Virus record (IMG/VR): IMGVR_UViG_3300045993_000417
Span: 20,800 to 84,799 of that record
Strand: one strand, 5' to 3'
Length of the DNA: 64,000 nt
Source: a virus
Both the position numbers and the translations under genes were made by a program. This document shows, one piece after another, positions 1-64,000 of this stretch (its first letter is position 1; every line of letters begins with the position of its first letter). Below the pieces are notes generated by a model. The model did not search any database. It was not told the origin of the DNA and worked only from the letters and a program-made list of their open reading frames with translations.

Positions 1-1509
1 GACTCAGCGTCTTTCTTCCGGGAAGACGAGCCCATAGTTACCCTTATTGATTTAAAGAAATACACATCGGGGTTGGAGAAATTAGCCGCTGATTCTAGTA
101 TAACAGCGTACGTTGCTGAACTGAAACCGGAAGAGGGGTATTTCTACGTTCACATACTGGCCCTTGGAGCTTCTGAATTCTACGGCGCAAATCGCAACGG
201 TGATAGTTTCCCTGAGGACAGCCTTATTAAGTATCATCATACTTTTGTAACGTCCCCAGGATTTATTTTTCGAAATCATATTAACAAGGACCCCAGCATA
301 GCCATAGGTAAAGTAGTCTTTTCAACATTTAATGTTAGAATGCATAGAGTGGAAATTATAGCTGCAATTGACCGGGTTAAGGGTAAAGATATTTTGGAAA
401 GGGTGGAGGCAGGTGACTTCCCCTCCACCAGTATGGCATGCAAGACAAGTTATGACGAATGCTCTATCTGCAATAACCGAGCCCATACTAGGGCTGAGTA
501 TTGCACCCATTTACGCAACGAGTTAGGTAAGATATATCCTGACGGTAGAAAAGTTACAGCTATCAACTCCGCCCCGTTAAAGTTCATGGAACAGAGTATA
601 GTGGTTCGCCCGGCAGACGCAACGAGTTCCATACTGATGAAAGTAGCAAGTGACTCATCCTTCACTCAAGTCCAATCTTCAGCTGAGCTAGCTGAGATTG
701 AAGGTCTTGGAGACAACGTCATGGATAAACAAGCGGATCTAAGCAAGCTAGCTGATCTCATCAAAGAAATTGATGGTGGTCTAGTAGTAGACGCAGATCC
801 TGAGTTGGACAAACTTTTAGCTAAAACTAAAGACCCTAAGTTCGCTCTAATTCCAATCCTTAAGAACTTCAAGCTTAACGATGTTCTATACTCTCTTGGG
901 CACCTGGGCATTAGCCCGTCCCTAGCCTTCCTGGCAGAGTTAATAGCAGTCAAGCTAGTAGGAGACCACATGACCGGCTCTGGGGCTACTATAGCCTCTC
1001 TAGCGCATCAGGTAGACCCTTCTAAGATAGCTGTACCTAAAGAGATGTCGGACGAAGTTAACGGACCTCAATCCTCTATCCTGAAACTGTTCGCACCAGA
1101 ACTTCTTGGCAGCTCTATGCTTCCAGAGTTCGTAGAGAAGCGTGCTTTCTTGTTTGATGATGGAAGAGAACGTGACGATTTTGAAGGAAAGCATTATAAT
1201 ACCAATATAGGCTACATTGGAAATGGTCCCGAGATTGAGAAGACTCCATTTGAAATGTGGCAAGCTGCAAATGGCGGTATGAAAGAAAACGGTGGCATAG
1301 GTAAAGTACTAACTACGCTACTGGCTGTTGGTGGAGCTGCACTAGCTGCTAAGTGGTTTATAACTAGAACCATTGAACAGAAAATGAGAGAGGCTTTGCC
1401 TCACCCTGGAAATGGTGTTAAAATAGTACTAGTTAAATCTGCTTCTGATTACAAGTTAACTCATCGTTTAGCTAAGGCTGCGATGATTAAGTGTCTAAAG
1501 AAGGTGTAA
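1..1509 (+). CDS. Prohead maturation protease, 5' end outside window
   Basis: This is probably the serine-type protease that processes the prohead core and capsid protein. The frame is open from base 1, so the gene very likely begins upstream; the first in-window start-like codon is TTG at 73. Numbering from there, a conserved block contains a histidine (FRNHINKDPS, about residues 67-76) and a later serine in DFPSTSMACK (about 114-123), the His/Ser arrangement seen in herpesvirus/T4-type prohead proteases. The C-terminal half looks like an extra domain and carries several K-x-A motifs (LEKLAA, LMKVAS, LVKSAS), the same motif that is dense in the scaffold-like proteins that follow, so it may be self-processed. 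It is followed by scaffold, small head proteins and capsid gene, the usual order. The family call is by motif and context. Confidence 0.72.
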   Translation, partial: DSASFFREDEPIVTLIDLKKYTSGLEKLAADSSITAYVAELKPEEGYFYVHILALGASEFYGANRNGDSFPEDSLIKYHHTFVTSPGFIFRNHINKDPSIAIGKVVFSTFNVRMHRVEIIAAIDRVKGKDILERVEAGDFPSTSMACKTSYDECSICNNRAHTRAEYCTHLRNELGKIYPDGRKVTAINSAPLKFMEQSIVVRPADATSSILMKVASDSSFTQVQSSAELAEIEGLGDNVMDKQADLSKLADLIKEIDGGLVVDADPELDKLLAKTKDPKFALIPILKNFKLNDVLYSLGHLGISPSLAFLAELIAVKLVGDHMTGSGATIASLAHQVDPSKIAVPKEMSDEVNGPQSSILKLFAPELLGSSMLPEFVEKRAFLFDDGRERDDFEGKHYNTNIGYIGNGPEIEKTPFEMWQAANGGMKENGGIGKVLTTLLAVGGAALAAKWFITRTIEQKMREALPHPGNGVKIVLVKSASDYKLTHRLAKAAMIKCLKKV

Positions 1510-1581
1510 TACAGATTGACGAAGGATTACTAAAAAGATACAATTCAATACCGTATCTAAACTACAAGGAAAACTTATAAC

Positions 1582-2772
1582 ATGAGTAAAAATGAAAACT
1601 TCACTTTAGAAGACCTTTTGGCTACAATTGAGAAGCAAGCTTCTGACGCTGAAACCGAGGGCTCTAAAGCCGATAATAAAGAAGACTCCAAGGAAGCATT
1701 GGACTCTCGTAAAAAGGACTCGGGTGAAACCGATGAAGCCGAAGCCGAAAAAGCTAAAGCTGAAAAGAAAGAAGGTCAAGAGAAGTCTGCATCTGAACAA
1801 GGCGCTGACTTAGCTAAGGAAATTCTAGAAAAAGTAGCATCTAACAATAAAGGAAATAACGAAATGAGCAAACAAGCTTCTGTAGCTGGCAAGGCTTTGG
1901 CCGATGCAATCCTGACTAAACTGGCTTCTGCTGGTGACGTCGCAACTGAAAACGGGATCACTCCTGGTACAGTTCCACAAAAGAATATCGTTGACAACGC
2001 TGAGATGGATGCACAGGCAACTGCAAAAATCCAATCACTTCCAGGTACCGACGGTGCTGGTAATGGCGGTAGCGTTAATCAAATCTTTGATGCAATCGTT
2101 GCTGATGCAATGGGCGAAGGCGCAACTGCTTACGACCAAACACAATCTGCTGGCGCTTCTGCTGGTGAAGGTGCTGCTATGGATCAAGGCGCAACTGCAA
2201 ATGGTCACGCTGATGAGTCTCAAGAGAAGATGGCTGCTGCTATCACATTGTTTGAGAATGGTCTGGACTTTGATACAGCAGTTGACTTGGTTAAAGAAGC
2301 TGCTGAAGCAATTGAAGCTGAAGAGTTTGATATGGCTAAACAAGCCGCTGTTAGCGAATTGATAGGTCAAGGTTTTGACTTTGATAGCGCAGTTGAGTTG
2401 GTTAAAGAAGCTGTTGCAAATCCATCTGAGCGCGTCTCTCATCCCAATAGTACTATACGCGGTAAGGTAGAACAGGGTGCTTATCAGGCTAAGCAAAAAG
2501 GTAAACGTTTCGGAGCTTCCGCTAAAAGTGAGGCTGCCAATCTGAAGGGCGCACTAGGCGGTTTGAAGAATTCCCCACGTACGGCTATTCAATCTATCGC
2601 AGGTAATCGTATTGCCCAAGCTGCTGCAGCTGCTGCTGCTATCGGTGGTGGTGCGTATGCTCTTACTCGTGAAAAGAAAGCTGCTTTCGAAGCATTGGTT
2701 GATGCTGGTGTTGACTTCGAAAAGGCTGCTGAGTTGGTTGCTGCTAAGTCTCAAGAACTGTACGGTCTGTAA
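1582..2772 (+). CDS. Prohead scaffold / internal core protein
   Basis: A 396-residue protein, strongly charged and alanine-rich, with an acidic Lys/Glu-rich N-terminal third and helical repeats. It is the likely internal scaffold around which the capsid assembles, cleaved during maturation. At least eleven K-x-A motifs are spread through it (IEKQAS, LEKVAS, MSKQAS, LTKLAS, LVKEAA, FEKAAE and others), matching those in the neighbouring protease and in the capsid protein N-terminus. Two segments are imperfect repeats: ENGLDFDTAVDLVKEA, then GQGFDFDSAVELVKEA, with a third variant DAGVDFEKAAELVAA near the C-terminus. A Gly/Ala-rich hydrophobic stretch lies near residue 350. It sits 72 bases after the protease and ends before a terminator. 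Assignment rests on position and composition. Confidence 0.68.
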   Translation: MSKNENFTLEDLLATIEKQASDAETEGSKADNKEDSKEALDSRKKDSGETDEAEAEKAKAEKKEGQEKSASEQGADLAKEILEKVASNNKGNNEMSKQASVAGKALADAILTKLASAGDVATENGITPGTVPQKNIVDNAEMDAQATAKIQSLPGTDGAGNGGSVNQIFDAIVADAMGEGATAYDQTQSAGASAGEGAAMDQGATANGHADESQEKMAAAITLFENGLDFDTAVDLVKEAAEAIEAEEFDMAKQAAVSELIGQGFDFDSAVELVKEAVANPSERVSHPNSTIRGKVEQGAYQAKQKGKRFGASAKSEAANLKGALGGLKNSPRTAIQSIAGNRIAQAAAAAAAIGGGAYALTREKKAAFEALVDAGVDFEKAAELVAAKSQELYGL

Positions 2773-2797
2773 GACGTAACGTAAAAGCATGATACTA

Positions 2798-2832
2798 GAG
2801 GGTGGAGCTTAAAGCCCGCCCTCTTTTTATTT
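2798..2832 (+). terminator. Rho-independent terminator after scaffold gene
   Basis: GAGGGTGGAGC and GCCCGCCCTC form a stem with a short loop, followed by TTTTTATTT. It lies 25 bases past the scaffold stop codon. Confidence 0.8.
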
Positions 2833-2845
2833 AACCCATGAGACT

Positions 2846-3697
2846 ATGAACAAATACCTAACCAAACTAGCTACCCTCTCAGCCGATGCTAAAAAAGAGA
2901 TCCAACAAACAGCTATCATAGCTGCTACTGGATTAGGCGCAGGAATAGGCGGTGACATGTTATCTAAGACTAAGGCTATCTCTAGCTGGAAAGCTCCGAG
3001 CTGGCTTAAGGCTGGTGTTACCGTTGGGGCGTTAGGTTTAGTAGGTGACGTAGCTGCTGTTAAGGTTAATAGACATATAGAAAAGAGTGCAGGGATGAAT
3101 AAGTATTTGGAAAAAGTGGCATTGACGTTAGATGGGCATTCGTTTGAACCGGTGGGGAACTACACCACCTCCGTTAAAGATATAAACGATGCTCCGGCTA
3201 CCGTACCTAAAAAGAAGTTTGGACATCAGAAGTTAGAACCTAATATTAATCCAGGAGATACTTTCGATTCAAAGACTCTAAACTACCTAGGGAGTCCTGA
3301 TATAGCTCATGCTAAAGATATCACTCCAGTACCTCTGTCCGCTAAAATACACAATAACAAAGCCAAGATTCTACTATCTGCTGCAGGGCTAGCCGGGGCA
3401 GCTGGATTGTATGCTTTACATAATAAAAGGAAAAAAGAAGCGATGAACAAATATCTAGAGAAAGCGGCCTCTATGCAACTCCTATTTAATGGAGTTAGGC
3501 GTGGGGCACAAAGGCTTGGCGGGCAATTAAAGACATTGGGACAAGACTTTAGTACTGCCCCTAAAACGATGGCAGGTATGAAGAGTATGGCTCCAAGTAT
3601 CAAACCTATACTTCAGAACCGTGCGGTACAGGTGGGTGCAGGTGCTACTGCGTTAGGAGTTGGTGCACTGTCCATGAGAAAAAAGAATAACCAATAA
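2846..3697 (+). CDS. Triple-module small head protein with three MNKYL tags
   Basis: A 283-residue protein of three consecutive modules, each starting with a version of the same tag: MNKYLTKLA at residue 1, MNKYLEKVA near 85 and MNKYLEKAA near 200. The first and third modules, and the tail of the second, have a Gly/Ala-rich hydrophobic stretch, which in modules two and three is followed by a basic end (NKRKKE, MRKKNNQ). The same tag starts separate genes at 4307, 9354 and 12988. It may be a fusion of once-separate tagged proteins, or a precursor cut at each tag by the prohead protease. An AGGA lies about a dozen bases before the third tag's ATG, so internal initiation is possible. No catalytic motif was recognised. 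Confidence 0.7.
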   Translation: MNKYLTKLATLSADAKKEIQQTAIIAATGLGAGIGGDMLSKTKAISSWKAPSWLKAGVTVGALGLVGDVAAVKVNRHIEKSAGMNKYLEKVALTLDGHSFEPVGNYTTSVKDINDAPATVPKKKFGHQKLEPNINPGDTFDSKTLNYLGSPDIAHAKDITPVPLSAKIHNNKAKILLSAAGLAGAAGLYALHNKRKKEAMNKYLEKAASMQLLFNGVRRGAQRLGGQLKTLGQDFSTAPKTMAGMKSMAPSIKPILQNRAVQVGAGATALGVGALSMRKKNNQ

Positions 3698-3707
3698 GGA
3701 TATTAAA

Positions 3708-4304
3708 ATGTCACTATCACAAGAATTACGTGCATACGCAGAAACCTTGCACACTCCAGAAGTTTCGGAGACAGAGGCTGCGGTTGAACTTTTGAAACAA
3801 GCGGGTCTTTCTGAAGACGTGGCTCGTGCAGAAGTTCTACAAATGGAAATGGAAAAAGAGGCTACCGAGCACCTAGTCATGTCCGGTATCGACATCGACA
3901 AGGCTGTCAACATGGTTAAGGCTGCTAACATCAATGTTAAGAACCTGACTAAGGTGTCTCTTGTTAAGGAAGCATCCGAAGTCACTGCTAGTCCAGAAGC
4001 TGAGTTACTGATTAAGGTAGCTGAGTACGTGGAAGAGTTGGAGTCTGAGAACGCTAACCTTAAGAACATGGTTAAAGTCGCTGAAGCTAGTGCACCAGAA
4101 AAAGAAATCAAACTCCCTCAGTCTATGGAGAAGGTTGCTAAGTCTGGCATGCTGACTAAGGAAGACTTGATTGAGCTACAGAGCGTTAGCGCTACTGTAC
4201 TGAATAAGGTTGCATCGGCTCTAGAGCCTGCATGGGAAATGGGTAAAGCTGCTGGGGTTGCAAGACCTAAGACTGATCCTATCCTTGAATTTTGTGTGGC
4301 TTAA
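3708..4304 (+). CDS. K-x-A-rich head core protein
   Basis: A 198-residue acidic, mostly helical protein preceded by a good ribosome site (AAGGAT). Nine K-x-A motifs are regularly spaced through it (LLKQAG, MEKEAT, MVKAAN, LVKEAS, LIKVAE, MVKVAE, MEKVAK, LNKVAS, MGKAAG). The short segment YVEELESENANLKNMVK near residue 107 looks like a coiled coil. Composition and motif density resemble the scaffold at 1582, so it is probably a second prohead core or internal head protein processed by the prohead protease. No enzyme signature is visible. Its stop is two bases before the next gene, consistent with translational coupling. Confidence 0.65.
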   Translation: MSLSQELRAYAETLHTPEVSETEAAVELLKQAGLSEDVARAEVLQMEMEKEATEHLVMSGIDIDKAVNMVKAANINVKNLTKVSLVKEASEVTASPEAELLIKVAEYVEELESENANLKNMVKVAEASAPEKEIKLPQSMEKVAKSGMLTKEDLIELQSVSATVLNKVASALEPAWEMGKAAGVARPKTDPILEFCVA

Positions 4305-4306
4305 TT

Positions 4307-5185
4307 ATGACTAACCTCTACTTAGAAAAGATTGCGGCTTCCATGTCTGAAGATATGCAAGAGCCTTGGACCATCCTGGGACAGAAAGAGGTAATGCTAC
4401 GTCACGGATATGATGTACCTTATAATGAACTTGGTAACGTAAATGCTCAGACAGCTAATACTAACCTTTTTAGGCAGTTGAAGCACCGAGGTATCGGAGC
4501 TCTAATAGGTGCTGCTGCTGGAGGTATTATGGGCGGTATACTACAGGGATCACAGGGAGCTTCTATTGGAGTAGCTGGTGGGGCTATGGCTGGAGCTATA
4601 GGCGGGATTGTACACGATAGTAAGTACATGAAAGAAGACCACGCTGAACTAATTCGTAGGAACATAGATTCAGGGGCGTGGGATAAATATCATATTGGAG
4701 AAAAACAAGCCTCATTCGACAATCCTTACCTAGAGAAGATTGCAGCTAATAAAATGAAGCAGTACATGATCGACACTGGTCAAATTCATAGTCATCAGTT
4801 TTATGGTCCTAAGGGAACAAAAGTAAATGCTCCTAGTAACCAGTCTATCAACGCTATGTATGCTTCAACTGCGCCTACGTCTACATACAATGCGGGTGGT
4901 AGGACAACTACGACTAAGCCTGGTAGTAAAGGTATTTTAGGAATTGGCAAGACTCCTGCTGTAACTACCTCTGTAGAAAATACCGCCACTAGAGTAACAG
5001 GAGATTCATTGGCTGGTGGAGTGAAAAGCAGGATGGTGCCAAAGACAGGTGTTAAGGGACTCCTAGGTAAGGCCGTAGGGTTGATGAAAAGAAATCCATT
5101 AGCTACTGGAGCTGTTGCATTAGGTGCTGGTATGTTAGCCGGTAGGTCTAGTAAAGGCAGTGGCGATCAGTATCAATACGCTTAA
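4307..5185 (+). CDS. Tagged head-associated protein with glycine-zipper segment
   Basis: The protein begins MTNLYLEKIAAS, a variant of the MNKYLEKIA tag; this ATG, two bases after the previous stop, is preferred over an upstream in-frame TTG at 4292. Residues about 60-105 form a Gly/Ala-rich hydrophobic hairpin (glycine-zipper type, possibly two membrane-spanning helices). A second tag, NPYLEKIAA, occurs near residue 142, followed by a polar Thr/Gly-rich region and a final hydrophobic stretch (ATGAVALGAGMLAG). The two-tag layout mirrors the three-tag gene at 2846. Proteins with such segments that are packaged could act on the host membrane during DNA entry, but that is inference. A strong terminator follows. 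Confidence 0.65.
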   Translation: MTNLYLEKIAASMSEDMQEPWTILGQKEVMLRHGYDVPYNELGNVNAQTANTNLFRQLKHRGIGALIGAAAGGIMGGILQGSQGASIGVAGGAMAGAIGGIVHDSKYMKEDHAELIRRNIDSGAWDKYHIGEKQASFDNPYLEKIAANKMKQYMIDTGQIHSHQFYGPKGTKVNAPSNQSINAMYASTAPTSTYNAGGRTTTTKPGSKGILGIGKTPAVTTSVENTATRVTGDSLAGGVKSRMVPKTGVKGLLGKAVGLMKRNPLATGAVALGAGMLAGRSSKGSGDQYQYA

Positions 5186-5210
5186 GCTTTAAGAACTACG
5201 TTTCAAACTA

Positions 5211-5241
5211 AAAAAATCCCGGAGTGATTACCGGGATTTTT
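5211..5241. terminator. Bidirectional terminator between convergent genes
   Basis: AAAAAATCCCGG and CCGGGATTTTTT flank a short loop, giving a stem with A and T tracts on both sides. It separates the plus-strand head genes from the minus-strand gene ending at 5244. Confidence 0.88.
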
Positions 5242-5243
5242 TA

Positions 5244-5717
5244 TTACTTACATTTAGACCAAGCCGTGCGTTGCTCCCTATCAAAACTAGAAGCCCCTAT
5301 CATTCTATACGCGGCGTTATCCCTAGTGTTACGTTTCCTAGCGTATGCCTCTGAAGTACTCCACTGCCTGTTATCCCTTACCCGGTTTGTTTTACTCCAT
5401 ACAGACATAGCATATTCTGGACTATTACCCTCTAGAATAGCTAACCCTACTGGCCTGAAGTTTACTGTTAACCACGTTACACAATCATAGCTAGACTTGA
5501 AGGGTCCTATTGACGGTATATCAAACATTACCTTTTTAGTGTCCTGTTCGGTCCAGCTAACCCCCATAGTGACCTGCAAGTAGGCGTGTACTGAGAGTAC
5601 GGCCCTAATCATACTTACGCTACGGTTAGACTTCATGGCGTCAATACAAAGCTTTATTAGTGTCACTCTGAATACATTACGGACGTCGGCCTGTAGTGGT
5701 GTTAATTTTACTTTCAT
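5244..5717 (-). CDS. Hypothetical protein, minus-strand insert in head region
   Basis: A 157-residue basic protein of unknown function, not recognised as any family. Support for a real gene: AGGAGA seven to eight bases before the ATG, an extended -10 promoter box about 40 bases upstream and a bidirectional terminator immediately after. It is the only minus-strand gene among the head genes, transcribed against its neighbours, and its promoter type is shared with the other minus-strand accessory genes. That layout is typical of an independently expressed early or moron-type gene inserted between late operons. Confidence 0.6.
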   Translation of the reverse strand: MKVKLTPLQADVRNVFRVTLIKLCIDAMKSNRSVSMIRAVLSVHAYLQVTMGVSWTEQDTKKVMFDIPSIGPFKSSYDCVTWLTVNFRPVGLAILEGNSPEYAMSVWSKTNRVRDNRQWSTSEAYARKRNTRDNAAYRMIGASSFDREQRTAWSKCK

Positions 5718-5752
5718 GATTTAATCTCCTGTTGTGAGTTTATTACACTTAA

Positions 5753-5761
5753 CTTATACCA
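5753..5761 (-). promoter_or_regulatory. Extended -10 promoter for the gene ending at 5717
   Basis: On the minus strand the sequence reads TGGTATAAGT, an extended -10 box with no clear -35. The same box precedes the minus-strand genes at 12015, 20789, 27964 and 30166. Confidence 0.6.
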
Positions 5762-5896
5762 TTTTTCACTACATCTATTTAATTCTGAGTTAAACTAATT
5801 TCATAGAGCTATATGTTCTACAGGTTTGGGCAGTAATGTCCTTGATTGATCTAATAATTAGTTCGGTCTAAACATTTAACTAAAAGGAAATAAACC

Positions 5897-6337
5897 ATGA
5901 AAATGGAAAGAACGGCAGAAGTCATTCGTGGCTGGCCATATGACGGTTCTCTTAACCGTGCGGAGCCAATTACGGCTGCTGCAACTCTGGTTAATGGTGA
6001 CTGGGTTGTAAAAGGTGCAGACGGTACTGTTAACGTTGGTTCAGTTACATTCGCTAACGGTAAAGCTGGTTTGGTAGTTGTTGGTAATGGTGATTCTGGT
6101 TCTGCATTGAACTCTGGCAAAGCTGAAGTATTGTGGGGTAACTTTATCGCTAAGGTATCTAACTTTACTGCTGGCGCTTATGTTCCTGGTGCTCCAGTTA
6201 CTGTTACAGCAGGTAAGATTGCATTGGCAACTCTGAGCACTGGCACAACCAACGGTAGCATCGTTGTAGGCCACGTATTGGATGTTGTTGCAGTTAGTGC
6301 AACTAATACTGCTCATGTTGTTATCGCAGTATATTAA
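5897..6337 (+). CDS. Head decoration-like protein
   Basis: A 146-residue small beta-rich protein, high in Gly, Val, Ala and Thr and low in charge, directly upstream of the major capsid gene. In many phages this place is taken by a capsid-stabilising (decoration) protein, and the repeated alternation of small and hydrophobic residues fits a compact beta fold. It has a strong ribosome site (AAAGGAAATAAACC before ATG) as expected for a highly expressed structural protein. The function is inferred from position, size and composition; no diagnostic motif was found. Confidence 0.55.
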   Translation: MKMERTAEVIRGWPYDGSLNRAEPITAAATLVNGDWVVKGADGTVNVGSVTFANGKAGLVVVGNGDSGSALNSGKAEVLWGNFIAKVSNFTAGAYVPGAPVTVTAGKIALATLSTGTTNGSIVVGHVLDVVAVSATNTAHVVIAVY

Positions 6338-6349
6338 TAGGGGATAAAC

Positions 6350-7243
6350 ATGAGTAATTACACAACCGAAACAATCAATACCCAATTCATCAATCAGTCT
6401 TTCTTGGACAAGATTGACCAAGGTATGGAAAAAGAAGCCGGCGCAGCAATGTCCGCATTCGTGCGTCAAAAACTGCGTGAAGATGGCTTTACACGTAAGA
6501 TCCTAACTCCAGTTTCGATCACTGCTTCCGAGCTAGATCGTCAACTGAGCGAAGAGCCACAAGTAATCGTAGAGAAAGAGCCAGACAGCGTTGCTGCAAA
6601 CTTGCCCTTCTTGTCTCGTGCTGAGATTCGCTACTTTACCGGTTCTCGTTATGCAGTAACTTTCCAGAAGATCACTTCTGCTGAGTTCAAGAAGTCTAAG
6701 TTCGAGTTGGCTACATACCGTACCGACATCCGCACTATCCTTCAAGAAAACTCGGTTAAGGATCTGCAAGAGCAAGAAGACAAAAACTTCTACAACAACT
6801 GCTTGGCAGTGGCTACAGCTAACAGCAACGTTCACGCCATCGCTGGTGGTTTCAACGTAGCTAACCTGAACGCTGGTATCAAGTTCCTGTTGGAGAAGAA
6901 ACTTCCTGTTGGTTGTATCCTGATGACTCAAAGCATGTATGCTGATCTGTTGGCTCAACCAGCTACTCAAATCGGTTCTGCAGCAGCTTCTGAGCTGTTC
7001 CGCGGCCAAGCTAGTCTTGACAATTTTTTTGGATACAAAATTATTACGACTAACAAAACTGACATCGTACCGACAAACCAAGCTGTCGTGTTTGCTCCGC
7101 AAGAGTATACCGGCCAGTTCTATTCCTTGCAGGAACCTCAAGTTTTCCTCAAGACAGAAGCCGATATGATCCAGTTCCAGACGTACGAAGCTATCGGTGC
7201 AGGCCTCGGAAATACCTCAGCAGTGCATTTTCTTAATTTCTAA
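6350..7243 (+). CDS. Major capsid protein
   Basis: A 297-residue protein that probably forms the icosahedral shell (HK97-type fold). It lies 12 bases after the decoration-like gene and before a strong terminator. The body has the expected order: a charged helical N-terminal arm, a central region (about residues 60-150) suggestive of the E-loop and spine helix, and a C-terminal domain including PVGCILMTQSMYADLL and FGYKIITTNKTD. The N-terminus contains GMEKEAGAAM, a single K-x-A motif after about 30 residues; by analogy with the scaffold this may be the maturation cleavage point. The length is short for a large phage capsid protein but acceptable. Codon choice (many GCT, GTT, AAG, CGT) suggests high expression. 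Confidence 0.8.
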   Translation: MSNYTTETINTQFINQSFLDKIDQGMEKEAGAAMSAFVRQKLREDGFTRKILTPVSITASELDRQLSEEPQVIVEKEPDSVAANLPFLSRAEIRYFTGSRYAVTFQKITSAEFKKSKFELATYRTDIRTILQENSVKDLQEQEDKNFYNNCLAVATANSNVHAIAGGFNVANLNAGIKFLLEKKLPVGCILMTQSMYADLLAQPATQIGSAAASELFRGQASLDNFFGYKIITTNKTDIVPTNQAVVFAPQEYTGQFYSLQEPQVFLKTEADMIQFQTYEAIGAGLGNTSAVHFLNF

Positions 7244-7270
7244 GAGGTTTTTAGAAAGTAACACTAAAAA

Positions 7271-7294
7271 GCCTGGAGAAATCCGGGCTTTTTT
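7271..7294 (+). terminator. Terminator after major capsid gene
   Basis: GCCTGGA and TCCGGGC pair around a GAAA tetraloop, followed by six T residues and preceded by A residues, so it could also act on the other strand. Confidence 0.88.
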
Positions 7295-7336
7295 ACGTCC
7301 TCAAAATTGTAGTAGTTAAAAGTGTCCTAGTTATGT

Positions 7337-7342
7337 TAAAAT
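7337..7342 (+). promoter_or_regulatory. Leaderless-type -10 box of gene 7349
   Basis: TAAAAT ends six bases before the ATG at 7349, so transcription should begin at or next to the start codon. No Shine-Dalgarno sequence or clear -35 is visible. Confidence 0.6.
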
Positions 7343-7348
7343 AGGATT

Positions 7349-8530
7349 ATGAAACATACCAACAAATTATCGCAAGAAGAAGTAATACGTCGCATGACTT
7401 TGAAGAACCCTCAGTTTGATTTTTCAGAGTTTGTGTACACAAATAGTACTACCAAAAGTACTGTCATGTGTAGTACTCACGGTAGATTCCAACAGAATTA
7501 TAAAAGGCTGACTAACGGTATAGGGTGTGCCAAATGTGGTGGCGTAGCTAAAAAAGATCCAATATCTTATGTAGAGGAAATCACACGTAAGTTTGGCACA
7601 TTCTGTGACTACTCTAGGGTAGTATATCTAGGGGCCCGTTCAACGGTGGAGGTAGTATGCCCTATACACGGTGTATTTAGTGTAATAGCATGTAACTACC
7701 TTAATCTATATAAACACCCGTGTCCTAAGTGTGGTATTGATAATAGGGTCAAGAATCAGTTTGATTCTGCGGAGGATTTTATAAGGAAGGCGGTTTCCGT
7801 GCACGGATCTTTATATGACTACTCTAAGGTGGTATACGTAGGTTCTAAGATGCCTGTGGAAATAGTCTGTAAAACTCATGGGAGTTTCTTAAAGTCTCCC
7901 AATAAACACATAAGTTATAAAGGTGGATGTCAGAGGTGTTCTGAGGGTAACCGTATCTCTAAAGGTGAATCGAGTCTTCTTAATAAAGTATCGGAGCTGG
8001 GATTAGCTATACTGAAGAACAATAGGGGCATTCTACCCGGACGTAAAGAGTTGGATATGTACTTCCCTGAACTAAAAACAGGGATAGAGTATAACGGAAT
8101 ACTATGGCACTCGGAATATAAGGGGTCCAAGTTTAACCTATTGGACAAGACAAAACTGGGAGAAGCCGTAGGGGTTAAAGTATTACATATATTCGAAGAC
8201 GAGTGGGAGAACGATCCGGATAGGGTAATTAATATAACCAAAGCCGTATTAGGAACTGAGATAAACGATAAACAATTAGTAAAAGAGTGCTCCACCTTAT
8301 TTGGCGAACTAACATATTTAGATAGAAGGTACCCACTGCTAGATAAATTTCTACGCCTAGGATACGAGGTAATAGAGGTAGTAGATCCTAAACCCTGGTT
8401 TAGTAATGGATATAAAAATAGAGTACCCTACACTGAAGACATAAAATCAAGTAACCCCCGTGGAGTAGTAGTCTGGGACTGTGGAGGTTACCTATTAAAA
8501 CCACCGGCCAAAATTATGGGTGTAACATAA
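7349..8530 (+). CDS. Zinc-repeat homing-type endonuclease
   Basis: A 393-residue protein with three tandem zinc-binding repeats over roughly residues 1-205. Each has aromatic-Asp-Tyr/Phe-Ser, then a C-x2-HG element (CSTHGRF, CPIHGVF, CKTHGSF) and a closing C-x2-C (CAKC, CPKC, CQRC). The C-terminal part (about 235-310) has KELDMYFPELKTGIEYNG, an LWHS element and VLHIFEDEW, resembling the Vsr/EDxHD restriction-fold nucleases fused to such repeats in phage homing endonucleases. It probably cuts DNA and spreads as a free-standing mobile gene. It sits just after the capsid terminator, has its own promoter, and its codon use is more AT-rich than the capsid gene. Confidence 0.72.
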   Translation: MKHTNKLSQEEVIRRMTLKNPQFDFSEFVYTNSTTKSTVMCSTHGRFQQNYKRLTNGIGCAKCGGVAKKDPISYVEEITRKFGTFCDYSRVVYLGARSTVEVVCPIHGVFSVIACNYLNLYKHPCPKCGIDNRVKNQFDSAEDFIRKAVSVHGSLYDYSKVVYVGSKMPVEIVCKTHGSFLKSPNKHISYKGGCQRCSEGNRISKGESSLLNKVSELGLAILKNNRGILPGRKELDMYFPELKTGIEYNGILWHSEYKGSKFNLLDKTKLGEAVGVKVLHIFEDEWENDPDRVINITKAVLGTEINDKQLVKECSTLFGELTYLDRRYPLLDKFLRLGYEVIEVVDPKPWFSNGYKNRVPYTEDIKSSNPRGVVVWDCGGYLLKPPAKIMGVT

Positions 8531-8536
8531 ACTAAG

Positions 8537-8700
8537 TCCGGCTCCCGCCGGAATACTTTTCACGATTTGGGATTGTTGGTACTACAAAAACTTCCAACAG
8601 ATTCAATTAACATCTTGATTCTCCCAAATCTTTATTGTTATTAAGATGTAACCCATCGCTGTTTTGATGGATATGATCTCCCTACTACAATATACTTATA
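8537..8700 (-). ncRNA. Candidate structured small RNA or leader-peptide transcript
   Basis: A 200-base gap between genes. On the minus strand an extended -10 box (TGGTATAAG, 8695-8703) should start a transcript near 8688 running to the hairpin TCCGGC-TCCC-GCCGGA at 8537-8552. The predicted RNA of about 150 nt has a hairpin (CCATC/GATGG, 8653-8670), an outer stem of nine pairs (GATTTGGGA at 8564-8572 with TCCCAAATC at 8622-8630) and an inner stem (GTTGG/CCAAC, 8575-8598). It also contains a possible 17-codon ORF (8613 down to 8560, MLIESVGSFCSTNNPKS) with GGGAG seven bases upstream, so a leader peptide is an alternative. Confidence 0.4.
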
Positions 8701-8721
8701 CCAAAAAAGCGGTTCTTAATG

Positions 8722-8727
8722 TAAAAT
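8722..8727 (+). promoter_or_regulatory. Leaderless-type -10 box of gene 8734
   Basis: TAAAAT ends six bases before the ATG at 8734. This spacing selects 8734 over the upstream in-frame ATG at 8728 and makes the product start with MNKYL, like its relatives. Confidence 0.6.
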
Positions 8728-8733
8728 ATGGTT

Positions 8734-9357
8734 ATGAATAAATATCTGATATCCATAGAGAAGGTGGCGATGAATGCCCTTAAGTCCAGGGTATTAGCTA
8801 AAGGTGTAGGGGTTATCGCACAGCCTGGGTCACAGTGGAAACGGGCTATAAGGGATTCCAAAAATTTTAAGTCAGTAGAAGATTTTCAGAATACCTGGAA
8901 ACATAAAGTACCAAACACTTTTAAGGTGGAGGGTACTGCTACTGCCATAACCAGGACTGGTGAAAAAATCCCTGGAGCGTATAATAAATATACGAAACTA
9001 ACTGATTCTCTAAAGTCTATAGAAAATAAAGGGTTAGGTAAAGTAACGTTTCTTAATGGGGAAGCAGCCTCCATAAAAACTAAAGGCTCTAATTTACAGA
9101 TACACCTAAAAAGTCATAATAATAGGAATATACTAGAGGCTGTTGGAAGCACAGTTAGCCCTACTGCAAGTGATACTACTCGTGGTAAAGGTTTATTTAA
9201 AGGACTATGGCCTCACATATCCAAAGAGTTAAGGAAGCGTGGGATAACCCATCTAGAGATGGAGCCTCAATCCCCCGTCTGGCATAAGAACTACAAACTT
9301 GAAAAAATACCAGAAAAAGACGTAGATTACTATAAACATAGAATACCAACTAAATGA
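8734..9357 (+). CDS. Tagged head protein with GNAT acetyltransferase-like domain
   Basis: The 207-residue product starts MNKYLISIEKVAMNA, an extended form of the MNKYLEKIA tag that also includes a K-x-A site. The C-terminal half resembles a GNAT N-acetyltransferase: an acetyl-CoA-binding motif RGKGLFKGLW at about residues 150-159, then a helix, a strand THLEMEP and a final WHKNYKL typical of the last GNAT strand/helix. A likely role is acetylation of a host or phage protein, and the tag suggests packaging in the head, as T4 packages the ADP-ribosyltransferase Alt with its own short propeptide. That comparison is inference. The start is chosen from the promoter spacing and tag. The stop overlaps the next start (ATGA). 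Confidence 0.55.
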   Translation: MNKYLISIEKVAMNALKSRVLAKGVGVIAQPGSQWKRAIRDSKNFKSVEDFQNTWKHKVPNTFKVEGTATAITRTGEKIPGAYNKYTKLTDSLKSIENKGLGKVTFLNGEAASIKTKGSNLQIHLKSHNNRNILEAVGSTVSPTASDTTRGKGLFKGLWPHISKELRKRGITHLEMEPQSPVWHKNYKLEKIPEKDVDYYKHRIPTK

Positions 9358-9707
9358 ATAAATACTTAGAAAAGATAGCATCCAGGTCAGACGGAGTTAT
9401 AAACTCCATCTTCGGATTCGGAGATAGACTGATAGGCCACTCTGCCGGCCGTGCTAAGACCATCCACAACTCCTTGAAGGACGCAGCTCATCTGGGTAGC
9501 GGTATCCCAGCCTCTACCATGCGCAAGGCTAAGGAGCTATCTGATGCTGCCTCTCTGGCTTCTCGTAACACTCGTATCCGTACTGCTCTAGCAGTGGGCG
9601 GTGGTGTAACTGCTGGGTATCTCGGTATCCACAAGTACCAGCAACATAAAGATGAGAAGATTATGCAGAAGATCTTATCTAACGCACAAAACAATCAAGT
9701 ATACTAA
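9354..9707 (+). CDS. Small tagged head protein with hydrophobic helix
   Basis: A 117-residue basic protein starting with the canonical tag MNKYLEKIASRSD. The middle is polar and basic, and a Gly/Ala/Val-rich stretch at about residues 90-105 could cross a membrane, followed by a charged end. It overlaps the previous gene by four bases (ATGA), so the two are translationally coupled. It resembles the individual modules of the gene at 2846. No enzyme motif was recognised. The best guess is an internal head protein delivered with the DNA. Confidence 0.62.
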   Translation: MNKYLEKIASRSDGVINSIFGFGDRLIGHSAGRAKTIHNSLKDAAHLGSGIPASTMRKAKELSDAASLASRNTRIRTALAVGGGVTAGYLGIHKYQQHKDEKIMQKILSNAQNNQVY

Positions 9708-9715
9708 AATACGTA

Positions 9716-9744
9716 TTGACTAAATTAGAGAGACGTACTAAAAT
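9716..9744 (+). promoter_or_regulatory. Sigma70-like promoter for gene 9777
   Basis: TTGACT (9716-9721) and TAAAAT (9739-9744) are separated by 17 bases. The transcript should start near 9751, leaving a short leader with AAAGGAAA before the ATG at 9777. Confidence 0.65.
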
Positions 9745-9776
9745 CACGTTCTCTTACATAACTTAAAGGAAACAAA

Positions 9777-10211
9777 ATGTACATTCAAAACACCCTAAAC
9801 CATACTCTAGTTCTGAAAGCCGGATACTTGAAGTTGGCTGCAGGCGCAACAAACGTCAATCCCCTTACAGAGGATGACTACAAGGACACTACTATTGCTG
9901 ACGCAATCTCTCGTGGTTGGGCTAAAAAAGTAACTGAGGCTATCGCTGCTGCTGAAGTGGCACCGGTTGCAGTTACTGTAGCTAGCTCTAAGGGAGGTTT
10001 GACTCTTGAAGAACTAAAGGCTGAACAGGCTGCTAAAGTAGAGAAGCCAACTGCTTTCACTACTGAGCTTGGTCTTAGCGATGGTATCCCTCAGGGCGGT
10101 GCAGTAGGTTCTACAATCGGAGTGCCTATTGAGACTTACGTAACTGAGCCTGTAGTAGCTCCAGTAGAAGAAGTTAAAGAAACAAAAGCCTCTAAGGCTA
10201 AAAGTAAATAA
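9777..10211 (+). CDS. Hypothetical structural protein
   Basis: A 144-residue protein rich in Ala, Val, Glu and Lys. The N-terminal 70 residues (MYIQNTLNHTLVLKAGYLKL) look like a small folded domain; the rest is acidic and proline-containing and ends in a Lys/Ala-rich tail (KETKASKAKSK), probably flexible. It has its own sigma70-like promoter, a strong ribosome site and a terminator, so it is expressed as a single gene, which fits an abundant virion component. Position among head and neck genes supports this. It was not recognised as a known family. Confidence 0.5.
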   Translation: MYIQNTLNHTLVLKAGYLKLAAGATNVNPLTEDDYKDTTIADAISRGWAKKVTEAIAAAEVAPVAVTVASSKGGLTLEELKAEQAAKVEKPTAFTTELGLSDGIPQGGAVGSTIGVPIETYVTEPVVAPVEEVKETKASKAKSK

Positions 10212-10241
10212 AGTATCCCTACATATAAATTGGAATACTTT

Positions 10242-10266
10242 CCGGCCTTAGGGCCGGTTTTTTATT
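10242..10266 (+). terminator. Terminator after gene 9777
   Basis: CCGGCC and GGCCGG pair around a short loop, followed by a run of six T residues. Confidence 0.88.
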
Positions 10267-10270
10267 GTGC

Positions 10271-10276
10271 TAAACT
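10271..10276 (+). promoter_or_regulatory. Leaderless-type -10 box of gene 10283
   Basis: TAAACT ends six bases before the ATG at 10283, directly after the preceding terminator. No ribosome site is visible. Confidence 0.55.
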
Positions 10277-10282
10277 CTAGTC

Positions 10283-10726
10283 ATGGCTACTATACAAATT
10301 CTAACTGTTGATGAAGTACGTGAGTACTTAGGTGATTACGCTCAAAACAACCGCCTGATTGAAGGTGAGGAGTTTTCAGATACCAGAGTTTCGCTCTGCA
10401 TGGGACTGGCAGTAGATGAATATAATACCAACCCACCTTTCACAGTGTATAGTACGGCGGATTTCCCCTCCAAGTCTATATTGCTCTGGGGAACGTTGTG
10501 GAAGATGTTTGAAGGTAAGGCTGCAGAGTTTGCACGAAACACTCTGTCATACAGTGACGGCGGTGTACAGATACCAATTGAGGAAAAGGCGGAGTTGTAT
10601 AAGACTCTAGCTAACGGTTTCCATCAGAACTTCAACGACCAAATGAGAATCCTAAAAACACACGTTAACATGGAATCAGGCTGGGGTGACGTTCGTGGAG
10701 ATGCGAGCCTTTTCCCTATTTGGTAA
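10283..10726 (+). CDS. Head-tail connector-like protein
   Basis: A 147-residue protein between head genes and tail genes. The start, TVDEVREYLGDYAQNNRLIEGEEFSD, and helices with conserved aromatic residues resemble small adaptor or head-completion proteins that bind under the portal, which share a helical-bundle fold. A size near 150 residues and the location upstream of neck and tail genes fit. There is no catalytic motif. It is flanked by terminators on both sides and has a leaderless-type promoter, so it is a one-gene unit. The role is inferred from context and general sequence character. Confidence 0.45.
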   Translation: MATIQILTVDEVREYLGDYAQNNRLIEGEEFSDTRVSLCMGLAVDEYNTNPPFTVYSTADFPSKSILLWGTLWKMFEGKAAEFARNTLSYSDGGVQIPIEEKAELYKTLANGFHQNFNDQMRILKTHVNMESGWGDVRGDASLFPIW

Positions 10727-10730
10727 TCTA

Positions 10731-10759
10731 AAAAAAGCCCAGGTTATTCTGGGCTTTTT
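10731..10759. terminator. Bidirectional terminator
   Basis: AAAAAAGCCCAG and CTGGGCTTTTT form a stem with tracts on both sides, serving the plus-strand gene ending at 10726 and the minus-strand gene ending at 10761. Confidence 0.88.
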
Positions 10760-10760
10760 A

Positions 10761-11105
10761 TCAAACACGCAGAGCGGTAATATATACCCCTATTGCCCTG
10801 TAAAACATCCCATCCTTATTATTGGTGTCCTGTAGTACCAACACGGTTACTTCCGAGTGGCTGGTAAAATCAGGTTCTTTAAGTGCGGGCTTTATCAAAG
10901 ACATTTCCTGGTCATGTAATTCTTTCTCTGAATAGGCTTTTATCATTATAAAGGGAACATAGGCTAGCCTGTGTTTGTAATCCCAGTAATCCCCCCTACC
11001 ACGGATACACCTAGTTAGGCCCTCTATTTCTATGACCTTGATAGGACCACCTTCTAGTTGTTTATCTAACTCACTAACAGATATAGGTTTATACGTTATG
11101 TTCAT
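10761..11105 (-). CDS. Hypothetical protein in phosphoesterase operon
   Basis: A 114-residue protein of unknown family. Its start overlaps the end of the phosphoesterase gene by 17 bases in another frame, so the two are translationally coupled and share the promoter near 12045. The protein has a mixed alpha/beta look, with a central WDYKHRLAYVPFIMIKAY segment and a C-terminal strand-rich region (SHSEVTVLVLQDTN). A bidirectional terminator follows at once. It may assist or regulate the phosphoesterase, but nothing in the sequence shows how. Confidence 0.6.
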   Translation of the reverse strand: MNITYKPISVSELDKQLEGGPIKVIEIEGLTRCIRGRGDYWDYKHRLAYVPFIMIKAYSEKELHDQEMSLIKPALKEPDFTSHSEVTVLVLQDTNNKDGMFYRAIGVYITALRV

Positions 11106-12015
11106 TCTCTTCCTTAGTTGAAGTTATGATGAGCGTCTCATGTTCTACCAACCCTCTGGCCTCATTCATTTCACCAGCGTAACCTACGCAGTTATTGATT
11201 AGTACACACTCCCCGAACACGGTGGTATCCTGGTAATGAGTATGTCCATAGAACCAGTACCTGATGTTTGGGTTGTCCATAATCAAGTCACTCAAGTCTG
11301 AGGCGTAATAACAGTTAGAAGTGTCCCCTGCGTACCTAGGATCACACAGACTGAACATCGGTAAGTGATGTGTTATTACTATCACTTTCTTGTTAGGGTT
11401 TTGTCTAGCTATAAAGCGTATGTATTCCTTGTGCCTTTTATGCACATTAACCCAGCGCTCTGACGTAAATCTATCCCACCTGCCCTCAGGACCGGTATCG
11501 TATGATATCTTACCGTCGTAAGCCATAACTCTATTTAGGTTCATCATAGAGAAGGGATCATTCTTATTCATGTCTGTCCAAAGAGTACAGCCTACAAACA
11601 AGAAGTCACCATCCACGTAAGTGTCGCAGTCAAGTACTTTGACGTTGTGTAACCCCCTGTTGGCTAGAAGTTCGTTACACTTCTCACCACCCCTTCTGAT
11701 AGTTAAGCTACCAGAGTTAATCGGCCAGAAATCATGGTTTCCAAGCACTATAAGCACCTGTTTAAACCTACATGCAACCTTCTCGATCCATGTCCTAGAA
11801 TCTACCGTGAATGGTCTAGGAGTATCCTTATCTATTAGAATCGTTTCCCTAGAGAAGTCCTCCCATTCGATAAACCTGGTGCCGGTCCATAAGTCCCCTG
11901 CCAGTATGAGGATAGTCTCAGCGTCGTCTGGTAGAACCGGTGGATACCAAAGTTTACCTAGCTTATAGTGATCTAAATGAATATCAGAGTATTCACGTAT
12001 TTTTAACTGTTGCAT
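11089..12015 (-). CDS. Calcineurin-like metallophosphoesterase
   Basis: A 308-residue enzyme with the full motif set of the calcineurin-like phosphoesterase superfamily: DIHLD (Asp11, His13), a GD pair in LAGDLW (near residue 41), GNHDFWP, a histidine pair in ITHHLP and the final GHTH. These bind two metal ions and hydrolyse phosphoesters; the substrate is not evident and could be nucleotides, nucleic acid or phosphoprotein. A ribosome site (AAAGGAT) precedes the ATG and an extended -10 promoter lies about 30 bases upstream. It is a minus-strand accessory unit between connector and neck genes. The superfamily is secure; the role in infection is unknown. Confidence 0.85.
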   Translation of the reverse strand: MQQLKIREYSDIHLDHYKLGKLWYPPVLPDDAETILILAGDLWTGTRFIEWEDFSRETILIDKDTPRPFTVDSRTWIEKVACRFKQVLIVLGNHDFWPINSGSLTIRRGGEKCNELLANRGLHNVKVLDCDTYVDGDFLFVGCTLWTDMNKNDPFSMMNLNRVMAYDGKISYDTGPEGRWDRFTSERWVNVHKRHKEYIRFIARQNPNKKVIVITHHLPMFSLCDPRYAGDTSNCYYASDLSDLIMDNPNIRYWFYGHTHYQDTTVFGECVLINNCVGYAGEMNEARGLVEHETLIITSTKEENEHNV

Positions 12016-12042
12016 AATGATCCTTTAGTTGTTTGTACATTA

Positions 12043-12051
12043 CTTATACCA
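12043..12051 (-). promoter_or_regulatory. Extended -10 promoter for phosphoesterase operon
   Basis: The minus strand reads TTGGTATAAGTAATG, the same TGGTATAAG box found upstream of the other minus-strand units, with a leader of about 20 bases containing AAAGGAT. Confidence 0.62.
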
Positions 12052-12068
12052 AATATTCTACCATACTT

Positions 12069-12074
12069 TAAAAT
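12069..12074 (+). promoter_or_regulatory. Leaderless-type -10 box of gene 12081
   Basis: TAAAAT ends six bases before the ATG at 12081; the segment TAAAATACAGTT is almost identical to the one before the tape-measure gene at 33876. Confidence 0.62.
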
Positions 12075-12080
12075 ACAGTT

Positions 12081-12977
12081 ATGTCATTAAACGTCTCTAT
12101 CAATGTAGGGTTCCTAGTTCAAACCCATAATATGGGTAGCTCAACCGTGCCTACGTTGATTAGTAATGGGATATACCAGTCCGGAGCCATATCGGTAACT
12201 ATATATCCTAGATGGTATAAACACGTATCTGTTGAATGGACAGTGCCTTCTAACTGGGGTAATTGTGTATTCAACGTGTATACTAGTCAGACGGAGGGTG
12301 GTCCTTGGGAGTTGATTAACCCTATCCCTATTACTGGAACGTTCTTAACAGAAGCCGTTTCAAAAGAGTATTCTAAATTCTCTAAGGGTTTTTACGTAGT
12401 AGAAGCATTACTACTGGATAAGAATCTGCATAAGGTAAGGTCAGCTTCTTCGACTTGGAATACGTATCAATCTAACTGGGTTGCATTGCGCTCAAACGAG
12501 ATACAGCGTAGGCAGTACATACTTCTAGCTCAATTTACTGGGGTTAAGTCTTATCTGTTTAGACGTAGAGACTACGGTAAGCGCTGTACGAACTGTTGGG
12601 ATCCTAAGACTGAAAAGGTTATTAAGGATCATTGCACAGTGTGTTTTGGTACTAGTTTCGAAGGTGGTTACTTTGATGCTGTACCGTTCTATGTTCAGTA
12701 TGAACCTACCCCTAATACAGATCAGCAGGTGTATTATGGAACTATGGAAAATAACCAAATCGGCGGTAGGAGTATATCTATACCAGAGGTTAGGTTAAAT
12801 GATATAATAATCAGAGCAGGGGATTGGAACGCATATTTAGTAGACAGAATGACTAACACTGAACTCATGTCTAATTCAGTAAGTCAAATAATGGTATTAA
12901 CACAATTAGGTAAAGACAGCGTCGAGTACAATTTAATGACAAAGAACCTACCAGATTTCCCACAACAATATATATAA
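12081..12977 (+). CDS. Neck/tail structural protein with zinc ribbon
   Basis: A 298-residue protein. Residues about 30-135 look like a fibronectin/Ig-type beta domain (HVSVEWTVPSNWGNCVFNVY; SKGFYVVEALL). Residues about 165-195 hold a zinc ribbon: CTNC, twelve residues, then CTVC. The last third is beta-rich. The position before the tail-terminator-like gene and sheath suggests a neck or tail-completion component. Four cysteines in a cytoplasmically assembled virion protein favour structural zinc rather than disulfides. The exact role is not established. It starts a late operon with the tagged small protein at 12988. Confidence 0.5.
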   Translation: MSLNVSINVGFLVQTHNMGSSTVPTLISNGIYQSGAISVTIYPRWYKHVSVEWTVPSNWGNCVFNVYTSQTEGGPWELINPIPITGTFLTEAVSKEYSKFSKGFYVVEALLLDKNLHKVRSASSTWNTYQSNWVALRSNEIQRRQYILLAQFTGVKSYLFRRRDYGKRCTNCWDPKTEKVIKDHCTVCFGTSFEGGYFDAVPFYVQYEPTPNTDQQVYYGTMENNQIGGRSISIPEVRLNDIIIRAGDWNAYLVDRMTNTELMSNSVSQIMVLTQLGKDSVEYNLMTKNLPDFPQQYI

Positions 12978-12987
12978 AGGATAGAAC

Positions 12988-13182
12988 ATGAGCAACAAGT
13001 ACTTAGAAAAGATCGCAATGACTGCTGGAGTTGGTAACCTTATTAAGGGCATCAAGACTACTAGCAAGCTGGAGTCGGACATGCTTAAAGGCAAGGCCCG
13101 TAATATTATTCAGAAACAGGTAGACAGGCACATCCCTACCGGCGGTCTAAGCACTTTGAAGCAATACCCAGTACGGTACTAA
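12988..13182 (+). CDS. Small MSNKYLEKIA-tagged protein
   Basis: A 64-residue basic protein starting MSNKYLEKIAMTAG, the same tag as the head proteins at 2846, 4307 and 9354, here lying between neck and tail genes. It is preceded by AAGGAT and followed two bases later by the next start. The remainder is lysine/arginine-rich with no membrane stretch, so it might bind DNA. If the tag is a capsid-targeting propeptide, this would be an internal head protein located outside the head cluster. Confidence 0.6.
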   Translation: MSNKYLEKIAMTAGVGNLIKGIKTTSKLESDMLKGKARNIIQKQVDRHIPTGGLSTLKQYPVRY

Positions 13183-13184
13183 TA

Positions 13185-13769
13185 ATGTCGTCGTTCTCTC
13201 CTCTACTAGTGTCTAAGCTGGTAATATTACCCTTGAGGTATTTTTTCAGTAACTACGCCAAGGCGTATGACTTAGTATGGGACGAGGATGAAAAGATTCG
13301 CACAATAGAGGTTGGCCACATGAATGACTACCATCAAATAGCCATTCAGAAGAACCCGCGTGTTTTAATATCCAGAGGGGACTACCAGATAAACAAGGTG
13401 GGCATCACTGATAACCTTGCTGAAGCCTTACCCTCTCAACTTCACGGTAGTGACGACCGCGTTAATATGGTGCTTATTTCTGGTAATGCCCAGATAATCA
13501 TAGAGGCCAGGCAACAAGGAACTTGCGAAATTTTAGCAGATATGGTTTCTCACTTTATTACCTGGTCAAGGCCTTTTCTCTGTGATACACAGGGTTTTAA
13601 GGAGTTCGGATTACCAATGGTAGTTTCAGACTGCACCCCTGATCAGGAGGATAAGGAGAAATTTAAGGTAGTGATCTCTATACCCTTTATGATGGAAGAG
13701 AAATGGACTGTAAGACAAGAAGCGCTCTCTTTGAAAAGTTTCTTTGTATCTCTATCAAAGCAGCCATGA
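13185..13769 (+). CDS. Tail terminator-like / neck protein
   Basis: A 194-residue mixed alpha/beta protein immediately upstream of the sheath gene. Tail-terminator and tail-completion proteins are usually encoded just before sheath and tube and have this size and a pattern of alternating strands (VNMVLISGNAQIIIEARQ, KFKVVISIPFMM). No strict signature can be seen, so this is a positional call. It is coupled to the preceding gene (TAATAATG). The sheath promoter begins shortly after its stop, so the sheath can be expressed separately. Confidence 0.45.
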   Translation: MSSFSPLLVSKLVILPLRYFFSNYAKAYDLVWDEDEKIRTIEVGHMNDYHQIAIQKNPRVLISRGDYQINKVGITDNLAEALPSQLHGSDDRVNMVLISGNAQIIIEARQQGTCEILADMVSHFITWSRPFLCDTQGFKEFGLPMVVSDCTPDQEDKEKFKVVISIPFMMEEKWTVRQEALSLKSFFVSLSKQP

Positions 13770-13778
13770 GTCCTGGGT

Positions 13779-13868
13779 TAAAATATTGTCATAGATTACA
13801 CGGATAACATCCGTTTAAAGGATTTACAAAACTCAGAAAATTCTGGGTTATTTATTTAGGAGAGCTTA
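13779..13868 (+). promoter_or_regulatory. Sheath gene promoter and structured leader
   Basis: TAAAAT at 13779-13784 has the flanks of the leaderless promoters but lies far upstream, giving a leader of about 78 bases. The leader holds two small hairpins (CGGAT/ATCCG and CTCAGAA/TTCTGGG) before AGGAG and the ATG. This may boost expression or stability of an abundant transcript. Confidence 0.5.
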
Positions 13869-16517
13869 ATGGCCTACGTAGTACCTTCACCTCTTGTATA
13901 TCAAGAGTTACTAAATTCTGGTGGGGTTGCAAATTCTACCCCAGATCTAGATGCTTGCATTATCGGCCCAGCATTCAACGTTATTAACTACGTTGCTGGT
14001 GACGTCGCATCTTTGATCAAAACGGCAGCATCTAAGGTTAGTGCAGCAATCCCTGTCACTCTGGCAGCCGGTTCTGATACCATCACGTTCACTACCGCTC
14101 CTGCAGTCACTGTAGGGGATGTACTGCTTATTCCCGGTGCTGGACTGGCTGGAGGTTCTTTACAAGCTACAGTTAATTCCGTTAATGGAATGATTGTAAT
14201 TCTAGACACTGTCGCTATCACTAGCGTCACTAACGCTGCTGCTACGAAACAAGGCACTCTAGTAGACTCTACTATCGCTAATACTTTCGGTATGCCTAGT
14301 CAAAAGCCTGGTCAAGTAACTTCTGTTGCTTCAATTGGCGTATACCTTAATAACGCTAGAGTTCAAACTCTATCTACCAAATTCCACGCTTTCTCTAATA
14401 GTGTAGCGTTGACTATGGTTCCTGTAGTTGGTGTCGGTAGTATCCTAATAGGTACTAGAGACGTTACTGCAGTTGATGTTTCTGGTAAGCTGGTTGTCGG
14501 TGATGAAATCACTATAGCTGGTGCAGGTGTAGGTGGAGCTAACTTGGTTGCTAAAATCTCCGCAATGCCTACTGGCACTACTATCACCCTAGACCCTAAT
14601 TCCCCAGCAGCCTCAGCTACTGTCCCAGGTGGAGTCCTAACTAAGAGCGTAATTCAAAATATAAGCCCAGTTACTTCTACCTTGATTTTAGAGGCAGGCG
14701 ATAAGGTTCATATTAATTACACTAATAACGTAGGGGCGGCAGCTACCTTTGATACAACCGTTAATGAAGTCGTAAGCCCAGTAGGAGCTATTACCAGTCT
14801 CACTCTAGCTGACGTCCTTCCTGCAAATATCAGTAAGACTACCACTGTTAGCGTGGCAGCATCTTCTGGAGCTGGTACTGTTACCTTAGGATCAGTTGTA
14901 GGTATGACTAAGGGTGATACTATTAAATTCGCCTCTATAGGTGGAGTTACTGGTAATGACTTTATTACTACAGTAACTCTTATCGCTGGTAACATAGTTA
15001 CTTTATCAGGGGTTCTACCTGCAGCAGCCGATCTAAACTCGGTAGTTATAGTTGGTAACCAAATAACAGTTAGCTCACGTAAGCTATATAACAATCAACT
15101 ATTACCAACACACAAAGTATCTAACGTACTAAGCCTTAACTACGACACTTCTACTACTGCTACCTCTGGTCAGATAGTAATAAACCCTAATCCTGAGTTA
15201 GTGTATGGTGTAGTTAAGACTGCAGACGTACATGTTGGTTACAAGGCTTTGCGTACAGACCTAAGTGCATCTGTAATGGATGTAGCTAACACTGCTGATA
15301 TCCAGGGTACTTTTGGTGACATCTCCGATGCTAACCCTTTGGCTCTAGCTGTTCAACTGGCTAAGGCTAATACCACTACCAGAGTCCGGTTCATTGCCAT
15401 CGAGTCAGATGATCTTGTCGGTTACCAAAAAGCATTCGACTTAGCTGAAGGTCAGAGACTGTACGCAATCGTACCTTTGACACAAGACCAATCAATTGTT
15501 GCTGCTCTAAAGAACCACGTTTTACAGATGTCCTTACCTGAGTCTGCTAATTGGCGTATTGCTCTGGTTAACACGGCTATTCCTACTGATGTAACCGTAG
15601 GACCTTTCAGTTCTGGATTATTGAATGCCAATAGCGGTAATAACGCTATAGCAGTATCCGCTGGTAAATATATCCTTACATCGTCTAACGCTACATTCCT
15701 AAGTGACGGGGTCACTCCTGGAGATATTACTCACGTTTATAACGGAGCTACTCTACTTGGTGCTTACACTGTCCTAGAGGTTGTAAGTAACCAACAAGTT
15801 GTTCTAGACACTACTTCTACAGTATCCGGTGTTTCGTACTTCGTCTCTCGTATCTTGACTAAGACACAAAAGGCTCAGTCCGTTGCTGCAGTGAGCAAAA
15901 GTTTTGGTTCTAGCAGAGTAATCCACGTTCAACCAGACACTGTTGGTGTTAACGTTAACGGCACGATCAAATATCTGCCAGGATATTATCTGTGTGCTGC
16001 AGTGGCTGGACTAGTGGCTGGATTCCCAGTACAACAGGGTTTCACAAATATTGGTGTGGCAGGTATTGCTGATATTAAATACAGTAACTTCTACTTTACC
16101 CGTGCTCAACTTAACTCTATGGCAGAGGCTGGTACATTCCTGTTTGTTCAAGAGACCAGCGGTTCTATACCATACTGCCGTCATGAGTTAACTACTGATG
16201 TTACAGTACTAGAGTACCGTGAGTTACTAGTAGTTAAGAACTGGGACTTCCTGTCTTATTTCTACTATGACAAGATGAAGGGATTCATGGGTTCATGGAA
16301 TATTACTGCTGAAACTCTAAATACAGTACGTAGGACTATCAACGCATCATCTGAGTTGCTTAAAGCTAAAAAATTGCCTAAGATCGGAGCACCATTGATC
16401 GACGCAAAAATAACTAAACTAGAGCAGAGCACTAATAACAAAGATACTATTGATTGCAGATTGAGTGTGTCAGTCGTTTACCCATTCAACTATATCAATT
16501 TATATTTGGTAATCTAG
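13869..16517 (+). CDS. Tail sheath protein
   Basis: An 882-residue protein assigned as the contractile tail sheath. The N-terminus (MAYVVPSPLVYQELLNSGG) and the C-terminal domain, with RHELTTDVTVLEYRELLVV, MKGFMGSWNITAETLNTVRR and a closing SVSVVYPFNYINLYLVI, fit sheath proteins, whose conserved C-terminal domain has strands and helices that bind neighbouring subunits. Residues about 100-430 look like inserted Thr/Val/Gly-rich beta domains, making it longer than typical sheaths; these may be surface decorations. The order sheath then tube supports the call. It has its own promoter, structured leader and terminator. Confidence 0.8.
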   Translation: MAYVVPSPLVYQELLNSGGVANSTPDLDACIIGPAFNVINYVAGDVASLIKTAASKVSAAIPVTLAAGSDTITFTTAPAVTVGDVLLIPGAGLAGGSLQATVNSVNGMIVILDTVAITSVTNAAATKQGTLVDSTIANTFGMPSQKPGQVTSVASIGVYLNNARVQTLSTKFHAFSNSVALTMVPVVGVGSILIGTRDVTAVDVSGKLVVGDEITIAGAGVGGANLVAKISAMPTGTTITLDPNSPAASATVPGGVLTKSVIQNISPVTSTLILEAGDKVHINYTNNVGAAATFDTTVNEVVSPVGAITSLTLADVLPANISKTTTVSVAASSGAGTVTLGSVVGMTKGDTIKFASIGGVTGNDFITTVTLIAGNIVTLSGVLPAAADLNSVVIVGNQITVSSRKLYNNQLLPTHKVSNVLSLNYDTSTTATSGQIVINPNPELVYGVVKTADVHVGYKALRTDLSASVMDVANTADIQGTFGDISDANPLALAVQLAKANTTTRVRFIAIESDDLVGYQKAFDLAEGQRLYAIVPLTQDQSIVAALKNHVLQMSLPESANWRIALVNTAIPTDVTVGPFSSGLLNANSGNNAIAVSAGKYILTSSNATFLSDGVTPGDITHVYNGATLLGAYTVLEVVSNQQVVLDTTSTVSGVSYFVSRILTKTQKAQSVAAVSKSFGSSRVIHVQPDTVGVNVNGTIKYLPGYYLCAAVAGLVAGFPVQQGFTNIGVAGIADIKYSNFYFTRAQLNSMAEAGTFLFVQETSGSIPYCRHELTTDVTVLEYRELLVVKNWDFLSYFYYDKMKGFMGSWNITAETLNTVRRTINASSELLKAKKLPKIGAPLIDAKITKLEQSTNNKDTIDCRLSVSVVYPFNYINLYLVI

Positions 16518-16528
16518 AAAATACATAC

Positions 16529-16548
16529 GGGGTCTTCGGACCCCTTTT
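16529..16548 (+). terminator. UUCG-capped terminator after sheath gene
   Basis: GGGGTC and GACCCC enclose a TTCG tetraloop, an unusually stable cap, followed by TTTT. Confidence 0.9.
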
Positions 16549-16569
16549 AAAGAAAAGGAATATCCTTAA

Positions 16570-17244
16570 ATGGCTACAAAAGATGATGACAAACTAGGTA
16601 CAGTAGGTGAGGCCGGGTTTGGATTGAATTGGGACTGGAAAGGTTCCTATATGGACAAACTGGGTGATGAAGGCTACGAGAGATTCTCGCAGTTTTCAGC
16701 ATCTCCAGATACTACAGCACTATTTGCAGGCCCCGCTCGTTATACAGGTCTTGCCGGTGATGCTGCAAGTTTAATACCTATTGGCTTAGCTGACGGAATC
16801 GGTTTCCAATCTCAATCAGGTATCCAACCTTTGTACGAAATCGGTTCTAACCGCACGTTCTTCACACGTGGCAAAACCTCTCACTCGATGACTATGGGTA
16901 AGATGTTGGCTGACCAGAAGAATATCTTGGCAGCTTTGTCTGCTGCGGCTTATCGACCACTAATGGCTACTGATGGATCTAAGAGTCCAGGAGCTGAAAC
17001 TCCAAATCCAAACATTATGATGAACTTGGACTCTGAGTTCTTCGCAGTTCCGTTTGGATTGTTATTGGTATTCAAGACTCGTGGTGGTGGTAATGATGGT
17101 TATGGTAAAGCGTTGACTGCTCTGTATCTAGAGTATTGTATGTTTGCTAACTATGGTTTTAACATAGCTTCTCAAAGCCCTGTTATCCAGGAATCCATAA
17201 GTCTTTCCTTCGATAGACCAGTACCAGTATCCTTTAACGCCTAA
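16570..17244 (+). CDS. Tail tube protein
   Basis: A 224-residue protein directly after the sheath gene, the normal place for the inner tail-tube subunit. The polar N-terminus (MATKDDDKLGTVGEAGFGLNWDWKG) is followed by a beta-rich body with NRTFFTRGKTSHSMTMGKML and ends SISLSFDRPVPVSFNA, a strand pattern seen in tube proteins. AAGGAA lies about twelve bases before the ATG. It is bounded by terminators on each side, so sheath and tube are separately controlled. Position is the main evidence. Confidence 0.72.
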   Translation: MATKDDDKLGTVGEAGFGLNWDWKGSYMDKLGDEGYERFSQFSASPDTTALFAGPARYTGLAGDAASLIPIGLADGIGFQSQSGIQPLYEIGSNRTFFTRGKTSHSMTMGKMLADQKNILAALSAAAYRPLMATDGSKSPGAETPNPNIMMNLDSEFFAVPFGLLLVFKTRGGGNDGYGKALTALYLEYCMFANYGFNIASQSPVIQESISLSFDRPVPVSFNA

Positions 17245-17270
17245 CATAACACCCATAGGGGTATAATAAG

Positions 17271-17291
17271 AACCCGGCTAGTCCGGGTTTT
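17271..17291 (+). terminator. Terminator after tail tube gene
   Basis: AACCCGG and CCGGGTT flank a short loop, followed by TTT. Confidence 0.85.
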
Positions 17292-17294
17292 TGT

Positions 17295-17300
17295 TATAAT
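17295..17300 (+). promoter_or_regulatory. Leaderless-type -10 box of gene 17307
   Basis: A perfect TATAAT ends six bases before the ATG at 17307, directly after a terminator. No ribosome site is present. Confidence 0.65.
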
Positions 17301-17306
17301 AGTATT

Positions 17307-18566
17307 ATGTATAATATACCAATCAAATTAGATAAAGGCCTAGAAGAGGGCGTCGTTACAGAAGTAGATGCTAAGCGTCTTATATGTAAGGTGCGCACCT
17401 CCTTTGGCAAAAGATTAAGTAGAGTAAAGTGGATGCTACCCTTTGGAGGATCCTCTAGAGCTGGTGATAGGGGTACTCCTTCTCAGGGGGATAGGGTAGT
17501 ACTATCCTATGGATTGGGGTATCCAATTATAGTAGGGTTCCTACCAGAGTTAGAAGGAGTAGGAAGAGATGATTCCACCGAGTTAGTAGGATCCGTATAC
17601 TCAGTGGATACTGGTAACTTTAGTGGAACTGCAGGTGACTCCTCTAAGATAGACGTTAGTAAACCTAAAGACTTTATATCTGGTGATAGGGTAATCTCTA
17701 CATTGGGTGGCGCCCTTTTAGGGTTACTACGTGGAGGTTCTGTAGTAATACGCAGCGGTGCGTTCTCAGAGATATTTATCTCTAAATGGACGAACTTAGT
17801 GAGAGTAGTGTCAGGTAACTGGGAACACTTTACCGATGTGTTCTCTGATGTAGTTAAAAACTATAGAGGTAGGGTATATAGGTACACCGGATATAGTAAT
17901 ACCTACCTAGGGGCTAAAAATGAGGTGTACACCTACAATGAGTTCACAGGGGATACTGCTTTAGCCGAACAGATGAAAACTACATATACTGAGGATGTAA
18001 TACCAGTTACTCAGAACACTATTATACGTAGAGAGTTGGTTACAGTCGGCGGTGTAGAGAAGATGCACCATAATATAGGACTAACCGGGCTAGATGAGAC
18101 CATAGTTACTAACGCAGGCGGTATTACTAGGATTAAGAGTGACGGTAATGAGATGTATGTTAGTCATAAGTCTGTAGGTAACGTCGAGAGTGTTGCTGTA
18201 ATAGATATTTCCGGTATACTATTCAGGACTGGTGTAGCTGGAGCTGGGCAGAAGGCCTCGTTCCATATTGATCAAAACGGTAACATTGACGTAACGCATG
18301 ATGGTACATTAAATGTAAATACTACCGGCACTGCTACTATCCACAGCGAAGGTAACATGTCCGCTACTACCAGTGGTAATTTAATAGTTACAGCGACTGG
18401 TACAGCTAATGTGACGGCTGGGGGCAAGGCTACGGTTAAAGGTGCAACAGTGGATGTGGACGGTGGCGGTGGTGGTATTAAGGGGGTTGTGCAGGGTAGC
18501 TGTATCTGTGCCTTCACCGGTGCGCCACACGGACATGTTTCAGGAACAGTGAAGGGATCTCAATAA
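17307..18566 (+). CDS. Baseplate central spike (gpV/gp5-like)
   Basis: A 419-residue protein. Residues about 10-95 look like the OB-fold domain of phage spikes (GVVTEVDAKRLICKVRT, then GDRVVLSYGLGYPIIVGFLP). The C-terminal third is a repetitive Thr/Gly/Val-rich beta-helix (NVNTTGTATIHSEGNMSATT and onward) typical of a trimeric membrane-puncturing needle. The tip, CICAFTGAPHGHVSG, has a His-Gly-His and two cysteines that could bind a metal, as spike tips in this family do. It follows the tube gene. No lysozyme domain is apparent. The start is set by the promoter spacing. Confidence 0.72.
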   Translation: MYNIPIKLDKGLEEGVVTEVDAKRLICKVRTSFGKRLSRVKWMLPFGGSSRAGDRGTPSQGDRVVLSYGLGYPIIVGFLPELEGVGRDDSTELVGSVYSVDTGNFSGTAGDSSKIDVSKPKDFISGDRVISTLGGALLGLLRGGSVVIRSGAFSEIFISKWTNLVRVVSGNWEHFTDVFSDVVKNYRGRVYRYTGYSNTYLGAKNEVYTYNEFTGDTALAEQMKTTYTEDVIPVTQNTIIRRELVTVGGVEKMHHNIGLTGLDETIVTNAGGITRIKSDGNEMYVSHKSVGNVESVAVIDISGILFRTGVAGAGQKASFHIDQNGNIDVTHDGTLNVNTTGTATIHSEGNMSATTSGNLIVTATGTANVTAGGKATVKGATVDVDGGGGGIKGVVQGSCICAFTGAPHGHVSGTVKGSQ

Positions 18567-18802
18567 TGGCAATGACAGCAGCAGGTATGGCAGCAAAGAT
18601 TAAGGCAGCAATGACTACCCCGGCAATGATTGCCCTAGCACAAACAAGTGATTCAGCTACCGCGGTGACTAATGCTGACACTGCGATGTTAGCCATGTGC
18701 CAAGGTATTATAAATGAGATAGTGGCTAACTCAGAACTCGTGTCTGTAACACATGATGCCGGGGCGGCTGGTGCCGGTATAATAACAGGTACGGTAAAAT
18801 AG
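18566..18802 (+). CDS. Small tail/baseplate protein coupled to spike
   Basis: A 78-residue alanine- and methionine-rich protein whose start overlaps the spike stop (TAATG). The helical first part (MAMTAAGMAAKIKAAMTTPA) is followed by a middle helix and a Gly-rich end (AGAAGAGIITGTVK), resembling the small proteins that accompany spike genes in other phages. It may help assemble the spike or close its base. No functional motif is visible. Confidence 0.5.
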   Translation: MAMTAAGMAAKIKAAMTTPAMIALAQTSDSATAVTNADTAMLAMCQGIINEIVANSELVSVTHDAGAAGAGIITGTVK

Positions 18803-18820
18803 TCTTTGCTAGGCTAAAAA

Positions 18821-18848
18821 TTACCCAAGGGTTTCCCCTTGTAATTTA
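18821..18848. terminator. Hairpin terminator between convergent units
   Basis: AATTAC-CCAAGGG pairs with CCCTTG-TAATT, with A and T tracts outside. It closes the spike operon on the plus strand and the reverse-transcriptase transcript on the minus strand. Confidence 0.7.
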
Positions 18849-18926
18849 ATGGGATATGTTTAACTGTTTTGTTGTTTGAAATAATCTTGAGGATAGCTTA
18901 TTCCTGCTATTGATTTGTTTATTCAT
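18846..18926 (-). CDS. Possible 26-residue peptide with consensus ribosome site
   Basis: Downstream of the reverse transcriptase on the same strand, ATG at 18926 follows AGGAGG by six bases, a full Shine-Dalgarno match. The ORF encodes MNKQINSRNKLSSRLFQTTK plus six residues, basic and unlike anything known to me. The ribosome site could be masked by pairing with a CCCCTC just upstream. The peptide ends inside the terminator. Its short length keeps confidence low, but the perfect ribosome site is hard to ignore. Confidence 0.35.
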   Translation of the reverse strand: MNKQINSRNKLSSRLFQTTKQLNISH

Positions 18927-18946
18927 AAAACCTCCTGAGATCAGAG

Positions 18947-18975
18947 GGGCGGAGAGCCTTTAATTATCTCCGCCC
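18947..18975 (-). other. Strong hairpin downstream of reverse transcriptase
   Basis: GGGCGGAGA and TCTCCGCCC form a perfect nine-pair, GC-rich stem with an AT-rich loop, in the 229-base gap between the RT stop and the spike operon. There is no T tract, so it is not a standard terminator. It could protect the mRNA end or be part of an RT-associated RNA. Confidence 0.5.
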
Positions 18976-19031
18976 GACATAGGTACTTTCTTCCAGTCTG
19001 GGTTTTTGTCGCTTACCCGAAAGCGGTTGAT

Positions 19032-20150
19032 TCACGCAATCTGTACTTGCTGAGTTCCAACATTGTTAACGTCTTGAGAAACAAATTCTTCTACTCTTAC
19101 GTCTTGACTATTGCGCACATTCGTTGTTCTACGCCCATAGATTTCTTTAAAACGACTCATAAAATGAGATCCAGCTTGTGGGTTAAGCTGGTTGAACCAG
19201 TTCAATCGCCCGTTCATGACACTTATGAATTCATCTTCGGTAATTTGATTTTTAGAAGCTTCCACTTCTATACCGTTAACTTCACAGTTGTGTATGATTG
19301 CTCTGAGTGTATTACGTTCAGTTTTTTGCAGATTGACCTTACTGTTCACAACGGCTCCACAGACATACTGCCGTTGATAATATTTCATTACTTTGGTCTT
19401 ATCCTGGTTAACCCTAAACCCGAATCTTTCCACAGTCTCTCTCAAGTATGAGATAAGAGAATGCACCGTATCACTTCCCGTGTTATCAACTAAGTTATCA
19501 GAAGATATAGTAATGTCATCAGCATAGATGGTTAATGTATAACCACGCTCATCACAGTAGTCCTTGATTAAAGGACCGAAAGTGTATGTTGTAATGATGT
19601 TACTCAACTTAGGGCTCGTTAATGCCCCCTGTGGTACGAATGATTTGTACGTACACAGTTCTGATAATAGTCGTGCTGGCTTTTCGCCAAACCCGATATG
19701 CTTAAATATCTGGTCCAAGTGATACTGTTTGATACTTTGGAAATAGTCCTTTAAGTCAACGGAGACTATAACCTTCTTACCTACATGCTTCTGAGCCATC
19801 GTCGGGATGTTCTTACCTTTCTCAAATGCATACACGTAATCAGGAACCTGTATCTGTTCCAGAATCTCTTTAAGGATTCTGAATTGTACTAGCCGCATCG
19901 GCTGGTCGGGGTTGTACAGCGTCCGAAACTTCCCAGATGCCCCCTTCTTCCTTATGGATAGAATGGAGTAGTGATTCAACTTGTTCATTCCAACATAAGT
20001 CAGCCTGTTGGCAAACTTCATTTTCAACTTCGCTGCTAGTTGTTTGTTGGTCTGGATTGTGAATAGTGGGCTTGCCACTGGAAATAAGGACAACTGAGGA
20101 TACACTGGATTTTGTGCACTCAGCTGTTGTTGTGATTGATTTAATTCCAT
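19032..20150 (-). CDS. Retron-type reverse transcriptase
   Basis: A 372-residue RNA-directed DNA polymerase. Motifs in order: RKKGASGKFRTLYNPDQPMR with QFRILKEIL (about 68-97), VDLKDYF (131-137), QGALTSPKLSN (174-184), catalytic YADD (209-212), VNQDKTKV (248-255) and YVCGAVVN (262-269). The QG-x3-SP form and the position of the last motif (compare VTG in retrons) suit retron-like or group II-like enzymes and argue against DGR enzymes, which have SQ. There is no maturase or endonuclease domain. It has AGAAGG before the ATG. It is third in an operon after a 104-residue membrane-type protein and a 191-residue unknown. The class is moderately sure; no msr/msd RNA was proven. Confidence 0.85.
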   Translation of the reverse strand: MELNQSQQQLSAQNPVYPQLSLFPVASPLFTIQTNKQLAAKLKMKFANRLTYVGMNKLNHYSILSIRKKGASGKFRTLYNPDQPMRLVQFRILKEILEQIQVPDYVYAFEKGKNIPTMAQKHVGKKVIVSVDLKDYFQSIKQYHLDQIFKHIGFGEKPARLLSELCTYKSFVPQGALTSPKLSNIITTYTFGPLIKDYCDERGYTLTIYADDITISSDNLVDNTGSDTVHSLISYLRETVERFGFRVNQDKTKVMKYYQRQYVCGAVVNSKVNLQKTERNTLRAIIHNCEVNGIEVEASKNQITEDEFISVMNGRLNWFNQLNPQAGSHFMSRFKEIYGRRTTNVRNSQDVRVEEFVSQDVNNVGTQQVQIA

Positions 20151-20445
20151 TTTGTACCTTCTCCAATTCTCTAGATTTACGGATAACGCCCCTCATTAAA
20201 TCTGGGAGAGTTACCTTATAACATTTTTTTTCGATTACCACGATACCTTCTCGTAGTACTGGCGGGTGCTTATCAAACCTCATTATCAAGTCACCATCCT
20301 TATAGGGGAGTAAAGTGACTCTGAAGTAGTTATACAAGTCACCCTGCTTCACGATGAAATAGTTATTTTTTCTAGTCATGGTTTCGGATACCGACGTAGG
20401 AGCTTTTATCTTTGCAACGAAGTCATCAGTTATTACTAAGGACAC
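19870..20445 (-). CDS. Unknown protein overlapping the reverse transcriptase
   Basis: A 191-residue ORF starting at GTG with AGGGAGG five bases upstream, so initiation is well supported. The first 95 residues are strand-rich (KNNYFIVKQGDLYNYFRVTLL; PPVLREGIVVIEKK). The last 93 or so overlap the RT N-terminus in another frame for 281 bases and are polar and low in pattern, so this end may be under little selection or may simply tolerate the overlap. The role is unknown; the operon context suggests a partner or effector of the RT. No known domain was recognised. Confidence 0.55.
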   Translation of the reverse strand: MSLVITDDFVAKIKAPTSVSETMTRKNNYFIVKQGDLYNYFRVTLLPYKDGDLIMRFDKHPPVLREGIVVIEKKCYKVTLPDLMRGVIRKSRELEKVQNGIKSITTTAECTKSSVSSVVLISSGKPTIHNPDQQTTSSEVENEVCQQADLCWNEQVESLLHSIHKEEGGIWEVSDAVQPRPADAASTIQNP

Positions 20446-20474
20446 AACACCTCCCTGGTTAGTTACTAACCAAA

Positions 20475-20789
20475 TTAGCCTGGGGTAGGTTCCATGTCAG
20501 GAGCCCACGAGAACATCTTACCCTCAAACATGGTTAAATCCACTTCTGGATAAGAATACGTACTAAACACTTTACGTGATTCAGTAGAAGCATTAGCCAC
20601 TTCAACCTCTTCAACTTGCTCAGCTTGAGCAGTGTTTGATACAGTGTTTGATACAGTGTTTGTTTCTGCCACTTTGTTAAGCACCTCTGCATAAGCCTTC
20701 TTGCATTCGATGACTATAACAACTACCGCTTTAACGAGTTGGACTAATGCTGAAAGCACGCCAACCGCTTTTACTAGGAATGGAATCAT
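20475..20789 (-). CDS. Small membrane-type protein of RT operon
   Basis: A 104-residue protein whose first 30 residues (MIPFLVKAVGVLSALVQLVK and onward) form a strongly hydrophobic helix, likely one membrane span, followed by a charged region and a Pro/Trp-containing end. The middle contains a short repeat NTVSNTVSNT, made by a 12-base DNA repeat. It is first in the operon, about 80 bases after the TGGTATAAC promoter, with AAGGTAA before the ATG. Membrane proteins occur as toxic effectors in several retron types, so a similar role is possible but unproven. Confidence 0.55.
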   Translation of the reverse strand: MIPFLVKAVGVLSALVQLVKAVVVIVIECKKAYAEVLNKVAETNTVSNTVSNTAQAEQVEEVEVANASTESRKVFSTYSYPEVDLTMFEGKMFSWAPDMEPTPG

Positions 20790-20868
20790 ATGATTTACCT
20801 TTTATAGAATGTGTATATTTTTAAAGGCTTCTATAAAGGAAGATGAAGTACTCACGTTACCTAAATTA

Positions 20869-20877
20869 GTTATACCA
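20869..20877 (-). promoter_or_regulatory. Extended -10 promoter for RT operon
   Basis: The minus strand reads TTTGGTATAACT, the TGGTATAAC box of minus-strand accessory genes. It lies just outside the left arm of the large inverted repeat. Confidence 0.6.
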
Positions 20878-20907
20878 AAAAAAGAGGGAAAATTTAACTT
20901 TTTCAGC

Positions 20908-21447
20908 ATTCCGCACTTTCTACGCACTTCCTTCCGCACTTTTTATTTAAGCTTTTTCTTTATAATCAAACACTTAACCTTTTCTTCCGCACTTTATTTG
21001 GAATCTCCGCACTTTTTATTTAAGGTTAAGTATTTGATTTGATTAAAGAAAAGACCCTTTTTCCGCACTTCCGCACTTTTTTGGAGAAAAATACATAACA
21101 ATAGTATTTTATTAAATAATAAAAAATATGGGTTAAAACCTTGTAAATGCCTATATTTATATATCTGGTTTTTTAAAAAGTAGGTATATATAAGGGATAT
21201 GTTTAAAACACCCACACCTTTTATTGATTTTCTAGGGTTTTTAAATAATACTATTGTTATATGTTTTTCTCCAAAAAAGTGCGGAAGTGCGGAAAAAGGC
21301 TCTTTTCCTGTTTGTATTCAAATACTTAAGTAAAAATAAAAAGTGCGGAGAATTCAAATAAAGTGCGGAAGAAAAGGTTAAGTGTTTGATTATAAAGAAA
21401 AAGCTTAAATAAAAAGTGCGGAAGGAAGTGCGTAGAAAGTGCGGAGA
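20908..21447. repeat. Large inverted repeat with 14 iterons; candidate origin
   Basis: This fills most of an 860-base gene-free stretch. Two arms of roughly 210 bases (about 20908-21116 and 21238-21447) are nearly exact inverse copies, separated by about 120 very AT-rich bases. Each arm has seven copies of CGCACTT or its complement: starts at 20912, 20923, 20935, 20988, 21008, 21064 and 21072 on the left, and AAGTGCG at 21277, 21285, 21341, 21361, 21414, 21426 and 21437 on the right. Most copies read CCGCACTT, often followed by TTTATTTAA. Repeated protein-binding sites around an AT-rich core are the hallmark of iteron replication origins; partition sites or a very long RNA hairpin are alternatives. 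No believable gene lies here. Confidence 0.75.
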
Positions 21448-21649
21448 ATATTTATATGGCAAGTGCCTTGCGTGGGGATCTAGAGTAATACGTGTAAGTG
21501 TTCTTTAAAATGATCCTAACCACGTTTAAAACGTTTTTGAGGCCTTGGCCACATCCTTATCTCACTTTATAAAATGAGAGGCTTAAAACGCGTTTAAATC
21601 AGTCTTGAACATGGTTGAGTTTTTATATGGGAGATGGTATGATTCGTGA
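21448..21649. other. Gene-free leader region between iterons and gene 21650
   Basis: About 200 AT-rich bases without a credible ORF. They contain CTCACTTTATAAAATGAG, an imperfect inverted repeat, and two similar elements (ACGTTTAAAACGT and ACGCGTTTAAA). These could be regulator binding sites linked to the neighbouring origin-like repeat. Confidence 0.4.
21638..21643 (+). promoter_or_regulatory. Leaderless-type extended -10 box of gene 21650
   Basis: TGGTATGAT (TATGAT at 21638-21643) ends six bases before the ATG at 21650. Confidence 0.5.
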
Positions 21650-22216
21650 ATGTCAATATTATCCGAAATACCTCTCGAAGAGCTTGAAGCTATTATCGAG
21701 GAGAATCCTAAGCTACGTGGTATTATCCAAGGATATATCGCTGAGTATAAACTTATAGATAAGCTTCGTCTGACTCAGGGAGTAACTGAGGTCAGTAAGA
21801 TACCAGATCATCAAGGGGTAAAAAAAGACATACAAATTAAGTACTTAGATACAGACATAACTATAGAATGTAAATCTATACTATCGGCTACGGTTAAAGT
21901 AGATACCATACATGGGACTTGGCAAGGGACTGTTCAGTGTAAGAACTCTGACTCAATCCATGCCGTAGTAAATGGTGAAGCCATTAAACATACTAACTTG
22001 ACTAGGGGTGGATTTGATATAATGTCTATATCAACTTACGCCGTGGATGGTTTATGGAATGCAGTATACATAGAGAATAGGTACATGCCTCAGGCAACCC
22101 CCGATAGGTTTGATCTCATGAAGACGAGCTTCATAGTCAATCCCTTACTCACACCTTGTGTAGAAACAGATTTAGAGAAGATACTTAAATCCACTCGGGA
22201 CCTTAAGTTAAAATAG
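21650..22216 (+). CDS. Possible PD-(D/E)XK-type nuclease
   Basis: A 188-residue protein. The stretch KKDIQIKYLDTDITIECKSI (about residues 63-82) has an Asp, a hydrophobic strand and then E-C-K, the spacing of the PD-(D/E)XK nuclease core, with an upstream Glu in YIAEYKLIDKL that could complete the metal site. This resembles restriction-enzyme-fold or Holliday-junction-type nucleases. It is the first gene next to the iteron repeat and could act there, but its promoter type and position also fit a late gene. Family assignment is tentative. The stop codon lies inside the -10 box of the next gene. Confidence 0.42.
   Translation: MSILSEIPLEELEAIIEENPKLRGIIQGYIAEYKLIDKLRLTQGVTEVSKIPDHQGVKKDIQIKYLDTDITIECKSILSATVKVDTIHGTWQGTVQCKNSDSIHAVVNGEAIKHTNLTRGGFDIMSISTYAVDGLWNAVYIENRYMPQATPDRFDLMKTSFIVNPLLTPCVETDLEKILKSTRDLKLK
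22209..22214 (+). promoter_or_regulatory. Leaderless-type -10 box of gene 22221
   Basis: TAAAAT ends six bases before the ATG at 22221 and overlaps the previous gene's stop codon (AAATAG). Confidence 0.55.
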
Positions 22217-22220
22217 GCCT

Positions 22221-22997
22221 ATGAAAGACGAACTAGTTATCCAAAGCCTTGTTGAGCTATATAAAGAACGTGGAATAGACTTACATCTATTGCTAGATGA
22301 TCCTATGTTTACTCACCTACCACTGGAGAGTAAGGTTAACTCTATTAAGCAGTATGCATCCCACATCGCTTCCCCTACTTCCCGCACTTTAACTCGAGCT
22401 GACGTTAAGAGCGTTTTGACTAATTCCCTTGCTGGTGCAGGGTTGGCCGGAGGGTCTGTGCTTATGCGTAGATACCTGACTAATAAAGCTAACGGAGTAG
22501 ACTTACCTATCTCAATTAGAGGTATGGCTATAGCTGCTGGGTTGGGCGCTGCTGGTGGAGCCATAAAGACTATATTTGATAGGTCTAAATCCATTGCGCA
22601 GAGAAATGATATGAATAAAGCCTTTAATGGCTTGGTTCAGTCTGGAGAAGATAAGGATGCTATTAAGATTATGGCACTTCGTAATCTTCAGAACGTTAAG
22701 AGTGGACCTCCTGGCATAGTAGGGGCATTCCTAGGTAATACAGTTGATAGCGTACTACCTATGGCTATTGATAGGGGTAATGCTTACAACAACGCATACG
22801 TAGCTATGAATACCGCTAATGAATACGGGGCTGCTAGTGATCGCTGGGAAGCTAGCCAAACTGTTGAAGAGATGAAAGCCAGACGTACGGCAATGGATGA
22901 AGCAGACCGTAGGAGTCAACTAGCTATTGCTGTTAGTGGACAAGATCACAACCGCTTCCTGGGTAAAATACAAGAAAACTTTAAAGGACTACTATAA
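22221..22997 (+). CDS. Hypothetical structural protein with Gly/Ala-rich helices
   Basis: A 258-residue protein. Residues about 65-115 contain two Gly/Ala-rich hydrophobic segments (NSLAGAGLAGGSVLM; GMAIAAGLGAAGGAIKTIF) able to form a helical hairpin, like those in the tagged head proteins. The rest is helical and charged (VEEMKARRTAMDEADRR). It overlaps the next gene (TAATG). It is probably a virion protein, perhaps one ejected with DNA, since glycine-rich amphipathic hairpins are common there; this is inference. No tag is present at its N-terminus. Confidence 0.5.
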   Translation: MKDELVIQSLVELYKERGIDLHLLLDDPMFTHLPLESKVNSIKQYASHIASPTSRTLTRADVKSVLTNSLAGAGLAGGSVLMRRYLTNKANGVDLPISIRGMAIAAGLGAAGGAIKTIFDRSKSIAQRNDMNKAFNGLVQSGEDKDAIKIMALRNLQNVKSGPPGIVGAFLGNTVDSVLPMAIDRGNAYNNAYVAMNTANEYGAASDRWEASQTVEEMKARRTAMDEADRRSQLAIAVSGQDHNRFLGKIQENFKGLL

Positions 22998-23884
22998 TGA
23001 CGATGTTGGCTTACTACATAAAACCCGTTCTAGAACTGGTTCCAGAAATTTCCCCTATGATCAAGTCTGCTTCTGTAGACAAAGAATATCCTACTGACAA
23101 TAAGTCGTCAGTACTAGCCTCCGCAATGGCTATAGAGTACATGATTAAGATTGCCCGTAAAACACCAGACTACACTGAGATGGAAAAGGTTGCTAAGGCT
23201 GTTGATGCATATAGTCTCAAGACTCAGATCGGTTCTCTAAGTGAAGTCATGATTAAACGTGCTAGTAGGGTTGCTGAAGAATCTGAGAAGAATTCTACAG
23301 AATCATACATGCTTAAAGAAGCATCCTTCAAAGGATCCATCTCAGGATTTTCAGATATAGCAACTACTGCTGCTACGGCTAAAGGCCTTTACAAACAGGC
23401 TTCTGAAAAAGGTGTTACCCCTTCTATTGAAATCTCCATGTATGCAGGTAAGCTTCCTTTGGATAAAACTGCTGCCCTTAAGTCCTTATCTGTTAGACAC
23501 TCTCTAACTAAAGAGGCTGAGTACATTAAACTGGCTAAGGCTCTGGGTTCAGCATCAGAGGTTAGTGAAGCCACTGCCTCATTTCTGGCTGAGATAGTTA
23601 CCGGCTTGGATAAGAAGGCTGGTCTTACTTTCAAAGGTTTCAATTTCTATCGTGAGGCTTTCCATACTAAGGAGGCTGCAGCCAGTGTTCTGAACATTAA
23701 GCTGGCTGGACAAGACGTACCATACGAAAAGTTGGCACGTGTTGGAAAGGCTAACATTGCTTCCTATATCGGTAAAGACGTAGCTGCTGAGTTTGATCGT
23801 GGCCCTGCCAACTTCAAACAAGTAGCAGAAACTTTACCCTTGGACTTACAGAAAGTCCTTATCTCTTTGACTAAGAACGTTTAA
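22997..23884 (+). CDS. K-x-A-rich internal head-type protein
   Basis: A 295-residue protein carrying about thirteen K-x-A motifs, many with Met or Leu two residues before the lysine (MIKSAS, MIKIAR, MEKVAK, MIKRAS, MLKEAS, LYKQAS, LDKTAA, LTKEAE, LDKKAG). This density matches the scaffold-like proteins at 1582 and 3708, so it is likely a prohead core or internal protein cut repeatedly by the prohead protease, although it lies 15 kb from the other head genes. It is mostly helical. It is coupled to the previous gene and followed two bases later by another. Confidence 0.55.
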   Translation: MTMLAYYIKPVLELVPEISPMIKSASVDKEYPTDNKSSVLASAMAIEYMIKIARKTPDYTEMEKVAKAVDAYSLKTQIGSLSEVMIKRASRVAEESEKNSTESYMLKEASFKGSISGFSDIATTAATAKGLYKQASEKGVTPSIEISMYAGKLPLDKTAALKSLSVRHSLTKEAEYIKLAKALGSASEVSEATASFLAEIVTGLDKKAGLTFKGFNFYREAFHTKEAAASVLNIKLAGQDVPYEKLARVGKANIASYIGKDVAAEFDRGPANFKQVAETLPLDLQKVLISLTKNV

Positions 23885-23886
23885 TA

Positions 23887-24417
23887 ATGTCGAACGGAGA
23901 TACTCCAGGATTTCGTGGCATCTACACTTTGAAGTGTAAGATGGATTCCGTCTTAGGTAAAGACGCCTGGATTGATTATGAGGTAGAGACTATATTGAGT
24001 GAGTTAACCTTACCTTTCTATTCTCAATCTCTAGAAGACAAGGTTTATTTACTAAAGACATTAGGTGCTGCTCCTGAATTATTCCATGAGGATTTCTGGT
24101 TCACCATGATAGCTACCGACGTTATAAATGGTAATATGGCTGACTTCAGTCAAGTGCCACATATAACCTCATTAGAGTTGGCATACGCTATAACTCAGAT
24201 ACAGCTGTCATTAAGTACTTCAGACGTAGTATCTAAATACAACGACGGATTCATTGAAGGGGTGGCTTACATACTTCGTAATGAAGGTTACTCTGAACCA
24301 GTAGCGCCTTTTGGTTTTGTTCCTAAAGACATGCTTTACCCAGGCCAAACTAAAGAGGATTCTGAAGACAAGGCTAAGGCTATACAACTTTACATCAAAG
24401 GTATGAGCAATGATTAA
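23887..24417 (+). CDS. Hypothetical protein
   Basis: A 176-residue acidic protein of unknown family. Several helices are suggested (SQSLEDKVYLLKTLGAAPEL; SLELAYAITQIQLSLS). It lies in a tight run of structural genes, coupled at both ends (TAATAATG before, ATGA overlap after), and is therefore probably a virion or assembly protein. Nothing specific can be read from the sequence. Confidence 0.5.
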   Translation: MSNGDTPGFRGIYTLKCKMDSVLGKDAWIDYEVETILSELTLPFYSQSLEDKVYLLKTLGAAPELFHEDFWFTMIATDVINGNMADFSQVPHITSLELAYAITQIQLSLSTSDVVSKYNDGFIEGVAYILRNEGYSEPVAPFGFVPKDMLYPGQTKEDSEDKAKAIQLYIKGMSND

Positions 24418-24850
24418 CATTACTACTTTCGTAGGACAAGCTGCTGGTATTCCAATATTAGCTACTACCGGTCTAACTACTTTTCCATCCCTACAGCTAC
24501 TAACTGACTACAATACGTTGACTGCTAACACCGTCAAGTCCCTAGGCACTACAGGGCTGACTACTCCAGTGGAGATCTCAGTAGGAGCCGGGGTTTACAA
24601 TACTACCTTCACTGCACCAACTACAGGCAACTACTACGTAGTGTACGGCGGAGTCGTTATCGCCCATGTACAGGTGGAGGCTTACGATAAGTTCGCTCTT
24701 CTTAAGAATATTGAGGATGAGGCTTTAGGTAGCTGGTCTTGGAATAAGCTTACCGGTGTACTAACCGTCCTTAGACAGAACGCAACTACCCTAGCTACAT
24801 ACAACGTTGTTGATACGGTGACGGCTTCTAGTAGAGAACGTACGGCTTAG
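24410..24850 (+). CDS. Structural protein with tail-type beta domain
   Basis: A 146-residue beta-rich protein. The first 85 residues look Ig-like (PVEISVGAGVYNTTFTAPTT). The C-terminal part, EDEALGSWSWNKLTGVLTVL followed by RQNATTLATYNVVD, matches a short element common at the ends of phage tail and fibre proteins. It closes the operon begun at 21650 and is followed by a bidirectional terminator facing the minus-strand ubiquitin-like cassette. The likely role is a virion surface or tail component. Confidence 0.5.
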   Translation: MINITTFVGQAAGIPILATTGLTTFPSLQLLTDYNTLTANTVKSLGTTGLTTPVEISVGAGVYNTTFTAPTTGNYYVVYGGVVIAHVQVEAYDKFALLKNIEDEALGSWSWNKLTGVLTVLRQNATTLATYNVVDTVTASSRERTA

Positions 24851-24870
24851 ACTTAAGTCTGATTGAGCTA

Positions 24871-24899
24871 AAAAAGAGCCCTGGAATACGGGCTCTTTT
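24871..24899. terminator. Bidirectional terminator before E1-like gene
   Basis: AAAAAGAGCCC and GGGCTCTTTT form a stem with tracts on both sides, between convergent genes ending at 24850 and 24908. Confidence 0.88.
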
Positions 24900-24907
24900 C
24901 TTTGGAG

Positions 24908-26245
24908 CTACCAGTCAATAGCTGGCACTGGTTCTACTACATTGTTTTGAAGAGTATGCATCGGTGCTGGTTGTACTTCATCTACTCTTAGTAACGCTGG
25001 TGCTATAGCAGGGCTAAGGTCATTAACCTCAGCCACTAGAACAACACCCTCATTGTTTTGATAATCCCTACTGACAACTTGTAACGGTGGAGCATCTTCG
25101 ACGATCTTTTTAGATCGCTTAGACGGGCTTTTGACCCCTACCACTGCAGTCTCTACGACTTCAGCGGCCACCACTTTGATTTTGTCAGTAATAGGAAGTG
25201 CATCAGCCAATTCCTTAGCCTTAGCTTTCTCAGCAGCGGCCTTAGCCGCTTTCTCAGCCTTAATACGAATCACTTCTTCCTTCTGAACAATACCACTCGC
25301 CATAGTCATAACCAGGTCGGTCTGACTATGATCAAAACCACGCGTGCTATTACCAGTTAACTCCTTAAAGTTATCATGTGCTTTAACCTTCTGGACGCTG
25401 GCTGTTACGGACAGGAAATGAGACATCGTATTGAACGTAGTGGAAGATCCTCCGGCCATGTCCACGAACACCTTATTGAAGTTCATAGGTTTACGGTAGT
25501 AATAGTTCTGAACTACAGCAATTATGTTCGTAGCAACCAGAGCGTTGATAGCCAAGGTTTGATCAAGATCAGCACAACTACCTAGTCCTGGGTTATCCGC
25601 CAAGCTCAGGTAGTGATTAACATCCATTGGGATGAATGTAATGTCGTCTACGTGAGTGATCAGCTTAGGTAACTTTGCTACCAACGAGCTGTCCCACTCA
25701 TTAGGGTGTATGGCTACAGCTGGATTAAAGAAGTTGACTTGTCCAAAGTTGTCCTCATTACCTGAATCAATGATGAACACGTTTTCCTGCTGTTGGCCAT
25801 GACCTATGATTTCAAGGGCATTGGATAGGATCTTTCTCCTAGCTACTACAGAGTCAACACACATGATAATCATGACTGGTTCATTTACCAGGTTAACGTT
25901 CAATTCTCTTTTGAAGAACTGATAGATATCTGCGGGACCTTCAATGGCAGTAATCATTGGGGTAATGGACAGGCCGTACGCTTTGCTATAGCGTTCAGCC
26001 AATACCACAGCCTTATTCTTACTGATGTCCTGACGAATGAAATTCTGGCGAGCCAGGTTCTTTTCTTCAATTATGTCGAAGTCACATAGAACGATGTTAG
26101 GAGTACCTAACCATCCACGTGGGGAATACTCACGAGTGATTGATCTCATGAACTGTGCCAACAGGGGAACTAGCCTTGAGCCAGTTCCACCGCAGCCTAC
26201 TACGATGATGTTATGCGGGATTGATGATGGGATGAAATTAAACAA
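24908..26245 (-). CDS. E1-like ThiF-family adenylyltransferase (PRTRC type)
   Basis: A 445-residue protein that probably adenylates the C-terminus of the small ubiquitin-like protein at 29951. The Rossmann nucleotide-binding motif GCGGTGS is at residues 17-23, followed by CDFDIIEEKNLARQNF (54-69) with the acidic, Arg and Asn residues conserved in ThiF/E1 enzymes, then NKA at 77-79. Cys224, in LGSCADLDQTLAINALVATN, lies where PRTRC ThiF proteins have their cysteine and may form the thioester. The last 150 residues are an Ala/Lys-rich, poorly ordered extension not needed for the fold. The start is TTG with AGGAG upstream. It is the last gene of the cassette. Confidence 0.82.
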   Translation of the reverse strand: MFNFIPSSIPHNIIVVGCGGTGSRLVPLLAQFMRSITREYSPRGWLGTPNIVLCDFDIIEEKNLARQNFIRQDISKNKAVVLAERYSKAYGLSITPMITAIEGPADIYQFFKRELNVNLVNEPVMIIMCVDSVVARRKILSNALEIIGHGQQQENVFIIDSGNEDNFGQVNFFNPAVAIHPNEWDSSLVAKLPKLITHVDDITFIPMDVNHYLSLADNPGLGSCADLDQTLAINALVATNIIAVVQNYYYRKPMNFNKVFVDMAGGSSTTFNTMSHFLSVTASVQKVKAHDNFKELTGNSTRGFDHSQTDLVMTMASGIVQKEEVIRIKAEKAAKAAAEKAKAKELADALPITDKIKVVAAEVVETAVVGVKSPSKRSKKIVEDAPPLQVVSRDYQNNEGVVLVAEVNDLSPAIAPALLRVDEVQPAPMHTLQNNVVEPVPAIDW

Positions 26246-26268
26246 GTGCCTCTCCTTTTTAATTGATA

Positions 26269-26289
26269 GGAGGGGCGTTTAACCCCTCC
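26269..26289 (-). other. Intercistronic stem-loop between JAB and E1 genes
   Basis: GGAGGGG and CCCCTCC pair perfectly around a short loop, just before the E1 ribosome site. There is no T tract, so it probably affects mRNA processing or translation rather than ending transcription. Confidence 0.5.
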
Positions 26290-26293
26290 ACAT

Positions 26294-27964
26294 TCACATG
26301 CCGTTTTCTGCTACTTTCTGTTGATACTTGAGAGGTAGAGATCCAAACAAGTCCTTAATCATATCTAACTGCTTTTCGTCTTCCATCAACTGGAATAGAT
26401 CACTGATAGCTTCTGACAAGAGCTCATTCTTACCTACTAAAGGGGCCATACAATCGTTAAGCAACGTGAAGGCGTTAGCCACCTCGCTACCGTATTGTAT
26501 AGCCAGGTATGAGTATTGGTCGCTATCTACGTTACCAATGTCACTACCATGGAACCTACCTACAGGATCCCCCTCTTCTACCTCTCCGTAGTTGTTAAAG
26601 CCGTCTACGTTGTCACCCTCTAATTGAGTCCTTGAGTGCCCGTTTGTTTGCTCGTTTATCTCGTTTCGAGAGCCAGCGGGACCCAGAGGGAGCTTCCCCT
26701 GAGCCCCCGATGGAAAACCCGCTGGGAGCCCTCCTTCGTAACCTTCGTACATCTCGTCTGCTGATGAGTTGAGAGCACGATTTGGGAGAGAGCGCAAACC
26801 AGGTCCTGCACGTTCACCAGAAGGTGTATGAGCATTTGGACGAGGACGACCATACTGATACTGCTCAAGATGATCCCACTTACGGCCACCTTGGTGTGTA
26901 CCGTGCTTACCACCGTATGAGCCATAGGTAGTTACATTGACGTTATTCAACCACTCTTCAGGTACGTCTACCACACGGTCTGCTGGTGTGTGGAAGATAT
27001 CTTGGAGTTTCACTTCATACTTCTGTTTGTAGTAGTTGAAGCGGATCTTTACTTCTGGTTCTTTGTCTTTGAGTTTTCCTACAACACCTGAAAAACCGAT
27101 GGCGTTAAGGTCATCTCGATCATCCGTGCCTGAAAAGAAACTCCCCATTGTGTTATGTGACATAACGTGTTATGGTTTTCTTTTTAATTACAAAACCCTT
27201 GAAATACTAACTTAAACGTAAATACGATAAGTTTTTACCGATAGTAAATCAAGATCAGACTATATCATCATCTTCAGAAGTATTGCCTGAAGAGTTGGGC
27301 GCTCGTGTTCCTATTATTGCATAGACTGCTCAAGGATTAGTCGTTACACTTTCTTGCTACTTCAATGTCTTTTCGCAAGCTTAGCACGGGATTATGTGTA
27401 TTGGACACGTTTTCCCCGTTAGCAGGATTTCTCCTACACCTCAGTTGTCTGAGTTCACCCAATTTATTCACTACAGATCGCTCCGTAGGTCCACTCACTT
27501 TAATGGATATCCACGATAACACTAGTTCCATCGGGGATGTAAGCCCAGTCGTAACTAGCACTACCTTTAGAAACAGTCTGAGGGGGAACACCGATGTGGT
27601 ATCCACGCTCAGGATTATAAAGGACATGAATCATGGCCTCTACTTCTGATTTCTTTACTTCCATGACCTTCTTGAAGAAGGCGATGATTTGTTCCCAGAT
27701 CTCGTACTGAATCTTACCCGCTGGTAAAAAGGCAATTTCTTGCTTGGTCATTTCAGCAGGAATAACCTCAGACGCAGGACGAACGTACCCAGGGATGGAA
27801 TCCACTTTCAACCTAATGAAACGGTTCTCACCTCGGAATACGTGTCGCTTGAAAAACTCATCCTTTACTATGGTATAAATTTCTTTATACCCCTGTGCAA
27901 CTGCGTCCGTCTCTTCTTGAAGACTCGCACAGATGCAGCTAATGCTGGGCATTAATATTTGCAT
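26294..27964 (-). CDS. JAB/JAMM metalloprotease, interrupted by a group I intron
   Basis: Two exons, 27964-27503 and 27160-26294, join to a 442-residue protein of PRTRC protein A type. Spliced, the active site reads VIVDIHSHNTMGSFFSGTDD: His154, His156, then Ser164 and Asp167, which fits the JAMM pattern H-x-H-x7-S-x2-D; Glu107 or Glu109 (SEVEAMIHV) supplies the upstream acid. Such enzymes cleave ubiquitin-like proteins from their targets. Unspliced, exon 1 stops directly after His154 and exon 2 can restart only as MSHNTMG, lacking the first histidine. A long disordered linker (about 220-350) separates the domain from a helical C-terminus. It has its own TGGTATAAG promoter and AAGGAG ribosome site. 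Confidence 0.82.
27161..27502 (-). ncRNA. Group I intron (IA2-like, td-like) in the JAB gene
   Basis: A 342-nt intron without an ORF. The 5' exon ends in T and the intron ends in G, as required. P1 forms between the exon end TCCAT and the intron guide GTGGA, with a U.G pair at the splice site; P10 forms between exon 2 TCAC and GTGA just before the guide. The core contains AACGGGGAA, AATCCCGTGCTAA, TAACGACTA and GATATAGTC, blocks that I recognise from the phage T4 td intron (P4-P7 region). The stop codon TAA is the first three bases of the intron. Splice sites are inferred from these pairings and from the restored JAMM motif. Confidence 0.88.
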
Positions 27965-28003
27965 CCTCCACTCCTTAAGTTAAGCTACAGGTGTTACTAT
28001 ACT

Positions 28004-28012
28004 CTTATACCA
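28004..28012 (-). promoter_or_regulatory. Extended -10 promoter for JAB and E1 genes
   Basis: The minus strand reads TTTTTGGTATAAGAG, giving a leader of about 33 bases before the JAB start. It divides the cassette into at least two transcription units. Confidence 0.62.
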
Positions 28013-28028
28013 AAAACTGCCGTTTTGT

Positions 28029-28835
28029 TTAACGACGTAGGTGCTCGTATGGAAATGGTTTGTTATCTTTAGCCAAATCACGCAGGTGGTGATACCACTG
28101 TCTGGGCGAGCCAAACTTAACGATGTTCACCTTACTAGAGATACCTAGGTCATTACTGAACGGAGATTCCCATAGGAAGTTATAGTAGTAGTCAAGACCA
28201 CGTAGGTTGTTATCCACAAACCTAGCAGGCATCTTGTTACCACCATAACACATGTTACATGAGTCATATGAGTTGGTGAACGGCATAAGGGAAATACCCT
28301 TAGTGTGATCAACTCTAATGATTTGAACATCCGTTGGTAGTTTATTAACAGGAGAGTCCGTGACGGTGTAGTATGCGTTCGTGTTAACCCAGTCATTCTT
28401 CTCACGTTTGAGTTTGTGACTGATGATGATGTTAGGCACTACGATGTCGAACTTCTCCGTCTTACCTTCACCCATATACTGGAAAGGCTTAATACCTTCT
28501 CTGTAGTAGCAAGATATATCCAACTCAGTAGGTCCTACCGCTATGAAGAACGCACTGGTAGGAAGTGTCAATGTCAGTTTACTCTCTTTTGAAAGAGTGT
28601 TAGTGGCTTTGAGTACTGAGTTGATGAAGTCCTCATAGGACACGGTCTTGGTGATTCCACCAACCCCCTTAACCACTACGGAGTCGTCAAGTAGTACCAC
28701 TTCTTGTCCAGACACCTCTACCATTGCTAGCAAGGATCTCTCTAGATCAGAGAGTGAAGTTTCTTTGACCATTTTAGGAACAGCCTCTACCACCTCTACT
28801 TCTGGGCGTGAGCCCTCAATAAATATGTCGTTCAT
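28029..28835 (-). CDS. E2-like conjugating protein (PRTRC protein B type)
   Basis: A 268-residue protein judged to be the E2-like member of the cassette. Residues about 190-225 read SYDSCNMCYGGNKMP and later FLWESPFSNDLG, matching the C-x-G...P block and aromatic-SPF element that I associate with PRTRC protein B; Cys196 (or Cys193) would be the thioester cysteine. The first half is strand-rich (LTLPTSAFFIAV; VVLLDDSVVVKG). It lies between two unknown genes upstream and the JAB gene downstream, the setting expected for a conjugation cassette. The family call is moderate: the motif is short and no search was run. Confidence 0.65.
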   Translation of the reverse strand: MNDIFIEGSRPEVEVVEAVPKMVKETSLSDLERSLLAMVEVSGQEVVLLDDSVVVKGVGGITKTVSYEDFINSVLKATNTLSKESKLTLTLPTSAFFIAVGPTELDISCYYREGIKPFQYMGEGKTEKFDIVVPNIIISHKLKREKNDWVNTNAYYTVTDSPVNKLPTDVQIIRVDHTKGISLMPFTNSYDSCNMCYGGNKMPARFVDNNLRGLDYYYNFLWESPFSNDLGISSKVNIVKFGSPRQWYHHLRDLAKDNKPFPYEHLRR

Positions 28836-29098
28836 TATACGAAATCCTCTGAGGAAAAATTGGAGTAATGTTTAGCTTTTTGGAGAGTACTAATCACGCT
28901 GTTAACTACGTTTCTCAAGTGGAGACTACTCTCAAACTTGAAAGTACTAGTAAGATCCTTAACACAAGAAATTACGTCTTCACGAGTCTCAATGTTCCTT
29001 ATTACGCAAGCGTCTTTCACTACCTGGATAGCATCGGTAGAAATGTCTGAAGCGTTGTTCAACTCTAAAGCCATATTAGACAACATAGGCATTTGCAT
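28835..29098 (-). CDS. Hypothetical small helical protein of ubiquitin-like cassette
   Basis: An 87-residue acidic helical protein between the E2-like gene and a 266-residue unknown, overlapping both by a few bases, so the three are translationally coupled. The sequence (ISTDAIQVVKDACVIRNIET; ISCVKDLTSTFKFESS) has no known motif; two cysteines lie at about residues 31 and 45. Tight coupling suggests a subunit or adaptor of the conjugation machinery. Confidence 0.55.
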   Translation of the reverse strand: MQMPMLSNMALELNNASDISTDAIQVVKDACVIRNIETREDVISCVKDLTSTFKFESSLHLRNVVNSVISTLQKAKHYSNFSSEDFV

Positions 29099-29876
29099 TG
29101 TAGTGACCCTTTCTGCTTAGCGTTTTGATGACTTTAGGTATGTCATCAAAGAATGTGAATAGATTGAATGAGGAGCACTCTGGATGAGAGGAGTAGGTAT
29201 TTATTTGATTTTCAGCTGAGTTAAACTCGTATCTGTTTCCATCAGATTTATACCAAGATCCTAATTCTAATGTGAGGCGGATTGTAAATAGAATCTGGAT
29301 ATTCTCCGTTGTGGTAGTAGGTATGTCCCCGAATATGTCTGTTCTACGGAAGGTCTTAATACGTAGTGGGCATCCATTAATGGCACACTTGTGATTGATG
29401 TACCTAGCATACCTCTTTACGGTTGGGAAATCACAAGTATCATCGGTATCTTCCAAGAATGATGACACACTTTCAAAACTTAAGTTAATGTAGCTAGAGT
29501 TTTTATCACTTATATATCCATACTCTACTAGGTCACTATGAGGTATACTCTTAACCACTTTGAGTAGAGGTAGATCCAGATGGAACCTATTGTAGTGAAG
29601 CTCTATCTCCGCCTTCTCCATGAAGTCCATGTAGGGTACCTTCTTAAGGACTTGACCGTACAAAGAGGTATAGATCTTTTTAAAAAACTTCCTAGCGTTG
29701 GTTGAATTAACTCTGATGTCAGCCACTACCGTGGAGGAGCTGGGGATAATGCCATACTCCTTACTCTTAGAAGTAGTGAACTCTAGGAGCTTCTTGATTT
29801 TTGTTCCACTATACTCCGTTACTAAACTCGTCAAAGATGATAAGCTATTTTTTAGAAAAATCTTTACTGTTGCCAT
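29076..29876 (-). CDS. Unknown protein of ubiquitin-like cassette
   Basis: A 266-residue protein not recognised as any family. It begins with a long helical region (MATVKIFLKNSLSSLTSLVT), then mixed alpha/beta; a Cys pair occurs in INHKCAINGCPLRIKTFRR (about residues 165-185). A strong GAGGAG ribosome site precedes the ATG, and a terminator lies between it and the ubiquitin-like gene, so its supply may depend on read-through. It could be a target, substrate adaptor or regulator of conjugation. It overlaps the next gene by 23 bases. Confidence 0.6.
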   Translation of the reverse strand: MATVKIFLKNSLSSLTSLVTEYSGTKIKKLLEFTTSKSKEYGIIPSSSTVVADIRVNSTNARKFFKKIYTSLYGQVLKKVPYMDFMEKAEIELHYNRFHLDLPLLKVVKSIPHSDLVEYGYISDKNSSYINLSFESVSSFLEDTDDTCDFPTVKRYARYINHKCAINGCPLRIKTFRRTDIFGDIPTTTTENIQILFTIRLTLELGSWYKSDGNRYEFNSAENQINTYSSHPECSSFNLFTFFDDIPKVIKTLSRKGHYNANAYVV

Positions 29877-29896
29877 GATTGAATTCTCCTCTTACT

Positions 29897-29922
29897 AAAA
29901 AAAACGGGTCCAGCTGGACCCG
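29897..29922 (-). terminator. Terminator/attenuator after ubiquitin-like gene
   Basis: On the minus strand CGGGTCCAGCTGGACCCG, a perfect palindrome, is followed by eight T residues. It should end most transcripts from the 30259 promoter, making far more ubiquitin-like protein than conjugating enzymes. Confidence 0.85.
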
Positions 29923-29950
29923 AACCCGTTTCTCTACCTGATACTAGGGA

Positions 29951-30166
29951 TTAACCCTTTGTACCTGTCTTTGGACGGAAGGTGATGACGCGAACTTGGC
30001 CAATGCCATCACGTGTCACGATTTCTTCCGAAGATTGATAGCCGGACAGACCTGGGATCTGGCTGGAATACGCTGCGATAACCTGAGAAACGCTCAATGA
30101 CCCAGGGACCTGGTACTCGGTATCAGTTGCGGTAATTACGATGTTTGTTTGGACGATCTCTGCCAT
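29951..30166 (-). CDS. Ubiquitin-like beta-grasp protein (PRTRC protein C type)
   Basis: A 71-residue protein with the strand pattern of a beta-grasp fold (IVITATDTEYQVPG; VSQVIAAYSSQIPG; QVRVITFRPKTGTKG). It ends in Gly without a longer tail, so it would need no processing before activation by the E1-like enzyme. Size, fold pattern and place in a cassette with ThiF, JAB and E2-like genes identify it as the conjugated modifier. It has AAAGGAAT before the ATG, its own promoter and a terminator directly after, so it is probably the most abundant product. No Gly-Gly is present at the end. Confidence 0.72.
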   Translation of the reverse strand: MAEIVQTNIVITATDTEYQVPGSLSVSQVIAAYSSQIPGLSGYQSSEEIVTRDGIGQVRVITFRPKTGTKG

Positions 30167-30258
30167 TTTGATTCCTTTTTCGTTAACGATTTAAAAAGTA
30201 TGAGCTAAAAGGAAATGCTACTAGCCGGCTAATAACTATGCTTTTCCCGCTCAATACT

Positions 30259-30267
30259 GTTATACCA
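30259..30267 (-). promoter_or_regulatory. Extended -10 promoter for ubiquitin-like gene
   Basis: The minus strand reads TGTGGTATAACAG, the same TGGTATAAC box as the RT operon. The leader is about 85 bases and contains the palindrome AGCCGGCT. Confidence 0.6.
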
Positions 30268-30294
30268 CAGTATCACAATTTATTGAAAGTCGGG

Positions 30295-30323
30295 TTGACA
30301 CGTATGGTATGTTGAGTTAAGAT
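30295..30323 (+). promoter_or_regulatory. Sigma70 promoter for packaging operon
   Basis: TTGACA (30295-30300) and TAAGAT (30318-30323) are 17 bases apart, the best -35/-10 pair in the window. It diverges from the ubiquitin-like gene promoter 30 bases away and would drive the ribbon-helix-helix, HNH and terminase genes. Confidence 0.75.
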
Positions 30324-30361
30324 ACGTATATCTGAACACATGTGATAACTGACCAAACAAA

Positions 30362-30496
30362 ATGATAAGAACTAACTTCTACTTCCCACAAGTAATGATT
30401 GACAGATTAAAGGCCGTCAAAGAGCGCACCGGCATACCTATGTCTGAGTTCATCCGTAGGGCTATTGAGCGTGCATTGACTGAGGCTGGGGTTTAG
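30362..30496 (+). CDS. Ribbon-helix-helix DNA-binding protein
   Basis: A 44-residue protein, MIRTNFYFPQVMIDRLKAVK and onward, with the shape of a CopG/Arc-type ribbon-helix-helix repressor: an N-terminal strand (RTNFYFP), helix one (VMIDRLKAVKERTG) and, after IPMSEF, helix two (IRRAIERALTE). It would dimerise and bind DNA through the strand. It is first after the divergent promoter region, so autoregulation and control of the adjacent ubiquitin-like gene are plausible. The next gene starts two bases after its stop. Confidence 0.72.
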   Translation: MIRTNFYFPQVMIDRLKAVKERTGIPMSEFIRRAIERALTEAGV

Positions 30497-30497
30497 C

Positions 30498-31151
30498 GTG
30501 GCTAACCTCAACTCCAGGGGCATCGACTTAGATACCCATAAGAAAATTTGTAATACATGTGCAGTAGAAAAGCTAGGCACTGAATTCAGCAAAGCATCCA
30601 ATAATAAAGATGGCCTTGTTTGTAAATGTAGGCCCTGTGTCAAAGAATGGGATAGAAAACATCGTGAGGCCAATCTGGAAGAGATTAAGGCTTACGATAG
30701 AGCTAGATATATAAGAGATAGAGAGAAAAGGTTAGCCCTATCTAAACATTGCAATAGCAAGCGTAAACCTATAAAAAAAATACAGGACGCTGTACGTTAT
30801 AACTTAAATAGAGAGGCGGCTTTATTAAGAGCAGCAGTTTATAAAAGGGAAAATAGGGGTAGGTATAATGCTTTAGGCAGAGCTAGAGAACTTAAAAAAA
30901 TCCAAGCCACGCCTTCATGGTCAGAAAGGGAAGAAATAATATCTCTGTATAACGAGGCCACTAGGCTGACGGTTGAAACAGGTATTCCTCATCATGTAGA
31001 TCATATTATACCCATCACCCACTCATTAGTTCAGGGCCTTCATGTACTAGCGAACTTGCGCATACTTACCGCTAAGAAAAACATAGAACGTGGAAATCGT
31101 ATAGACTTAGATAAATACGATCATTTTTTACCTAATGAATTACAACCATGA
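30498..31151 (+). CDS. HNH endonuclease next to terminase
   Basis: A 217-residue protein starting at GTG. Residues about 12-50 carry zinc-binding cysteines (CNTC, then CKCRPC). The C-terminal region has HHVDHIIPITHSLVQGLHVL followed by NLRILTAKKNIERGN, a complete HNH nuclease motif (His-Asp-His, Asn, His/Lys). HNH proteins beside terminase genes assist DNA packaging in some phages (gp74 of HK97); homing activity is the other option. The gene overlaps the terminase start (ATGA), which supports a packaging role. Confidence 0.75.
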   Translation: MANLNSRGIDLDTHKKICNTCAVEKLGTEFSKASNNKDGLVCKCRPCVKEWDRKHREANLEEIKAYDRARYIRDREKRLALSKHCNSKRKPIKKIQDAVRYNLNREAALLRAAVYKRENRGRYNALGRARELKKIQATPSWSEREEIISLYNEATRLTVETGIPHHVDHIIPITHSLVQGLHVLANLRILTAKKNIERGNRIDLDKYDHFLPNELQP

Positions 31152-32815
31152 GTACTCCGTCTAGCCTTATAAAATTAAAACCTTCAGAGATAGCTAGGGC
31201 ACTACTACAGGTAAGGGGTAAGCCTTTAAATATGAAGGACTACCTTCCTATGGAGTTAATCTACGATATAGCCCCACAACAACTGGTTTTACGCGCTTCG
31301 AGGCAGATCGGGAAGTCATTAGGGCTAGGCGCTACAATCATAGCTCAATCTGTGATTAGACCTTTCTTTACTACTATGTTTATATCCCCCTTGAGTGGTC
31401 AAACTAGTAGGTTTTCTTCGGCATACCTGGACCCCTTTTTAGACAGTCCAGTACTGAAAAAACATTTCTTGGATAGCTCTTCTAAAAAGAACGTATTTGA
31501 AAAATCCCTAAATAACGGATCACGCATTTATCTCAGCTACGCAGAAACAGAATCCGATTCAAATCGCGTACGCGGGGCTTCCTGTGATCAGCTACTTTTA
31601 GATGAAGTACAGGACCTGCAGGGTTCAGCCTTACCAGTTCTATATGAAACACTATCAGCTTCTGAATTCGGATTTAAAAGGTTGGCTGGAACCAGTAAGA
31701 CTCTAAACAACACCCTAGAGATAGAATATAAAAAATCCTCGCAGTGTGAATGGATTTGTAAATGTGACCATTGTGGTAAATACAGTATCCCAATAGATTT
31801 TGAGACGTGCTTGAAGATGTCAGAAAACCCGCTAGGTCCAGGATGTGTGCACTGTGGTAAAGTATTAAACATGTCAACTGGTAGGTGGGCAGCGGCTAGG
31901 CCTGATGTTAAAAGCTACATCGGAATGCATCTCCCCCAGCTTATATTCCCAGTCCGTAATAGATTAGGAACCGCTGAAAAGCCTGGAAAATGGGAAGAGA
32001 TGCGAGCCAAAATATTCGGGGTAAATGGGTCACCAGGATACTCCATGCAGAAAGTAGCGAATGAGGTCTTCGGGTTGCCGTCGGGAGAGGGCGGCCGTAT
32101 CTTATCTCTTAAAGAGTGTATGGATTGTTGTAACTCAGAAAAAACAGAGTGGGACAAGGGGTTTCCTAGAGACTCTAGAAACATAGTGTGTACCGTACTG
32201 GGGGTAGATTGGTCCGTGTCAGGAAGTACTAAGTCTTACACAATAATTTCAGTGTTAGGATACGACTATAATGGTAAGTGTTACCTATTATACAGCCAAA
32301 AATTGGACGGGATTGATATCTTGCTCCAAGTAAAACGTGCTGAACAACTCTACTATGATTTTGAGTGTTCCTTCATTGGCTCAGATAGAGGGGTTGGAGT
32401 ACTACAAGGCCAGTTGTTTAAGCAGCATCTAGGGGAGAATAAGGTAGCTATGGTCAACTACGTAGCAGCTAAGGCTCAACTACGCTGGGATAAACAGGGT
32501 TTGTTCTATGCTGCAGACCGCACCATGAACATAGATACCGTTATTCTAAAGATGAAACTTGGTAGGGGAAGATTTGAGACACCGGCGTGGGGGCTAACTA
32601 ACCCATTCTGGCAGGATGCCCTTAACGTGTATGAGGAGGAATCTCAGTCCGGACGTAGACTATATAGACACGACCAAGACTTATGTGATGACTGGCTCCA
32701 TTCAATCGTATTCGCAAACGTAGCGTACATGGTACTTAAAGGTGACTTCGTTTATACTGACGAAACTCCTTCTCACTCTGATTCACTATTTGATATAGAC
32801 AATTTCATAGCGTAG
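31148..32815 (+). CDS. Terminase large subunit
   Basis: A 555-residue DNA-packaging motor. The ATPase has a Walker A-type loop RASRQIGKSLG (about 49-59), Walker B QLLLDEVQD (about 148-156) and a coupling motif LAGTSKT. A zinc ribbon follows: CKCDHCGKY and GCVHCGKV (about 203-240), as in GpA-like terminases. The nuclease domain shows GVDWSVSGS, GSDRGVGV and a late Asp in LCDDWLHSIVFA, the acidic residues of the RNase H-like fold. Length is normal. It is transcribed with the HNH gene and cuts and packages genomic DNA at the portal. Confidence 0.88.
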   Translation: MSTPSSLIKLKPSEIARALLQVRGKPLNMKDYLPMELIYDIAPQQLVLRASRQIGKSLGLGATIIAQSVIRPFFTTMFISPLSGQTSRFSSAYLDPFLDSPVLKKHFLDSSSKKNVFEKSLNNGSRIYLSYAETESDSNRVRGASCDQLLLDEVQDLQGSALPVLYETLSASEFGFKRLAGTSKTLNNTLEIEYKKSSQCEWICKCDHCGKYSIPIDFETCLKMSENPLGPGCVHCGKVLNMSTGRWAAARPDVKSYIGMHLPQLIFPVRNRLGTAEKPGKWEEMRAKIFGVNGSPGYSMQKVANEVFGLPSGEGGRILSLKECMDCCNSEKTEWDKGFPRDSRNIVCTVLGVDWSVSGSTKSYTIISVLGYDYNGKCYLLYSQKLDGIDILLQVKRAEQLYYDFECSFIGSDRGVGVLQGQLFKQHLGENKVAMVNYVAAKAQLRWDKQGLFYAADRTMNIDTVILKMKLGRGRFETPAWGLTNPFWQDALNVYEEESQSGRRLYRHDQDLCDDWLHSIVFANVAYMVLKGDFVYTDETPSHSDSLFDIDNFIA

Positions 32816-32857
32816 TGTTAACATACGCTTTTACACATAACCTAACCGGAGAAATAA

Positions 32858-33331
32858 ATGGGACTACCAGATTTTGAAACAACAAAGAAAGACGACGAAG
32901 TAATCGTAGAGAAACAAGAAGTTAAAGTTGAGGATAAACCAGCTAAGCCAGAGTACGACGAGAATGAACTACTGGCAATCTTCGATGAGATCATCTTCTC
33001 CGGAGAGTATACTGAGAAAGTGAGCATTCGTGGTAAGCTCAACATTACACTACGTACTCGCACTGCAGAAGAGGTATCTAAGATTACAAGTAAGATAGAC
33101 CTAACCCCTTCTAATCTAATCTCTACGGCGAATGAACGTAGAGCGTTGATGAACCTACATTTCGCTTTAGTAGAGTATCAGGGTAAAGACATTTCTAAGG
33201 CTAAGGCTGAAGATAGGGAGAAATTCATTAATAGCTTGCCTGCACCAGTCATTGGAACATTACTGATATCTCTTGATAGATTTGATAGGAAGGTATATAA
33301 AGCCTGTGAGGTGGGTGAAGAAAATTTTTAA
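32858..33331 (+). CDS. Tail assembly chaperone, short form
   Basis: A 157-residue protein upstream of the tape-measure gene, where tail assembly chaperones are found. The N-terminal 40 residues are charged and disordered; the remainder is helical (NERRALMNLHFALVEYQGKD; PVIGTLLISLDRFDRKVYKA). Its last codons lie in the slippery sequence A-AAT-TTT, and the -1 frame is open into the downstream ORF, so a minority of ribosomes should produce a long G-T-like form. It has GGAG before the ATG. Function is assigned from this arrangement, which is known from lambda G/GT and most long-tailed phages. Confidence 0.72.
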   Translation: MGLPDFETTKKDDEVIVEKQEVKVEDKPAKPEYDENELLAIFDEIIFSGEYTEKVSIRGKLNITLRTRTAEEVSKITSKIDLTPSNLISTANERRALMNLHFALVEYQGKDISKAKAEDREKFINSLPAPVIGTLLISLDRFDRKVYKACEVGEENF

Positions 33332-33360
33332 AACACTCCTGGGCCATACATAGGCTCAGG
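33322..33360 (+). promoter_or_regulatory. Programmed -1 frameshift site
   Basis: Slippery heptamer A-AAT-TTT at 33322-33328, in the correct frame and directly before the stop TAA. Nine bases further a stem of eight pairs (CCTGGGCC at 33338-33345 with GGCTCAGG at 33353-33360, one G.U) encloses a seven-base loop. The -1 frame is open from 33328 to 33843. Confidence 0.75.
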
Positions 33361-33399
33361 CTTCATACCTCGGGAGTTGAGTTACCTAAGTTAGGGTCT

Positions 33400-33843
33400 A
33401 TGAGGGATAGGGTGTTTAGAGAGTTTTCTGTACGTGAAGCTAGGAAGGACATACATCACGTAAACATGCTGGCGCTAGTAGCGTCTTCTAACTTAAGATT
33501 TGAAGCAGGCCAAGAAGGTAAGGCTTCAGAGTGGTTAGCTAAGGTTAAGACGGTATTCACTAACTATAGTAGTTCGGCATTGGGTATAGAGCTTACACAG
33601 ACTGATACTCAAGAGATGGAGATGGCTGATGCGTACGGTAAATTTGTTAAGGGTCTAAGGCCTAAACTATCTAAAGATAGTAAGCACGGTGGTTTGGTTG
33701 TTACTGGTTTGGACAAACTCTTCCTTGCACACGGGGAAAAGCCTCCCCTACCAAGTGAGCCAGAGAAGGAGCAGAAACAGGACACTAAGAAGCCTGAACC
33801 TGCAAAAACTAAAAAACTGAGAACTAATTTAAGGCCCGACTAA
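33400..33843 (+). CDS. Tail assembly chaperone, -1 frameshift extension
   Basis: This is the T-like part of the chaperone pair. The frame is open from 33328, so frameshifting gives a fusion of about 327 residues; the ATG at 33400 has no good ribosome site and may not be used. The extension (RVFREFSVREARKDIHHVNM; TNYSSSALGIELTQTD) is helical and ends in a disordered basic tail (KKPEPAKTKKLRTNLRPD). In lambda the T domain binds tail tube subunits while the G part coats the tape measure. The stop codon sits in the loop of the following terminator. Confidence 0.68.
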   Translation: MRDRVFREFSVREARKDIHHVNMLALVASSNLRFEAGQEGKASEWLAKVKTVFTNYSSSALGIELTQTDTQEMEMADAYGKFVKGLRPKLSKDSKHGGLVVTGLDKLFLAHGEKPPLPSEPEKEQKQDTKKPEPAKTKKLRTNLRPD

Positions 33844-33858
33844 CGTCGGGCTTTTCTT
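33834..33858 (+). terminator. Terminator overlapping the chaperone stop codon
   Basis: GCCCGAC and GTCGGGC enclose TAAC, followed by TTTTCTTTT. Confidence 0.88.
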
Positions 33859-33863
33859 TTAAC

Positions 33864-33869
33864 TAAAAT
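33864..33869 (+). promoter_or_regulatory. Leaderless-type -10 box of gene 33876
   Basis: TAAAAT ends six bases before the ATG at 33876, directly after the terminator. Confidence 0.62.
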
Positions 33870-33875
33870 ACAGCT

Positions 33876-36800
33876 ATGTTCGGAAACGATGATATTTATA
33901 GAAGTCAAGCTGACATGGGTGCTAACTCATTCACTGGACCACAAAACAGTAATATTGGTGGACAAGGCTGGGGAGTCGATTCCAGTCTTCTAACACCGAG
34001 TTACGCAGCCCCCTATCGCCCTCAATGGTCCGGTCAGGGTAGTCAGAACGACTACACTAAGCGTGGATTCTTTAGCTCAGCCAATCAGCTGATGCCTTGG
34101 CAGACTTACGGCCATACCGCCCCTCAAGACAATTGGCACTCTAACATTAACTCAATGGTGGAATCACCGTTTGACGTAGCGGCATTCGCAGTACAAAGAA
34201 TAGCAGCACCGATTGTAGCTTTTAAAGTAGCCAACAGCCTACTGGGGCCTAAATCCTTCACGGGGGCCTTCCGTGGAGAAGGTGCCGGAGCAGCCTTTGG
34301 TAAAAGCATTGCCTCTTCCACAGCTAGAGGCTTCATGGGTGGGGTAGGCGCAGGCGCAGCCACTACTGCCAGAGTGGCGGGATTTGTAGGTGGAGCAGGA
34401 AGCGCCATAGGTGCAGTAGCATTACCCTATGCAGCTGCTATGACAGCGCTGGCCGGGGCTGAGAGAGCTATATTCAACCCCTATATCAATAACATGAAGC
34501 AGGCTGAGTCTATATACCAGAACTTCCAAGGGGTATCCTTCACCGACGCCAAGGGTAGTGCATCGACAGGTAGAGGCATAGGGTATAAAGACTCTATGAG
34601 AATGTCTCAGGATATTACCAAGATGGGCATCAAAGATATGATGTTCTCTACCGGTGAGTTCAGAGAGCTATCCGATATGGGTATGCGCTCAGGTATGATG
34701 GACAACGCTAAATCTGGTGATATAGTAAGAAGAGTGAAGGAGATGTCTGACCAGATAAAATTGGTCATGGCTGTCTCTAAGGATCCAAATGTTCAGAGTG
34801 CCATAGAGAGCTTGGCAAAGTTACAGATGGGCGGGGCTTCTGGTGCTAAGGCTACTAGGGCTTACTCTCAAATAGGCATGGCCGCATCAGTGGCTGGGGC
34901 TAGTGTACAAAGAGTTATGGATACGGTGGGTGCCCAGGGGGGTTACCTATACGCTCAGAATGGTATGACACCATACTTAGGCCAGGTGGCTGCCGCTAAC
35001 ACTATGTCATCATTCGCTGCAGCAAATAGGATGGGTCTTATTAGCCCAGAGCAGTTATCCAGAATGGGTGGAGTAGAAGGTGCTACTCAGTCTTCCTTAA
35101 CTGCCCAGATCAATGCCTCTCAGTCTACCCTGGGTAAGATGATGGCGTATAACCACTATCTGGGTGGAGGGGCCGGAGGCAGTACGGTAGGATCGGTGGC
35201 TAACTTCGGTAGAAGTATGTCTCAAGACCCAATTAAAACTATGGGTGCTATGTTGTTAAATGGCAATCAGGCTTCAGCCAAGATGATGAGCGAAAGAGGC
35301 TCAATGTCTACTGAAGATCAGATAATGATGATTGCCAGGGATATGCCTGGACAGGTTAACTCTGAGGGTAAAATATCAGCAGAGACTGCAGCCTGGATTA
35401 TGTCTACAAAGATGGGCATTGGCCAGTCTGAGATAATAGCCTTCCTAGAAAATAGAAAAGCTGAAACTAGTCCTGAAACATTAGAGGCCTCTCAAAAAGC
35501 AAGGACCGCCTTCGTCAGGGACCAAGCCCGCTCTATTGTAGAGCAGGACAACGTATACGACACAGTAATAGGTAGAGCTTACAACAAGATAAGCAAGTGG
35601 GGTAGGGATGTAACAGCAGACTTTGCCGAGAGCAGTGTAGACCCAGTTAACACACTAATAGCGAATATTAAGGAATCCGGACAGGAGATATTAGATACCA
35701 ATGGGTGGTTCGGAAGCTCCTTAGGTGGTAAAGAGGTATCCCTTGATTCTAACGAGGGTGACTTTGCCATAGACGGAGATATAAGTAAGGTACCTAAATC
35801 ATCATACAGGATGAAAGTAGCTAACGGAATTTCCCTTAGGGAAGATTACCGCGCAATTACAGGTACAACGACTAAAACCGGTACTAGGACCCAGAGACAG
35901 CTGATGAAGGCTATAAACGCCGCCGCAGATAATAGGGACATGGAAGCTGGAGCTGCTCTAGAGGCGATGGCAACTGCAACGGACCCTGATTCTAAGGTAA
36001 AAGCCAAGGATATGATGACAAAGGTGGCACGTAAGATAGCCTTGAAATCAGGAATGAAGAGTGACTTCATGAGAGACGAGGATATAGAGGGTGTTGTTGA
36101 TCTTGCGGCTGATTCTGAGTATAAAGAAAACAAGGTAGATCAATCAGAGTTTAAAACTCTTGATTATATGTTGTCTGAGGCTATGGGTGATAAGAACCGC
36201 ACAGGTCATGATAATGCAGCATTACTAGGTAGTGCTGTATCCCTTGTAGGCAGGGGACTATCAGCAACAGATAGAAGAGACTTATTAGAAACTAAACAGG
36301 CATCGGACATATCAAAAGCCTTTGGTATAGACTCTAGCACTGAAGATGGAAAGAAGATTCTACTTAAGAAGATACAAGACTTAACTAAGACTGCTGAGCT
36401 ATCCGGTGTCAATGTACCTTTATTGTTAGAGTCAGCCGATCAAGGTACGTTAGATGACATAATGAAAGACGGAGGGGCTAGGATTAAGGGTAAAGACGCT
36501 CAGTCTAAAATCAAGGCCATACTAGCAGATAAAAGTAAAACGGTTGAAGAACAGCGTGCCGCTGTAAATAAAGTAGTAGAGAGAGCAGCAGCTGTAGAAG
36601 GTGTAGTGAAATCAGAGAAGACTACTACTAGTCTACAGGATGATGCCGGTATACAAAAAGCTGCCACCGCATCTGTTCTTCAGCATGAGAGTGCAGTAAA
36701 AGCTTTATTGCTTAACAAATCAGACATTGACTCTACTAACTTCAGTGCAGCTACTACTAAACTAGACAGTGCCGCTACTACTTTTGAAAGAGCCGTAAGA

Positions 36801-36968
36801 GTGTTTGCTGCGTCTCAAGGAATAGATATACCGGCAGAAACTAAGACACCTGCTGCTGAGAATAAACAGAATGTAGATAATAAAACGGATGTACCAGCAG
36901 CAGATATCAGAGATACTATATCTAATTCTTACTTAGGGAAAAAGCTGGGATTTAGAAGGACCTTATAA
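33876..36968 (+). CDS. Tape-measure protein
   Basis: A 1030-residue protein, long, helical and Ala/Met/Ser-rich, which should set tail length. A Gly/Ala-rich hydrophobic region (about 140-205) could insert into the host membrane during ejection, as in other tape measures. The rest has heptad-like stretches and no catalytic motif. It directly follows the frameshifted chaperone pair, the most reliable positional mark for this role. If about 1.5 angstrom of tail is spanned per residue, the tail would be near 150 nm. It is coupled to the next gene (TAATG). Confidence 0.75.
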   Translation: MFGNDDIYRSQADMGANSFTGPQNSNIGGQGWGVDSSLLTPSYAAPYRPQWSGQGSQNDYTKRGFFSSANQLMPWQTYGHTAPQDNWHSNINSMVESPFDVAAFAVQRIAAPIVAFKVANSLLGPKSFTGAFRGEGAGAAFGKSIASSTARGFMGGVGAGAATTARVAGFVGGAGSAIGAVALPYAAAMTALAGAERAIFNPYINNMKQAESIYQNFQGVSFTDAKGSASTGRGIGYKDSMRMSQDITKMGIKDMMFSTGEFRELSDMGMRSGMMDNAKSGDIVRRVKEMSDQIKLVMAVSKDPNVQSAIESLAKLQMGGASGAKATRAYSQIGMAASVAGASVQRVMDTVGAQGGYLYAQNGMTPYLGQVAAANTMSSFAAANRMGLISPEQLSRMGGVEGATQSSLTAQINASQSTLGKMMAYNHYLGGGAGGSTVGSVANFGRSMSQDPIKTMGAMLLNGNQASAKMMSERGSMSTEDQIMMIARDMPGQVNSEGKISAETAAWIMSTKMGIGQSEIIAFLENRKAETSPETLEASQKARTAFVRDQARSIVEQDNVYDTVIGRAYNKISKWGRDVTADFAESSVDPVNTLIANIKESGQEILDTNGWFGSSLGGKEVSLDSNEGDFAIDGDISKVPKSSYRMKVANGISLREDYRAITGTTTKTGTRTQRQLMKAINAAADNRDMEAGAALEAMATATDPDSKVKAKDMMTKVARKIALKSGMKSDFMRDEDIEGVVDLAADSEYKENKVDQSEFKTLDYMLSEAMGDKNRTGHDNAALLGSAVSLVGRGLSATDRRDLLETKQASDISKAFGIDSSTEDGKKILLKKIQDLTKTAELSGVNVPLLLESADQGTLDDIMKDGGARIKGKDAQSKIKAILADKSKTVEEQRAAVNKVVERAAAVEGVVKSEKTTTSLQDDAGIQKAATASVLQHESAVKALLLNKSDIDSTNFSAATTKLDSAATTFERAVRVFAASQGIDIPAETKTPAAENKQNVDNKTDVPAADIRDTISNSYLGKKLGFRRTL

Positions 36969-37186
36969 TGACCATACAAAATAAATCAAGCACTATAATC
37001 CCATCAGTACACGCTATAACTCCGGTTAAACTGTACTTAGATCAGGTGAAGAATATAATGGATGGTGTACGAGCTGCGTCTAACGGCCAGTCTTTCATAC
37101 CCAATCAATACGGTGGACTATTCGGTCAAAGAGAAGTCTATCGTGAAAAGGTAGTGCTTCAAACAGTTGATTTTAATATGGGTTAA
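36968..37186 (+). CDS. Small tail protein after tape measure
   Basis: A 72-residue protein of unknown family, coupled to the tape-measure stop (TAATG) and followed four bases later by the next gene. The sequence (VHAITPVKLYLDQVKNIMDG; PNQYGGLFGQREVYREKVVL) suggests a small mixed fold. Its position points to a tail-tip or baseplate component. Confidence 0.5.
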   Translation: MTIQNKSSTIIPSVHAITPVKLYLDQVKNIMDGVRAASNGQSFIPNQYGGLFGQREVYREKVVLQTVDFNMG

Positions 37187-37190
37187 TCAT

Positions 37191-38762
37191 ATGGCTATCG
37201 GTACCTTCAGCGCAGAACAGACTATGCAAGAACAGATGGCGGACCTTACCCGTAGGCCTATGGAGTCAGCTGCGTCAGTTGCTACAGTTAAATCTACAGC
37301 TACCTCTACAATAGCAGATACTAAAACAGATATACTTAGTAAGATTAATTGGAGTGCTCCACTCCCTCAGAACGAGCGTCTATATGTTTCTAGACCTAGA
37401 AGTGTATCTAACGACCCAACTAAAAACATAAAGGGTGATGGTGGGGATAGGGGAACTCGTGCGTACATAAGATTACTTACTGAGAATCAACCGGGTGTAG
37501 ACTCAAGGTTAAAAGACTCTGACCTTACTTATACTAGGGATGCAGCTTTTCTTACATCAGATGGGAAGTACGGCGGGTACGCTGATTTCTTATTAACAGG
37601 AGTCTCCTGTAATTTAGAGGAGAAGCTTCAGGTAGTACAAACCTTCGGAGATGCAGAGGTTACTTATTACTTCGGGCGTCGTCCTATGATATTTAGCTTC
37701 TCAGGTTTACTAATAGATTCTGTAGATAATAATTGGTTTATACACTGGTTAAAACTATACAACGATGTAATGCGTGGTAGTGCCTTAGCTAAAAACTATG
37801 AGCTGCTGAAAATAGTTTTGCCAAATATGACGCTTACTGGGACTATCAATAACTTCTCATGGCAACAAGAGTCATCTAATGATATATCAATACCCTTCTC
37901 TTTTAACTTTTTAGCTAAGAGAATAGACCCAACTACTGCTGATCTACCAACGGGTGCGTTCTCCCCACAGGGTATAAGCTCTTTGAGAATGAACTCAACG
38001 GCGTTACCTACATTAAACCAATCCCAGATTGAGGAGATTAAACGTAGGGCGGCTGAACTAGATAAAGCTATACAAGATCCTAATATAATAAGTAGGGATT
38101 TGGCGTTGATGACCTCCCATCACTCGACCGGTATAGCTACTATAGGTATTGATGGAGTACCGACCTTATTTTCCAAAGGTAACCTCGGAGTAGTAGACCA
38201 GACCACATTTAATGGATGGTCTAGCACTTTCTCTGGAGTTAGAACCCAGTTGTTCTCTCCTACGTTCGGTGTACTCTCTGGATTAACAAAACTAATCAGA
38301 ATAGCTACTGGTAATGTAAGCGGTATTGTTAATGTATTTAGTGGAGGTGTCAACGGCGTCCTAAGGGATATTAATAGTATATCGTATGGTGCCACTAACT
38401 TAATAAACATGGTTAACTCCACTGTTAAAGGGGCGGCATCTCAGGTAGCTAATGTAAGAACTAACTACGCTAACACTTTGGCTACATTAAAGAAAACTAA
38501 GGGGGTTATAGTTAATGCCCCCAATACTATACATGATTCACTAGTAGGAATGGTGTCTACTGGTAAGGCTAAATCTACATCACCCCTTCTATCCGGTTCA
38601 ATAGGTCATGCATCTTCTGGTGCTCTTTTACAGTCTATAACTAAGGCTAGAACTCTATCTGGAATAAAATTACCCTTGTCAGGAGGAGGACGTATGAGTA
38701 TAATGATGGCACTTAGTTCTGGTACGCCACGCACTAGACAGCGTGGACCGACTTTAAAATAA
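37191..38762 (+). CDS. Tail-tip / baseplate hub-associated protein
   Basis: A 523-residue protein starting MAIGTFSAEQTMQEQ; this ATG, four bases after the previous stop, is preferred over an in-frame upstream TTG. Residues about 135-255 form a beta-rich domain (ADFLLTGVSCNLEEKLQVVQ; EVTYYFGRRPMIFSFSGLLI; NNFSWQQESSNDISIPFSFN) that looks like tail-tube-like or hub-adjacent domains. The C-terminal third is helical and Ser/Thr-rich. It lies between tape measure and hub genes. It is probably a baseplate component; a more exact name is not justified. Confidence 0.5.
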   Translation: MAIGTFSAEQTMQEQMADLTRRPMESAASVATVKSTATSTIADTKTDILSKINWSAPLPQNERLYVSRPRSVSNDPTKNIKGDGGDRGTRAYIRLLTENQPGVDSRLKDSDLTYTRDAAFLTSDGKYGGYADFLLTGVSCNLEEKLQVVQTFGDAEVTYYFGRRPMIFSFSGLLIDSVDNNWFIHWLKLYNDVMRGSALAKNYELLKIVLPNMTLTGTINNFSWQQESSNDISIPFSFNFLAKRIDPTTADLPTGAFSPQGISSLRMNSTALPTLNQSQIEEIKRRAAELDKAIQDPNIISRDLALMTSHHSTGIATIGIDGVPTLFSKGNLGVVDQTTFNGWSSTFSGVRTQLFSPTFGVLSGLTKLIRIATGNVSGIVNVFSGGVNGVLRDINSISYGATNLINMVNSTVKGAASQVANVRTNYANTLATLKKTKGVIVNAPNTIHDSLVGMVSTGKAKSTSPLLSGSIGHASSGALLQSITKARTLSGIKLPLSGGGRMSIMMALSSGTPRTRQRGPTLK

Positions 38763-38769
38763 AATAAAA

Positions 38770-39618
38770 ATGAGAAGCTACCTAACTTCACTTATATTCG
38801 AGAAGCTATTCGATAACGTCCCTGATAACGATAAGGACGTATATAATCTTGCTCAGATGGTAATATCACCACGTGTAAAAATAGTGGAGGAAAGCTGTGG
38901 AACTACTGTAGGTGAGATAGAGACAATAGGGTATCGTATGGAGGGTGAAATTGAACTATCCACTAACACCCCTCTATCTAAGACTAGAATTAACTATCTG
39001 TTATCACAAGGAATTTATGAGGTAGCTACAGTTCACGTACATAAGTGCACCTCTAAAGGAGGAGTATGTGCCAGGTGTTTCTCTTCTGAATTTCAAGAAC
39101 AGCCTGTACCAATTGTAGGAGATTACGTTGTTATTCCTTCAGAAAAAATAATACATATAGATGTGCTGGCCGGCTCGCTTGGTCAAAATAATTACCAATT
39201 AAGCATGGACGCGTCCCTGTTCAACAGAGTACGCTTGTACCATAACGGAATTCTAAAACCTACGTCGTCTTACTCTATATCAGGATATACACTAATTATA
39301 GACTTCAGCATAGCTGAAGAGGAACACCTGGTAATTAAGTATGTGGACGCCACCACTACCCCATTAATGGGATACTTGTCTGATACGTATTCCGGATCAT
39401 TACTGGGGTTAGAGGCGCTGCCTACTCTATCTACTAGTATTAAGTCAGGATTACTTAAAGAGATAATACCTGAGGGGCGACTGGAACTTATAGCTAACAG
39501 AATAAAATCCTTAGACATTCCAGTAGATCAATCTGAGTACATAGATAAAATAATTGATCCATTGGAAAAACTTTTATATGTAGTAGCACTTTACACGATA
39601 TACACAAATGTCCTCTAA
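38770..39618 (+). CDS. Baseplate-locus protein with RNAP beta-prime-like zinc domain
   Basis: A 282-residue protein. Four cysteines lie at 43, 93, 100 and 103 within VKIVEESCGTTVGEI and VHKCTSKGGVCARCFSSEF. This matches the second zinc site of bacterial RNA polymerase beta-prime, where C-G-T in an E-x-x-C-G-T context is followed about 70 residues later by C-x6-C-x2-C with GVC-x2-C; the helix before it (TPLSKTRINYLLSQGIYEVA) also lines up. The C-terminal 170 residues are beta-rich and unlike polymerase. It overlaps the hub gene by eleven bases, so it is probably a baseplate part built from a polymerase-like domain. The role is unknown. Confidence 0.55.
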   Translation: MRSYLTSLIFEKLFDNVPDNDKDVYNLAQMVISPRVKIVEESCGTTVGEIETIGYRMEGEIELSTNTPLSKTRINYLLSQGIYEVATVHVHKCTSKGGVCARCFSSEFQEQPVPIVGDYVVIPSEKIIHIDVLAGSLGQNNYQLSMDASLFNRVRLYHNGILKPTSSYSISGYTLIIDFSIAEEEHLVIKYVDATTTPLMGYLSDTYSGSLLGLEALPTLSTSIKSGLLKEIIPEGRLELIANRIKSLDIPVDQSEYIDKIIDPLEKLLYVVALYTIYTNVL

Positions 39619-42082
39619 TACAGACGTCCTATACCAGAAGGTAACTTTATTTATAGAGGGCGTAGAAGTACCATATTCTTCAATATCTATCTCTCAAGCC
39701 ATAGGTAATATACCTTCTGCGTCTTTAGAGCTACCTCCAAGCCCTGGGTTAATGGATATCATTAGGTACTACCAACCCAAAGTACATATATTCTATGAAG
39801 ATCCTGTGCTTGGTAAGGATCGCCTACTGTTTTGGGGTTATATAACCTCCAATAGCTATAGCGCCTCCGTTCAATCGGCAAGTATAAACTTTCAATGTAT
39901 TCATAAGAACCATGTTATTAACCACTTAACACTAGACTTCTCAGGGTATCCTGCTGGGGCTTACGCCAACTTCAGCCCTGGAGAAAATATGTTTATGCCA
40001 AGCAGCTTCGGGTCAACACACTCTCTAGTATTAGCTTTAAGAGGTATAGACAGAGTTCGTCTAGCTACCGAGACCTCAGATGAAATATCCGTTAGTAATC
40101 CTAATGTTATAAATGCTAGCCAATCCTTACTAGACCCTAAGTTTGCTGATGTCAAGGATAGGTGGGTAGGTATGCCTTCGGCTATGATGAATATGTGGAA
40201 CCAGCTTAAAGCTTCTGCGTATTATCTAAGTCAGTACAACTCTATACTAGTCGCCATGTACATACCTTTAATAGAGGATGGACTAAAACTGTTCAGTAGA
40301 GTTTCAGGTCATAACACAATAGAGGATGCTGTAAACGCATCCAAACAAGACATCTGCGATGATACAGGTAATAAGACAGATTCATCCAAGCCTATAATGG
40401 TTCCACCAGCATTCAGGCTACATTCTATGTCAGCTATACAAACCTCACTGTCTGTAGAGGCTATAGGTAACATGTTGGGATTTATGGGGGAGAAGACTGG
40501 ATTCTTCAGGCTATTCAGTGAGTTCTATTTGGCCTCCGAATATGAGGTAATAACGTTAGCCAGTCCTGCGTTAGTACCAAAAGATCCTAAAAAAACTTCT
40601 GTACATAATTCTGATGATTTAATGGCTATAGATGTAGTTATTAAACCTCAATTACCCTTCTACTATAGTCCCTTATGTAATGTTATTCTACCAAACATGT
40701 ACTCAAGCATACAGGTAGAACAAAATGAAAGTGTAGTCCCATCTAGGGTATCTATGATTCATAGTGCCATGCCTGGTGATGAACAAAAGGTAGGCCTATA
40801 CTATAGGGGGCCACACTCTATAAGAGAGTCAATAGTAACTGGATTATCTATAAGAGGGATAACTAGGTCTAACGAGACTCCTAAGCCCGACTCTACTAGT
40901 CTACCTAGTGTATTTGATACACCAACCTCTACTAATGCTAAAGTTATAGCTAAGAACAAAGTTGAGGTTATACCATCCCTCCATGAGTCCACCGGAGCCT
41001 CTTATAATGTTCCAGGTAAGTATGAGTTAGGAAGTGGATATAGACCTAAGCAGGTCATAGCTCCATCCTGGTTAGCGTACTTAGTCAAGCGTTGTAACGA
41101 GTCAGTAGCGTCTGGTACGGTTCTAACTGAGGAACACCCGGCTGATGATAGTGATATAGGTAAGATAACTAAAGATCTCCATGATGGGTGGGTGTTTACT
41201 CATGCACGTAAGAATGGGAATGCAGATGCGTCTAAAGAACTCCTAGACCCTAACTTTAAAGGATCTGGAGTAGCTGCGTTCCAGAGAATACTGTTTGCTG
41301 CTGCAGACTACGACTACACTAAGGAGGTATTATCCTCAAAGACTGGATCTATCTCCTGTATTTTTAATCCTTACATAATACCAGGATATCCTATGGATAT
41401 AGTAGCTAAGTCACCTAACTTACCTAGCTTCCATGCATTATGTGCGGCGGTAACTCATACTTTCACAGCAGACTCTATAAGTACCTCAGTGTCCTTTGTA
41501 AGTGCAGCTACGTACTCAGAACTATCTAACTATGATTTAATGCCATCTCACCCTTGGTTACAAACCTCCTTACAGCTATACAACGTTGATAGAGATGCTA
41601 CTAGCGGTGCAGTTACCAGCGTCATGTCTACTATAATAAACAACCCTAAGGCTAAGCTTAAGGCTGATAGTTTCTATATGTCAGTTCTCGGGGTAGGAGC
41701 TGCTGCTCCCTCTGATTTGGTTAACTTTAAAAACATGGAAATATACTCAAATAAAAGGGAGGGTGGTGTACTTAATCCTGGAACTGGTGGAGTTACGTAT
41801 GGTGATAACGGAGGTCATCAGGGGGATGACACTACTGGTATAGGTAACCTGAAGTTGGTACACAGACCAATAGAAACAAGAGAATCTATAGAAAAAAACT
41901 TTAACTATTCCTTCATTGACTTAACTAAAGAAAACTATACTATTGATTCCCTAACGTACGGTGACCCTAAGCTTAATCCTATTAAGGATGATGGTATTCC
42001 ATTAGAGCCTGGAGCTAGCCTATTCTTAGACTATCCAGAGACCGTAGACTTTCTAAAAGCTAATAACATACAGGTCGTTTAG
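39608..42082 (+). CDS. Baseplate hub protein (gp27/gpD-like)
   Basis: An 824-residue protein. The N-terminus (LYQKVTLFIEGVEVPYSSIS; IPSASLELPPSPGLMDIIRY; VHIFYEDPVLGKDRLLFWGY) resembles hub proteins, in which a tube-like beta barrel is followed by further barrels. Similar elements recur around residues 590-640. The large size suggests extra domains inserted in the hub. It lies between the tape-measure region and the sigma factor/wedge genes. The trimer would connect the tail tube to the spike at 17307, although the two genes are 20 kb apart. Confidence 0.6.
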   Translation: MSSNTDVLYQKVTLFIEGVEVPYSSISISQAIGNIPSASLELPPSPGLMDIIRYYQPKVHIFYEDPVLGKDRLLFWGYITSNSYSASVQSASINFQCIHKNHVINHLTLDFSGYPAGAYANFSPGENMFMPSSFGSTHSLVLALRGIDRVRLATETSDEISVSNPNVINASQSLLDPKFADVKDRWVGMPSAMMNMWNQLKASAYYLSQYNSILVAMYIPLIEDGLKLFSRVSGHNTIEDAVNASKQDICDDTGNKTDSSKPIMVPPAFRLHSMSAIQTSLSVEAIGNMLGFMGEKTGFFRLFSEFYLASEYEVITLASPALVPKDPKKTSVHNSDDLMAIDVVIKPQLPFYYSPLCNVILPNMYSSIQVEQNESVVPSRVSMIHSAMPGDEQKVGLYYRGPHSIRESIVTGLSIRGITRSNETPKPDSTSLPSVFDTPTSTNAKVIAKNKVEVIPSLHESTGASYNVPGKYELGSGYRPKQVIAPSWLAYLVKRCNESVASGTVLTEEHPADDSDIGKITKDLHDGWVFTHARKNGNADASKELLDPNFKGSGVAAFQRILFAAADYDYTKEVLSSKTGSISCIFNPYIIPGYPMDIVAKSPNLPSFHALCAAVTHTFTADSISTSVSFVSAATYSELSNYDLMPSHPWLQTSLQLYNVDRDATSGAVTSVMSTIINNPKAKLKADSFYMSVLGVGAAAPSDLVNFKNMEIYSNKREGGVLNPGTGGVTYGDNGGHQGDDTTGIGNLKLVHRPIETRESIEKNFNYSFIDLTKENYTIDSLTYGDPKLNPIKDDGIPLEPGASLFLDYPETVDFLKANNIQVV

Positions 42083-42098
42083 TCTAAGATATATAATT

Positions 42099-42314
42099 AT
42101 GGCCGACTCTACTTTAAATAATAATCTAGGATATCCCAGGGCTGGTGAGACTGGTGTAAGAACATCTCTCATACCCACTGGCCTGGCTAAAAAAATGTCT
42201 ACTACGTCATTGGCTAATGAGTGTTTTGTCAACCAGAGGTTTAGCGGAAAACTACAGGCGTTCCTTATAGGATATAATAATAGCATTTACTCGGAACACA
42301 GTGTCTATCTATGA
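42099..42314 (+). CDS. Hypothetical small protein
   Basis: A 71-residue protein starting MADSTLNNNLGYPRAGETGV, without a recognisable domain. It follows the hub gene by 16 bases and its stop overlaps the sigma-factor start (ATGA), so it is probably translated to couple that gene. TAAGATATATAAT just upstream resembles a -10 box but its spacing differs from the leaderless set. Confidence 0.5.
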   Translation: MADSTLNNNLGYPRAGETGVRTSLIPTGLAKKMSTTSLANECFVNQRFSGKLQAFLIGYNNSIYSEHSVYL

Positions 42315-43081
42315 TCAAAGTGTCTTTTGCCCCACTACCACTTAACCCAGCTACTGAGGCACTCATTCCTGAAAGAGTCCCATTTAACTATTCTGAAGCA
42401 CGTAAGCGTGACCAGGATATGTTTGAGTCTTGGAAGAAGACGGGTAGTAAACGTGACCTAGGTAATTTGGTAGAGAGCCTAAGCCCCGTTATCAAGTCCG
42501 AAGTGAACAGACTTTCCGGTAGTCTACCTCCTGCAGCCCTATCTGCTGAGGCTAAGAAGTGGACGATTAAAGCTATACAAACATACGACCCTGCTCGTGG
42601 CACTACCATCTCCACCCACGTCATGAACTACCTACCTAAGGTGAGGCGTATGAACTACAAGTTCCAGAACGCCGTAAGGCTTCCTGAGAACATGCAGCTG
42701 AAGTTTCATGAGTATAATCATGGACTTGCACAGCTCACCGAACAGCTTAATCGTGAGCCGTCTGACGATGAGTTGGCTAAGCATTTAGGTTGGAGTAAAG
42801 GCCACACAATCAAATTTAAGAACTCATTGTACTCCGACCTTATTGAGTCTAACACTGAGCGCCCTAATGAGTTTACCTCGTTTAACGAGAACGCTATTCT
42901 CATGGCCCACTTGATGGATCAACTCTCTAGCGAGGAAAAATATATCTTGAACCATGCTAAAGGCATGACCGCTACTCAGTTGGCTGACAAACTGGGGGTT
43001 AACATTAACAGATTAAACTACCTTAAATCTAAACTTGTAGAGAAAATTAAAGGTATTAAAACTGACATTAAGATGTACTAA
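42311..43081 (+). CDS. Phage-encoded RNA polymerase sigma factor
   Basis: A 256-residue sigma70-family protein. Region 2 is visible in LVESLSPVIKSEVNRLSG and AIQTYDPARGTTISTHVMNY through LPKVRRMNYKFQNAVRLPEN; region 3 in REPSDDELAKHLGWSKGHTI; region 4 in LSSEEKYILNHAKGMTATQL then ADKLGVNINRLNYLKSKLVE, a helix-turn-helix. It would redirect host polymerase to phage promoters; the TAAAAT boxes without -35 sites at plus-strand genes are natural candidates, comparable to gp55 and late promoters of T4. It lies inside the baseplate operon, an unusual place for a regulator. It overlaps the previous gene by four bases. Confidence 0.8.
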   Translation: MIKVSFAPLPLNPATEALIPERVPFNYSEARKRDQDMFESWKKTGSKRDLGNLVESLSPVIKSEVNRLSGSLPPAALSAEAKKWTIKAIQTYDPARGTTISTHVMNYLPKVRRMNYKFQNAVRLPENMQLKFHEYNHGLAQLTEQLNREPSDDELAKHLGWSKGHTIKFKNSLYSDLIESNTERPNEFTSFNENAILMAHLMDQLSSEEKYILNHAKGMTATQLADKLGVNINRLNYLKSKLVEKIKGIKTDIKMY

Positions 43082-43083
43082 AC

Positions 43084-43449
43084 ATGGCCTCATATAAAGA
43101 ACAAGCAGCTTCCATATACTTAAACCTATCTAATTTTTTTAGGTCGGAAGCCTTAGCGTCTAATGATGCTACAGGTAGTGTACTACCTACAGAATTCAGG
43201 GATTATCTAGGTGGGCTAGACTACTCAGAGCTATTAAGAGTATGCACATTATACAAGGGGGATTCTCCCAGTTATGGTAATGGAAGGATTATAGAGACCG
43301 TCAGTCACTCAGTAGCAGTTATAAGGGAACACGCAATGTGCTCTAAGACTAAATCTGATTACATGACGTTACGTACTTCAATGGCCGATAGGGAAGCTAG
43401 GTTCTACACCGATGAAGGTGCGTTAACTGATTCTAGGATGAGCGGATAA
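43084..43449 (+). CDS. Hypothetical baseplate-region protein
   Basis: A 121-residue protein, two bases after the sigma-factor stop and one base before the gp25-like gene. Sequence: helical start (YKEQAASIYLNLSNFFRSEA), then LPTEFRDYLGGLDYSELLRV and a charged end. No family was recognised. Location implies a wedge or assembly function. Confidence 0.5.
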   Translation: MASYKEQAASIYLNLSNFFRSEALASNDATGSVLPTEFRDYLGGLDYSELLRVCTLYKGDSPSYGNGRIIETVSHSVAVIREHAMCSKTKSDYMTLRTSMADREARFYTDEGALTDSRMSG

Positions 43450-43450
43450 T

Positions 43451-43966
43451 ATGGAAATAGTAGGCTTAAATAATAGACTAGGTACAAACGAGAATCTACC
43501 TCTGGGGGCTACCTATGATCTATTGATGATAAAGTTCCCAGATGGATTTCCTGAGGGACAGCTTACGTTTAACATAGACTACACTCCTAGGAGTATCACC
43601 GGTATACAGAAGGTCGCCCAGTATTTTCTTAAAACTCTACTAACAACACGTGGTAGTGATGTTATTCGTCCAAACTATGGGACTACTTTTACTAATCTAG
43701 TAATGCAGTCGAACGTAGATACTACTGACCGCCTTTTAGTTTCTGATTTAAGAGACCAAGTAAGGTCGGCAGAATCCCAAACAAAGGCGGCCCTATACAA
43801 TGATGAGGACCCTAGTTCTAGGCTTAAAGAAATACTGATACTAGGTATGGACACTAGTAAGGAATCAGCCACCATGTACCTTAAGATGGCTACTGTGTCT
43901 GGTGAGACTGCTCAGGTAGCCCTTCCATTTCCTACCACCAATATTAAAACTACTCCCTCAGTCTAA
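43451..43966 (+). CDS. Baseplate wedge protein, gp25-like
   Basis: A 171-residue protein with features of the gp25/gpW family: a strand-helix start, then GIQKVAQYFLKTLLTTRGSD and IRPNYGTTF, a conserved run in which the sheath is anchored to the baseplate, then LRDQVRSAESQTK and a closing strand. It precedes the large wedge gene at 44045 (gp6/J-like), the usual order. Length is slightly above average for the family. Confidence 0.7.
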   Translation: MEIVGLNNRLGTNENLPLGATYDLLMIKFPDGFPEGQLTFNIDYTPRSITGIQKVAQYFLKTLLTTRGSDVIRPNYGTTFTNLVMQSNVDTTDRLLVSDLRDQVRSAESQTKAALYNDEDPSSRLKEILILGMDTSKESATMYLKMATVSGETAQVALPFPTTNIKTTPSV

Positions 43967-44002
43967 ATTAAAACTGATATTACCGTATAGACCTCGGTGA
44001 TT

Positions 44003-44008
44003 TAAAAT
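44003..44008 (+). promoter_or_regulatory. -10 box before wedge gene
   Basis: TAAAAT at 44003-44008 in the 78-base gap after the gp25-like gene. Transcription would start near 44015, leaving a leader of about 30 bases that contains AAGGA. Confidence 0.5.
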
Positions 44009-44044
44009 GTTAAACTAAACGTAACCAAGGACATTGTTTAACAA

Positions 44045-46495
44045 ATGACAGACTTCTACTCAGTACTACCAGGAATACAACCCTCTCAAGGAGACATACT
44101 TGAGGCTGAATACTTAGCCAAACAGATTCTAGAGGCTAAATTCCCTACGTTAGATTTACGAGAGGGCACAGGTCTAAGAGATGCTGTCATTAGGCCAACC
44201 GCTACCTTATTGGCCATGATCAAAAAAGGCTTGGACTACCATTTTGAGCAGAACACTATAAGTGGTGTAGATGACACTACCTCTACCGACATGGTGGATA
44301 AGATAATGTCTAACCTGTTCGTGCAACGTAATCCAGGTACTAAAAGTATAGTGAATGCACGTTTATTCTTTGCTAGAGCTAAGAACATAGGCATACCCTC
44401 CAGTACGTTCTTCTCTATAGATAACAAGATTAAGTTCTTCCCAACTCAGGCATATAACCTACCATCCTCATATCTTCAGTATGACTCATATAGTAACGAA
44501 TACTTTACTGATGTAGACCTTACTGCAGAAAGCGAAGGTGTTAACTACAACGTGTCTTCAGGAAGTTTACTGTATTTTTCTAACTTTGACCCATATTTCT
44601 TAAGAGGGGAGATTAACTATCTAGTCAGTACTTCTACCCCCACAGAGACTAATACACAATTTATAGCAAGGTCTAAGTCCTCTGTATCTACTAGAAACTT
44701 AATTAATCAACCCTCAGTAGACTTTAACTTACGTGAGTTATTTACTAGCCTTAAACATGTGCTCACTATAGGTATGGGTGATTCTAGTATGATGAGGGAC
44801 TTGCTCCTTGGAATGTTGCCACAGCGTGCAGCTAGACTTGCTGAGGCTGTTTCCGTAGTAGGCACTGTAGCTACTATAACCGTAACCAACCATAAACTAT
44901 TTCCAGGCCAGTATATAACTTCTAGCGGAGCATCATCCATAAACATAAATGGTGAATTTAAGATTAACGCTACGACAACTAACACTATAAGTGTTACAGT
45001 TCCATCCGGGACAGCTGTTCCAGTTACTTTACCCTCCATACAAGAGCACCCAATTCAGACTAGGATACACGTAGGGGGAGCCGTTGATGTGTATTGTTCT
45101 AACTCCCCAGTAGCTGAACTAGTACAGTTGAGCACTGATTCCAGCGGGGTGGCATTATTAACAGGGCCTAACTATAAGTTAACCCGTAGTAATATACCGG
45201 TTGGTGTAGAGGATACTATACCACTACTGAATAGTGTAAACGTTACTAGCCCTAACATAGTTTTCTCTATAAACACTCCTACATCGGGTACTGCAACCTG
45301 CACTATAACGTCTAACGGTCACCCCTTTATAGTCGGTGAAGTATTAGCTATAAGCGGGTCTGTACAGCAACGATCTATATCCAGTATTACCTGTTCAGGT
45401 GTTACTGTAACAGCTACCTCTAATGGACATGGATTTTTGCCAGGTGAGACTGTTATTGTTTCTGGAGTAACCCCAGCTGACTATAACGGAACCTTTATAA
45501 TACTATCAACTACTACTAACACATTCTCGTACGTAGTTTTAGCCAGTATAGCCTCCGTGGGCATAGGCACGATGTTATGTGAAGTTAATGTCCTAAACGG
45601 ATCTAGAACTGTACAAGCATCAACAACAAATACTTTCTCTGTATTAACTAGTAACCCAAAGACGACCAATACCGGTACCGCCACCATTACCAGTCCAGTA
45701 CGATACACTGTGAGTAACGAGAACGTTGAATATAGAACACCGGTGTCTGTAACTAACCTAGGGGATGGTACGGTCTCTATACTATTACCTAGGCACGGGT
45801 TACAAACTAGTCGTAAGGTTACCCTATCAGGTCTTACACCATCAGGATTTAATGGTAGCTGGGTCATAGGCTCTGTTACTGATCAAGACAACTTTGTTGT
45901 CAGCGTTCCTACTATGACCGGAATAATTACTAGTATCACTACTTCTAGCCCAGTGTGTACATCTACATACCCGTCTTCAGACTTTGGGTTTAGTACTAAG
46001 CAGGAATTATCTGTAGACTTTGGGTCAGCATATCCCAATAGGACTGCTACTTTCGAAATTCGCAGATTTGATAATTTAGACGTAGTTCAGAACTATTTAG
46101 ATAATAGGGACAAAAGAGTTTTATGCGCCAACTACTTAGCTAGAGGGTTTAATATATACATACTCAGTATGTCTATAACTCAATATACTCAGTCAAGTAA
46201 CACCTCAGTTACAGCAGCTGCTCAGTCATACTTAGACAGTTTAGCCCCTGGACAACCTTTTGTAGTAGCTGAATTAATCTCTAGTTTAAAAAATGCTGGT
46301 ATGCTAGACATCAAACTGCCAGTGTCAATTTCCTACACTAGGCATACACGTGATTTAACAGAGATTAACACTCCTGATACTGGCGTTATTACTGACGTGT
46401 TAGATCCTAATGACCCTACTAGTTTATTTATACTAGACAACATATCTACTACTGTGGAATATCTACCCACAACTAGTGCCCCGGTAAAAAGGTAA
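44045..46495 (+). CDS. Baseplate wedge protein, gp6/J-like, with Ig-like inserts
   Basis: An 816-residue protein. The N-terminal 240 residues (LDLREGTGLRDAVIRPTATL; FVQRNPGTKSIVNARLFFAR) and the C-terminal 180 (YLDSLAPGQPFVVAELISSL) match the layout of gp6/J-type baseplate wedge proteins. Between them lie at least four copies of a roughly 60-residue beta unit, of the form xGHGFLPGETVIVSGV, then NGTFIIxSTTTNTFSYVV, beginning near residues 275, 415, 455 and 570. Such inserted modules probably sit on the baseplate exterior and may bind sugars. It is coupled to the next gene with no gap. Confidence 0.65.
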   Translation: MTDFYSVLPGIQPSQGDILEAEYLAKQILEAKFPTLDLREGTGLRDAVIRPTATLLAMIKKGLDYHFEQNTISGVDDTTSTDMVDKIMSNLFVQRNPGTKSIVNARLFFARAKNIGIPSSTFFSIDNKIKFFPTQAYNLPSSYLQYDSYSNEYFTDVDLTAESEGVNYNVSSGSLLYFSNFDPYFLRGEINYLVSTSTPTETNTQFIARSKSSVSTRNLINQPSVDFNLRELFTSLKHVLTIGMGDSSMMRDLLLGMLPQRAARLAEAVSVVGTVATITVTNHKLFPGQYITSSGASSININGEFKINATTTNTISVTVPSGTAVPVTLPSIQEHPIQTRIHVGGAVDVYCSNSPVAELVQLSTDSSGVALLTGPNYKLTRSNIPVGVEDTIPLLNSVNVTSPNIVFSINTPTSGTATCTITSNGHPFIVGEVLAISGSVQQRSISSITCSGVTVTATSNGHGFLPGETVIVSGVTPADYNGTFIILSTTTNTFSYVVLASIASVGIGTMLCEVNVLNGSRTVQASTTNTFSVLTSNPKTTNTGTATITSPVRYTVSNENVEYRTPVSVTNLGDGTVSILLPRHGLQTSRKVTLSGLTPSGFNGSWVIGSVTDQDNFVVSVPTMTGIITSITTSSPVCTSTYPSSDFGFSTKQELSVDFGSAYPNRTATFEIRRFDNLDVVQNYLDNRDKRVLCANYLARGFNIYILSMSITQYTQSSNTSVTAAAQSYLDSLAPGQPFVVAELISSLKNAGMLDIKLPVSISYTRHTRDLTEINTPDTGVITDVLDPNDPTSLFILDNISTTVEYLPTTSAPVKR

Positions 46496-48742
46496 ATGAC
46501 AACGTATTCAGGATTCGGAGTAGATGGTCTACCAGTTGGTGCTAACGACACCAACCTTACATACCTATATGGTATATCAGACTTCTTCTCTGTTATGTTC
46601 GAGGACACTAGTATAATGAATCTTATACTGGAGTCTACGTCAGAATCTGCCGCCTCTATATATAGCAGGTTCTTACAGTTAGCTTCTTCCATTAGTCTTA
46701 AAGATATTGAAGACTCTATAGGGTCGACTATTAAACTTGTAATAATTAAAGACTCTTACGCTGTTGCCGGTAAAACTAATACCTTTAGCCTACCCATAGA
46801 CATTGTTAGTTCTAAGTTTATAGCTAATAGACCCTTACTACCAACTACTTCCCTGGCTACCGGTGTTGACTACAGGATTAAGAATGGGGAATTACTACTA
46901 TACAAACCCTTATCTGAGCTGGGATTCCCTGCTAGAGTAGTTTCAGATGGGACTACCGAGTACGCTCTTTGGTTTGTAGACGTAGAGGTGGATGAACAGT
47001 TACTATATAAACACTACGCAAATCTTATCGGAGTAGATCCGGCCTCCTCTACTGAGGTATATAAGAGTTTCATATATGGCCTATACTATATCTACTATCA
47101 AGGTCCTACCTTATCTATTCTTCGTAAAGGGCTTAACCTATGTCTAGGCATCCCGTTGGCCAGAGAGGATGAAGAGGTTATTGATGTCCGCCCATACGTA
47201 GACACAGACCAGTACATAGTAATAACGGATAAGAATAAATACGTCCTTCCATATGGGCTAGTACCTTCAGTACTTCCAGGGGACTTCCTAAGTGCATCCG
47301 ATGAGCTATCTCAGTGGGTAGAAATTAAAGACTGGGTTGAGGACGGAGAGTGGTGGATAAACTTATCAATACCCCCCTCATTAATACCAGCCCTACCTGA
47401 AACACAAATAAACCGGTATGCTACTGTAGGGAGTGATTTTGACTACCTTATGCGTACCTACCTGAAGAACCATACCTTTCTTGTAAACGTTAAGGTAAGC
47501 ACCTTTAAGAATAACCAGGACTTCCAGCAACTATCTGAGATTATAAATAGAGTTAAACCACTGTATTCTCAAGCTGTGTATATATGGAGTATACCTTACT
47601 TAGAAGAGGTGTTGACGGCTACGGATGACTTACTTCAACGTAGGGACAAACGTACTACAGAGAACCTTACTTTCCCAATATCCAGGATGGTTAGGGATAA
47701 TACTAGGATTTTAGGGTTAGCACCTGGTAATATGAATAATGACTCTGTTAACTTTAACGTTAGCGGACTACCTACAAGTACTTCCATCCCTGTTGATTGT
47801 ATAATCAGGGATACTCCGTTGTTTATGCGTATGAATGTATCGGAGTCTGTAGGTAACCTTTTCACACGAGGGTTATCTATGAGGACTGGTGATCAAACTG
47901 TTACTGGAATTATAAATCTTCAAGGACAGTACGCCAATACTATGAGTAATAACAAGGGTTGGTTAACTACCTTATTTAATAGAGGGCAAGACACCTATAG
48001 GATTAAAAGGTCTACCTTCTCTAATACTAGGGGATTAGGGGTATCCTTCGGTCAACCGGTGTCTAGTGGATACTCATCTACTGCTCTAGTGTTGTCCGAT
48101 AAACGTGTTATTCCTATGTATATAATAACCGACGATACTATGGCTATAAAATGTAATGCTATGAACATTACTACTCCTAATCCTTTACACTGGAGTTTTA
48201 ATATAATGTCTAAAGGTATTGACCAGACTGTCAATAGCGTAGCCATAAATGCTGACTCAAGCCTAGAGAACAGTAAGGAGCTTCTGATAGCCAACTTTAG
48301 TATAATTTTTAGCAGACCTGATTATCAGATACCTGATAGCCCATTTTTACCCAAGGGCGGAGACTTCCTATGGTTACCACAATCCTATACGGACTTAAGA
48401 GATGGTGATATAGCTATGGGAATAAGAATACTACCAGGTCTTATTGGAGTATACTTAGTTACCTCTAATCTTGATTTGGAGGCCTCTCCATATGTAGTAG
48501 TACCGGATCCCGATCCTGTAGTGCAACAGATATCTTCTGGTATGTCTAGAGGGTTAGGGACTACACTTTCTACCGTGTACTCTATGAGGGGAAGGGGGGT
48601 TTTAAGCTATAATACATCTAGTAACGGGATCAACGAAGGTGGTCAAACGACTACTATAAATACCGAATATTCGGATGCTGATAACGCCCCCATACAGATA
48701 ATTAGGAACGGTTCTATCATAGTACATAGGGCCCATAGATAA
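46496..48742 (+). CDS. Large baseplate / tail structural protein
   Basis: A 748-residue protein starting directly after the previous stop. It is mixed alpha/beta (LYGISDFFSVMFEDTSIMNL; YKSFIYGLYYIYYQGPTLSI) and has no catalytic motif. In baseplate operons the next genes after gp6/J often encode gp7- or gpI-like wedge components, so it may be one, or a docking platform for the fibres that follow. Not recognised beyond this. Confidence 0.5.
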   Translation: MTTYSGFGVDGLPVGANDTNLTYLYGISDFFSVMFEDTSIMNLILESTSESAASIYSRFLQLASSISLKDIEDSIGSTIKLVIIKDSYAVAGKTNTFSLPIDIVSSKFIANRPLLPTTSLATGVDYRIKNGELLLYKPLSELGFPARVVSDGTTEYALWFVDVEVDEQLLYKHYANLIGVDPASSTEVYKSFIYGLYYIYYQGPTLSILRKGLNLCLGIPLAREDEEVIDVRPYVDTDQYIVITDKNKYVLPYGLVPSVLPGDFLSASDELSQWVEIKDWVEDGEWWINLSIPPSLIPALPETQINRYATVGSDFDYLMRTYLKNHTFLVNVKVSTFKNNQDFQQLSEIINRVKPLYSQAVYIWSIPYLEEVLTATDDLLQRRDKRTTENLTFPISRMVRDNTRILGLAPGNMNNDSVNFNVSGLPTSTSIPVDCIIRDTPLFMRMNVSESVGNLFTRGLSMRTGDQTVTGIINLQGQYANTMSNNKGWLTTLFNRGQDTYRIKRSTFSNTRGLGVSFGQPVSSGYSSTALVLSDKRVIPMYIITDDTMAIKCNAMNITTPNPLHWSFNIMSKGIDQTVNSVAINADSSLENSKELLIANFSIIFSRPDYQIPDSPFLPKGGDFLWLPQSYTDLRDGDIAMGIRILPGLIGVYLVTSNLDLEASPYVVVPDPDPVVQQISSGMSRGLGTTLSTVYSMRGRGVLSYNTSSNGINEGGQTTTINTEYSDADNAPIQIIRNGSIIVHRAHR

Positions 48743-49288
48743 ATGAGAAATATTCCAGCACACATACTAAATAAAGTTAGAGGGTTTTATAACTCAGCAG
48801 TTAACTCTATAAGGGTACTATTTAAAATACACGCTATAGATGGTACTTTAGCCATCTCCAAAGTGTTTAGTAATGGTATCATAGAGCCTGTAGTTAAAGA
48901 ACAGAACATGATAATGTTACTACCTAAGCGCTATATGTTATCCAGCATATATGACAGTGGATTTGTACTGAAAATAATTAATAGACTACAGGTTGGAACT
49001 GGAGGGACTATCGACCCGGCTGGGCTATACCCAAAATCGGTAAGTCAGTCTCTGTCTTCTCTCTTTACCCCACTTTTAAGTGTGACCACCTACACTACTG
49101 AAGCACCATTAGTGCCGTCTATAACATTTATAGCGGATATAGACCAGGCCACATGCAATGGTACTCTAATAACTGAAGCAGGATTATTATTTACTGATAA
49201 CTCCTTGTTTAATATAAAAACCTTCCCAGGGATACCTAAGACGGCAGACTTTAGTATCCACTTTGAGTGGACTATAAAGGTGACCTAA
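48743..49288 (+). CDS. Baseplate / fibre-attachment protein
   Basis: A 181-residue protein that begins immediately after the stop of the previous gene. It contains VLFKIHAIDGTLAISKVFSN early and beta-strand pairs later (TTYTTEAPLVPSITFIADID; TLITEAGLLFTDNSLFNIKT), reminiscent of small baseplate or fibre-collar proteins. It overlaps the next start (TAATG). The call is positional. Confidence 0.45.
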   Translation: MRNIPAHILNKVRGFYNSAVNSIRVLFKIHAIDGTLAISKVFSNGIIEPVVKEQNMIMLLPKRYMLSSIYDSGFVLKIINRLQVGTGGTIDPAGLYPKSVSQSLSSLFTPLLSVTTYTTEAPLVPSITFIADIDQATCNGTLITEAGLLFTDNSLFNIKTFPGIPKTADFSIHFEWTIKVT

Positions 49289-49701
49289 TGCCGATTCCCC
49301 CTTTTTACCAAGGTGTAGGAGATTACCTTAATTCTGAGGTCTCACTAGACTCTAACAAGAATAAAGTTTTATCCCTCAGTCTATTACAAGTAGAAGGAGT
49401 TTACCCCAATCTACCTGGGGAAATTTTTGTATACGAAAACTCAGGTACTACTACATTAGGGGCTTACATAGGTATTTGTAATTTGGATGAACTTAGCAGA
49501 TTACAAGTCCATAACCCATCTACCCCTATTGCTAAATTTGCTAATAAGTATGTAAGACATAATATTGCTACAATACTGCTAGGGTTAACGGAAGACCCAT
49601 TACCATATGTGACTAGAGCTACCACTTCAATTAGACTATTGAGCGCAGAAATGAAGCTAAAAACAGCGTCTAGTTCCATATTATATATACCTAAGGTTTA
49701 A
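49288..49701 (+). CDS. Hypothetical tail protein before fibre genes
   Basis: A 137-residue protein starting MPIPPFYQGVGDYLNSEV; this ATG overlaps the previous stop and is preferred to an upstream in-frame ATG at 49267. It is beta-rich in the middle (GEIFVYENSGTTTLGAYIGI) and helical later. It lies between baseplate proteins and the first large fibre, so a connector role is possible. Confidence 0.48.
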   Translation: MPIPPFYQGVGDYLNSEVSLDSNKNKVLSLSLLQVEGVYPNLPGEIFVYENSGTTTLGAYIGICNLDELSRLQVHNPSTPIAKFANKYVRHNIATILLGLTEDPLPYVTRATTSIRLLSAEMKLKTASSSILYIPKV

Positions 49702-49703
49702 TA

Positions 49704-52700
49704 ATGACTATAAGACAACAGCTTTTCGCAAATAACGCTAAGACTACTTTAGCCTCTACGATACTTAGTTCTGACACTAGTATAACTTTGGTTGACGCTA
49801 GCAGGTTTCCGTTACCTACTAATGGACAGTACTTTCTCCTCACATTAGAGGTAGGAGCTACCATAGAAATACTAGAGTGTTCTACTAGGGTAGGAAACGT
49901 TTTGACTGTAGTAAGGGCTAGGGAAAACACTATAGCTTCTGGTTTCGTATCAGGCACTTCCGTAGAAGTAAGAGTTACTTCAGCTACACTTCAGTCTTTT
50001 GCTAAGTCTGATAGCTCAATGTCCCAACTATCTTCGGTAGAACTATTAACTAGCCCTTCTACATCTAATGGTACATCCTATGTTTGTTATTCCCTAGATG
50101 ATGGAGGTAATCCTACTATAGCGGTAAAAAATAGTTCCTCTATATGGAGTTTTACAAATTATAGTACTAAAGTGTTTACTGGGACTATCTCAATATCCCC
50201 CCTAGCCACTCTAACAGAAATGTCTTCTACTGTAACACCTACTCTGGTAGGTGCAGTAATACCGGGTAGATACCTTCTTCAATTTACAAGCGGTCAACTA
50301 GCAGGAACAGTACGCCCAATAGTCTCTCACGTTAACGGGAGATTTACATGGACTACCAGCTCCCCCAGCCTACCAGTTACTGGAGATCAGTTTGAAGTGT
50401 ACAAGAGTACATATTCTGATGTATCACTATATTCGGAAACGTATGTTCAGGTTGCCAGCAATCAGATAGTTGGGGGTAATAAGACATTCTCTGCCGCTAC
50501 TAAGTTTAGCTCTCCACTAGTACAGTCTATAGTAGCATCTACACCGTACGTAGGATATACAGATGTTTGTCTACATTTAGCTAAGGACGATACAGATAAA
50601 GGTGCATGGAGGAAGAGGAAAGGTCAGTCATGGAGGAGTGAGGTTAGGTCTGTTGGTAATCATAGGGGTGCGTATGCTACTGCCACGCTTGCTGTTGCGG
50701 CGGGTGCTGTTATGGGTGATGTGTACTACAACACAACATCTAATGCATTCCATGAAGTAACTGCACCGACAACATCCTCTGTTACTTACCGTGCAGGTCG
50801 TGAGGACTACCCAACCAATGCGCTTATTACAGCGGAAGCAGGTCGAGTGATTATTTGGGACTTAGACGGTGCTGCGCCTACGATGTGGATGGTGTTTATG
50901 GGAGCCTTGGGGGCTTTACTTGGCTCGTCTTCAATCACATCAATTGCAGCATCAGGAAGTACGTTAGTTATTGGCCATAACAATGGATTGGCTTACATAA
51001 ACTTTATAAGTGAAAAACTAGCACGATATTTTTCGGCTTGGACTAATAACACCGGCTTATTCTCTGGAGTTAACATAGCAAGTAGGAATATAAACACCAG
51101 TGGATACGGACAAAATATAATTCCTGCTATCGTCAACGCCGTTGTAAACGACGTAGCCATCACCATCCTGCCAGACGCACCACAAGATGAGTTTGGTATG
51201 CCTGTGCCGACTATTGCGGTGGCGACTGCTGGGGGAACGTCAGTAATAAACAACGATGGCCTTGTAAAAAGTAGTGCTATTATTACAGCCAACTACTACT
51301 GCTCATTTGACTCGGATGGTACTTTGTATGTGATGAATAATGTTCCTGGTTCACGTACTTATCGTGCATATCTAAGAACTATTTACACGACCCCTGCGTT
51401 TGCTGAGACATATAAAATTTATGCCAGTAATGACGCTACGCCTACCTTCCCATATAACATACCCTCTCCAGTAGCTACTCTAGCTATAGGGGTATCAAAA
51501 GTTGTATCGGGTTCTAGTGTTGGTTTTTCAGTGTTTAAGAATAATCAATCATTAGTCGGTAGTGGAATGGTGTCCTACGTGACCTCCACCTACAACACTG
51601 GCTACATGGTCGGAGATATCAGACGGTGCTTCTTAGCTAACTCAAAGACACTAGACCGTTCAGTTAAAGCCGCAACACTTACACAAGTCGGGACTGTAAC
51701 TGAGACTATCTACACCGGAGGCAGATCGGTCTATTCTGGATTCTCTGCCACTAACTATCTGCAAGAAGCTACCTCAGTTGATTGGAATGCACTAGGTACT
51801 GGAGACTTCTCTATTATCATGTCTGGGGTGAAGTGGGGAACAGCTGCAACAAACCGAGCGTTAATAGGTGTCGTCCAAGATATACCTTCTGCTGGTGAGT
51901 TCGCCCTAGTTATAAGCACTGAATATTTATCATTACTTGCTCATAACGGTACAGCCTGGGCTGCTAGGGTAACCTCTACAATGCAATTAACTGATACTGC
52001 AGAGCATACCGTTGAGGTATCCCGCTCAACTGTTGCTGGAGTGGCGGCAACTCTTCAATTAAAAGTTGATGGGGTTGTTGTAGGTTCTGCGGTGTATGCG
52101 TCAACCTTATCAAACCTAGTTGCTCCATTGCGCATCGGGGCTATGGGCGGTACAGCTAGTGGTGTCTACCCTTGGGCAGGGGGACAGGTGTCCTGCGTCC
52201 GTATTTCCGCTACGGCACCCATAGAAGAGCAATCAAAATACATGGGTGCACGAGAGAACGCTCTGAACAGTGGTGTCAATTGTCTATTATCTAGTTCGTC
52301 CTCAGTAACCTCTTTTGCTTACGATAAAGACACCGATTCTCTTCTTGTAGGAACGGGAACTTCAATAGATACCTTCCAAGAACTAAAACGTATATCAACA
52401 CAATCGCACGGGGTAACGGTTATTGCGGGTATGGCCGCACTTAATGGCCTCTCTGCAGTCTGTGGAGCAGGCTTAAACTACACGGCACCAGAGCGCAATA
52501 TCTCTGCTGAGTTACTTGAAAGTAAGACTCAGTTACAAATCTCTAAAAAGTTTTATATAACTGGAACAGGGGCTACGACCTACTCACTTCAGAAGGGGTG
52601 GAAACCTGTTGATGTACGTAAAGGTGGCCTGGATATGAGGGGGGGTTTAGGCTTCGATTATACCGTCACATACGATGGATTTATATATAACTTAGTCTTT

Positions 52701-52754
52701 TCCACAGCCGTTACCGCAGGGGTTAATATATCAGCAGTTTGTGAAATGGTCTAG
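49704..52754 (+). CDS. Tail fibre / receptor-binding protein A
   Basis: A 1016-residue fibre protein. Its first 80 residues (MTIRQQLFANNAKTTLASTI, then DTSITLVDASRFPLP and IEILECSTRVGNVLTVVRAR) are nearly the same as those of the fibre at 60175, marking a shared virion attachment domain. The middle has a short Gln/Arg-rich segment (KRKGQSWRSEVRS) and a beta-rich region; residues about 700-850 (ATSVDWNALGTGDFSIIMSG; EHTVEVSRSTVAGVAATLQL) look like a concanavalin/LamG-type sugar-binding domain. Codon and base use change within the gene, being more GC-rich around 50600-52600, which suggests a mosaic origin. Confidence 0.68.
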   Translation: MTIRQQLFANNAKTTLASTILSSDTSITLVDASRFPLPTNGQYFLLTLEVGATIEILECSTRVGNVLTVVRARENTIASGFVSGTSVEVRVTSATLQSFAKSDSSMSQLSSVELLTSPSTSNGTSYVCYSLDDGGNPTIAVKNSSSIWSFTNYSTKVFTGTISISPLATLTEMSSTVTPTLVGAVIPGRYLLQFTSGQLAGTVRPIVSHVNGRFTWTTSSPSLPVTGDQFEVYKSTYSDVSLYSETYVQVASNQIVGGNKTFSAATKFSSPLVQSIVASTPYVGYTDVCLHLAKDDTDKGAWRKRKGQSWRSEVRSVGNHRGAYATATLAVAAGAVMGDVYYNTTSNAFHEVTAPTTSSVTYRAGREDYPTNALITAEAGRVIIWDLDGAAPTMWMVFMGALGALLGSSSITSIAASGSTLVIGHNNGLAYINFISEKLARYFSAWTNNTGLFSGVNIASRNINTSGYGQNIIPAIVNAVVNDVAITILPDAPQDEFGMPVPTIAVATAGGTSVINNDGLVKSSAIITANYYCSFDSDGTLYVMNNVPGSRTYRAYLRTIYTTPAFAETYKIYASNDATPTFPYNIPSPVATLAIGVSKVVSGSSVGFSVFKNNQSLVGSGMVSYVTSTYNTGYMVGDIRRCFLANSKTLDRSVKAATLTQVGTVTETIYTGGRSVYSGFSATNYLQEATSVDWNALGTGDFSIIMSGVKWGTAATNRALIGVVQDIPSAGEFALVISTEYLSLLAHNGTAWAARVTSTMQLTDTAEHTVEVSRSTVAGVAATLQLKVDGVVVGSAVYASTLSNLVAPLRIGAMGGTASGVYPWAGGQVSCVRISATAPIEEQSKYMGARENALNSGVNCLLSSSSSVTSFAYDKDTDSLLVGTGTSIDTFQELKRISTQSHGVTVIAGMAALNGLSAVCGAGLNYTAPERNISAELLESKTQLQISKKFYITGTGATTYSLQKGWKPVDVRKGGLDMRGGLGFDYTVTYDGFIYNLVFSTAVTAGVNISAVCEMV

Positions 52755-52756
52755 AC

Positions 52757-54544
52757 ATGGCCGAAACAAAGATACTGGGTAATAACGGGTCTGTAATACT
52801 CGGAGACTCCAGTATTAGCGGGTACTTATATGTAGGTACTGGTGACGTACAGGCTAACGCATATATTTCAAGCGGCCCAGCTGCAGCCTCATTTCTACGT
52901 TTCTCCACCAGCGGTGTAAACAGGTGGATAGTGGGAAAAGACACCGCTGAATCCACTGCTAATGCAGGTGGAGATTTCTTAATGTATTCCTATGATGACT
53001 CGGGAGTGTTATTGCGCACCCAAGTTAGTATTAGTAGGGCTACTGGGCTAACACAACTAGGTGGCTCATTATCAATCAAAGCCGGCGTTACAGACGAAAC
53101 TTTAGACTTAGGTGGAAGTACGAATGGATACGGACTAACCTGGGGGGGCACTAACTCAGCTAGTAAATACTCTACTATATGGTCATCTTTTTCTGTAGGA
53201 AGACTGACCTTAGGCAGTGGTCTTCAAGGTTCTAGAACGATATCTAACGGCTATGAATCTTCCATATCCTCTAGTTGGGCAAAGTCTGCAATCTCATTAG
53301 GTTCATTAGGAGTTGATACATACTTCAATGTAGCAGATGTAATAGCTAAAAATACTGCCTACACACCCACATTAATAACACGAGTATCCAACACCGGACT
53401 GGCCGTAACTGGGACAGTTTCTGCAACAACCTTTTCTGGAGCTGGCACTAGCTTAACTGGAACTGCTTCTCTTTTAAACATAGGAGGCAACGCAGCAACA
53501 TCTACTTTGGCTGCTACAGCTACCTCTGCTGTTTCTGCTACTACGGCTACTGCAGCTACTACATCAATAAGTATTTCAGTAACAGATTCTAGGGCTGTAG
53601 TTACCACACCAGAGTCTATTACTAAAAGTGTAGTTTATGATTTTAAAACCAATACTACAGAAGGTCTATCTGATGGGGGATCTTACTTTGGTGAAATGAC
53701 CTTTAGGCAGTTCGGAAATGCCACTGACTGGTCAGGCGGTTTATCTCATCAGCTTGGATTTACTGATAACCAAAACATATGGCATAGGGCTGGTTCTGGA
53801 ACTACTTGGGCTAATCCGTGGAAACAATTGCTGGATTCTAGTAACACAGTTACCGTTTCTAATAAAACTTTATCATCTGTAACAATCACAGGTGCTGTGA
53901 CAGGAACGTCAGCGACTTGGGGTTTAGGTGCTACTACTGTCACAGGACAATTGAAGAATACTCAAGCGGGGAATTATAGTATAGGTCTACTATTAGAGTC
54001 ATCTATAACAAACCCAAACATACAATTTAAGTCCCTAGCTGTTAATGCTGCTATACGAACCTGGGCTATTGCAGCCGACAACATAGGGTATGGTGATCTA
54101 TGTGTAAGACAATCTACAGCTAATGCAGGAGATCCTTTAAACCCAGCTACATCAGGTGCAATAGCTAAGTTTACCTCTACGGGGTTAGACATTACTGGAA
54201 CCCTATCGGCTACCTCTAAGTCATTTGTTATTCCACATCCTACTAAGAATGGTAGAACGTTGCGTTATGGCTCACTAGAAGGGCCTGAGAATGGTGTATA
54301 CGTAAGAGGGCGTTTAACTAATCATAACGTAATTAGTTTACCTGAGTACTGGATTAAACTAGTTGATCCGTCCTCAATCACTGCCACGTTAACCCCTATA
54401 GGTAAGAGCCAAAAGCTATATATAGAAAACACTCATACTAACTGTGTTACAATAGGCAATGAGGACCTTACTAACATGATAGATTGTTTTTATGTAGTAT
54501 ACGGGGAACGTTGTGATATAGAGAAACTAGTAGTGGAGAGTTAA
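52757..54544 (+). CDS. Tail fibre protein B with conserved C-terminal domain
   Basis: A 595-residue fibre protein. The first 480 residues are Ser/Thr/Gly-rich beta repeats, with TLGGSLSIKAGVTDETLDLG-type units and a low-complexity Ala/Thr segment near 255-275 that could form a coiled or fibrous stalk. The C-terminal 105 residues (HPTKNGRTLRYGSLEGPENG, then VYVRGRLTNHNVISLPEYW) match a domain found at the ends of many phage fibres that ends in a compact beta structure. It starts two bases after fibre A and its stop overlaps the next start. Confidence 0.65.
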   Translation: MAETKILGNNGSVILGDSSISGYLYVGTGDVQANAYISSGPAAASFLRFSTSGVNRWIVGKDTAESTANAGGDFLMYSYDDSGVLLRTQVSISRATGLTQLGGSLSIKAGVTDETLDLGGSTNGYGLTWGGTNSASKYSTIWSSFSVGRLTLGSGLQGSRTISNGYESSISSSWAKSAISLGSLGVDTYFNVADVIAKNTAYTPTLITRVSNTGLAVTGTVSATTFSGAGTSLTGTASLLNIGGNAATSTLAATATSAVSATTATAATTSISISVTDSRAVVTTPESITKSVVYDFKTNTTEGLSDGGSYFGEMTFRQFGNATDWSGGLSHQLGFTDNQNIWHRAGSGTTWANPWKQLLDSSNTVTVSNKTLSSVTITGAVTGTSATWGLGATTVTGQLKNTQAGNYSIGLLLESSITNPNIQFKSLAVNAAIRTWAIAADNIGYGDLCVRQSTANAGDPLNPATSGAIAKFTSTGLDITGTLSATSKSFVIPHPTKNGRTLRYGSLEGPENGVYVRGRLTNHNVISLPEYWIKLVDPSSITATLTPIGKSQKLYIENTHTNCVTIGNEDLTNMIDCFYVVYGERCDIEKLVVES

Positions 54545-54780
54545 TGAGAACGGTGGAATCAACATATGGTGGCGTCACCATAATAGAAAATATATTAGAA
54601 GACTCTGACTATACAACGTCAGAAGTAAAAGCTAATAGGTTGGGAATATGCAAAGTGTGTGAGTTCTACTCTATAGATGATGAACAGCTAATAGGGAAAG
54701 AGTCATGTTCGAAGTGCAGCTGTATATTAGAGCATAGGACATCTTTCGTCGACTTATTTTGCCCTGAAGGGAAATGGTGA
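54544..54780 (+). CDS. Small zinc-ribbon protein (CPxGKW type)
   Basis: A 78-residue protein with CKVC, CSKCSC and a final CPEGKW, giving zinc-binding cysteines at about 35, 38, 55, 58, 60 and 73. Proteins ending in C-P-x-G-K-W with this layout are common next to phage fibre and structural genes, although their function is unknown to me. It overlaps fibre B (TAATG) and the next gene (TGATG), so it is coupled to both. Confidence 0.6.
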   Translation: MRTVESTYGGVTIIENILEDSDYTTSEVKANRLGICKVCEFYSIDDEQLIGKESCSKCSCILEHRTSFVDLFCPEGKW

Positions 54781-55316
54781 TGGCTACACACTATGGAAGA
54801 AAAGCACGAAGAGTCCTGGCATCTGATATAAACGCTATAACCTTAGTTAACTCCAGTATACTATTACAGAGTGATATTAACGGCGGGGCTGAAATACAGA
54901 TTCAACACGCAGGTAATGCCTGTATAACTACATCATCCTTCTACATAGAGTTGAAGGACACTATAGCATGGACTAACATTACTTGTGAGTTCAACCTAAC
55001 TAGTAAAGCATCTTGCTGGGGGTTTAATACGGCCAGTTATTCTAGTATCGGTAACTTACTTGCTTTTAACCCAGTAATTGATACCATAAGTAGGTCAGTA
55101 AATTGTTTCGAACTTCCTCAGTTTTCTAAAGTTATGACAGCATGTGACAATGCAACGGGAAATATGTATCATAATTCATTCGCTGTGGGTACTTACAGAA
55201 GCTTCTTTGTCAGTCGTCGCAGGAATGTTGGAGTTGGGCTAGCAGGTATAAGTCATGGATTATCCTGCATAGGAGTTAATGGAATTACTACAGTACGAAA
55301 TATTTATATCTGGTAA
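54780..55316 (+). CDS. Fibre-associated structural protein
   Basis: A protein of about 178 residues. The ATG at 54780 is chosen because AAGGG lies eight bases upstream and it overlaps the previous stop; an ATG at 54774 is possible. The sequence (DINAITLVNSSILLQSDING; IAWTNITCEFNLTSKASCWG) is beta-rich with several cysteines and no known motif. Location suggests a small fibre tip or adaptor. Confidence 0.45.
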   Translation: MATHYGRKARRVLASDINAITLVNSSILLQSDINGGAEIQIQHAGNACITTSSFYIELKDTIAWTNITCEFNLTSKASCWGFNTASYSSIGNLLAFNPVIDTISRSVNCFELPQFSKVMTACDNATGNMYHNSFAVGTYRSFFVSRRRNVGVGLAGISHGLSCIGVNGITTVRNIYIW

Positions 55317-55318
55317 GT

Positions 55319-56440
55319 ATGGCCCTTAATCACTCTCCTTCTATTATTACGAATGGCCTAGTATTTGCATACGATGCAGCTAACACCCAGAAATCGTACA
55401 AAGGTCCTCCTACTATAAACTATGTAGCGAATGCGGGTACTATGTCTGGGTGGACAAACTATTCCAATACTGCTAATGGAACTCCTGCCATATTCAGGAC
55501 TGACTTTGGTACTATGGGATATCGCATGGATAACGTAGGTTCATGGAACGGGATTTCTAAAGTAATTACATTACCATCTACAGGAACATATACATTTTCA
55601 GCGTGGATTAAATGGATTGGCGGTTCCAGCCTAGTGAACGGAGGGACTGTTTACATTTCTGGATGGGGTGGCGCTGATACTTCTTCTGCAACCAATAGGA
55701 CGCTACCAGGTCAGTGGCAGAGGATTAGTGTTACGCTAAATTGCACTCTTACCTCGGTAACTTTTTACCTTATCAGTTTTGGCGGTACTAATAATGTAGA
55801 TTTATCTTCCTGGCAAGTAACCATGCCACAGGCGGAACCCGGCTCCCTAACAACACCCTTTGTAGCTGGTACCAGATCTACTACACAAGTTCTAAATGAT
55901 TTAACTAACAATAACATAATTACTGCGTCTAGTTTAACGTATGCCAGTAATAACTCGTTTAGTTTTAACGGAACCACTGATTACATAAATTGTGGTAATG
56001 GAGTTACATTACAGCAGCCTTCATGTATAACTATGGAGGCATGGGTTAATCCAACGACTTGGGCATGGGTTGGAAACATAATGAGTAAGAATGGGAATGC
56101 TGCCTACCGGTTCAGAGTAGAAACAACAGGGGCTTTATGGTGGTACGTATCTGGTAACCTTATTAGTGGCGGTACTGTACCTTTAAATATATGGACACAC
56201 TGTGTAGTGACAGGGGACGCATATGGATTGAAGGCATATATTAATGGAGTTCTAGTAGCCTCTAATGCTGTAGCGTTTGCCCCTACTGCTCCTACTGTAG
56301 GAGATCTTCTTGTAGGTTCATTTGGTGGTGCGGAGTTCTTCGCTGGTAATATAGATAACACTAAGATTTATAATAGATCTCTTTCAGAGTATGAGATAGA
56401 ACAAAACTTTAACGCAATGCGTAGGAGATACGGGTTATGA
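55319..56440 (+). CDS. LamG-domain fibre protein 1
   Basis: A 373-residue protein. It starts ALNHSPSIITNGLVFAYDAA, then a jelly-roll carbohydrate-binding-type region (about 60-180: TYTFSAWIKWIGGSSLVNGG; WQRISVTLNCTLTSVTFYLI). Residues about 215-370 form a LamG/concanavalin fold (FSFNGTTDYINCGNGVTLQQ; ITMEAWVNPTTWAW; WTHCVVTGDAYGLKAYINGV) ending ELYNRxLSEYEIEQNFNAMR-like. It probably binds a cell-surface sugar. It overlaps its homologue at 56437 by four bases. Confidence 0.72.
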   Translation: MALNHSPSIITNGLVFAYDAANTQKSYKGPPTINYVANAGTMSGWTNYSNTANGTPAIFRTDFGTMGYRMDNVGSWNGISKVITLPSTGTYTFSAWIKWIGGSSLVNGGTVYISGWGGADTSSATNRTLPGQWQRISVTLNCTLTSVTFYLISFGGTNNVDLSSWQVTMPQAEPGSLTTPFVAGTRSTTQVLNDLTNNNIITASSLTYASNNSFSFNGTTDYINCGNGVTLQQPSCITMEAWVNPTTWAWVGNIMSKNGNAAYRFRVETTGALWWYVSGNLISGGTVPLNIWTHCVVTGDAYGLKAYINGVLVASNAVAFAPTAPTVGDLLVGSFGGAEFFAGNIDNTKIYNRSLSEYEIEQNFNAMRRRYGL

Positions 56441-57753
56441 GTTGTTCTTCTGGGCCTGGAGTAGTTACCAGTGGACTAGTACTAGATTTAGATGCTGGTA
56501 ATAAAAAATCCTCTAAATATAAAACCACTCTTATTAATTGGGATACATGGACATTAGGCACTGGTTCTGTCACTGGATACTCCGAAAATGGAGTAGCTCA
56601 ATCTTCTAGAATAACCGGTACTGACCCGTGGGGTTTTTCCAATACTGTATGGTCATCTGCTCCTAACGGAGTTAGCGGACCTAATGGTGGCTGGAATGGA
56701 ACGGCAATACCGGCAGACATGACAAAGACTTATCGTTTCAGCGTGTGGGTTAAACGTTCATCAGCCACAGCTACAGGTTCCTACTATTTTGGATTATACA
56801 CTAACGGTACCAATAGTACTATCATGTTGGCTGGTGGGGTTCAAGCAAACCCTTATTGGGATATAGCTGCAATATCCTCACTGACACAGAATCAATGGTA
56901 CTTAGCGGTTGGATTTATATTCCCGTACAATTACACGGGGACTACTGCACATCCAGATAGCGGGTTGTACACTACTGCCAGTACAACTAAGGTTAGAATC
57001 AATGCTGGAAACGCTCCTAGTGATGTAAAGTTTCCTCCAAATGCTACAACTATGTGGTCAAGGTGTTATCATTTCTACTGTACAGACATTACTAGTAGTA
57101 TTCAGTTTTTTCAACCCAGAATTGATTTAGTAGATGGTAACGAGCCTACTATATCACAGTTATTAAATAACACAGGTAGTTTAATATATGATGTAAGTGG
57201 AGGAGTAAGTGCTGGCACGTTGACTAACGGACCTACCTATAGTTCATCTAATGATGGTAGTCTGGTGTTTGATGGTGTTAACGACGTAGTTAATATAAAT
57301 TATACTACGGCATTAACGAGATTTTCAATAAGTATATGGGCTTACCCTACGGGGTACACTGGAGTATATCCTGCTATACTTGCCGATAAATTTATATCCT
57401 CGATAAACTACTGCCTTATTTGTGCAGGATACTGGCAGGGAGGTATGTTCCAGGCAGGTACGTGGTACTATAGTCCTACAGCAGTGATGACACTTAACAC
57501 CTGGCAGCATGTTACATATACTTATGACGGTACTACTCAGGGTATATACCTGAACGGTGTTTATATAGGTGGGACTATAACATACTCAGGTAACCCAACG
57601 TGTAGTGGAAGTGGTCTTAGATTAGGTCAACGATGGGACTTAGCTGATATGTATGCAGGTAGACTTTCACGATTACAAATATATAATCGTGCTTTAACAG
57701 CTACTGAAGTAAAACAGAATTTTAATGCGACTAGGGGTCGTTATGGAATATAA
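56437..57753 (+). CDS. LamG-domain fibre protein 2
   Basis: A 438-residue paralogue of the preceding protein with the same plan: GVVTSGLVLDLDAGNKKSSK at the start, a jelly-roll region (KTYRFSVWVKRSSATATGSY) and a C-terminal LamG domain (FDGVNDVVNINYTTALTRFS; WQHVTYTYDGTTQGIYLNGV) closing with LQIYNRALTATEVKQNFNAT. Two adjacent, diverged receptor-binding modules could widen host range or act together. The two genes overlap by ATGA. Confidence 0.72.
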   Translation: MSCSSGPGVVTSGLVLDLDAGNKKSSKYKTTLINWDTWTLGTGSVTGYSENGVAQSSRITGTDPWGFSNTVWSSAPNGVSGPNGGWNGTAIPADMTKTYRFSVWVKRSSATATGSYYFGLYTNGTNSTIMLAGGVQANPYWDIAAISSLTQNQWYLAVGFIFPYNYTGTTAHPDSGLYTTASTTKVRINAGNAPSDVKFPPNATTMWSRCYHFYCTDITSSIQFFQPRIDLVDGNEPTISQLLNNTGSLIYDVSGGVSAGTLTNGPTYSSSNDGSLVFDGVNDVVNINYTTALTRFSISIWAYPTGYTGVYPAILADKFISSINYCLICAGYWQGGMFQAGTWYYSPTAVMTLNTWQHVTYTYDGTTQGIYLNGVYIGGTITYSGNPTCSGSGLRLGQRWDLADMYAGRLSRLQIYNRALTATEVKQNFNATRGRYGI

Positions 57754-57779
57754 TTATATAAGTATTAAGTTAGGATAAA

Positions 57780-59213
57780 ATGGCTCTCACCGATAAAAAC
57801 ATACAAATAACCCCTAATAAAGGCGTAGCTGCTGACCCTGTAATAGTATTTTCTGGTGCTGATGCCTCTCTGGCTGCACAGAATATCTCACTTAACGTGT
57901 ACCCTACTAACAGTGGTACTCTGTCGTTTGAGGGTTCAGCTGGACAGCTATTTAGTGTGTCTAACTCACTAGCTGGAACCATATTCTCAGTAAATGACAT
58001 ATCCGGTATACCATCTATTGAGGTATTAGACTCGGGGGTAGTTAAGATAGGGCAATATTCAGGTAATGTAGTTATAGGCTCTGCAACAGATAATGGCTCG
58101 GGTAAATTACAAGTTACTGGTGCAGTAAGTGCTACCTCATTTATAGGTAATGGTGCAGGGCTGACTTCTGTGGCTGCCTCTTCAGTTAATATGGCACCTT
58201 CAGTATTTACCTCTTTAGGTGCCTCCCTAACTCAAAGTAACGCAGCTCTTATTTATAACTCCACCGCTACCTTAGTGCCGCTTAATGGGGTTTTAAATTT
58301 TATACCTTGGATTGCTACAAAGTCTGTATTATCCGGCGGCTACAATGGTAATAGTCAAATCGGGGAGATTAGACATGGTACCGCTGGGTGGCAAAACACT
58401 AGTGGCGTATACATAGCCCCTGGAGGCGGTAGTGACACTGCATCTACTGAGTATTTCGGTCTAACGTACGGTGGAGGTATAGAACACTCTAATACAGAAA
58501 TAGAGCTTAGGGGTATGACTTATGATACTAACCTGAGCAGATTTGTCAGTCCTAAAGGAGGCTCTTACGTTACCACTACCTCTACTGTAGTAGGTGCTAT
58601 TGGTATTATTCTCCCCACTGCGGGGGTAACTTCCACCAGTATGCTCAAGATGGTTGTTAAAGTGTATAACTATGTCCTTGGGTGGTCAATAGATGTACAT
58701 ATCTCAAGCCATTTAAGTATCGGTACTTGGGTTAACCCTACCGTCTATATTCTAGGAGATTCGGATACACCTCTAAGTTACATTATTAGGTATGGTACAG
58801 ATACCGCTACCGGAAGCCCTATAGTGTATATAGGTGAGCTAGCTCAATCATGGAACTACCCGCAAGTGTTTGTAACGGAGTTCCAAACGGGATATGCGAC
58901 ATCAGCTTTATATAAAAAAGGTTGGAGAATAATTTTTGAACCAACTGCCTTCCAAAACTTACAGCCTACTTATTCTAAAGTATGTACTACAACAGGCTCT
59001 AAGATGTTTTCTCCTTTAGTAGTAGGGTCAATATGTATAGGCGGACAGGTGGGGGTTGCTATTGCATCTGGGGGTAGTACGGCTTCATTTACTGCATGGG
59101 GTATTACTACCAATGCGTCTAATACAATAGGTTTACAAACTGGTACTTGGAAGAATATAGGCCCAAACACTACTGTCGTCCTCCCCATAGGATTATTTCA
59201 AAGAACTGCTTAA
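57780..59213 (+). CDS. Tail fibre protein C
   Basis: A 477-residue fibre protein preceded by TAGGATAAA as a ribosome site. Residues about 55-140 (GTLSFEGSAGQLFSVSNSLA; VVKIGQYSGNVVIGSATDNG) are units seen in many fibres, followed by VTGAVSATSFIGNGAGLTSV, a very common phage fibre junction motif. The C-terminal 330 residues are beta-rich (GYNGNSQIGEIRHGTAGWQN; YVTTTSTVVGAIGIILPTAG) and probably form the receptor-binding head. Confidence 0.65.
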   Translation: MALTDKNIQITPNKGVAADPVIVFSGADASLAAQNISLNVYPTNSGTLSFEGSAGQLFSVSNSLAGTIFSVNDISGIPSIEVLDSGVVKIGQYSGNVVIGSATDNGSGKLQVTGAVSATSFIGNGAGLTSVAASSVNMAPSVFTSLGASLTQSNAALIYNSTATLVPLNGVLNFIPWIATKSVLSGGYNGNSQIGEIRHGTAGWQNTSGVYIAPGGGSDTASTEYFGLTYGGGIEHSNTEIELRGMTYDTNLSRFVSPKGGSYVTTTSTVVGAIGIILPTAGVTSTSMLKMVVKVYNYVLGWSIDVHISSHLSIGTWVNPTVYILGDSDTPLSYIIRYGTDTATGSPIVYIGELAQSWNYPQVFVTEFQTGYATSALYKKGWRIIFEPTAFQNLQPTYSKVCTTTGSKMFSPLVVGSICIGGQVGVAIASGGSTASFTAWGITTNASNTIGLQTGTWKNIGPNTTVVLPIGLFQRTA

Positions 59214-59226
59214 CTAGGACTAAACA

Positions 59227-59757
59227 ATGAGTAAACTAATAATACTAGAAGCCAGATCCCCTTCCTATGTTCAGGGCGGTATGATACATTTAGAAATAAA
59301 CCATCCTGAATTAGGGTGGCTACCATTTGCTGCCAGCCCGGATGACGTAGAAGAGCATGGGAGAGACCTATACGCTAGGGCTATATCTGGGGAATTTGGG
59401 GATGTAAAACAATATCTAAAACCACTGGGGGAGGCTATAACTGAACGAATAGCTTTGATAGAGAGTATTTATAAAGCTTTTAATGAGGCCCCTATACAAT
59501 ATACAGACCATATATATCAAGCAGATGCTGATTCTGTGACACTAATGGCTCAAGTATCTTCAGCACTTCCAAATAATGCCGGTATTGGCTGGTATGATAT
59601 CTCCAATGTTGAGGTACCACTTACTAACGCACAGTTTGCTGAATTACGCCTAGCAATACTGATGCGTGGGCAGCCTTTATTTAGTCGCAGGCAAGCACGT
59701 AAAGAATCAATACGAAATGCAACGACAGTTGCTGAAGTAGAAGCAGTAGTTTGGTAA
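59227..59757 (+). CDS. Tail fibre assembly / chaperone-type protein
   Basis: A 176-residue protein. The first 75 residues (LIILEARSPSYVQGGMIHLE, INHPELGWLPFAASPDDVEE) are followed by YQADADSVTLMAQVSSALPN, a WYD element and LTNAQFAELRLAILMRGQPL, the pattern of a small domain (DUF4376-like) that ends many tail-fibre assembly proteins. It probably helps trimerise or attach the preceding fibre. It has TAGGACT before the ATG. Confidence 0.55.
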   Translation: MSKLIILEARSPSYVQGGMIHLEINHPELGWLPFAASPDDVEEHGRDLYARAISGEFGDVKQYLKPLGEAITERIALIESIYKAFNEAPIQYTDHIYQADADSVTLMAQVSSALPNNAGIGWYDISNVEVPLTNAQFAELRLAILMRGQPLFSRRQARKESIRNATTVAEVEAVVW

Positions 59758-59768
59758 AGGATAACTAA

Positions 59769-59996
59769 ATGATACCAGTAGATAAACAGCTCCACCTTTT
59801 TGGTGGGTACTCAATAGCAATAACCGTGTCCATAGTATATGGGCCACTAGTAGGATTTATCGTCTCATCAATTATAGGAATTTTAAAGGAAGTAGTGTAT
59901 GACCGTTTTGTACCAGGACATACTGTAGACAAATGGGATGCAATTGCTACAGCAGTGGGGGCGGCAGTAGGATCCTGTGTAAAGTTCTTGTTATAA
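59769..59996 (+). CDS. Small membrane protein, possibly lysis-related
   Basis: A 75-residue protein with two hydrophobic helices (about 12-38 and 55-75) separated by KEVVYDRFVPGHTVDKWD. The start IPVDKQLHLFGGYSIAITVS contains the D-K-x-L-H motif of small phage membrane proteins with an unknown, perhaps envelope-related, role. It could be a holin-like or spanin-like component, but no endolysin gene is in the window to support that. Confidence 0.5.
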   Translation: MIPVDKQLHLFGGYSIAITVSIVYGPLVGFIVSSIIGILKEVVYDRFVPGHTVDKWDAIATAVGAAVGSCVKFLL

Positions 59997-60022
59997 AGCT
60001 ATACAGTATAGTCTTACCAATC

Positions 60023-60046
60023 AACCACATTCTTTATAGTGGTTCC
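60023..60046 (+). other. Stem-loop after gene 59769
   Basis: AACCAC and GTGGTT pair around an AT-rich loop. There is no T tract, so it is a weak terminator candidate or mRNA-end structure. Confidence 0.4.
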
Positions 60047-60073
60047 TGACTAATATATAGTAAATAATACTGT

Positions 60074-60174
60074 TAAAATACTACTAGGTTTAACGTAGTA
60101 TCATTAATACTACTTATTGAAACAAACTAAAAGACTATCGTAGGTACACTGGTCTATAGACCGAAGGTTTAAAC
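60074..60174 (+). promoter_or_regulatory. Promoter and leader of the terminal fibre gene
   Basis: TAAAAT at 60074-60079 should start transcription near 60086. The leader of about 90 bases contains the palindrome GGTCTATAGACC and an ACTACTAGG/GTAGT pairing, followed by GAAGG before the ATG at 60175. Confidence 0.5.
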
Positions 60175-63100
60175 ATGACTTTAAGACAACAGCTTTTTGC
60201 AAATAACGCTAAGACTACGATATCACAGCCTATAACGCCCCTAGATACCAGTATAACTCTGCTAGACGCAAGTAGCTTCCCCTCCCCTTCAGCAGGGCAA
60301 TATTTTTTAGTAACCCTAGATACGGGTACTAGCGTAGAGATACTAGAGTGTTCGAATAGACTAGGTAATGTTTTAACAGTAATAAGGGCTATGGAAGGTA
60401 CGGTTGCGTCCAGCTTCCCTGCTGGTACCTTCATAGGCGTAAGGGTAACCTCCTCAACTCTGGGGTCATTTTTAAAAAATGATGGAGTTCTATATAACCT
60501 AAACTCTGTTGACTTACTTACTAGCCCAACAACATCAAATAGCAGTTCATACATTTGTTCTACCGTAGATGATGGTAATAACCTTACAGTAGCTCTTAAG
60601 GCTACTTCCCTAACCTGGAAGTTTACTAACTATACTAAAACTGCTTTTTCTGGTGTAGTAGCATCTTCTACGTTATCTTCTATTACCTCCAGTATAACTC
60701 CTACTTCAGAGATTGGATCAGTAGTACCTGGTAAGTACCTAATTCAATTCACCACAGGTGTTATAGCCGGTACAGTTCGTAAACTGTATACTCGTACTGG
60801 TAATAGCTTCACTTGGGCTACTAATACTTCAGTAGCACCTACTGTAGGCGATCAGTTCGAGGTTTACCAAAGTACAGTGTCCTCTATTTCAGCTCTAGGG
60901 GATAACTATGTTACACTTATAACGGATCAAAATATTGTTGGGGTGAAAACGTTCACCTCTGATACTACGTCCACTGGAGTACTACTAGATAATGGTCTTA
61001 CTGATGGGGGTAAACTAACATTAAAGTCCCTAGGGAATACTAGTTGGCAAGTTAATAATCAGGCTGGATCTTTAAGATTCCTGTATAACGGTACAACTCC
61101 ATTCCAAATTACTGGAAATGGGGGAACCGTGTTCTCACAGACTAATAGTACTAGTCAGTCACAGGTTAGTATACTTGGGCAAAACACCACGAATAGTTCC
61201 ATCATATATGGTTCCTCGTTAGGTACACAGATGACTGGTGGTAATGCTACTTCCAGTTTGGCTGGCACTTCTATATCATCATCTTTTACCCCTTCTGTAG
61301 TAGGGTCTACCTTATTTAGTTTATACAATACTCCATCTATTAACAATAACAATGCCCCAGTAGGTGTGCATGTTAATTATGCTTCAATGATATTTGGTGC
61401 AGGAGTAACCTCTGGAACGGTAACTGTAGTTAATAACTATGCTTCAGCTCCACCCACCTTACTAGGTACACCTACTGGGATAACAGTCTTCCATAATTTT
61501 TCGGCCTCTGATTCATCTAGCACTTTAATAGCTAATGCGTATGGATTCCGTGGACTTCTCAGTCCTGTATCTGGCAAAACCCGCTGGAACCTATATATGG
61601 ATGGAGGCGCTCCTAATCACATAGCTGGAAAATTACTAATAGGTTCCACTACAGACTCAGGAGTAAGCATACTACAAGTCGCTGGCGGGGTATCTGCCTC
61701 TAGTGTAGCAGTGGCCGGTTCTATCTCAGCTACAGCTACAACAACCTTAAACATAGGTTCTTCGGCAGGAAATGTTTTAGTACTGGATAAAGTTACCGGC
61801 GCAGACATAGTTTTTAAGACTAATGGTACAGCTTCAGGGAGTGTCACCGCAGACGTTAGCGGCTTGAACGTAGGTGGTGTAAGTGCGTATAACGCACTGA
61901 AGATAACTAACGCAACGGCAAACACTGTTATAGTGTCCTCTACTGGTGTAGCAATAGCAGGGGTTAGTAGTACTACTGGAAATGCAGTCTTCAATACTAG
62001 TGGTGGTACTCAGCTAGGACTTAGGATATCCAACTATACTACAGGAGGAACTGCAGCTATATATAATGCGGCCAATGTAAATAACTCCGCTGACTATGCC
62101 ATTGCCTCTTCCCCAACCATTACATACATTAATGGATCAACATCAACTAATCTACAAGCTAATGGGACTACCCGTCTAGTAGCTTCCACTACTGGCGTAT
62201 CAGTAACTGGGGCAATGGACGCAACTGGATCGGTGACCCTAAGTGGCAACGCCTCTAAATTCTCCTCAACTTACGCCGGTGTTACCACCACTAATGTCTT
62301 TACTGATACTATAGGCGGTGTTATTTCCGTAGACGGAGCAAAATCAATCTCTTTTAGAACTGGTGGGATAGCCGGCACTAATAGGGCAGTAGTCTCTGAT
62401 ACAGGATTGGCTGTAACTGGGCAAGTATCATTTGGTGAGTCTCAAAGTACATTTTTATCTACTAAGTTCGATACATCTACAGATGGTAAGAACATCTTTA
62501 TAGGCGGAGGTGGACAGCTTGTTGCATATGACCCCGGGGTTGTATACTCGGGTTCTTATAACACATTTTTAGGTAAAGACACTGGGGTTAACACTACTAC
62601 TGGGTATAGGAATACTTTTGTAGGCTCACTTTCAGGACAAATAACCACCACTGGGTATGAAAACACCTTTATTGGTGCAGAGACTGGGTCAGTTAATACT
62701 TCAGGATATCAGAACACCGCCTTTGGGTATTTCGCAGGTAATAGTATTAATACTGGATTTGGCAATACTATTACAGGAGCTTACTCAGGGGCGGATGTCA
62801 CATACGGGACATATAATACCATTATAGGTTATAACAATGGTAGAGGGATTACTTATGGTTCTAACAATACTATTATCGGCTGCCAAGTATACGTAGCTGC
62901 GGCTCTTTCTAATAATATAATTATAGCCGATGGTGCCGGAGTGATAAGGGCACAACACGATAATGTTAAGTGGAACTTATCCGGCCCAGTAGTTATTGGT
63001 GGGCCATTGAAGATAAGTGGTGCCACCAACGGTAACGCAAATGAATCTTGGATAGGTGGTAACGGTACTACATTAAGGTGGTTCTATAATGTGCCTCTTG

Positions 63101-64000
63101 GTGGGGACCACACGTTCGGCACGAATAACACCAGTATAGTAACTATAAATTCTCTTGGCGTAACCGTAGGAGGTCATGTTAGTCCTCGTGCAGCTACAAC
63201 GAGTACACAGGCAGTTATAGGATCTCAGTTATTCGGGTTTAGGAACAAAATTATTAACGGCGGCTTTAATGTTCAACAAAGGGTTCAGTCAACTTCTCTA
63301 CCACCCTCATCAACTTACATAGTAGACAGGTGGAGGGCTAATTACGTAGGAGGAACAGCTCCTACTGTAAACTGTACTACGGTTACAAGTCCGGGTAACT
63401 CATCATCCGGATACCAGTTACAGATGATAGGAACTTTTGGTGGTACCGCCATATACCTAGAACAGAGAATAGAGGCTGTGAATATATCGGATATGATGAA
63501 CACTGACATCATAGGTGGTATTAGAGTATACCAGAACTCTGGTGCTGCAGTTAACATGAGAATTACACTAAAGTATGCTGATCTAGGAGTAGATTCGTAT
63601 AGTGCTCCTATCACTTTTGCCGTAGGGTCTTACGTCAGTGTACCTAGTGGAGTGTATACTGACGTAACGATAAATGCCAATACTGTTGCGGCAGGGATTA
63701 GCATAACATATGGTATTCAATTTACTTTAGAGGTAGCATCTATTGCTGGTCCTGCAGGTACTAACATACTTTTTGGTAATGCAAGCCTGGAGGTAGGGAC
63801 ACTCAGAACTCCTTTTGAGCTACGTCCTTACGGTACTGAGTTACTGTTATGCCAAAGGTACTACACCAAATTAGTAGCCGGAGTTTCTAGTGCCGGATTC
63901 TGCAATGTAACAACAATGAGCTCTACTTATGGCTATGGTATAGGTCAGCTACCTGTACGTATGAGAATAACACCATCTATTATTACATCTGGAAGCTTCA
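60175..64000 (+). CDS. Long tail fibre protein, 3' end outside window
   Basis: The frame is open from ATG 60175 to the last base, at least 1275 residues. It begins MTLRQQLFANNAKTTISQPI, almost the same as the fibre at 49704, so both probably attach to the same virion site. Residues about 795-925 form a run of N-T-x-x-G repeats (YRNTFVGSLSG; YENTFIGAETG; YQNTAFGYFAG; YNTIIGYNNG), each about 17-20 residues, likely a triple beta-helix. Near residue 1020 RNKIINGGFNVQQRVQ and YIVDRW mark a carbohydrate-binding-type domain common at phage fibre ends, and LPVRMRITPSIITSGSF is typical of the final segment. Confidence 0.72.
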   Translation, partial: MTLRQQLFANNAKTTISQPITPLDTSITLLDASSFPSPSAGQYFLVTLDTGTSVEILECSNRLGNVLTVIRAMEGTVASSFPAGTFIGVRVTSSTLGSFLKNDGVLYNLNSVDLLTSPTTSNSSSYICSTVDDGNNLTVALKATSLTWKFTNYTKTAFSGVVASSTLSSITSSITPTSEIGSVVPGKYLIQFTTGVIAGTVRKLYTRTGNSFTWATNTSVAPTVGDQFEVYQSTVSSISALGDNYVTLITDQNIVGVKTFTSDTTSTGVLLDNGLTDGGKLTLKSLGNTSWQVNNQAGSLRFLYNGTTPFQITGNGGTVFSQTNSTSQSQVSILGQNTTNSSIIYGSSLGTQMTGGNATSSLAGTSISSSFTPSVVGSTLFSLYNTPSINNNNAPVGVHVNYASMIFGAGVTSGTVTVVNNYASAPPTLLGTPTGITVFHNFSASDSSSTLIANAYGFRGLLSPVSGKTRWNLYMDGGAPNHIAGKLLIGSTTDSGVSILQVAGGVSASSVAVAGSISATATTTLNIGSSAGNVLVLDKVTGADIVFKTNGTASGSVTADVSGLNVGGVSAYNALKITNATANTVIVSSTGVAIAGVSSTTGNAVFNTSGGTQLGLRISNYTTGGTAAIYNAANVNNSADYAIASSPTITYINGSTSTNLQANGTTRLVASTTGVSVTGAMDATGSVTLSGNASKFSSTYAGVTTTNVFTDTIGGVISVDGAKSISFRTGGIAGTNRAVVSDTGLAVTGQVSFGESQSTFLSTKFDTSTDGKNIFIGGGGQLVAYDPGVVYSGSYNTFLGKDTGVNTTTGYRNTFVGSLSGQITTTGYENTFIGAETGSVNTSGYQNTAFGYFAGNSINTGFGNTITGAYSGADVTYGTYNTIIGYNNGRGITYGSNNTIIGCQVYVAAALSNNIIIADGAGVIRAQHDNVKWNLSGPVVIGGPLKISGATNGNANESWIGGNGTTLRWFYNVPLGGDHTFGTNNTSIVTINSLGVTVGGHVSPRAATTSTQAVIGSQLFGFRNKIINGGFNVQQRVQSTSLPPSSTYIVDRWRANYVGGTAPTVNCTTVTSPGNSSSGYQLQMIGTFGGTAIYLEQRIEAVNISDMMNTDIIGGIRVYQNSGAAVNMRITLKYADLGVDSYSAPITFAVGSYVSVPSGVYTDVTINANTVAAGISITYGIQFTLEVASIAGPAGTNILFGNASLEVGTLRTPFELRPYGTELLLCQRYYTKLVAGVSSAGFCNVTTMSSTYGYGIGQLPVRMRITPSIITSGSF

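Follow-up and report, generated by a model that had tools for sequence, protein, structure and literature searches.

A short peptide tag on unrelated proteins of large uncultured phages: a probable capsid-cargo leader with a prohead-protease site

Tagged genes and head genes at the locus

The stretch of viral DNA analyzed here (the window; 64,000 nucleotides, positions 20,800 to 84,799 of IMG/VR record IMGVR_UViG_3300045993_000417) carries genes for a prohead protease, a scaffold-like protein and a major capsid protein (MCP), together with small genes that begin with the peptide MNKYLEKIA or a variant of it (the tag; Table 1). Eight copies of the tag are present in the window, five at gene starts and three internal, with coordinates checked by translation. 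Both this count and the recurrence of the tag inside the first two tagged genes agree with an earlier note made on this DNA. The list in that note holds for the window and is an undercount for the record, because the window begins mid-record: the genome-wide check for more tag starts that it had proposed is answered by at least five further tagged genes upstream, in the same 84.8-kb virus record. A consensus-peptide search for N-terminal tags in this record returned nothing at E<0.001, the query being too short.

Table 1. Tag copies, tagged genes, head genes and fusions
Feature	Position	Strand	Remarks
Prohead protease	1..1509	+	T4 gp21-like predicted fold; full ORF begins 15 nt before the window
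LEKLA, predicted autocleavage site	73..87	+	protease N-terminus
Scaffold-like acidic protein	1582..2772	+	8 h-x-K-x-A sites vs 1.35 expected
Tagged gene	2846..3697	+	283 aa, pI 10.1, no Cys; three-module small polyprotein
MNKYLTKLA	2846	+	gene start
MNKYLEKVA	3095		internal, in gene 2846..3697
MNKYLEKAA	3443		internal, in gene 2846..3697
Head protein	3708..4304	+	9 h-x-K-x-A sites vs 0.69 expected
Tagged gene	4307..5185	+	292 aa, pI 9.6, no Cys; Gly-rich membrane-like segment
MTNLYLEKIA	4307	+	gene start
NPYLEKIA	4721		internal, without Met, in gene 4307..5185
Major capsid protein	6350..7243	+	phrog_2522; distant relative of Gp27 MCP, PDB 6WKK
MEKEA, predicted maturation site	6425..6439	+	MCP residues 26-30
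Tagged gene, leader MNKYLISIEKVA	8734..9357	+	207 aa, pI 10.1, no Cys
MNKYLISIEKVA	8734	+	gene start; variant with 2-residue insertion; ATG possibly 8728
Tagged gene	9354..9707	+	117 aa, pI 10.1, no Cys
MNKYLEKIA	9354	+	gene start
Tagged gene	12988..13182	+	64 aa, pI 10.1, no Cys
MSNKYLEKIA	12988	+	gene start
Head/inner-head protein	22997..23884	+	11 h-x-K-x-A sites vs 1.75 expected
Tagged genes upstream of the window (numbered in G000)	6805-8523; 10308; 17153; 19983; 20168	- (6805-8523)
Fusion EncFtn-tag-helicase			G000
Fusion LigD-PE-tag-helicase			G005, G013
Fusion PE-tag-EncFtn			G010
Separate tagged genes in place of fusions			G007, G008, G012

In the first tagged gene, each internal tag is preceded by a K-x-A site (IEKSA-G and RKKEA), and a separate gene of 116 aa in L073/G014 matches module 1 only. 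In the second, EKQA precedes the internal tag. The 207-aa protein gave no significant match to Pfam; a GNAT-like reading by eye of this protein and of L001:10308 was dropped, as no Pfam match was significant. L001:17153 had been read as a Zn-protease from HRHELNEA; as this motif is not HExxH, that reading was dropped too.

Distribution and conservation of the tag

In 19 related IMG/VR records, 123 distinct tagged proteins were identified, with 45 families of bodies. These bodies are unrelated apart from a shared composition, in line with the different bodies described in the earlier note. A degenerate KYLxKxA DNA pattern gave 119 matches in the 19 records and the reversed pattern gave none, while a pattern for the exact tag was found in 52 IMG/VR stretches vs one match in bacterial and archaeal genomes totalling 257 Gb. 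The tag array belongs to a group of large uncultured phages, and no paper in the literature searched contained the peptide MNKYLEKIA. In seven records of 131-193 kb, the tags lie at most about 23 kb from the MCP gene.

It could be argued that the tag is a relic of recombination or acts on the start of translation, the genes sharing a 5' end without any role for the peptide, since tags are found mostly at gene starts and in one genome region. However, 68 different 24-mers encode NKYLEKIA at 77 distinct loci, synonymous conservation is absent, some internal tags have no start codon, and K7 and A9 are conserved across the clade. Both readings were rejected on the codon diversity and the internal tags, and an origin of this kind is scarcely credible. 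The tag codons are nearly randomized; therefore the peptide, not the DNA, is under conservation, as the earlier note had claimed. Among the 45 tag families, N is conserved in 43, K/R in 40, Y in 43 and I in 37; position 9 is Ala in all 45, and position 10 is not conserved.

Prohead protease and cleavage motif in head proteins

The protease matches the head maturation protease family phrog_18299 (E=4e-10). Its structural model is of low overall confidence (mean pLDDT 57; Foldseek E 0.009); the top three Foldseek matches are all T4 gp21 (5JBL, prob 0.97-0.99). Searching PDB sequences with a profile of the protease yielded non-specific matches only, and T4 gp21 is the only credible PDB match of the predicted model. 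At the predicted autocleavage site, the K and A of K27-x-A29 are invariant in 17 homologues, and a LEKLA-type site is also present in the proteases of Salmonella phage Arash and Vibrio phage D69. K28-E29-A30 of the MCP is invariant in every homologue that covers the region, including those of Arash and D69.

Compilation of 210 head-protein sites gave the pattern [LMIF]-[EVT]-K-x-A/[SAG] (the slash marks the predicted cut), with Ser enriched 4.3x at P1'. In each of five genomes, only 5-7 ORFs are significantly enriched in h-x-K-x-A (h, hydrophobic), and for the most part these are orthologous head genes; in the remaining proteome it is near expectation in most of the five. The Arash virion proteome has been determined by mass spectrometry (MS), and all seven motif-enriched ORFs of that phage (gp4, 218, 220, 222, 223, 225, 242) were found in it (PMC10585845). 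Three of these, gp223, gp225 and gp242, correspond to the site-rich head proteins of the window. The uncut tryptic Arash peptides at the predicted sites would be EAGAAMSAFVR (MCP) and QAAAAEIDDFVK (protease), and those expected after cleavage as predicted are GAAMSAFVR and AAAEIDDFVK, respectively.

The MCPs of Arash and of Vibrio phages D69, D148 and D181 are related to that of the tag clade, and for Arash and D69 this extends to the protease and the site-rich head proteins. Unlike the tag clade, all four phages lack an N-terminal array of YLxKxA tags; Arash has no more than a few short starts of the M-x-K-x-A type (gp100, MEKQA/S; gp206, MPKSA/S).

The tags fit the core of the head-protein sites and add N, K/R, Y and I of their own; the N-K-Y half and Ile8 are specific to tags, as expected for a targeting element. 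The earlier proposal of a capsid-targeting propeptide is supported, with the motif core shared at the propeptide borders of MCP and protease and with the gp21-like predicted fold. A peptide that only docks on the scaffold or portal and is retained, its resemblance to MCP and protease reflecting a common core-binding peptide, would also suit the conserved upstream half and the uniformity of the label across the clade. This is quite unlikely, as K-x-A followed by Ser/Ala/Gly is multiplied in scaffold-like proteins and K-x-A does not vary at the propeptide borders of MCP and protease, like T4 protease sites (PMC9026906). K-x-A sites are also doubled beside internal tags: a second one lies at most 12 residues upstream in 24 of 35 internal tag-like sites (control rate 6.5%), where six of the 35 belong to a single head-protein family and are not true tags, and the sites are phylogenetically non-independent.

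Composition and identity of the tagged proteins

The tagged bodies contain 2 Cys in 6231 aa vs a background of 1.24%; 96% of them are Cys-free vs 22% of length-matched proteins (maximum 44% in 1000 draws), and their median pI is 10.0 vs 7.5. Untagged head-module proteins of G001 are likewise Cys-poor (0.3%), and location in a structural operon could account for part of the cargo composition.

Among the tagged families, the identity of the SNF2 helicase is firm, and an EncFtn domain was detected (PF22277, E=1e-11, 44.9 bits vs a 27-bit cut-off). One family is a putative ADP-ribosyltransferase (ART; PARP 3e-4, Tpt1 1e-3, both below Pfam cut-offs), an identity that is tentative because the fold prediction failed (mean pLDDT 45). 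A candidate metalloprotease has the motif HELGHAKD and no significant Pfam match. Other tagged proteins are an ATP-dependent DNA ligase, Gly-zipper membrane proteins and tiny basic proteins. The LigD-type 3'-phosphoesterase (PE) was found in fusions, upstream of the internal tag and with no tag at its own N-terminus. Where genes have fused, the tag persists between the domains; in other genomes, separate tagged genes take the place of the fusions (Table 1). The earlier note is to be corrected here: the tag is also found inside proteins, where it joins the parts of fusions. No parallel repeated tag was found with the helicase homologue of Pseudanabaena phage PA-SR01, its RRxFL motif being confined to that one ORF in the 50 kb scanned.

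Orthologues of two tagged families have been detected in Arash virions: gp217, orthologue of the SNF2 helicase, with 38 unique peptides, and gp96, orthologue of the putative ART, with 15 peptides; the authors of that study cautioned that carry-over may explain some of the enzymes detected by MS (PMC10585845). We left out the coverage column of this dataset, which looks unreliable: it is implausible that 2 peptides give 100% coverage. Both proteins are basic and Cys-free. The position of the tags near the MCP gene, the basic, Cys-poor bodies and these two families with virion-proven orthologues lend further support to capsid targeting. Sorting to another compartment (phage nucleus, membrane or tail) might be considered for the tagged proteins with Gly-zipper membrane segments; it is most improbable given that the core motif is common to the tag and head-maturation proteins, that the tags cluster around head genes and that orthologous cargo was seen in virions.

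Since gp217 and gp96 reach the virion without the tag, these cargoes do not need it in every case. This, the internal junctions and the strong composition signatures common to the bodies would fit a tag that is a cleavage site only, removing a start peptide or splitting fused domains, with packaging determined by the bodies (charge, core binding). Such a role is unlikely: it leaves the conservation of N-K-Y and Ile8 over 45 unrelated families unexplained, as head-protein sites do not require them, and it offers no reason why most tagged proteins need an N-terminal cut nine residues in.

Proposed function of the tag

From its sequence features, the tag is probably a bipartite capsid-cargo leader with a prohead-protease site, resembling the T4 capsid-targeting sequence (CTS). 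Because it carries the putative head-protease motif, it most likely loads proteins into the head and is then cut off. The first half (N-K/R-Y) with Ile8 most likely binds the prohead core or the protease and would pull the attached protein into the assembling head. The second half (L-E-K-I-A) would be the protease substrate, with the consensus hydrophobic-x-K-x-A and a predicted cut behind Ala, the next residue mostly being Ser/Ala/Gly. Within the prohead, one motif would serve the protease for cutting MCP, scaffold, itself and all tagged proteins, and the freed basic, Cys-poor cargo may be packed with the DNA and delivered at infection. In fused cargo, the tag left at the junction would allow the protease to split the polyprotein into units.

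A broader reading, to which we give an even chance, is that the tag is a portable delivery code: any protein that carries it, at the N-terminus or as an internal joint, would be loaded into the head, released by a gp21-type protease with Ala specificity, and then injected. Such cargo would comprise a DNA-end handling kit (LigD-type 3'-phosphoesterase, ATP ligase, SNF2 translocase) along with enzymes that modify the host and a ferritin-like protein; mini-polyproteins would be split into units inside the capsid.

If the proposed function is correct, one short peptide pattern predicts from DNA the injected proteome of a large uncultured phage group, and 45 protein families, many functionally obscure, become candidate early-infection effectors. 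It would represent a second CTS-like system with a protease specificity unlike that of T4, usable orthogonally for head loading. It would also mean that polyproteins of phage heads can be cleaved where the tag recurs between fused parts, and capsids may carry a ferritin-like protein as well as DNA-repair enzymes. The Cys-poor, basic signature would provide a second sequence-only test for in-virion cargo.

Comparison with known systems

The phages phiKZ and SPN3US are likewise large, possess a virion RNA polymerase and use a gp21-type protease that recognizes a short motif in the MCP, in its own chain and in many proteins of the inner head and cuts there; their proteases gp175 and gp245 cut after Glu, at S/T/A-x-E or A-x-E (PMC5694885, PMC10052503). 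Their propeptides are mostly long (111-254 residues), and a uniform 9-residue tag has not been described for them. The SNF2-type helicase protein DarB of P1 is also packaged in the head via an N-terminal signal, which has more than 9 but fewer than 30 residues; the Dar proteins have no common consensus, in contrast to the one uniform 9-residue tag (PMC9024508). Polyvalent proteins are effectors delivered by injection and carry SNF2, ART and metallopeptidase domains; they are single large multidomain chains, whereas the tag clade has small tagged units or 2-3 domain fusions (PMC5512222). As with EncFtn of encapsulins, a ferritin-like protein is apparently destined for an HK97-fold shell, but the tag clade has its label at the N-terminus and, as shell, a phage head filled with DNA (PMC5012862). 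No encapsulin shell or cargo-loading peptide was found; the shell is the phage MCP, encoded beside protease and scaffold-like genes.

The closest parallels concern the CTS of T4 IPI-III and Alt with protease gp21, where residues 4 and 7 serve targeting and residues 8 and 10 processing, two functions that can be separated (PMC9026906). Both are short N-terminal leaders on unrelated basic proteins, carry a protease motif, have Tyr at position 4 and occur with a gp21-fold protease (predicted here). The T4 cargo includes an ADP-ribosyltransferase (Alt), and the tagged cargo a tentatively assigned ART. Of the T4 parallel drawn in the earlier note, the likeness as a short leader therefore stands and the cut does not carry over: T4 cuts at L/I-x-E with Glu at P1, whereas the tag clade has h-x-K-x-A with Ala as the predicted P1. 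The tagged families are not recognizably homologous to the T4 IPs, none of which appeared as a match. Unlike T4, the tag clade has 45 cargo families, several tagged genes per genome and the tag at internal junctions.

Occurrence and conservation of the tag

The eight copies of the tag (a nine-residue MNKYLEKIA-type leader) that an earlier note had placed in the window were confirmed by translation. A wider search of the 84.8-kb virus record (the window is bases 20800-84799) revealed further tagged genes in the 20 kb upstream. Nineteen related IMG/VR records contained 119 matches to a degenerate DNA pattern for KYLxKxA and none to its reverse, so the tag is clade-wide and no product of chance. 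In seven records of 131-193 kb, no match was farther than about 23 kb from the gene for the major capsid protein (MCP). The exact MNKYLEKIA pattern matched 52 IMG/VR stretches, but 257 Gb of bacterial and archaeal genomic sequence yielded a single match; a search of one literature collection found no paper containing this sequence. As the note had proposed, the peptide rather than the DNA is conserved: 68 distinct 24-mers occurred among 77 tag loci, with codons mixed at every degenerate position, which argues for selection on the peptide. The bodies do differ, forming 45 clusters among 123 distinct tagged proteins.

The tag core and the head protease

The motif hydrophobic-x-K-x-A (h-x-K-x-A) was counted in every ORF of five genomes, with shuffles as comparison. 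Only five to seven ORFs per genome were enriched, and most of them recurred as orthologues from genome to genome: a 615-635-aa protein, gp220-like, gp221-like, gp225-like and gp242-like proteins (gp numbers of Salmonella phage Arash, OQ632216), the protease and a scaffold-like protein. Counts in the remaining proteome were near expectation in four genomes (37 vs 31, 85 vs 73, 63 vs 74 and 77 vs 70) and modestly above it in G003, the fifth (105 vs 79). The single site of the MCP (residues 26-30) has a K-E-A that never varies among the homologues covering it, those of Arash and Vibrio phage D69 included. In the protease, a site lies close to the N-terminus, and its K and A are likewise invariant. 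The consensus of 210 head-protein sites was [LMIF]-[EVT]-K-x-A/[SAG], with Ser after the Ala enriched 4.3-fold. The tag comprises this motif and an additional conserved half (N 43/45, K/R 40/45, Y 43/45, I8 37/45). Judged from sequence, its core is the predicted head-protease motif, common to head proteins and cargo and limited to them. The protease would cut after the Ala, the N-K-Y half would serve targeting, and the cargo would be injected.

The protease gene has a match in phrog_18299 (head maturation protease). The top three PDB matches of its AlphaFold2 model (mean pLDDT 57, about 77 in the core) were T4 gp21 chains (probability 0.97-0.99; next match 0.23). Because the E-values are modest (0.009), the predicted gp21-like assignment counts as good, though not as final. 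H93 and S144 (window numbering), both invariant, are candidates for the catalytic residues.

Putative cargo families and fusions

Pfam matches to SNF2/DEAH helicases were found in 10 of 72 scanned tagged or tag-fused members (E down to 3e-22). This set also included LigD 3'-phosphoesterase (LigD-PE) domains (E down to 2e-9), Gly-zipper proteins (4e-11), EncFtn-like ferritin (1e-11, above cut-off) and ATP-dependent DNA ligase (1e-4, below cut-off). Separate tagged ATP-ligase genes were seen near LigD-PE genes in three records (G007, G008, G013). The family marked by an LYHGT motif is tentatively read as an ADP-ribosyltransferase: its matches to PARP (3e-4) and Tpt1 (1e-3) both fall below cut-off, and no usable model came from structure prediction. 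A HELGHAKD family is, by motif, a candidate metalloprotease. Tagged bodies contained 2 Cys in 6231 aa (background 1.24%), 96% were Cys-free vs 22% of length-matched proteins, and median pI was 10.0 vs 7.5; all five tagged window proteins lack Cys (pI 9.6-10.1).

Some records keep these cargo units as individual tagged genes (helicase and ferritin-like in G008, only ferritin-like in G012); in others the same units are fused, with the tag at the joint: ferritin-KKYLLKIA-helicase in G000 (our record), LigD-PE-GNKYLEKAA-helicase in G013, LigD-PE-two tags-helicase in G005 and LigD-PE-KNKYLKKIA-ferritin in G010. At the sequence level, modularity is clade-wide. Several junction tags have no preceding start codon, which rules out the tag as a start-site relic. 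A second K-x-A lay at most 12 residues upstream in 24 of 35 internal tag-like sites (control 6.5%), six of the 35 coming from one head-protein family; rows are not independent. On the simplest reading, polyproteins with internal tags would be cleaved both before and after the tag.

Two large-subunit pieces of a multisubunit RNA polymerase upstream of the window lie about 6.8 kb apart, with the tagged helicase in the gap; Arash gp206/gp216 are similarly separated. The Cys-rich ORF in the window, with the look (by eye) of a homing-type endonuclease, is likely a mobile insertion.

Coordinates of tags, cargo genes and neighbouring features (unprefixed, window; L001 and L002, same record upstream of it; other L numbers, further DNA stretches)
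Feature	Position	Description
Protease gene	1-1509	
Internal tag with upstream K-x-A	3095	HIEKSA/GMNKYLEKVA
Internal tag with upstream K-x-A	3443	RKKEA/MNKYLEKAA
Tag	4307	MTNLYLEKIA
Internal tag with upstream K-x-A	4721	NPYLEKIA, without Met; GEKQA/SFDNPYLEKIA
ORF between MCP and tagged genes	7349-8530	393 aa, 13 Cys
Variant tag	8734	MNKYLISIEKVA; IEKVA core retained, two extra residues inserted
RNA polymerase large-subunit pieces	L001:3856-5010, L001:11768-13597	
Tagged helicase	L001:6805-8523	572 aa, SNF2-type; N-terminal EncFtn-like/rubrerythrin-like ferritin domain (residues 4-57)
Tagged gene	L001:10308	divergent leader, MNESDFLKKLA
Tagged genes	L001:17153, L001:19983, L002:168	
EncFtn-like/rubrerythrin-like ferritin domain	L109:4824-5039, L099:14870-15088	tagged phage cargo, single or fused to helicase or LigD-PE
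LigD-type 3'-phosphoesterase domain	L113:11106-11807, L115:8140-10044, L111:916-2826, L104:12578-13348	phage genes, tag-joined to helicase or ferritin-like domains
Arash gp95, gp96, gp97, gp100	OQ632216 54867-58971	basic, Cys-free, abundant virion proteins among tRNA genes
D69 counterpart of gp206	OZ195729 143288-147871	begins MPKKA/S
Pseudanabaena phage PA-SR01 helicase	L143:11587-13383	598 aa, no Cys, pI 9.5; adjoins capsid gene

Virion proteins of relatives

The published virion proteome of Arash lists 116 of 252 proteins (PMC10585845). All seven of its h-x-K-x-A-enriched ORFs (gp4, 218, 220, 222, 223, 225 and 242) are among them. Arash gp217 (about 38-41% identical to the tagged helicase) and gp96 (homologous to the LYHGT family) were detected by mass spectrometry with 38 and 15 unique peptides (PMC10585845); the virion location of two cargo orthologues and of site-rich proteins has thus been demonstrated by others. 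Both are basic and Cys-free. Neither carries the tag, and such tagless packaging is the main counter-evidence to a tag-based cargo reading. It suggests that the tag is particular to the IMG/VR clade and that Arash uses other signals. A few Arash virion proteins begin with the bare motif: gp100 (MEKQA/S) and RNA polymerase gp206 (MPKSA/S). The virion polymerase may be processed at its N-terminus. The most abundant polymerase subunit in Arash virions is gp206. The gp95-gp100 region, where gp97 has five h-x-K-x-A sites, is possibly a cargo polyprotein locus. The homologous PA-SR01 helicase has two RRxFL motifs (residues 3 and 62), a leader different from the tag.

Comparison with T4

It has been reported that positions 4 and 7 of the T4 capsid targeting sequence (CTS) act in targeting and 8 and 10 in processing (PMC9026906), a split resembling the tag's extra half and motif. 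The likeness to T4 drawn in the earlier note holds in that the tag system would work alike. But Glu at P1, one defining T4 feature, is absent and the cargo has no recognisable homology to T4 internal proteins; for these reasons the system was not filed as a T4 CTS. We class it as a CTS-like cargo system that differs in its predicted cleavage rule, its larger number of cargo families and its use of the tag at junctions.
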